Shown here: positions 1 through 42,492 of the stretch, in pieces | Layout: each line of letters opens with the position of its first letter | Numbering within the stretch: position 1 is the stretch's first letter | Source of the DNA: Pseudomonadota bacterium | GTDB taxonomy: Bacteria; Desulfobacterota; WTBG01; JAPLJA01 | Direction: 5' to 3' | NCBI GenBank assembly: GCA_026388815.1 | Contig: JAPLJA010000009.1 | Coordinates: 1-42,492, forward strand | Length of the DNA: 42,492 nt | Made by a program: the position numbers and the translations under genes | Notes under the pieces: model-generated | Seen by the model: only the letters and a program-made list of their open reading frames with translations | The model's database searches: none | What the model was told of the DNA's origin: nothing

Positions 1-16
1 TATCGAGATACGCGAG

Positions 17-442
17 TTGATCAAAGAGATCGGCAAAGAGAAAACAGTTATCTTGAGCTCCCATATCCTGCCTGAAGTGTCCGCAACCTGCAACCGGATC
101 ATTATCATCCATAAGGGCGAGATTGTGGGGAGCGGCACACCCGATGAGATGGCCCAAAGCAGCAAGAAGAGCGAGATTATCCATATCACGATCAAAGGGC
201 CGCTCGAAGATATCCAGAGACAATTGAATGAAATCCCTGAGGTTAAGGCATTTAAGGTGGCCAGCAGGGATGACGGCGTGAACTCCTTTGAGATCAAGAG
301 CGAGCTGGGCGTATACTTGTCTGAGAAGCTCTTCTTCATGGTGGTGAATAACCGCTGGATTTTAACCGAGTTGAAGAAGGAAACCGTAAACCTGGAAGAG
401 ATCTTCCTTAAGCTGACTACTGAGGAGAACAGTTCTCTTTGA
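17..442 (+). CDS. ABC transporter ATP-binding protein, C-terminal part (5' end outside window or upstream; GldA/CcmA-like)
   Basis: Protein begins within an ABC ATPase after Walker B: 'KTVILSSHILPEVSATCNRIIIIHKGEIVGSGTPDEM' has the H-loop and is typical of gliding/copper ABC ATPases. Followed by a permease and a GldG-like protein. Confidence 0.85.
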   Translation: MIKEIGKEKTVILSSHILPEVSATCNRIIIIHKGEIVGSGTPDEMAQSSKKSEIIHITIKGPLEDIQRQLNEIPEVKAFKVASRDDGVNSFEIKSELGVYLSEKLFFMVVNNRWILTELKKETVNLEEIFLKLTTEENSSL

Positions 443-583
443 AGAGGATTCAAGGGGCCAAGGTGTCAAGGGTGTAGGGGCGCGAGGCGGTGCCTCGCCC
501 AAGGATTACCGCAAGAGCGGCCTTCGGTCTTATGAACCCTAGAACCCTCGAATCCTTGAACCCTGTTTAGTAATAATTATTTA

Positions 584-1327
584 TTGGGAGAAAAACTTAA
601 ATCAATGACCAAGATCCTTGCCATAACAAAAAAGGAGTTTAACAGTTACTTCAGCTCTCCCATTGCATATTGCTTTACCATTGCCTTTCTCATCCTCTCG
701 AACGGGATCTTCTTTTATGTCTGGCTCTTTTTCCTGAAGAACCAGGCGTCTTTGAGGGGATTCTTTTCTCTGCTTCCCTGGCTGTTCCTTTTCCTCGCTC
801 CTTCTCTCACCATGCGGGCGTGGGCAGAGGAGAAAAAACTCGGCACCATGGAACTGATGATGACCCTGCCGGTCAGGGACTATGAGGTCGTGCTGGGGAA
901 ATTTCTTGCCAGCCTGTGTTTCTTAACCTTCACGGTCCTCCTTACCCTGCCTCTCGTCTTTACCTGCTTCTATATGGGAGAACCGGATATGGGGCCCATC
1001 ATCGGCGGGTATTGCGGGGCTGTCCTTCTCGGCGCAACGTATCTCTCCATCGGGCTCTTTGTCTCAAGCCTGACGGAGAACCAGATCGTGGCTTTCATTT
1101 CAGGGGTATCGATTTGTTTCCTCCTCCTTCTCATCGGAGAGGAAATGATCATCTCGCGCTTGCCGGGCGTTCTCGTTCCACTTTTTGCTTACCTCGGCTT
1201 GGGGGCTCATTTTGACAGCATCGGGAGAGGAGTTCTTGATTCGCGGGACATCCTCTATTACCTCTCACTCACAGGCTTCTTCCTCTTCCTGAACGTCTGC
1301 ACAGTTGAGAGCAGGAAATGGAAGTGA
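584..1327 (+). CDS. ABC transporter permease (GldF / ABC-2 type)
   Basis: Multi-pass hydrophobic protein with 'RAWAEEKKLGTMELMMTLPVRDYEVVLGKFLASL', the ABC-2 permease signature; adjacent to the ATPase. Confidence 0.85.
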   Translation: MGEKLKSMTKILAITKKEFNSYFSSPIAYCFTIAFLILSNGIFFYVWLFFLKNQASLRGFFSLLPWLFLFLAPSLTMRAWAEEKKLGTMELMMTLPVRDYEVVLGKFLASLCFLTFTVLLTLPLVFTCFYMGEPDMGPIIGGYCGAVLLGATYLSIGLFVSSLTENQIVAFISGVSICFLLLLIGEEMIISRLPGVLVPLFAYLGLGAHFDSIGRGVLDSRDILYYLSLTGFFLFLNVCTVESRKWK

Positions 1328-1331
1328 CGAA

Positions 1332-2939
1332 ATGATCTCCCGGATACTCAAGTACGGAACGAATCTGCTTATCCTGGTGCTCACGCTGGCGGGGATTCTC
1401 GCAGTCATCAACTATGTCTCGCTCAACCACTTTTTCCGCCTCGACTTAACGGAGAAAAGTGAATTCACCCTTGCGCCCTCCACGAAAAAGGTCCTGAAAG
1501 GATTGGATGATGTAGTAAACATCAAAGTTTACTTTTCAAGAAAGCTTCCGCCCTATCTCACCGGTCTTCAAAGACAGGTCCGGGATGTCCTCGACGAATA
1601 CCAGGCGTTATCCCGGGGAAAGCTGAAGGTTGAATTTATCGATCCCGGCATTGACCCCATGGCCCAGCAGAAGCTCCGTTTCATGGGGATTCCCCAGGTG
1701 CAGCTCAACATCTACGAAAAAGACCAGGCACAGCTCATCACCGTGTACCTCGGAATGGCTATCCTCTATGAAGACAAAAAGGAAATCATCCCGGTGATTA
1801 CCGATACGAATAACCTTGAATATGACCTTACCGGAGCCCTGATCAGGATGATCAGAAAAGAGTCGAAAACAGTGGGCTTCTTAACCGGTCATGGAGAAAG
1901 AGCGATAGAGGGGGATTATTCGCAGGTTCGATCGCTTCTGGAGAAGCAGTACCAGGTTGTGAAAGTTGAAACAAAAGACGGCAGGAAAATCGGGGATGAT
2001 ATCAACACCCTGGTGGTAGCAAACCCCAGGAAGATGGGTTTGAGAGACCTCTATGAGATTGACCATTTCATCATGAAAGGCGGCAAGGCGATTTTCTTAG
2101 TTGATACCGTAGACCTCATGGAGCAGAGACTCCAGGCATTCCCCATGGAATGCAGCATCGTCGATCTGCTCAAGACATACGGTGTCAAGGTGAACCCGGA
2201 TCTGGTACTGGATCTCTCAAACGCCCCGGCAATGTTCCGGAGCGGCATGTTTAACGTACAGCTCCCCTACCCCTTCTGGGTGAAGATCCAGAAGAAAAAC
2301 TTTGCCGCTGACCAGCCGATGGTCAATAAACTTGATTCCCTTGTCCTGCCCTGGGCAAGCTCCCTGGAACTGATTCCGGACAAGACCGGCAGCGTCAAGG
2401 CTGTGAGGCTGTTCAGGACTACTGATGTAGCCTTTAACCAGAAGGAATATTTCAACCTGAGCCCCGAACAGGCACCGCCTGACAAGAACCAGTGCAGGAG
2501 TTTTGTCATGGGCGCGCTCCTTTCCGGCCGTTTCAAGAGTTACTTTTCTGACAGAGCTGTACCCCCGATCGAGGGAACATCAAAAAATGCGCCTGAGCAG
2601 AGGGAAGAGGCAATCAAGGAAAGCAAAGAGACACAGATCATTGTGGTGGGCAATTCCCGCTTTCTCCAGAACCAGTTTTTTGAAATCACGCAATCCAAGG
2701 GGAATGAGGTCTTCTTCCTGAATATCGTTGACTGGCTGAACATCGGTGAAGAGCTGATCGGGATACGGACGAAAGGATTCGTTGACCGTCCGCTCAAGGT
2801 GCTCTCCAGCCGGGAAAGGACAGTGATCCAGTTCATCAACATCCTCGGCATGTCCATTGTTATGATTGCCTTTGGGTTCTTCCGTCTCTACCTGAAGAGG
2901 AAGAAGAAGGCTCAGGTTTTTACACCGGCTACACCATGA
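1332..2939 (+). CDS. GldG-like ABC-type auxiliary component (DUF7088/GldG family)
   Basis: N-terminal TM, 'FRLDLTEKSEFTLAPSTKKVLKGLDDVVNIKVYFS', 'GFLTGHGE' motif, C-terminal TM. The ORF track begins at 1305; ATG at 1332 is a likely start. Confidence 0.85.
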   Translation: MISRILKYGTNLLILVLTLAGILAVINYVSLNHFFRLDLTEKSEFTLAPSTKKVLKGLDDVVNIKVYFSRKLPPYLTGLQRQVRDVLDEYQALSRGKLKVEFIDPGIDPMAQQKLRFMGIPQVQLNIYEKDQAQLITVYLGMAILYEDKKEIIPVITDTNNLEYDLTGALIRMIRKESKTVGFLTGHGERAIEGDYSQVRSLLEKQYQVVKVETKDGRKIGDDINTLVVANPRKMGLRDLYEIDHFIMKGGKAIFLVDTVDLMEQRLQAFPMECSIVDLLKTYGVKVNPDLVLDLSNAPAMFRSGMFNVQLPYPFWVKIQKKNFAADQPMVNKLDSLVLPWASSLELIPDKTGSVKAVRLFRTTDVAFNQKEYFNLSPEQAPPDKNQCRSFVMGALLSGRFKSYFSDRAVPPIEGTSKNAPEQREEAIKESKETQIIVVGNSRFLQNQFFEITQSKGNEVFFLNIVDWLNIGEELIGIRTKGFVDRPLKVLSSRERTVIQFINILGMSIVMIAFGFFRLYLKRKKKAQVFTPATP

Positions 2940-3874
2940 GATTCAAGATTACTCTTACCTTAGTTGCCATTCTCATCATCCTGGGCATCGCTGCTTACCT
3001 TTTTGAACGGGGAGGAGTCAGAGAACAGCAGGAAGCTTCCCCTAAGGCAACTATCTTCCCTGCCTTTAAGACCGAACAGGCAGCAGTTATTTCGATCAAG
3101 ACCAGGGGAAAAACCGTTTCCCTCGTAAAGCAAGACAATTGGATGGTCGCACTCAATGAAGGTTATTATCCGGCAGATAAGGGCGAAGTGGGGAACATCT
3201 TCAAGACCCTGAACAATATGCAGAGGGAAAACATTGTCTCAACCGACCCCAACAAATACCCTCTCTTTGAGCTTGACCCGGCGAATGGAGTAGAAGTAAA
3301 GATCAACAAATCAGACAATACTCCTCTCGCCCACTTCTTCGTGGGTAAGAACGGCCCGGATTTAATCAGCACCTACATCCGGATAGAAGGAGAAAAAGAG
3401 GTTTTCCTGTTAACCGGAATGCTCAATGCAACATTCGGAAAGGAGTTAAAGGACTGGCGGGACAAGGCCATTTTCAACCTGAAGGCAGAAGACATAGTGA
3501 GAGTAGACATCACTTCCCCAAAAAAGAAAATCTCTCTGATAAAAGATGAGAAAGGAAACTGGGAGATGGCTGCGCCGGAAAAAGCAAAGGTAAAAAAGGA
3601 TGTAATCGAAGGTATGGTCAATACCCTCGCCACGCTCAAGGCCTATGACTTTGAAGACGGTGCAAATCTGAAGACCTGCGGCTTGATCAGTCCTTCTGCT
3701 AAAATTCAGATAACCATGAAAGACAATTCTACCTTTACACTGCTGATTGGAAAGGAAAAGGATTCCTCAAAACGGTATGCCAAAAGAGAAGACAATCCTA
3801 CCGTTTTCCTGGTACAGAATTTCGATTTGGGGCCGATCATGAAAAATACTTCAGAGTTGAAGGAGAAACCGTAG
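2936..3874 (+). CDS. DUF4340-containing protein
   Basis: N-terminal TM plus repeated '.LVKQ.NWMV....YPAD...V' pattern, directly downstream of a GldG-like gene (the usual context). ATGA overlap with the previous gene. Confidence 0.8.
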   Translation: MRFKITLTLVAILIILGIAAYLFERGGVREQQEASPKATIFPAFKTEQAAVISIKTRGKTVSLVKQDNWMVALNEGYYPADKGEVGNIFKTLNNMQRENIVSTDPNKYPLFELDPANGVEVKINKSDNTPLAHFFVGKNGPDLISTYIRIEGEKEVFLLTGMLNATFGKELKDWRDKAIFNLKAEDIVRVDITSPKKKISLIKDEKGNWEMAAPEKAKVKKDVIEGMVNTLATLKAYDFEDGANLKTCGLISPSAKIQITMKDNSTFTLLIGKEKDSSKRYAKREDNPTVFLVQNFDLGPIMKNTSELKEKP

Positions 3875-3983
3875 GGGCGCACCTATGTATGCGCCCAAAA
3901 TATGGCGAGCCGGTGGTTCGCCCTTGCGGTTGACATGACTACTTCTGTGTGGTTAAATTATAATAAGACCAAGGAGATCATTA

Positions 3984-4235
3984 ATGCTTAAATCAAAAGC
4001 CACAAAAAATGAAGCCATTATCATCCCTGCAAAGATAGCTAAAAAGCTCGCTCTGAAAGAGGGAACGATCGTAGAGGCACGTGTTGAAAAAGGGAAACTA
4101 CTGATTCTCGGTAAAAAGAACAAAGCCAATCATATAATGCGGTATGCCGGTATATGGGAAAAAGAAGAGGTTGAGAAGATTTTTGGCAAAATACACAGGG
4201 ACTGGGCTAAATGGCAAAAGAACTTGCCTGTGTAG
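3984..4235 (+). CDS. AbrB/MazE-type (VapB-like) antitoxin
   Basis: 'NEAIIIPAKIAKKLALKEGTIVEARVEKGKLLI' swapped-hairpin AbrB fold motif; overlaps a PIN-domain gene. Confidence 0.75.
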   Translation: MLKSKATKNEAIIIPAKIAKKLALKEGTIVEARVEKGKLLILGKKNKANHIMRYAGIWEKEEVEKIFGKIHRDWAKWQKNLPV

Positions 4236-4603
4236 ATACTGATATCTGTGTAGACTTTCTCAGAAAAAAAGAACCTGGCTTTAACCTTCTTCTAAAACTC
4301 CTTGAAGATTATAACCCTTGTATTACTTCCATTACTGCATTTGAACTCTTCCTGGGTCACATAAAGATGAAACGGAAAGAACCTATTGATGATTTTATAA
4401 ATCAATTTGTTCTTCTCCCATTTGATCTTAAAGCCTCAAGGGCTTCAGCAAAAATACAGTCCTCTCTTGATAAGAAAGGCAAAGGGATCGGCATTCCCGA
4501 TCTACTTATTGCTGGCATTTGTATCGCAAATAACATTCCATTATTAACCTTAAACACAAAACATTTCTCAAGAGTTACCGGACTGGAACTCGTTAAATTT
4601 TAA
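4211..4603 (+). CDS. PIN-domain toxin (VapC-like ribonuclease)
   Basis: 'CVDTDICVDFLRKKEP', 'ITAFELFLGH', 'GIPDLLIAGICIANNIPLLTLNTKHFSRVTGLEL': PIN acidic residues and the C-terminal signature. Confidence 0.88.
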   Translation: MAKELACVDTDICVDFLRKKEPGFNLLLKLLEDYNPCITSITAFELFLGHIKMKRKEPIDDFINQFVLLPFDLKASRASAKIQSSLDKKGKGIGIPDLLIAGICIANNIPLLTLNTKHFSRVTGLELVKF

Positions 4604-4671
4604 ACCCTCTTTTAGTTTCGCCTGTACCAAGATTAATATTTTATCTTTATTTAGCCCATCCCTTTCCTCGA

Positions 4672-4795
4672 AAAGGAAAAAGATTCCTCAAAACGCTACG
4701 TAAAGAGAGACGACAATCCCACCATCTTCCTGGTACAGAATTTCGATTTGGGACCGCTTCTGAAGGACACACCAGAGATGAAGGAAGGGAAGTAG
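4672..4795 (+). pseudogene. Duplicated 3' fragment of the DUF4340 gene
   Basis: Translates to EKEKDSSKRYVKRDDNPTIFLVQNFDLGPLLKDTPEMKEGK*, nearly matching the C-terminus of the 2936-3874 protein (GKEKDSSKRYAKREDNPTVFLVQNFDLGPIMKNTSELKEKP*). Confidence 0.85.
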
Positions 4796-4899
4796 GAGCG
4801 AGCCACTAATCCACTTTTTAACTAAGGGGCTATTGAGGGAAATATTACGAAGAATAGGTAGGAGTTGTCAAGACAAGATCTTTCTCAGATTGAATCTTG

Positions 4900-5124
4900 T
4901 CAGGCTACAGCATGTTGAACAGGCGTAACTTCTACAATAATTTTCTTCAAGTTATCACCAACAACCACACTCGCGTTTAAAATCTCTAACCCTGCAATCT
5001 TGCCGTCAGGCCCATAGTCAGCTACCACATCTTCACTGAGCTCTCTGTTTTCCGCAGTCCCAGGCTTAAGTTGTTTGAACTCAATATAGAGGGCATCAAC
5101 TTCTGGATCATAATGAATTTTCAT
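4900..5124 (-). CDS. DUF2283-containing protein
   Basis: 'MKIHYDPEVDALYIEFKQ......VVADYGPDGKIAGLEILNAS' is the DUF2283 pattern. Confidence 0.85.
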   Translation of the reverse strand: MKIHYDPEVDALYIEFKQLKPGTAENRELSEDVVADYGPDGKIAGLEILNASVVVGDNLKKIIVEVTPVQHAVA

Positions 5125-5228
5125 GTATTCGCCTCCTCATTAGAATAATACACCTTAAACTTTGCATGATTCGAAAATCTGATAGGTTTCATTTTTCCTC
5201 AAGGCACGGGCGAGCCAGTGGTTCGCCC

Positions 5229-6275
5229 CTACTTCGTCTTCGCCTGTACCGCCTTTATCAACCCAATTGGTCCGGTCATCATCATATTTCCATAAGGGGC
5301 GGCAAATTCAAATTGCAGGCCGGTTTCCCTGAAAATTTCCCGGTGCGGACCGGTAACTTTTATTGACAACTCGTTGAGAGGATGGGGCTTAAAAATAACT
5401 GCCCCGTGCCCTCCCCTTTCAAACACCTCATCATTGGTTATGTCGCCGCTGACAAACAGTTCAATCTGCTCCCGCAAATCTGCCGGAGTTAAGCTCAGGG
5501 TGTGAAGCTCCATCAGCCCATCAATCTCACCCTGCGAAAAAAGCACCGCTAAGGTATGGTTATTCCCCACATTAACCAAGAGGGATGGCCGGGTGTTTTC
5601 CTCCATACATCCGACGATGGCTGAAAAAGAAGTGTCCATAAGGAGGATGCGGGCATGAGGGAGCTGTTCCTTGGCTGCCTGGCAGGCAGAATGCATCCTC
5701 TTGTACTGAGGAGGAATCTCATTATCCCAGTAGGCAAAATTGATTGGGCTTCTTTTTACCTGTAATAATCTTTCAAAGGTCGCAAACCTGAACTTTCTGG
5801 CTGAGGAGTTCAAAGGGGGAGTACCGTGATCCTGGACCGCCAGGGCTATCACCCCGATGTTGAAGTCTTCGCCGAAGTTTTTGAAAAATTCTCTCAGAAG
5901 CTCCAGATTAACTTCCCGTAAATAAAATTGTTCTCCGGTAAAATCCGGAGGAAGTGCCTCTCTAATCTCAATGCCCAGGGACTCAACCTCTTCGAGGTTA
6001 TCCCGCACAGAAAAGGCTGCATCTCTCATCATAATTACCCTGTGCCCCTGCCTTACACGCTCTTTCAGGATTGAAGTGATCCCTCCCCCTCCAATGGTAT
6101 CGCCCGTAAAAAAGAGGTCTCTCCTGCACCTCTGTATCCTCTCCCCCAGGAATAGGGTGGGAGCAGGAAGTACGAGGCTGATCATGCCTTCCATAGTCTT
6201 ATTAGGGTCATAGATGAGAATATCCTGTGTCCCTGCCCCGATATCGATGGCAAGGATCTTTCGTCCTTCAGCCAC
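5229..6275 (-). CDS. DUF1786 family protein (putative pyruvate-formate lyase-activating-enzyme-like; actin-like ATPase fold)
   Basis: 'KILAIDIGAGTQDILIYD', 'GDTIGGGGITSILKERV', 'LLVNVGNNHTLAVLF'. Confidence 0.75.
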   Translation of the reverse strand: MAEGRKILAIDIGAGTQDILIYDPNKTMEGMISLVLPAPTLFLGERIQRCRRDLFFTGDTIGGGGITSILKERVRQGHRVIMMRDAAFSVRDNLEEVESLGIEIREALPPDFTGEQFYLREVNLELLREFFKNFGEDFNIGVIALAVQDHGTPPLNSSARKFRFATFERLLQVKRSPINFAYWDNEIPPQYKRMHSACQAAKEQLPHARILLMDTSFSAIVGCMEENTRPSLLVNVGNNHTLAVLFSQGEIDGLMELHTLSLTPADLREQIELFVSGDITNDEVFERGGHGAVIFKPHPLNELSIKVTGPHREIFRETGLQFEFAAPYGNMMMTGPIGLIKAVQAKTK

Positions 6276-6277
6276 GT

Positions 6278-7147
6278 TTAACCCTCAAAATCTTTGAGCC
6301 TGAATACAATTGGTACCTTTACTTCGATGGAGGGATGCTCGATACAGATCGGGAAAGGTGGATAGGGGGCTGCTTCACTGATTGCCTTCCTGGCAGCCTC
6401 GTCTAACACAGGATAGCCGGATCTTTCGACTATCCGTATATCCTTTACCCCTCCACCCCGAAGAAGGGTAAAGGCACAATAGGCTGTTCCTTCATACTGG
6501 TTCTTCCGGGCAAGGAAGGGATACGATTTTACCCTTTCAATTTTCTCCTTGATCCTCCTCTGAAACTCTTTCAGTTCATCGCGAATGCCGCCTCTTCCCT
6601 CACCTTTACCGGCGCCTGCTCCACTTCCAATCCCGCTGCCTATCCCGCTTCCCACTCCACTGCCTATACCGCTGCCAACTCCGCTCCCGATCCCGCTTCC
6701 ATTGCCATCACCTGTTCCTCCACCCGTACCAGCACCTTTTCCCATACCCGCTTCACTCTCTCCCAAACCCTTCACGACACCGGATGGTTCCTGTATGGAA
6801 GCAACCTTTTTTTCTTCTTCAACCCTTTGAGGAGAAGGAATTACACTCTCTTTGCTCTCGATCGGCACAGGCTTTGCTACATCTTTTTTCATTTTGTTTT
6901 TTAACTCATCACTCTTAACTCTTAACTCATTACTGCTTTCCCCACCACCACCTCCACCCCCACCGCCTTCTTTCATCCCTATCAGCTCAACTTCAATTGA
7001 AAAAGGGGAATTAGATTGGATGTGCATCGACTTCTCGATCAAAAGGCTGAAAAGAAAAAGGTGAAAAGAAAAAGAGACGATCAGGAAAAAAGAAAATCTG
7101 TCCTGGGGTCTTATGGCAAGAAATTTTCTCGATAATTGTTTAAGCAT
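6278..7147 (-). CDS. TonB/TolA-type energy transducer with Gly/Ser-rich linker
   Basis: N-terminal TM, low-complexity (GSGIGSGVG)n linker, C-terminal '[47 protein letters not shown]', a TonB C-terminal domain. Confidence 0.85.
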
Positions 7148-7558
7148 ACAGAAAATATAACGTTATCTTAAGTCCAAATCAATCCTTATCTTTTTGCAAG
7201 TCGAGCATAATGCTGTGGAAAACTTTTCAAACACAAAAGGCGTGCCAAAGGCGTAGCGCTGCATTTAAGGGTCATTATCCATAACCATCTGATATATCAT
7301 TGCTTTTTTACTGCTCAAAAAATGATCAATCTGCTGAAACCAGCTTAAATATGGGGCGTCACGAAGAATAAATGCTGGTTTATCAACAAGCAATCCACAG
7401 GTTAAGCTGAAAACAAAAACCCCTTGTATACTCCGTTGAATATTGTTTATAATTACTCTTGCGTGATAAATATGAGTTCCATGGATCTTGTCATTCTCAT
7501 CTTGAATCTCTTAAAGGAAATTCTCGGGGGATAAACATTTTCAACAGAGGGAGGAATT

Positions 7559-8011
7559 ATGAAGAAAGCGATACTGTTTTGCCTGACATTTGTTCTGATC
7601 TGTCTGTTTGCTCTGCCATGTAGCGCTATTGATAACACTGGTGTACCTTGGATATACCGGCCTTTTAAAAAACTGGGACGCGGGGTAACCAACCTTGTTA
7701 CTTCACCTCTCGAGATCCCCAATCAAATGTATGTTGTCTCGCGCAAAGAGTATGACGAGTCTGCTCAGACCTGGGCAGTAGTCGGCGGTTATATCGCTGG
7801 ATTTTTTTCTGGTTTCGGTTATGCTGGCTGGAGGATGGCTGCAGGAGCTTATGACACGATCACCTTCCCTTTCCCCAGTTACGAGTATTCTCTCATTGAA
7901 CCGGAATTTATCAGCACTGAGATGGCCACAAGGGTGGAAAAGAAAGAAGTGAAGAAGGAAGAAAAAAAGGAAGTAAAGGAAGAGCAAACGACAACTCCCC
8001 AGAATAAATAA
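7559..8011 (+). CDS. Exosortase-system-associated protein, TIGR04073-like
   Basis: Signal peptide, then 'KLGRGVTNLVTSPLEIPNQMY...GYIAGFFSGFGYAGWRMAAGAYDTITFPFP'. Confidence 0.7.
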   Translation: MKKAILFCLTFVLICLFALPCSAIDNTGVPWIYRPFKKLGRGVTNLVTSPLEIPNQMYVVSRKEYDESAQTWAVVGGYIAGFFSGFGYAGWRMAAGAYDTITFPFPSYEYSLIEPEFISTEMATRVEKKEVKKEEKKEVKEEQTTTPQNK

Positions 8012-8108
8012 TGGGTAAAAGCGTTCTTTCCTGAATTATAGTTGACAAACGAGATTGAATATTTTAAAAGTTTTGGAAACAATACCATGGAGAGGAGGGA
8101 AAAAGATA

Positions 8109-8279
8109 ATGGCAGCTGTTGTTGATGAGGCAAAATGCAATGCGTGCAAGACATGCGCTGAAGTGTGCCCGGTTGAAGCAATCACCGTTGAATCGAAGGC
8201 CAAAGTCGATCCGGATACCTGCGTAGATTGCGGAACATGCGTGGAAGAGTGCCCTGAAGGGGCTATTTCCCTGCCTTAA
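8109..8279 (+). CDS. 2x[4Fe-4S] ferredoxin
   Basis: CNACKTCAEVCPVEAI and CVDCGTCVEECPEGAI; two CxxCxxCxxxCP clusters. ATG at 8109 preferred over the track start at 8055 because a purine-rich RBS (gagaggagggaa) lies upstream. Confidence 0.95.
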   Translation: MAAVVDEAKCNACKTCAEVCPVEAITVESKAKVDPDTCVDCGTCVEECPEGAISLP

Positions 8280-8288
8280 AGTTTGAAA

Positions 8289-8317
8289 AAAGCAGGGGGC
8301 TTTATCCCCCTGCTTTC
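8289..8317 (+). terminator. Rho-independent-like terminator after the ferredoxin
   Basis: 11-bp perfect inverted repeat AAAGCAGGGGG-ctttat-CCCCCTGCTTT, 10 nt after the ferredoxin stop. Confidence 0.75.
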
Positions 8318-8372
8318 CCTACCATTTCTTCATCTATCTATTAATATTTAAAACATATTAATGAAAATCTGA

Positions 8373-8419
8373 TGGTGCCGAGGCGCAGAATCGAACTGCG
8401 GACACACGGATTTTCAGTC
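8373..8419 (-). repeat. attL: 47-bp copy of the tRNA-Phe 3' half (partial tRNA remnant)
   Basis: tggtgccgaggcgcagaatcgaactgcggacacacggattttcagtc is identical to 42326-42372; sequence diverges on both sides. Confidence 0.93.
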
Positions 8420-8489
8420 AAGAGCTTCTCAAAAGGCGATTCTCCACCATTTTCAACTAATTAAATATCAAGCAGTTACAAACCCCAAG

Positions 8490-8524
8490 TTGGATTTTGT
8501 TGGGGTATATTGGATTATGTTAGG
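8490..8524. repeat. Two imperfect 15-bp direct repeats near attL (possible recombinase arm-type sites)
   Basis: TTGGATTTTGTTGGG (8490-8504) and TTGGATTATGTTAGG (8510-8524), 13/15 identical, 20-bp spacing. Confidence 0.35.
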
Positions 8525-8669
8525 TTATGACGGTTACAATTTGGTTACAGTCCTGGGATTGGATCAAGCCTATTCCGCAAAGGAAATATCTTGTAAGTGC
8601 CCTACCCTTTTATCTCTTCGGATCGTCGGGACAGGGTAAGAAACCGATGGAGGTTGCAACATCATAACC

Positions 8670-8712
8670 GGACATTTCTACTTTGCCGAAAACAGGACAT
8701 TTCTACTTTGCC
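8670..8712. repeat. Tandem 18-bp repeats, possibly terminal repeats of a lost IS (IS21-type arrangement)
   Basis: GGACATTTCTACTTTGCC at 8670-8687 and 8695-8712 (exact, 25-bp period). No transposase is adjacent. Confidence 0.4.
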
Positions 8713-8750
8713 TTGACACCCCTAAATTTTTCTCCAGAGAGACATTTTAA

Positions 8751-8779
8751 TTGACAAAAACCGTTAACTATTTTATAGG
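8751..8779 (+). promoter_or_regulatory. Candidate sigma70-type promoter for the island operon
   Basis: TTGACA (8751-8756), 17-nt spacer, TATAGG (8774-8779), about 190 bp upstream of the first island CDS. Confidence 0.4.
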
Positions 8780-8969
8780 TGATTGAAATTTGAATATTTC
8801 TCCCCTGTAACTGAGTCGGCAGGGCGGATGGTTGTTAACCACTTGGTCGTAGTGTCGGGTCCGGGGAACCCGCCGATACGAGCCACACTTTATGAGTAGG
8901 TTTTCCAGAGTATTGTCATGTTTTGAATCACAAAGGGACAGTTACAGGTTTTATTAACTGTTTGGAAAA

Positions 8970-10958
8970 TTGGGAAACGCTACGATGGGAGAAGCAAAAA
9001 GCGCTGGCCGCATTGTTGCCGGACGTCCTGAACCACGACGGTATACTATTTTTGCGCTCGCGCTTCAAACCTTCCGGTCCCGGGCAGAGGCTGCCTGGCG
9101 ATATGGATTTGGGATCTACCTTTCATTATTGAGACCTCTATGGCAATGTCTTATCCGCTCCGCCAGGTTCGGATTCAGCATAATCGCAAAACTCCGCAAG
9201 TTTATAGTTGCTTTTTGCAGAAAATGGGCGCACCTTAGCTCGAGAATCTTGGGGTGGACGAAATGCAGGTCTGGGTCTGTATGGGATTGGATTGCAGAGC
9301 AGTGGGCATGGGCGGTAGAAGTTAACGCAGCTCACCTCCAGCGAAGGCAACCCCAAATCTCCTCGTCTTCCTCACTGTTTGTGCTTCTAGCGATTATTGC
9401 GAGAGGGGCTAGTATAGTCTGTATCATCTGGGCAATTCGTAACTGGTATGCACCCCTTGCGACCCATCTCTATCGATTTTTTGCAGTTGTTTTGATGGGT
9501 ATTATCTGCTTACTAATCTATGATTTCTCACTCCTGCTGACTTTTGCGTTCGTGCTTCTTTTCATCCCTATTGTTGTGCTAATTGGACTATTCGGCATTA
9601 CTCTCACTGCTGTCCTCTCGACGTTCTTTGTTGCGATGCTAATGGTCCTGTTAAGCGGAATGATCGCTTTGTTGCTTGTTTGCTTGTCGGGATTTGCAGC
9701 GGGCCTGACAAGTGTTGCACTCGTAGCTGCGCTCTTGTTCTTACCAATCCTGATCGGGTGCATCGGCTTCGCTATCTATTTACTGGGTCTGATTCTACTT
9801 CAGTGTGTGGTACTTTTAGCCATCGCCATCTCGCGCCCGGGTCAATATGTGTGGGTGCTTTTGCGTAGTATTGCGTATGTCTGTCCCTCAGGTCGCTGCA
9901 GCAGTCTCCAAGTGCCAGCGCACGTATGCCCGGACTGCGGCTCAGCATACTCCAGGCTATGGCCGAGCAGATATGGCGTATTGCATCACCGATGTGAGGG
10001 TGTCAAAGATAGCCATCCTTGCCATCGATCATTATCTACCCTTGATTCGCTCGGTCGAAACCAGCTCAATCGTGTTTGCGTGAATTGTGGGGGACAATTT
10101 GTATCCAAATCATCCGGCAAGTTGCCAGTAACTGTTGTGGGTATTGCTGGTGGAACAAGTGTCGGTAAAACAACGATGATGTTGATGGCTACGGCAGAAT
10201 TGATAGCGAGCTCGCGAGATAAACAAGCCGGGATAGTTGCGGAAATCGATACAGCGGAACAACGTATTCTCTTTGATAGAGAGAGGCGGCGACTTGAGAG
10301 CGGCGTGACGGTTGCGCCAACCTCAGGGAGCGTACCCGATGCGTTTATATTGCGAGTTAAATATCAAAAATGCAGATCCTTACTCTATCTCTATGATGCT
10401 CCGGGCGAAGAATTTAGTCACATTGATACGTTCAGCCAGCATCAGTGGCTCCAACGTGCTGACGGGTTAATGTTGCTTGTAGATCCTGCTTCTCTGCCTG
10501 GCTTTATCAAGCAAGTCGGCTGCATTCCTGACCCGGAGGTGCAGGCTTCGAAGACACCGCTTACTGATGTAGTTAACTCCTGCATAGTTGCATCAGAGAA
10601 GATGATAGGCATGCAATCAGGCGAGGGTTCGTCAGTGCCCCTGGCAGTAGTCATCACTAAGGCTGATCTAGAGGCCGTAAAACAGCGAGTGGGAAATTTC
10701 TCTGTTGGTATCAACAATGGTGACTTATGTAGACATGCACTATGTGAATGGGGAGCGGGCTCTGCAATGCAAACCGTAGAGAAAAGATTTTCGAATATAA
10801 AATATTTTGCGTGTTCTGCCTTGGGCCGGACTCCAAGCAAGAAGAACACAGCCCCATTTTCTGCCTATGGTGTGTTGGATCCGTTACTTTGGATCCTGGA
10901 GGGGACCGACTCATTGAAGTCCACCAATCAGCGTGGAGTTGTAACGAAAGAGGCATGA
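8970..10958 (+). CDS. Multi-TM / zinc-ribbon / P-loop GTPase-like protein (double-GTPase-type)
   Basis: Several hydrophobic helices; cysteine pairs VCPDCG and VCVNCG; Walker A 'GGTSVGKTT' (about 10149-10175), 'YDAPGEEF' (switch II-like DxPGxE), 'DGLMLLVDP', 'VVITKADL' (TKxD). Exact start codon uncertain. Confidence 0.7.
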   Translation: MGNATMGEAKSAGRIVAGRPEPRRYTIFALALQTFRSRAEAAWRYGFGIYLSLLRPLWQCLIRSARFGFSIIAKLRKFIVAFCRKWAHLSSRILGWTKCRSGSVWDWIAEQWAWAVEVNAAHLQRRQPQISSSSSLFVLLAIIARGASIVCIIWAIRNWYAPLATHLYRFFAVVLMGIICLLIYDFSLLLTFAFVLLFIPIVVLIGLFGITLTAVLSTFFVAMLMVLLSGMIALLLVCLSGFAAGLTSVALVAALLFLPILIGCIGFAIYLLGLILLQCVVLLAIAISRPGQYVWVLLRSIAYVCPSGRCSSLQVPAHVCPDCGSAYSRLWPSRYGVLHHRCEGVKDSHPCHRSLSTLDSLGRNQLNRVCVNCGGQFVSKSSGKLPVTVVGIAGGTSVGKTTMMLMATAELIASSRDKQAGIVAEIDTAEQRILFDRERRRLESGVTVAPTSGSVPDAFILRVKYQKCRSLLYLYDAPGEEFSHIDTFSQHQWLQRADGLMLLVDPASLPGFIKQVGCIPDPEVQASKTPLTDVVNSCIVASEKMIGMQSGEGSSVPLAVVITKADLEAVKQRVGNFSVGINNGDLCRHALCEWGAGSAMQTVEKRFSNIKYFACSALGRTPSKKNTAPFSAYGVLDPLLWILEGTDSLKSTNQRGVVTKEA

Positions 10959-11055
10959 AACTTGAGGTCACGAACTAGCTGTAGGTAGATCAGCGGTTCT
11001 GAGCGGGGATTGGAGAGAATGATTGCGCTGAGTAGCCCACGCTCAGCAAGGAGGA

Positions 11056-13137
11056 ATGATGACTAACAACATTATTCTTGGTATAGATCTCGGCACTACC
11101 TTTTCCGCCATGGCATATGTGGATGATGAGGGTCGAGCGCGGGTCATTCCAAATGCCGAAGGTCAGAACACCACTCCATCAGTCGTGTTGATCGAGAATG
11201 GGAAGGTTGTAGTGGGTGAATTGGCGATGAACCAAGCCGCTACGAAATCCGATCATGTGGTTCGATGGATCAAACGCGCAATGGGGGAACCTGACTACCG
11301 GTTTCAGGGCATGACCCCTGCTGAAATATCCGCTGAGATCCTAAAAAAATTGAAGCGGGATGCTGAACATGCATTCGGACAATCCGTCACTTCTGCAGTC
11401 ATAACATGTCCAGCCTACTTCTCCTCGCCGGAGGTAGAAGCAACTAAGCTTGCCGGCGAACTGGCGGAGTTCGAGGTTCGTGAAATCGTTAAGGAACCGA
11501 CAGCAGCGGCTGTCTACTACGGGGTTGATCATCTCAGTGATGGGCAGAAGCTACTTGTGTACGATCTTGGTGGTGGTACACTTGATGTCACCATCCTGCT
11601 TCTTGAAAAAGGAATTTTCAGGCCTGTCGCCACAGCTGGCGATAGGCGTCTTGGCGGGCATGATTGGACAACAGACCTTTTGAATCGAGTTTGTAGAGAA
11701 CTCACGGAACGGTACGGCGAAGACCCTCGAGTTAGTATTCTTGTCGAGCATAGGCTTTATGAGGAATGTGAGCGCGCCAAACGGGATCTCTCACGAGTAA
11801 AGGAGACCATAATTCCCTGTGTTTATAATGGCCGGGCAGAGGAGGTCCGGGTTACTCGCGATGAGTTTGAGGAGATAACTGATTGGCGCATTAGAGAAAC
11901 AATTAGATGGACTGAGAAAGTGCTTAGTAAACCCGCCATACCAATGACATGGGTGGACATTGACGGCATATTGCTGGTGGGAGGTGCCACAAGAATGCCT
12001 CGGGTTCGGGAAGCACTTAAGGAGACCAGTGGAAAAGAGCCCATTGTCACAGGTGAAGCAGATACAATGGTGGCACTCGGGGCAGCCATTCTCGGTAAAG
12101 GGGAAGTACTGCCAAGGAACGAAAAGAGCGCCCTGGTAGCCACGGGTGAAGGTCGTGGCATTATAGCAGTCAAGTTCGATAGGACCGCATCGCGAACCCT
12201 TGGCACAAAAGTAATGGTGTGGAAGGAAGGAAAACCTGAAATAAGGAACTCGTCGATCATTGCCTATGGTACTCTGCTACCAGCTAAGGTTACGCGAGAC
12301 GATTACCAAATTTCGGTCGAGGGTCAAAGAATTTTCGATGTGCCGGTTGTGGAGTTCGATGATATCGGGCCTGAAGTGATCATAGGGACATATCGGTTTA
12401 TATGTTTACCTCAGACTCGCGCTGGAACACCGATCAGTGTGACATTCTCGTACGATGGCAGTGGCATTGCCGACGTTACAGCGATCGACCAGCGATCAAA
12501 ACGAGCCCTGTCGCGCAGCCAAATTAACTACGAACCACCAGATCTTGCCCAAGTTAAGTCTGCAAGAAAGGAACGGGTGGTAGTATTTGCTTTAGATGTC
12601 TCAGGAAGTATGTCTGGAGACAAAATTATGCGAGCAAAGGAAGCTCTCATTAGCAGTGCAAAGAGCTTGAGCGAGGCCAGCCAGGGAACCGTTAGAATAG
12701 GCGTGGTCACCTTTGGTTCCGAGGCCCGTTGTGTTTGTGAGCCAACTTTGGCTGTCGCAGATATTTGCCGGAAGGTAAAGGATATCGGTACAAGCGGTAC
12801 GACCGCTATGGACAAAGGGATAGCTACCGCAGTTAGCCTTATAAAAAACATTCCTGTCTCGGCGGTTCGTGAGATAGCACTGGTGACCGATGGAATACCT
12901 GATGACAGAGAAGCTGCTCTTGCTGCGGCAAGAGCAGCGGACTCCGATAGAATCGGGCTGTGCATTGTGGGGATTGGAAAGGACGATGTGGATGAAGACT
13001 TTCTAAGGGAAATCACAACGAGAGCATTGACTGTCGAAGGGGCTAATGAACTGGGCGACGCCTTGATGACCCTCTTGACGGAGACTTCGGATCGTACCGG
13101 TTGTCCTAATTTAATTACTTGGGGAGGACAAGAATGA
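11056..13137 (+). CDS. Hsp70 (DnaK-like) nucleotide-binding and substrate-binding-beta domain fused to a vWA domain
   Basis: Hsp70 motifs GIDLGTTFSAMAYV, VYDLGGGTLDVTIL, LVGGATRMPRV. C-terminal vWA MIDAS: FALDVSGSMSG (DxSxS), TSGTTAMDKGI, VTDGIPDD. Confidence 0.93.
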   Translation: MMTNNIILGIDLGTTFSAMAYVDDEGRARVIPNAEGQNTTPSVVLIENGKVVVGELAMNQAATKSDHVVRWIKRAMGEPDYRFQGMTPAEISAEILKKLKRDAEHAFGQSVTSAVITCPAYFSSPEVEATKLAGELAEFEVREIVKEPTAAAVYYGVDHLSDGQKLLVYDLGGGTLDVTILLLEKGIFRPVATAGDRRLGGHDWTTDLLNRVCRELTERYGEDPRVSILVEHRLYEECERAKRDLSRVKETIIPCVYNGRAEEVRVTRDEFEEITDWRIRETIRWTEKVLSKPAIPMTWVDIDGILLVGGATRMPRVREALKETSGKEPIVTGEADTMVALGAAILGKGEVLPRNEKSALVATGEGRGIIAVKFDRTASRTLGTKVMVWKEGKPEIRNSSIIAYGTLLPAKVTRDDYQISVEGQRIFDVPVVEFDDIGPEVIIGTYRFICLPQTRAGTPISVTFSYDGSGIADVTAIDQRSKRALSRSQINYEPPDLAQVKSARKERVVVFALDVSGSMSGDKIMRAKEALISSAKSLSEASQGTVRIGVVTFGSEARCVCEPTLAVADICRKVKDIGTSGTTAMDKGIATAVSLIKNIPVSAVREIALVTDGIPDDREAALAAARAADSDRIGLCIVGIGKDDVDEDFLREITTRALTVEGANELGDALMTLLTETSDRTGCPNLITWGGQE

Positions 13138-13889
13138 TAAATGAAGAGCCGACAAAAGATGGGAAGCAAATCCCAACGCAGGGCGACGCAGATAGAAGTG
13201 GTCATAGCGATCCAAAGGAAATCCTGCCTCAAGAAACTCAAACCCCCTTATTTGAAACTATGGAAGATACAGAAAGAAAGCCTGGGTCACCAGCTTCTGG
13301 GGCGAGTGATACCGCTGCATTGATGTTCAAGGAAGAGCGCTTACAAACCATCCTGGATCTTTGCCAGTGCTTTCAAAATCAATTGCACAACGCCGAGAAA
13401 GCCACCGGGGAGATGAAGCGCGGCCAAGAGTTGCTGGCCGCTAAACTACGTGAATTGTCAGATAAGCTGGATGATATTACCAGTTCTTTCAGCGAACCAC
13501 GAATTCGAGACTTATTGACGAGCCTTTTGCTATTGCATGATTTGGTGGATCAAATGGCAGGGGGAGCCGCCGACAAAAAATCGTCTATGGATCATGAACG
13601 CAATTACGGCGTCCTACTAAGCCAAATCTACCAAATCCTTGGACTTCATGGTATTCAAATCATACCTACTGATGTTCGTTTCGATGAGAATTTACACCGG
13701 GCAATACGAACGATGGAGACCGATGATCCGTCCCAGGACGGCCGGATTGTACAGGTTTTCCAGACGGGGTTTAGATCACAGCGAAGGATCTTGCGTTATG
13801 CAAATGTGGAGGTGATGACGCTGGCCCATCACGCCGGAGAGGGAGAGCAAACAAAAGATGTCTCGGACGACGTCCGGGAGACGAAATGA
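13134..13889 (+). CDS. GrpE-like nucleotide exchange factor
   Basis: Long helical region followed by 'LGLHGIQIIPTDVRFDENLHRAIRTMETDDPSQDGRIVQVFQTGFRSQRRILRYANVEV', the GrpE beta-domain pattern. ATGA overlap with the upstream Hsp70 stop (13134-13137). Confidence 0.75.
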   Translation: MINEEPTKDGKQIPTQGDADRSGHSDPKEILPQETQTPLFETMEDTERKPGSPASGASDTAALMFKEERLQTILDLCQCFQNQLHNAEKATGEMKRGQELLAAKLRELSDKLDDITSSFSEPRIRDLLTSLLLLHDLVDQMAGGAADKKSSMDHERNYGVLLSQIYQILGLHGIQIIPTDVRFDENLHRAIRTMETDDPSQDGRIVQVFQTGFRSQRRILRYANVEVMTLAHHAGEGEQTKDVSDDVRETK

Positions 13890-13952
13890 CAGTTAAGCAG
13901 GAGAGGGAGAAGAAATTGAATCGAGCCTTATGCTCGTAGAAAGGAGCTACCC

Positions 13953-15533
13953 ATGGTAAGATATGGTATTGATCTTGGAACAACCTATTCAGCGATTTCG
14001 TGTTACGATCCCAACAGGAAGTTTGTTCAAGTAGCACAACTCAATACGGCTGACGGAGGGCCGATCCTCCGATCTGTGGTGTACTATCCAGCTAATGGAA
14101 AACCGGTGGTGGGAGAGGCTGCAATGAATGCTCTCGCGCGATTCCCCGATCGTGTGATCATCGGAATTAAGCGCAGTATGGGTGATGCCTGGAAGACGCC
14201 TCCCATTGATGGCAAACAATACACACCGGCCGAAGTGTCCTCTGAGATACTGAAGGTGTTAAAGGCGGATGGCGAGGCCTTCTTTGGCCAGCCTGTCGAG
14301 GATGTTATAATTACTGTTCCTGCCTATTTCGGCTCTGACCAACGCCGCGATACCGCGGAGGCCGGACGATTGGCGGGGCTGAACGTCCTGCGTCTGTTGG
14401 AGGAGCCCTCGGCCGCAGCGCTTGCCTTTGCCATTGATCAGGTGGACATGATCGCTGGGCGCAACATCCTGGTATATGATCTGGGTGGCGGCACTTTTGA
14501 CGTAACGCTGATCCATTGTGAGCGAGAGGAGTACGAGCCCGGTGCCGTAGGTCTCAAGATTCGCACTATATGCAAGGATGGAAACCGCAAGCTTGGTGGG
14601 CTTGACTGGGATAGTGAATTAAGAAAAATTGTCGGTAACAGATGTATGGAAAAGTTCCAGTACGACCCGAGAATTGATACCGCTGATGACGCATGGCTCT
14701 ATGAACAGTGTGAGAAGAACAAACGACACCTCAGCCAACTGGAGTCCGTTTCTATCCCTGCTGACATGCGTGGCCACACGGTGGAGGTGACTCTCAGCGA
14801 GTTTCAAGAGAAGACGGCTCAACATTTGCACAAGACTCGCCTCTTGCTCGAGAAGGTACTACAAATGGCAGAGAACCCGGATGAGGAACTCAGAGGACAA
14901 TTTCCCGAAATTCTTCCGCTGAGGCGAGACCAAATCGAAATGTTGCTTTGCGGCGGGGCGACGAAAATGCCTGCGGTGGAAGCTCTCATACAGGAGATCA
15001 TGGGCCGGCCGCCTTTGAAACATGGCAATCCGGAACTGCTTGTGGCCATGGGTGCTGCTTATGCTGCTTATCTCTCGCCGCACCTGGGCGAGGAAAAGCC
15101 TCTTATCACCACTTATGATAAAGCTGGGAAGCCAATCACAGTCGATGCGCCGCCGGAGAATATCGAAATTGTCGTCCAACCGGTCGGAATAGAGGTACTC
15201 AAGGATGCCGAACATCCGGAGTTAGGGACAAAGATTGATCCGGTAATTCCTGGTGGTGCTAATGTGGGAGTAATCCACAAGGGTCATTATGCCGCAGCAT
15301 TTGACGGCGCAATGGCGGTCGAGATTGTACTGTGGGAGGGTGATGATCCCGATCCAGCAAACTGCATTCGATTGGACAGCTTCATGATGCATACAAATAA
15401 GCCTGGACGACCGAAAGGTTGGGGGATTACTGTGGAATTGAAGTACGATGATAGCGGCAAGATTGTCGGCAAGGCCATGGACGATGAGACGAAAGAGGAG
15501 ATGCAAATATCTTATGAACGGCGCAGATCTTAG
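13953..15533 (+). CDS. Second Hsp70 (DnaK-like) protein
   Basis: YGIDLGTTYSAISCY, VIITVPAYFGSDQRRDT, VYDLGGGTFDVTLI, LCGGATKMPAV; lacks a typical C-terminal lid. Confidence 0.93.
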   Translation: MVRYGIDLGTTYSAISCYDPNRKFVQVAQLNTADGGPILRSVVYYPANGKPVVGEAAMNALARFPDRVIIGIKRSMGDAWKTPPIDGKQYTPAEVSSEILKVLKADGEAFFGQPVEDVIITVPAYFGSDQRRDTAEAGRLAGLNVLRLLEEPSAAALAFAIDQVDMIAGRNILVYDLGGGTFDVTLIHCEREEYEPGAVGLKIRTICKDGNRKLGGLDWDSELRKIVGNRCMEKFQYDPRIDTADDAWLYEQCEKNKRHLSQLESVSIPADMRGHTVEVTLSEFQEKTAQHLHKTRLLLEKVLQMAENPDEELRGQFPEILPLRRDQIEMLLCGGATKMPAVEALIQEIMGRPPLKHGNPELLVAMGAAYAAYLSPHLGEEKPLITTYDKAGKPITVDAPPENIEIVVQPVGIEVLKDAEHPELGTKIDPVIPGGANVGVIHKGHYAAAFDGAMAVEIVLWEGDDPDPANCIRLDSFMMHTNKPGRPKGWGITVELKYDDSGKIVGKAMDDETKEEMQISYERRRS

Positions 15534-15601
15534 AATTACTGTCAAGTTGATAAACCCATTAAGCGAGTGGCTGATTAGTGCAAGATTAGGAGATGCTGCC
15601 T

Positions 15602-18600
15602 ATGCCTGAAACTCTAAACGAAATCCTCTCTCACTTTCATGCCCTGAAAGCGCCTGGAGGCCCAAATGGGAAAGTAAGCGGTGATTTTGACAAGGTTCAG
15701 GCGCAGATTAAGCATGTTGAGGTTATTTACGATCGCATTCGTAATCGAAGCCCCTCACCTGAGGAGCGCGCAGAAGCAGGTATATGGTTCGGCACTGTGC
15801 AGAACCTCCGAAGTCGTCAAAAGTTCCAGGAATATGTGGAGAAACTCCAGGGGATGTTCTGGGACATGGCGAAGGCAATGCCTAATGCTACGTCAGACCT
15901 CCTGATACAAGTCGCAAAAGATAAATTTGACTTCGATGACGATTTCGCCAGGAGGACTGTCGAAGAGGGCCTGCCCCGGCGGCCTGAAGACCCGTGGCGT
16001 GTGCTTAATCTGGAAGCACATGCACGCCCAAAGTGCGTGAAGCTGAACTGGCGAAGGCCAAGCAATAACTGCGACAAAATCATAGTTCAGAGGAACGAAG
16101 TTGGAACAAACACGCAACCCAAAACCATTGTTGATAATCAGTGCCGCGACGATTACCCTGATAAAGATATTGAGCCCGGCAAGCGCTATAAATATATGGT
16201 CTATTCCCTCTTCCAAGGGCTGACCAACAGGGACCCGGCGGAGATCGAGGTTCTTGTCCCGGTCGAGGTGCATGACCTACGTGCCGAGTGCAAGGTTAGC
16301 GAAGGCAAATTGCGCGTAGAACTGTCCTGGAAGCCCCCTGACTTCTGCACAGGGGTTGTGGTTTTTCGCAAAATCGGTAACCAACCGGCTGATGCGGACA
16401 CTGACATAATTAAGGAGATAGACGATGGGAAATGTGGAAGCTATTCTGACGAGGCCGTAGTAGAAGGCAAAGACCACTATTACTTGCTGGTGGCAAGGTT
16501 TGAGGTTAACGGGAGATCGGATGGTGTTTTTTCCAAGAAGGTTCCGGTTCCACAAACTCCGGGGCGTGTGGATTGGGCCAAAGCAACGTACGACGGAAAA
16601 ACAAATAGTGTCTCTTTCGAATGGAAATCCTTGGCAGAGAGTGGTCCGATCGATTATCTCGTCGTTCGAAGAGGTGGTGAATTTCTCCCCCACTCTCTTT
16701 CGGAGGGTGAATTGGTCGTCGAGACCAAAGAAACCAAATGTGTTGACAAAGGACATAAGAAAGAGCTTGAACCTGGTAGAGTCTATTCATACACTGTTTT
16801 TTGCCGCCGCCAAGGACTGCTGAGTCGGGAAGGCACACCCACCAATCAGATTATTACTTGTCGCGAGATGGATGAGAATGATCTCATATGCGAGCCTGGC
16901 GATGGAGAAATCATTCTGTCGTGGAAGCTCCCTAAGACCGCTGTGGATGTCCTGTTACAGCGAACAATCGATCCGACTGTGCCCGGTGGTCCAAACGACA
17001 AGAGCGCATTTCAGGTCCCACATTCCCCCGAAGGGGCTCGTGACACAGGTTTAACTAATAATACCGGCTATAATTATCGTGTCTGTTGTGTCTACCGATT
17101 GCCTGACGGCCAGCCTGGATATTCGGATGGTATCCTTAAAAAAGGTGTCACCCCGAAGGAGGCTCCTCCACCGATAAGAAACCTGGTGCTTACACGGGAA
17201 GGGGACGGAGTACGAATCATACATGAACCAGTTACTGATGCGAAAGTAGTCATATACCGCTGCCCCAAACCACCACCGGTACAATGCGGTGATTTGGTTA
17301 GAGCAGCGGACACTGAAAAATGGGGGGGGAGGATTGATCGTGACGGACCGACCACTGCCCTTGACAAAGCGCCAAAGTCAGATTGGCTCTATTACTTCCC
17401 TGTTACCTTTCGGGTTTCCCAGACCACTGGTACTATGGGTCAGATTCGTCGGTTGCCTATTCCTGAGGTCACAGATCTGGGCGCGTTCGTAGTGGATGCA
17501 GGAGTGCGGCTCCGGTGGCAATGGCCGGAATCATGTGAATTCGTCCGTGTAAGACGCCGTATCGGGACATGGCCTGAGGGTCTGGAGGATTCCAGCGCAA
17601 CACGTTTGGATGTTACTCATGACGAATACAACCAGAAGGGCGAAAGCGCCTTAGACCGATTGCCACCGAAAGCCGGTGAAGTTCAAGAGGTATACTATGT
17701 CGCTTACAGCAGAATAGGTAATGAATTCGCGTCCGGTGATGCCGATGGAAGTCGCTGCCATATTTCAGTCAAGCGTGTGCCCGAACTTGAGTTCGACTGG
17801 CAACCGAACCATCGCAGTGTCCTGGTACGTTGGAGGTTTGATTCAGTTCCCGACAATTTCAGCGGATTCGTGCTTACCGGGAACCCGGATCGGCCACCCT
17901 TTGATGAAAGTGACGGAAATGAACTGCTGAGGTGCGTTCCTGACTCCGACAGCAATGGAAATCTCACAACCTGGCACGAACATAGAATCGCTCTTGCCAA
18001 AGGGAAAAATGATTTGTATCATCGGGTGTTCCTTGTACAGAGAAATGATTACTCTCGAATACGAATCACTTATCCGAAACAACCGGCTCAGGTTTCCGGA
18101 AGGCGACGCCCCCGCAAACAGGTTGTTTGCCCCCACTGTTTCAAAACTTTCAGCGTGTGGCAGATACGATTCCGATACGGGAAAGATGATCCAAATTCAG
18201 GCAATAATTACCCATTGCCAAAAGCTTGGTGGGCTCGTATTAATCCCTTCTATCGCATGCAACTGAAAATGCCCACGGGTCCAGATGGACGGGCGTTCGC
18301 GGACAAACTGTGCCCCCACTGTTGCTCTGGAGCGAATTTAAGAGCGTTGCCGTACACGGCTGGCGCGCACCGAAGCCTGATAATCGGACTACTTGGCGCG
18401 TCGGGAGCAGGCAAAACCCATTATGTCGTCAGTCTCGTTCAGAGGCTGCGAAACATGGGATATGAATTGTGTGACATCGACGACGATACCATTTCACGCT
18501 TCACGAAGTTGCAAATCAGGCTGTTCAAAGATAAGACCCCGCTAACCCTAACTCAACGCGATAGGGAACCACCTCTAATCTATAGCCTGGATGGGAAAAC

Positions 18601-19186
18601 TCAGTCCTGCACCCTGGCGCTACACGACACCGCGGGCGAGCACCTAATTAAGGGGAAAGATATCCTTATGGAAACGCCGTATCTCCGTGAGGCCGACGGC
18701 CTTATCTTTCTTGTGGACCCGCTACAATGTGCCACGTTGGCTGGCGCCTTGGGCAAAAAGGCATCTGACGAACTAGCCGGGTTAGTCATGGATGCAGTGA
18801 TAAATGCCTTTCATCTTTGGGGGGTGAAGATGAAAGGCGAGAAGTTTACCGTACCATTGGCCTTGGTCTTCACGAAGGCGGATATATTGCGGGATGCAGG
18901 ACTTATCAATAATGATCTGCTGTGGCATCAACCGATTTTTAACGAAGGTGGCTACAACGTTCACCTGCACCAAGACACCGATGCCGCCTTCGGAAGGCTC
19001 GTTGCGGGAAAAGATACCAAATTATTCACGGGGGTAACCAAACATTTTCGTGATCATGCATTTTTTGGTGTTTCCGCGACGGGGTGTAACGCGGAGCAGG
19101 GACATTTTTCACGGGTTGTGCCTCATAGGGTGGAGGACCCTCTGCTCTGGTTGCTCTTTCGACTTGGGGTCATCGAGGGCAGGTGA
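15602..19186 (+). CDS. FN3-like repeat / zinc-ribbon / P-loop GTPase-like protein (double-GTPase-type)
   Basis: Repeated beta-rich modules with 'L.W..P......V.RR.G..P......G......DT.L..G..Y.Y.V'; CPHC...CPHC knuckles; Walker A GASGAGKT (18395-18418), LHDTAGEH, DGLIFLVDPLQ, LVFTKADIL. ORF track start 15593; ATG 15602 has better RBS spacing. Confidence 0.75.
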   Translation: MPETLNEILSHFHALKAPGGPNGKVSGDFDKVQAQIKHVEVIYDRIRNRSPSPEERAEAGIWFGTVQNLRSRQKFQEYVEKLQGMFWDMAKAMPNATSDLLIQVAKDKFDFDDDFARRTVEEGLPRRPEDPWRVLNLEAHARPKCVKLNWRRPSNNCDKIIVQRNEVGTNTQPKTIVDNQCRDDYPDKDIEPGKRYKYMVYSLFQGLTNRDPAEIEVLVPVEVHDLRAECKVSEGKLRVELSWKPPDFCTGVVVFRKIGNQPADADTDIIKEIDDGKCGSYSDEAVVEGKDHYYLLVARFEVNGRSDGVFSKKVPVPQTPGRVDWAKATYDGKTNSVSFEWKSLAESGPIDYLVVRRGGEFLPHSLSEGELVVETKETKCVDKGHKKELEPGRVYSYTVFCRRQGLLSREGTPTNQIITCREMDENDLICEPGDGEIILSWKLPKTAVDVLLQRTIDPTVPGGPNDKSAFQVPHSPEGARDTGLTNNTGYNYRVCCVYRLPDGQPGYSDGILKKGVTPKEAPPPIRNLVLTREGDGVRIIHEPVTDAKVVIYRCPKPPPVQCGDLVRAADTEKWGGRIDRDGPTTALDKAPKSDWLYYFPVTFRVSQTTGTMGQIRRLPIPEVTDLGAFVVDAGVRLRWQWPESCEFVRVRRRIGTWPEGLEDSSATRLDVTHDEYNQKGESALDRLPPKAGEVQEVYYVAYSRIGNEFASGDADGSRCHISVKRVPELEFDWQPNHRSVLVRWRFDSVPDNFSGFVLTGNPDRPPFDESDGNELLRCVPDSDSNGNLTTWHEHRIALAKGKNDLYHRVFLVQRNDYSRIRITYPKQPAQVSGRRRPRKQVVCPHCFKTFSVWQIRFRYGKDDPNSGNNYPLPKAWWARINPFYRMQLKMPTGPDGRAFADKLCPHCCSGANLRALPYTAGAHRSLIIGLLGASGAGKTHYVVSLVQRLRNMGYELCDIDDDTISRFTKLQIRLFKDKTPLTLTQRDREPPLIYSLDGKTQSCTLALHDTAGEHLIKGKDILMETPYLREADGLIFLVDPLQCATLAGALGKKASDELAGLVMDAVINAFHLWGVKMKGEKFTVPLALVFTKADILRDAGLINNDLLWHQPIFNEGGYNVHLHQDTDAAFGRLVAGKDTKLFTGVTKHFRDHAFFGVSATGCNAEQGHFSRVVPHRVEDPLLWLLFRLGVIEGR

Positions 19187-19230
19187 GTGGATAATTACAG
19201 GGAGTGTTTCTTATCAAGGAGGAGTTCATA

Positions 19231-28890: not shown

Positions 28891-31019
28891 GAACAACTTT
28901 ATTATTCCTGACCATTGCTACGATACTAATACTGAATTTGTTTCATGCATCTGATCGCACTTTTGGGTCAGATGCACAAACCGAATTGATCGCATTTTCC
29001 TTGCGGGAAGCTCAGCGGACCGCCAAAGAGCATCCAGGAGATGAAAATCTTAAGAGGGTCGGAGGTATAGCCGAGATCGTCGGATTCATCATAGACAATA
29101 ACACGAAAGATGTCATTATACTTGGTAAGAGTTCCGATGTTTTACCCTCCTTCTGTCTTGATGATCTCGTTTTCCTTCTACGTTGCGCTCAGATAGGAGG
29201 ACTTTCTGGTCCAGGTGTTTCCTTGGAACCGAAAGGAGATATTTCGAGTGGGCAACTTCAGGTAGTACTCTTCGGGGGTTCAGATCGTACATCTATTGGG
29301 AGCGTCTCCTTCGATGCTGATTACTTAATGAAAAAGATCGCACTTGATCTTGAGCCGAGTGGAGTGAGCAAATTGGAGTCCTACGCGGAACGAACAAAGA
29401 AGAAGTTTTTTGAAGAAAAGGTGGAGACCTGGAATATACTTTCCCGATTTTGGTTTACCCCAACCTATGCTCCCGTGACAACAAGCAAGGCAGAGGACAT
29501 ATTCCTTTTGCGGGAGATAAAAGTCGGCGTTCTCGTACAGACCCTATCTGCCGAAATCAACGGTAGGCCGGCGCCTCTAGGTTTTAAGGATGATCCTGCA
29601 GAAAAGTATGCCATAGAGTTTATGAATCTCTACGATAAAATGGCTGAGAAACATCGAGAGTTTGCTGAACTGGCTCGATTCATGGGGGGAATGAAGTTGA
29701 TGAATGTGCTTCTTACAAAGGTCCAACCTGAGAGTCTGGACTTTTGGATAAATAGATACAGTCCCACCGAAGGGAAAATTCCTTCAGAGGTTCCACTCCT
29801 ACGAAAAACCTTCATGGACGCTCGCCGTCAGTTATCTATAATCGGAGGCGTGAGAATGACAGGACTGACTCAGCGTCTCCGCAGAGGGGAGGTTGCCGCC
29901 ATCCGTGATGCGATTTTGATAGCACGACCATCTGAAAGAAGCCTCACCTGGACAGTAGTATTTGATAAGGATTGGCGGATAACTATCCCCTCAGCGAGCA
30001 AGGAGGATCAAGAGATCGCTAATCTTTTTGCTAACGGACTGATCCAACATGAAAAGGGTGATGATGCAGGGGCGATTCAATCTTTCGATCAAGTGCTTAA
30101 TACCTATCCCAGCGTTGTAGAAGCGCGGTTTCTGAAAGCCGTGTGCGAGAGGGATTTATTGATTAAGAAAGGTAAGGTTGATGAAGTACTAGGGCCTCTG
30201 AATTCCCTAACCCAATTAGCAGGGGAGAATCCGCAGTTTCTTGAAATACGCTATGAGCTTGGATCAACACTCCGCGTCCTTGGGAGGAACGATCAGGCTA
30301 TTGAAGAACTGGAGAAGATTATTAGTATTCGACAGGACTTTGCACCTGCGCATCATGCTCTTGGCCTCGCCTATTGGACAAAAGGGGATAACGCGTCCGC
30401 TACCAAGCACCTTCAGGAGTATCTACGCATTGAAAGTGGACAAAATAATAAGTGGGTTTTGGAAGCCAAGCGCCTGATAGAGGAAATAGCCTCCGGGAAA
30501 AAGCAAACCCTGGGTAACACTGTTGAACTTGAGACCTTCTCGGATGTGAAGCACAACTTTCAATGTCAATATCCAAAAGAGTGGAAGCTCCTAAGAGAAA
30601 ATGAGATAGGGAAGCTTCTTCCTAGTATGGGAGATGCTAAAAACATTGTAGTAGCCTTCGTATACCCTTCGAAGACAGATAGCAATGTAAACATTCAGGT
30701 TGTGCCCATAGAGGCGGATGAGTTGTCTGACAAGGATATTACTGATGCAATACCAGCACTGGATGCTGCCTATAAAGAGAGATTTAGACGGTTTCAAAAG
30801 ATAGAGGCAGGACAGGTAAATATTGGCGGCGTCAGGGGTATCCGTTATTTATTTACATGTGAAAGAGCGGGAGTGATGATCGAACAATGTGTGATCACGC
30901 TGGTCAAGAGTCGCAAAGCGTACACGTTAACGTTTACAGCCCAGGAGCAAGATTTTGCTAATTTCTGGGAAACATGCTTCAATCGTACCCTTACATCGTT
31001 TCAGATTGGTGGAAGTTGA
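28887..31019 (+). CDS. Exported TPR-repeat protein with N-terminal domain shared with the 31100 gene (possibly DUF1598-related)
   Basis: Signal sequence; 'DVIILGKSSDVLPSFCLDDLVFLLRC...GPGVSLEP' and 'RFWFTPTY...REIKVGVLVQT'; TPRs 'FLEIRYELGSTLRVLGRNDQAIEELEKIISIRQDFAPAHHALGLAYWTKGDNASATKHLQEYL'. ATGA overlap with the upstream gene. Confidence 0.7.
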   Translation: MRTTLLFLTIATILILNLFHASDRTFGSDAQTELIAFSLREAQRTAKEHPGDENLKRVGGIAEIVGFIIDNNTKDVIILGKSSDVLPSFCLDDLVFLLRCAQIGGLSGPGVSLEPKGDISSGQLQVVLFGGSDRTSIGSVSFDADYLMKKIALDLEPSGVSKLESYAERTKKKFFEEKVETWNILSRFWFTPTYAPVTTSKAEDIFLLREIKVGVLVQTLSAEINGRPAPLGFKDDPAEKYAIEFMNLYDKMAEKHREFAELARFMGGMKLMNVLLTKVQPESLDFWINRYSPTEGKIPSEVPLLRKTFMDARRQLSIIGGVRMTGLTQRLRRGEVAAIRDAILIARPSERSLTWTVVFDKDWRITIPSASKEDQEIANLFANGLIQHEKGDDAGAIQSFDQVLNTYPSVVEARFLKAVCERDLLIKKGKVDEVLGPLNSLTQLAGENPQFLEIRYELGSTLRVLGRNDQAIEELEKIISIRQDFAPAHHALGLAYWTKGDNASATKHLQEYLRIESGQNNKWVLEAKRLIEEIASGKKQTLGNTVELETFSDVKHNFQCQYPKEWKLLRENEIGKLLPSMGDAKNIVVAFVYPSKTDSNVNIQVVPIEADELSDKDITDAIPALDAAYKERFRRFQKIEAGQVNIGGVRGIRYLFTCERAGVMIEQCVITLVKSRKAYTLTFTAQEQDFANFWETCFNRTLTSFQIGGS

Positions 31020-31099
31020 GGGTTTTACAACAGGTCTGATTCTGAAGCTCCGGCATACTACAGAACATGAGATTATGATTTTCGATAGAGGAGAGAGTC

Positions 31100-34000
31100 A
31101 TGTCAAATGGAATACTCGGAACTTTAATTAATAGTCAAGTTGCAGGCGCTACTGCTGGACAAGCTATTGGCCCAGCCGCCGCGGCTTCTCAGGCTTTATC
31201 TTCACTGGGAGAGGGCTTACAACTAATTGCCTCAGGCATCAAAGGGCTCCTCGGAAGTATTACTTCTTTGTTACCTACAGGTTCGGGTGAAGGAGACAGC
31301 AACGGCGGTTCAAGTGGAGATGCCGGGGTTAGTGGAGGAGGTGATGGGTCAAGTTCGGGCGGAGGAGACGGAAATCCCCTCGTTGGCCCTCAATTATCAG
31401 GCTCGGAAGCAGGGCAAGGACTTGGACCAGCAGTTGGGCTGGGTGAAAGCTTACCTGACTTTGATCTCCCTTCTACAGGACCTCAAGGTCCAATTGGTTC
31501 ATCAGTTGTACCGCTTCCAAATGTCGGTGGAATTCTTTTCGAGAACTGCGCTGCAGTGCTTACGGAAATCGGAGAAATCACAGGAGCCTACTGGGACTCC
31601 CAAACGGGGTCACTTGTTGTTATCGGAAAAGATGCTCAACGAGGCAGTATGATTCCCATGGCCTTACCTTACTTAGACCGAGACCATTTGCTTGTTGCCC
31701 TTCGTGCATATTTGGCAGGAAATCCAATCGGTGTGAGTATTGATCCCCCTGTGGAATACCGCAACAGCATAAGGCAAGGGGTTACCCCTCCCGATGGAAC
31801 GGACATGCTGGTTAGCTACCTCGGAGATACTGAGAGTACGCTTTTTGGTGCAATCATGTTTGAAGCTGATAGGCTCTTAAAATGCCTTGATAAAGGGGTT
31901 AACAACGAAACCAGAAAGCCAGTTCGGGCAACTGTTCCGGGTTTTAAGACGCTTCTAGAGATGATTAAACCTGACGATGGACGACCGGAGAATGTCTGGC
32001 ACCGCTTTTGGTTTGTCATTGACAAAGTGGAGCTAAAACACGATCCTGCAACCGGAACTGTAATCTTTGGTGATGTACGATTAAAGGTTCTCACTGAGAC
32101 CGAACTCCACGGAGAGACATCAAAAAAGTCTGTTGACCCTATCGATGAGGCTTTCACCAAACATCTTACTGACTACTATGATGAGTACGCAAAGGACTTC
32201 CCTGTCTTGGCCAGATTAAAGGAGCTGGCAAAAGTTGCTGCCGTTGCTAAGTTTCTCTGCAATTCAGGGATACCTTTGGACCTGGGAAGCATTTTTCAAG
32301 CAGATCCCGTTCATGTTGACACCCTTTCCACCACTCCCGGCATTTCGGTCACCAGCCCGAATGTGAAGATTGAATACAAGGGGAATGTGACACGTACCCA
32401 AACCGTATCCTTGTTCGGCGGCGTTGACATGGAGCCGGATCTAAAAATTCTCCCTGATGACGGAATGGCAAGGCAATTGCAACGCGTTGCAGAGTCGGCA
32501 CGCCCAAGTGGGAGTGTCTCCTCTTGGACATTTCGGAAAAATGGGCAAAGGGCACGGGCTCTGGCTCAAAAGGTCGGCAAGGCACATGCCCCATTTCAAA
32601 GAATCTGTGACGACCATGATTTCTCATTAAGCGGTAGCAACGGCGTGCTCCGATTGAGAAGGGTTTACAATTCGTTTTCTCTGCTAAAGGGTGACTTCGG
32701 CCCTGGTTGGACCTGGTGGGTTCCATTTTCGATTACAGTGGTCCCTCAAAGTCACAAGCGACCTGAAGTACTCACCCACGAGGAAGCAGAAAAATTATCT
32801 CGGGTGAAGGTATATATTTTACATGATCATACCTCTGGGGAATCGAGTCTTTATCGGCAGATTAATTCTCAACCATCTGGCAACGGACAAATGTTCTGTC
32901 GTGTTACAAGCCAGGCGGTAAAAAAAGGCGGCGTAACTTTTCAGTACGACCCCTCGGATTATTTACAGGGACAAAGTGACTGCTTGGTGCTCAGACGAGA
33001 GAACCGGCAGTACTGCTTTGATCCCCTAGGGAATCTCATGGAAGTTCGCAAAGAAAATCGTATCCTTATCCGATACCACCGAGAGGACGGATGTATTGTG
33101 CTGATCCAAGATGACACCGGCCATAGTTACAACATCAAGTACAGTGAACAAAGGCCCCAACGGATCGTGGGTGTCACATGCAGCGATGGGAAACAAATAC
33201 ACTATTCATATGACGAATTGGGTTATCTCACAACTTTCGGGAATGGTAAAGGCGGGATTGAAGGCTATGCTTATGATACGAAAGGGCGCCTAACAGAAAT
33301 CAGGAATCGCGCAGGCGTAGTGCTTCAACGAAATGTTTATGATGACTTTGATAATTTAGTGACTAAGAACTCTGACGTTCTTATTGACAAATCGGGTCAT
33401 AGAGTTCGGCGATCCTTTAATAGAGGGCGAGTGGTTTCATCGAATGATGAATCTAGTAACGTAGCTCTATTTAATTATGGAAATAACGGGGAACTCTTAA
33501 GTGTAGAAATCAAGGAAAACTCAGGACGAACATCTCGCCTTAGTTATGATCTGAAGGGAAGACTGAGTAGCTTTCAAGATTCATCGGGTCTGTACACATA
33601 CCTTTACTATGACCCGTCAAATAAGGTGAACCGAGTACTAAAACCTGGAGGTAAGGCATATTCTCTCCAGCGAGATGAGGAAGGTCGGCTTACTCTCATA
33701 ACAGATCAAAATGGCCGATCGTGGAAAGCAGAATACGATGCTTCTGGTAACTTAAAGAATACCTTAGCGCCAAATGGGGATCTGTGGAATTTTAGACATG
33801 AGAGAACGAATCTCGTTAAAGTAAGTGGACCGCCAGGTGAAGTGAGAGTTACAACACGAAGAAATGCCATTGCATTTCGAACGCATCCTGTAAGCGGCTT
33901 ATGGCAGGAAAGAGTTTATGAACGAGTGCTTGGGAAAAAGGATCGGGAGAGCGATCAGCGATTGGTTAAATGCCATACAAAGGGAACAAAGCCTGTGAAG

Positions 34001-34114
34001 CTACACTATGACCAGATAGGTAATATTCAGACTATTCAAAACGAAGTTGGCACCATTAATTTCCATATTGACGAAAAAGAGCTTACGGTTACTGTGGCAT
34101 TTCAAGGCATATAA
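31100..34114 (+). CDS. Hybrid RHS/YD-repeat protein with Gly/Ser-rich N-terminus and domain shared with the 28887 gene
   Basis: 'SGEGDSNGGSSGDAGVSGGGDGSSSGGGDG'; 'GSLVVIGKDAQRGSMIPMALPYLDRDHLLVALRAYLAGNPIGVSIDP'; RHS core-like 'LSGSNGVLRLRRVYNSFSLLKGDFGPGWTWWV...YCFDPLGNLMEVRKENRILIRYHR...YAYDTKGRLTEIRNRAGVVLQRNVYD'. Confidence 0.8.
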   Translation: MSNGILGTLINSQVAGATAGQAIGPAAAASQALSSLGEGLQLIASGIKGLLGSITSLLPTGSGEGDSNGGSSGDAGVSGGGDGSSSGGGDGNPLVGPQLSGSEAGQGLGPAVGLGESLPDFDLPSTGPQGPIGSSVVPLPNVGGILFENCAAVLTEIGEITGAYWDSQTGSLVVIGKDAQRGSMIPMALPYLDRDHLLVALRAYLAGNPIGVSIDPPVEYRNSIRQGVTPPDGTDMLVSYLGDTESTLFGAIMFEADRLLKCLDKGVNNETRKPVRATVPGFKTLLEMIKPDDGRPENVWHRFWFVIDKVELKHDPATGTVIFGDVRLKVLTETELHGETSKKSVDPIDEAFTKHLTDYYDEYAKDFPVLARLKELAKVAAVAKFLCNSGIPLDLGSIFQADPVHVDTLSTTPGISVTSPNVKIEYKGNVTRTQTVSLFGGVDMEPDLKILPDDGMARQLQRVAESARPSGSVSSWTFRKNGQRARALAQKVGKAHAPFQRICDDHDFSLSGSNGVLRLRRVYNSFSLLKGDFGPGWTWWVPFSITVVPQSHKRPEVLTHEEAEKLSRVKVYILHDHTSGESSLYRQINSQPSGNGQMFCRVTSQAVKKGGVTFQYDPSDYLQGQSDCLVLRRENRQYCFDPLGNLMEVRKENRILIRYHREDGCIVLIQDDTGHSYNIKYSEQRPQRIVGVTCSDGKQIHYSYDELGYLTTFGNGKGGIEGYAYDTKGRLTEIRNRAGVVLQRNVYDDFDNLVTKNSDVLIDKSGHRVRRSFNRGRVVSSNDESSNVALFNYGNNGELLSVEIKENSGRTSRLSYDLKGRLSSFQDSSGLYTYLYYDPSNKVNRVLKPGGKAYSLQRDEEGRLTLITDQNGRSWKAEYDASGNLKNTLAPNGDLWNFRHERTNLVKVSGPPGEVRVTTRRNAIAFRTHPVSGLWQERVYERVLGKKDRESDQRLVKCHTKGTKPVKLHYDQIGNIQTIQNEVGTINFHIDEKELTVTVAFQGI

Positions 34115-34191
34115 GACGAATGGACGAAATAGGAGTAACTGATCGGGTTCTTATAAGGAAACCAATTAATATTGTAAGGAGGGAGTTCTGA

Positions 34192-35016
34192 ATGAGCTTC
34201 TTTTGGTTCAGACGTCGCAGATATAGGTCTATGCTGTTCAGTGAGGACGCAGCAACGAGACTGAATGCAGCAAGGAAACTCGGTGATCTCGGTGATCCTG
34301 GGGATGTTGGAACTCTTTATTGGTTTCTAAAAAGGGAGAGGATTTCAGAGGTACGGGAGGCATTGTCAGAGGGGTTGAGAAGGATAGGTACTCAATCTTT
34401 CGAACCCCTTCTTCAGATTCTATCTAATACGAGGAAAAATAAGAGAATTAGCCCCGGCGAAGCCAGCAGGATTCTCGCCGGGGCTGCCTATATACTTGGG
34501 ATCGTCCGTGATGATCGCGCTCTCGCTCTGCTTATTGAAGCCTTGAAGGACTATGACTCACAGGTTTGCGAGGCTGCGTCACAAGCCCTCGGCAACTTAG
34601 GGAATCGACAGGCTGCAGAGGTACTCGTGGCTAGGGTGCAAGATAAATCTTGGTTTAGATTGCTACCCCTTATACCGTCATTCGGTCTATCCCTTGTCGG
34701 AACAGAAACTAAAGAGTACATTCGAAGCGTCATGGACGGTGAGGTGTCAGTGCGGGTCGCGGCGGTTAAGGCCCTGGAAAAGCTTGGCGACGGGCGAGGT
34801 TTTGAAGTTCTTGTCCGCGCCCTTAAAACAGAAGGACATGGGCAACAAGACGACATTGAACGGATATTAGCTGCGAAAGCGTTAGGACTGCTAGGTGACG
34901 AGCGAGCTAGAGAACCACTCGCTCAGAACATGGAAGGAAGGTGCAGCAGGGCTCTGCGGGAGGCTATCGCAGAAGCAATTGCTAGGCTAGATTATTCCCA
35001 CACAGGTGACACGTAA
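34192..35016 (+). CDS. HEAT / PBS-lyase-like repeat protein
   Basis: Units such as 'DDRALALLIEALKDYDSQVCEAASQALGNLGNRQAAEVL', 'RVAAVKALEKLGDGRGFEVLVRALK'. Confidence 0.85.
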   Translation: MSFFWFRRRRYRSMLFSEDAATRLNAARKLGDLGDPGDVGTLYWFLKRERISEVREALSEGLRRIGTQSFEPLLQILSNTRKNKRISPGEASRILAGAAYILGIVRDDRALALLIEALKDYDSQVCEAASQALGNLGNRQAAEVLVARVQDKSWFRLLPLIPSFGLSLVGTETKEYIRSVMDGEVSVRVAAVKALEKLGDGRGFEVLVRALKTEGHGQQDDIERILAAKALGLLGDERAREPLAQNMEGRCSRALREAIAEAIARLDYSHTGDT

Positions 35017-35036
35017 CCTGGAAGGAGTGGGAATAA

Positions 35037-36275
35037 ATGAACCAGTACAAAAAAACCTTCTCTAACCGCCATGTCCTTCTCCCCGTTATACATGTTATCT
35101 CCAAAGACCAAGCGCTAAAAAATGCGAGTATTGCCAGAGAGGCGGGTTGCGAGGGCATCTTCCTTATTAATCATGGCATGCCCTTCACAAACTTACTGGA
35201 GATACATCATGCTGTATTTACTGAATTCTCTGATTGGTGGATAGGGGTTAACTGTCTTGACCTCACCCCTAAAGATGTTTTTCATAAGATCACTAATGAG
35301 GTAGCTGGAGTGTGGGTCGATAATGCGATGATTGATGAACAGCGCGAGAATCAGCCCGAAGCGGAGAGCATTCAATCTGCACGAATAGAAAGCGGTTGGA
35401 AAGGACTTTATTTCGGGGGTGTGGCGTTCAAATATCAGCGGCCAGTCCAGGATTTGGATCGAGCCGCACGACTCGCTGTAAAATATATGGACGTAGTAAC
35501 CACGAGCGGTCCAGGCACGGGACAGGCAGCTTTTCGTGGAAAAATCTTGGCCATGAAAAAGGTATTGGGAGATTTTCCGCTCGCCATCGCCAGTGGTATC
35601 AGGCCCGCCAATATCTATGATTACATGGATGTTGCGGATTGTTTCTTAGTAGCAACTGGCATTAGTATTAGTTTCACCGAGCTTGACTCAAATCTTTTAA
35701 AAAGATTAGTTAGAGCAATCAGGTCTTATTCTGATAATGCGTTCCCTATCACTGGCCGAAATATGCCTCAAAAAGGCAAACGTATAAATTCAGTTTGTTT
35801 CGTGTGTGAATGGAATGAGGGAAGAAGTATACATCTTGAACTTAGCACAAGGCGTAAACTCATGGTGAAAGGGGGTCACATAAGTATATGTTCTGCGGGG
35901 TTCAGGCAAGGCAGGAACATTAATCCCCTCCGGAAAGAATTCCTATTAAAGCGTGGCGTTCCCCTCGAAGAGATAGAAGATCATAAACCAACTATTTTTG
36001 GAAAGGAGCACACACAAGCAGACCTGATCCTTGTTGCTGAACTGCCAATGAAGGCAAGGCTTTTAGCTGCTTGGCCTGAATTGCAGGGCAAGGTTATGAC
36101 AGTAAGAGGATTTATTCAAGGCTTTTCGCCTGAAAATGAACCACTTTCTTTGGCAGATGCACATATAGAGGACGCAGGTGGACATAGCAATGAAGAAAAG
36201 ATTGCTCTTTATATAGAGCTTGAAAAGTTGGCAGAACAAATCGCATCTAGAATACTTGAACTTAATCTGCACTAA
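35037..36275 (+). CDS. TIM-barrel (BtpA-like) domain fused to low-molecular-weight phosphatase-like domain
   Basis: N-terminus 'VLLPVIHVISKDQALKNASIAREAGCEGIFLIN', 'LAIASGIRPANIYDYMDVADCFLVATGI'; C-terminus 'VCFVCEWNEGRSIHLE' (CX5R-S; Cys at 35805) and 'DHKPTIFGKEHTQADLILVAE'. Confidence 0.6.
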   Translation: MNQYKKTFSNRHVLLPVIHVISKDQALKNASIAREAGCEGIFLINHGMPFTNLLEIHHAVFTEFSDWWIGVNCLDLTPKDVFHKITNEVAGVWVDNAMIDEQRENQPEAESIQSARIESGWKGLYFGGVAFKYQRPVQDLDRAARLAVKYMDVVTTSGPGTGQAAFRGKILAMKKVLGDFPLAIASGIRPANIYDYMDVADCFLVATGISISFTELDSNLLKRLVRAIRSYSDNAFPITGRNMPQKGKRINSVCFVCEWNEGRSIHLELSTRRKLMVKGGHISICSAGFRQGRNINPLRKEFLLKRGVPLEEIEDHKPTIFGKEHTQADLILVAELPMKARLLAAWPELQGKVMTVRGFIQGFSPENEPLSLADAHIEDAGGHSNEEKIALYIELEKLAEQIASRILELNLH

Positions 36276-36397
36276 ATTGTTTTGCAATTTCTTTTTGTCG
36301 TAACCGTCTTGTTCTCATCTCGGTTTGGAAAGGAGGAAATGAAAGTTTCTTTTTCTTGTAAATATTCGCATATTTTCCGAGGGGAAAAAGACAAATA

Positions 36398-36565
36398 ATG
36401 TTTGAAAAGGCTATGAACTTGACCATTATTTGCCCGTCATGCTCTGGGACTTTCCAAGTTATTGATGAGATCACCATAATCAATGTTTCCTTGATAATTG
36501 GGCACACGGTTAATCACTACGTGAAAATAATTTGTCCGCATTGTAAGGCCGACTTAAAAAGATAG
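36398..36565 (+). CDS. Small zinc-ribbon protein (55 aa)
   Basis: MFEKAMNLTIICPSCSGTFQVIDEITIINVSLIIGHTVNHYVKIICPHCKADLKR*; CPxC...CPHC pairs. Absent from the provided ORF track (below its length cut-off). Confidence 0.5.
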   Translation: MFEKAMNLTIICPSCSGTFQVIDEITIINVSLIIGHTVNHYVKIICPHCKADLKR

Positions 36566-36750
36566 AAGGTTTTCGAGTATTTTGAAATAATTTTAAGTTC
36601 CAGGCAAGACTCGGATATGTATCCCCTGCTGTATACGAAAGGCAATTCTATGAGAAACAGGCTGCAGCATGAGGGTATTCGTGTCCACTATTGACATCAA
36701 GGGTCACTATTTATTCAATTGAACAAATTAAAGATTAAAGGGCTCACAAT

Positions 36751-38424
36751 ATGAGAATATTTGATTTATTCAAGCCGAATGTGAAAAAGATGGAAACAAA
36801 GGGAGATATTGAAAGTTTGATCAAGGCTCTTAAAGATAAGAATTCGGATATACGATTGTCAGCGGCATTGGCTCTTGGAAATATAGGGAATCCACGAGCA
36901 GTAGAACCCCTCATCCAAAGTCTCAGGGATGAAAAAAGTTTTATCCGGCAGAGAGCAGCGTGGGCACTTGGACAGATAGGAGATGTAAGATCAGTAGACC
37001 CTCTTATTGCAGCTCTTAAGGATAGAGATTTATATTGTCAAGAAAAGGCACGAGATGCGTTAATTAATATAATTAAAGTAAATATAGGCAATGAAGCATT
37101 AGAGCCTATTATTTTTGCCCTGAGGGACAATGATGTAGCTGTTCAAAAGAATATAGCATATGTTCTCGGTATTACTGGAGATGCGAAAGCTATAAAACCA
37201 CTATTGTTTACTTTGGATTCCGGTGCTCATGAAGCGGCGAGGGATGCATTAATTAATATAGGATGTACAGCAGTTGAGGCACTTGTTTCTACCCTAAATA
37301 ATGAGAACTATAATCTCAGAAAAAATGCTGCATTTGCCCTAGGATGGATAAAAGATTCACGAGGTGTAGAACCCCTCTTACAAGTTCTAAGGGATGAAGG
37401 TTCAGATATGCGAGCAATTGCTGCTACGGCTCTCGGGTGGATAAAAGATGCACGGGCAGTCGAACCACTTATTTCTACTCTGGAAGATAAAGATTGTGAT
37501 CTCAGAAAAAATGCAACATTAGCACTAGGATGGATAAAAGATTCGCGGGCAATAAAACCCCTCGTTAATATGCTGGAAGGTAAAAATAAGGATTTTCGAT
37601 GGAGGGCAGCTTTTGCTTTAGGTCAGATAGGAGATTCTAGTGCCGTAAGGCCCCTCATTAAAGCTTTAAAGGATGGAGATCCTGATGTTCGTGCTAACGC
37701 TGCTTTAGCTCTTGGATTGATAAAAGATCCAATGTGTATAGATAACCTTATCGATGCTTTAAATGATGAGTGTGGTTACGTTGTAAAGCGAGCAATAGAG
37801 TCACTTGGGTCGATAAGAGATGCCCGGGCGGTAAAACCCCTTATCAAGATTTTGTGGTGGGACTATGATAGAATATACGAAATAGACGTCAATGACATTC
37901 GTGCATTAGCAGCCTTGACTCTCGGAAAAGTAGGATATGCAAGCTCAGTAGACGATCTTATTCGTATTTTAAATGCCGCCTATTTTAATGTCCGATATAA
38001 TGCAGCATTAGCCCTTGGACAGATAGGTGATACAAAGGCAGTTGAAGCTCTGATTCGGGTGCTAAAGACCAAAGAAAGCGATATTCGCGCACCAGTAGCA
38101 TGGGCTCTTGGAAAGATAGGAGATACGCGGGCAGTAGATGTCCTGATATCTGCATTAAAGGATAAAGATATCGATGTTGCAAGAAAAGCAGCACTTTCAC
38201 TTGGAATGATTGGGGATAAAAGAGCGGTAAAACCTCTCATAAAGAAATTAAAGAGTGGAACTTGGAAAATGCAAGAGTCTGCAGCAACAGCCTTGGGAAT
38301 GATAGGAGACGCACGAGCAATAAAGCACCTCACTAAGGCACAGGAACATGAATCAAATGATATTCAAACGGCCGCAGCTCTTGCTTTAGACAAAATTAAG
38401 TGTGATAAGAGTGATTTAAAGTAA
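36751..38424 (+). CDS. HEAT / PBS-lyase-like repeat protein (about 16 repeats)
   Basis: ~31-aa units such as 'EPLIQSLRDEKSFIRQRAAWALGQIGDVRSVDPLIAALKD' throughout. Confidence 0.92.
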   Translation: MRIFDLFKPNVKKMETKGDIESLIKALKDKNSDIRLSAALALGNIGNPRAVEPLIQSLRDEKSFIRQRAAWALGQIGDVRSVDPLIAALKDRDLYCQEKARDALINIIKVNIGNEALEPIIFALRDNDVAVQKNIAYVLGITGDAKAIKPLLFTLDSGAHEAARDALINIGCTAVEALVSTLNNENYNLRKNAAFALGWIKDSRGVEPLLQVLRDEGSDMRAIAATALGWIKDARAVEPLISTLEDKDCDLRKNATLALGWIKDSRAIKPLVNMLEGKNKDFRWRAAFALGQIGDSSAVRPLIKALKDGDPDVRANAALALGLIKDPMCIDNLIDALNDECGYVVKRAIESLGSIRDARAVKPLIKILWWDYDRIYEIDVNDIRALAALTLGKVGYASSVDDLIRILNAAYFNVRYNAALALGQIGDTKAVEALIRVLKTKESDIRAPVAWALGKIGDTRAVDVLISALKDKDIDVARKAALSLGMIGDKRAVKPLIKKLKSGTWKMQESAATALGMIGDARAIKHLTKAQEHESNDIQTAAALALDKIKCDKSDLK

Positions 38425-38475
38425 ATAAAGATAAAACATAGAAAACCAAAGGCTCCCCAAACAAAGGATTACAAT

Positions 38476-38817
38476 ATGGAAAATGGGGAAATAATACTTT
38501 TAGCGACTGGAATGGGCAAAAAAAAGCGAGAGGCCATTCTGAATTATAAAGGCGATTTGCCTTTTGGAGGAGATTATACTGTGCATGACTTGGCAGAGAT
38601 CCTCACCGATGATTATTTAAGGAAGAAGGTAGAGAATGTTTATGACTTATTAAAAAGAAATCTGAATTTAGCAGATAAAGAAGTCCAAGAAATTGCGAAA
38701 GGAATTTTAACAAATATCTCTATAATGAAGGACTTGCCTGAAAAACCCAGTCTTGAGAGGGTCATTAGATTACTCAGTCAAGCCCAATTAAAAAAAATCA
38801 GCCGGATTGTCAAATAG
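38476..38817 (+). CDS. Hypothetical protein
   Basis: 113-aa ORF in operon orientation with ATG; helical, no recognised motif. Confidence 0.5.
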   Translation: MENGEIILLATGMGKKKREAILNYKGDLPFGGDYTVHDLAEILTDDYLRKKVENVYDLLKRNLNLADKEVQEIAKGILTNISIMKDLPEKPSLERVIRLLSQAQLKKISRIVK

Positions 38818-38879
38818 CAGGCTGCATCATGGCAATATCAAATACGTTTTTAATTATCTTTATAGAGGGATTTAGCGAT

Positions 38880-42492: not shown

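What the first reader, a model, noticed from the sequence alone, without database searches (positions are those of the whole stretch)
15602..19186. Very large FN3-repeat protein ending in zinc knuckles and a GTPase domain
About 850 residues of beta-rich FN3-like modules precede a CPHC...CPHC region and a GTPase-like domain. No signal peptide is visible, so the FN3 array is probably cytoplasmic, where it could act as a scaffold or ligand-sensing arm. FN3 arrays are more often extracellular in bacteria.
Basis: partly seen in the sequence, partly recalled or inferred. Interest (0 to 1): 0.75.

Follow-up and report, generated by a model that had tools for sequence, protein, structure and literature searches.

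The report
FN3 sensor arm fused to GTPase
This large bacterial protein is an intracellular GTPase switch joined to a seven-module FN3 arm; it belongs to a predicted but experimentally untested anti-invader system on an apparent mobile genomic island, and it is unusual because arm and switch are separate genes in every relative examined.

Summary
ORF 15593-19186 (likely start 15602) encodes an N-terminal helical region, seven FN3-like modules (modelled; matched to fibronectin structures), two CPHC pairs, and a GTPase domain that passes Pfam's cut-off for DO-GTPase2. No signal peptide or TM segment is predicted. It is not an orphan. It sits in a one-strand run of genes: TM-GTPase, Hsp70-vWA, GrpE, Hsp70, this gene, and two GAP1-N2 genes. 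That matches the GAP1-N2/HSP70-GrpE "GTPase-centric conflict system" predicted by Kaur et al. 2020 (PMC7159879). In 77 relatives the FN3 protein and the zinc-ribbon GTPase are separate neighbouring genes; here they are one. The window copy also keeps only 4 of the 8 zinc-ribbon cysteines. The two GAP1 genes share about 90% identical DNA over their first 885 bp, then carry unrelated C-termini (TM+OmpA versus long soluble). A 47-bp direct repeat, one copy being the 3' end of tRNA-Phe, brackets 34 kb around the system: probably a genomic island, no integrase found. FN3 regions evolve about twice as fast as the GTPase, but dN/dS stays below 1. Most likely role: cytosolic sensor-switch. Function is unproven. 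Verdict: new variant of a known kind.

The parts
8373..8419 (.). left copy of 47-bp direct repeat, identical to the 3' part of tRNA-Phe (putative attachment-site remnant, island end)
   Evidence: only two copies in the genome
8970..10958 (+). membrane DO-GTPase2: N-terminal TM region, zinc-ribbon cysteines, GTPase
   Evidence: PF19993 38.4 bits over cut-off; TM segments; groups with relatives' TM-GTPases, 100/100
11056..13137 (+). Hsp70 ATPase-like domain fused to C-terminal vWA domain
   Evidence: PF00012 2e-90, PF00092 4e-17; the homologous 693-aa protein in Metabacillus (L040) aligns over residues 8-655 of 693
13119..13889 (+). GrpE-like nucleotide exchange factor (ATG at about 13134 is a likelier start)
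   Evidence: PF01025 2e-16
13953..15533 (+). second Hsp70-like protein
   Evidence: PF00012 3e-66
15593..19186 (+). the finding: FN3-array / zinc-ribbon / DO-GTPase2 fusion protein (likely start 15602)
15608..15964 (+). N-terminal helical region, residues 6-124; no Pfam match and no second copy in the genome; no clear J domain
15992..18097 (+). seven FN3-like modules, residues about 134-835 (boundaries approximate); the last five align with the separate FN3 proteins of relatives
18128..18139 (+). CPHC pair 1 (first pair of zinc ribbon 1)
18311..18322 (+). CPHC pair 2 (last pair of zinc ribbon 2); the four cysteines between the pairs that relatives have are lost
18371..19183 (+). DO-GTPase2 domain: P-loop GASGAGKT 18395-18418, DTAGE 18626-18640, TKAD 18872-18883
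19231..21087 (+). GAP1-N2 protein A: GAP1-N2, GAP1-M (weak), TM, OmpA/MotB-like peptidoglycan-binding C-terminus
   Evidence: distant ZorB/MotB matches
21209..24298 (+). GAP1-N2 protein B: first 885 bp 90% identical to protein A, then an unrelated soluble C-terminus
42326..42401 (-). tRNA-Phe(GAA); its 3' 47 bp (42326-42372) is the right copy of the direct repeat

Best explanation
The protein is the core switch of a GAP1-N2-type DO-GTPase system of the Hsp70/GrpE theme. The FN3 sensor protein and the zinc-ribbon GTPase, normally two adjacent genes, have fused into one cytosolic polypeptide. Proposed mechanism: the FN3 array (with the helical head) binds an intracellular ligand, perhaps an invader protein or a misassembled host complex. 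Hsp70/GrpE/vWA chaperones load or reset it. Ligand binding changes the nucleotide state of the attached GTPase and its pairing with the membrane DO-GTPase. The GTPase pair then engages GAP1, whose C-terminus carries the output: one GAP1 is membrane- and wall-directed (TM+OmpA), the other soluble. Shown here: gene content, domains, fusion, intact GTPase motifs, lack of export signal, direct repeats at a tRNA gene. Inferred: ligand sensing, GTPase pairing, GAP1 engagement, mobility and a defence role.
For: DO-GTPase2 and GAP1-N2 matches over the curated cut-offs, beside Hsp70, Hsp70-vWA and GrpE. The published HSP70/GrpE theme lists an FNIII protein, zinc-ribbon GTPase, TM GTPase, GAP1-N2, HSP70 and GrpE. 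The same gene set recurs in relatives, e.g. Metabacillus L040: Hsp70, Hsp70-vWA, FN3, ZnR-GTPase, GAP1, TM-GTPase. FN3 and GTPase are separate neighbouring genes in 77 of 77 loci where both were found. The window's two GTPases fall with the soluble and the TM relatives respectively (100/100). Seven FN3 modules modelled and matched to solved FN3 arrays. Ras-like GTPase fold with P-loop, DTAGE and TKAD. Sporadic distribution: convincing homologue in 1 of about 395 other genomes of the phylum, which with the tRNA-Phe direct repeat suggests lateral transfer.
Against: No experiment on any member of this family was found in the papers searched; the conflict role is a prediction from one comparative-genomics study. 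No integrase was found and the empty site could not be shown. The system is absent from the PADLOC hits except for distant ZorB/MotB similarity of one GAP1 tail. FN3 dN/dS is well below 1. The reported DnaJ or TPR fusion on the FN3 protein is not seen here. Half the zinc-ribbon cysteines are lost, so zinc binding is uncertain.
Confidence: 0.65

Rival explanations
1. The system monitors envelope or cell-wall state rather than invaders. The TM-GTPase and the OmpA-tailed GAP1 touch membrane and peptidoglycan, and the FN3-GTPase relays the signal inside.
For: TM segments in one GTPase and one GAP1; OmpA/MotB-like tail that can bind peptidoglycan. Kaur et al. also place GAP1-N2 systems near the membrane.
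Against: Sporadic presence and the probable island context suit an accessory conflict module better than housekeeping stress sensing. The second GAP1 has no TM segment.
Confidence: 0.2
2. The FN3 arm is mainly a substrate-presenting co-chaperone for the linked Hsp70s, taking the place of a J protein and driving assembly or disassembly of a GAP1 complex; it senses nothing by itself.
For: Two Hsp70s and GrpE are encoded directly upstream; relatives' FN3 proteins are reported to carry DnaJ or TPR domains, and the window's helical head occupies the same N-terminal position.
Against: No J-domain match and no HPD motif in the window protein; the fast-evolving FN3 region fits a ligand-facing surface.
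Confidence: 0.2
3. The fusion is an assembly or sequencing artefact and the native organism has two genes.
For: In relatives the two genes abut or overlap by a few bases, so one lost stop or small indel would fuse them. The genome is a draft of 316 contigs.
Against: The junction reads cleanly in one frame, and the GTPase part has no obvious ribosome-binding site or start of its own there. Raw reads could not be checked.
Confidence: 0.07
4. It is an exported FN3 adhesin or surface protein with an odd C-terminus.
For: Bacterial FN3 arrays are often extracellular (general knowledge).
Against: No signal peptide or TM segment; 26 cysteines, intact GTPase motifs, operon with cytosolic chaperones.
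Confidence: 0.02

Closest known systems
GAP1-N2-type GTPase-centric conflict system, HSP70/GrpE theme (Kaur, Burroughs, Iyer, Aravind 2020, eLife e52696, PMC7159879)
   Same: DO-GTPase pair (one TM, one soluble with zinc ribbon), GAP1-N2, FN3-repeat component, HSP70, GrpE, second HSP70-domain protein; gene set and order recognisably conserved
   Different: FN3 component fused to the soluble GTPase; 7 FN3 modules against about 5; no J or TPR domain found; four of eight zinc cysteines lost; two GAP1 genes with swapped C-termini; lies in a phylum where the system is very rare
Zorya ZorB / MotB (PG-binding stator-like proteins)
   Same: The C-terminal part of GAP1a (TM, coiled region, OmpA) resembles ZorB/MotB tails (E 2e-8 and 2e-18)
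   Different: No ZorA/MotA partner seen; the N-terminus is GAP1-N2; likely a shared peptidoglycan-anchoring module only
Ras/Rab/Arf small GTPases and fibronectin-type FN3 arrays (PDB)
   Same: Fold of the two halves
   Different: Sequence identity about 8-16%; no solved protein combining them was found

Membership tests
DO-GTPase2 (PF19993) | Profile match over the curated cut-off | tested here: met
   33.6 bits against a cut-off of 27, residues 930-1098
DO-GTPase2 (PF19993) | TRAFAC-type GTPase motifs with a glutamate in the Walker B motif | tested here: met
   GASGAGKT, DTAGE and TKAD present and aligned with relatives; Ras-like fold
DO-GTPase2 (PF19993) | One to two N-terminal zinc ribbons (reported for 60% of members) | tested here: inconclusive
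   Outer Cys pairs kept; the inner four cysteines, kept by 13-14 of the aligned relatives, are lost
GAP1-N2 GTPase-centric system | GAP1 gene with GAP1-N2 domain downstream of a DO-GTPase gene | tested here: met
   Two such genes, 69.1 and 59.0 bits against a cut-off of 24
GAP1-N2 GTPase-centric system | FNIII-repeat component | tested here: met
   Present, but fused to the GTPase
GAP1-N2 system, HSP70/GrpE theme | HSP70 and GrpE genes in the neighbourhood | tested here: met
   11056-13137, 13119-13889, 13953-15533
GAP1-N2 system, HSP70/GrpE theme | FN3 protein typically fused to a DnaJ domain or TPR repeats | tested here: not met
   No Pfam match in residues 1-138; helical head of unknown type. 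Reported as typical, not obligatory
GAP1-N2 GTPase-centric system | Acts in conflict with invaders | not testable with these tools
   Predicted only (PMC7159879); no experimental paper found
FN3 domain (PF00041) | Seven-stranded FN3 sandwich in each module | tested here: met
   Module 3 over the Pfam cut-off; all seven by model and Foldseek
tRNA-integrated genomic island | Direct repeat of a tRNA 3' end at both ends | tested here: met
   47 bp, 8373-8419 and 42326-42372
tRNA-integrated genomic island | Integrase gene at one end | tested here: not met
   None among the window proteins scanned near either end

The most novel reading that the evidence does not exclude
A single-polypeptide immune-type receptor: an intracellular FN3 recognition arm is covalently coupled to its GTPase switch, and the one switch serves two GAP1 adaptors with a common docking head but different outputs (wall-anchored and soluble), made by recent duplication with C-terminal swapping and carried as an island cassette.
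Probability: 0.2. Interest if true: 0.7.

Novelty: new variant of a known kind. Interest (0 to 1): 0.45.

Why it matters
The DO-GTPase/GAP1 systems are predicted defence machines with no experimental account found here. A natural fusion of the FN3 component to the GTPase is gene-fusion ('Rosetta stone') evidence that these two parts act together, and it offers one tractable protein for testing whether ligand binding to an FN3 arm controls a bacterial GTPase. The twin GAP1 genes point to GAP1's C-terminus as the exchangeable output.

Tried and rejected
Alignment A2 (whole protein with FN3 and GTPase rows mixed) misaligned FN3 rows onto the GTPase and was dropped; A3 and A4 replaced it. FN3 hits L009 and L010 from the first relatives search are unrelated lipoproteins beside lysA. 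Long GTPase ORFs in GC-rich actinobacteria (e.g. L043, L113) looked like fusions but are overlapping out-of-frame extensions: no ORF matches both profiles. Plasmids and phages gave no hits; viral contigs none. No second copy of the N-terminal helical region in the genome. The empty island site could not be shown: the flanking gene is not next to a tRNA in ten related genomes. The organism could not be named with these tools. Gene-wide positive selection on FN3 was looked for and not found.

Full report
What is there. ORF 15593-19186 (+) is one open frame of 1197 codons. Residue numbers here count from 15593. The protein has a helical head (residues 6-124, low confidence), seven beta-sandwich modules (138-826), two CPHC pairs (846-849, 907-910) and a GTPase domain. 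Pfam recognises one FN3 module above its cut-off and DO-GTPase2. The array model matches fibronectin and other FN3 arrays in the PDB; overall pTM is 0.41, as expected for a flexible chain of modules, so relative module positions are not reliable. The GTPase model (pTM 0.83) matches Ras/Rab/Arf proteins. There is no hydrophobic leader or TM segment. Modules share 15-31% identity with one another, so this is an old array, not a recent repeat expansion.

Surroundings. All genes from 8970 to 24298 run on the + strand with short gaps: TM-containing DO-GTPase2, Hsp70-vWA, GrpE, Hsp70, the finding, GAP1-N2 A (TM and OmpA tail) and GAP1-N2 B. This set is the HSP70/GrpE theme of the GAP1-N2 GTPase-centric systems described by Kaur et al. 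2020 (PMC7159879). They report an FNIII-repeat component, a zinc-ribbon GTPase, a second GTPase with TM helices, GAP1, HSP70 and GrpE, and suggest that the FNIII domains sense the invader. I found no experimental work on these systems in the library searched.

Relatives. A genome scan with a GTPase alignment returned 80 loci, nearly all Actinomycetota, with some Bacillota and a Chloroflexota contig. In 77 of them an FN3 protein gene lies directly upstream of the zinc-ribbon GTPase gene; in none does one ORF match both profiles. BLAST aligns the separate FN3 proteins of Bacillota with window residues 337-825 at 20-22% identity, E down to 2e-16. The profile used included the window sequence, so the BLAST result is the independent evidence. 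In Metabacillus (L040) the order is Hsp70, Hsp70-vWA, FN3, ZnR-GTPase, GAP1, TM-GTPase. In a tree the window's fused GTPase falls with the soluble relatives and its TM-GTPase with the TM relatives (100/100); both window branches are long, so finer placement is unsafe. In the window's own phylum a full-strength homologue was found in 1 of about 395 other genomes (G021, contig cut inside the gene), plus one marginal hit.

What differs. First, the FN3-GTPase fusion. It was not seen in the 77 loci, nor mentioned in the passages of the paper's main text that I read; its supplementary data and the 91 scan hits not kept were not examined, so I do not claim uniqueness. Second, the zinc ribbons: relatives have eight cysteines in four pairs; the window keeps the first and last pairs and lacks the four in between, which 13-14 of the aligned relatives keep. 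The two remaining pairs could form one zinc site, which is inference. Third, twin GAP1 genes: the first 885 bp from the start codon are 90% identical (31 synonymous and 16 non-synonymous codon differences in the first 230 codons), then the C-termini are unrelated. This is a recent duplication or conversion with exchanged tails, in line with the paper's report of variable domains on GAP1 C-termini. Fourth, no J domain or TPR was found on the FN3 part, although the paper calls these typical.

Mobility. A perfect 47-bp direct repeat lies at 8373-8419 and 42326-42372. The right copy is the 3' part of tRNA-Phe(GAA), and these are the only two copies in the genome. The 34 kb between them hold the whole system. 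This is the usual sign of a tRNA-integrated island. No integrase was found and no empty site could be shown, so current mobility is unproven.

Arms race. At matched Hsp70 identity the FN3 region is more diverged than the GTPase (77% against 88% identity in the closest bin). Pairwise dN/dS in 16 close pairs is 0.25-0.48 for FN3 and 0.08-0.26 for the GTPase. That is faster evolution under weaker constraint or local selection; it does not by itself show an arms race. These pairs are actinobacterial relatives, not the window's own lineage.

How it likely works. Shown: domain order, intact nucleotide-binding motifs, cytosolic character, chaperone and GAP1 partners, fusion. Inferred: the FN3 arm recognises something inside the cell, the chaperones load or reset it, the GTPase changes state with its membrane partner, and GAP1 heads pass the signal to a wall-directed and a soluble tail. 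The main alternatives are an envelope-state monitor and a co-chaperone role for the arm. I judge membership in the DO-GTPase/GAP1-N2 system as close to certain (about 0.95), the sensor-switch mechanism as likely (about 0.65) and a defence role as about 0.55.

Verdict. What is new is the fused form and its setting.

Noticed in passing
8373-8419 and 42326-42372: 47-bp direct repeat, the right copy being the 3' end of tRNA-Phe; brackets a probable 34-kb genomic island without a recognisable integrase.
   Followed up: partly
19231-20114 and 21209-22092: Two GAP1-N2 genes share a 90% identical 885-bp start and then carry unrelated C-termini, as if effector tails were swapped.
   Followed up: partly
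24377-26561: Three short consecutive ORFs with RHS/YD repeats directly after the system, resembling each other; possibly broken remains of a larger RHS gene.
   Followed up: no
28887-31019 and 31100-34114: A TPR protein and an RHS/YD protein share a related segment (residues 61-265 and 157-373, 25% identity); the TPR protein has a weak match to DUF1598 (0.0006).
   Followed up: no
36751-38424: Long HEAT/PBS-lyase repeat protein (557 aa, 11 or more repeats) inside the probable island; a second HEAT protein lies at 34192-35016.
   Followed up: no
35037-36275: Protein with a weak BtpA-like match and a C-terminal low-molecular-weight phosphatase domain: an unusual pairing.
   Followed up: no
L103:6003-8921: In Streptomyces coryli the ZnR-GTPase frame is extended upstream by about 580 residues unrelated to FN3: possibly another N-terminal fusion, start not verified.
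   Followed up: no
L008: In G021 (same phylum) a DO-GTPase2 carries a C-terminal TM and repeat region, with a MORN-like repeat gene next to it; the contig ends inside the GTPase.
   Followed up: no
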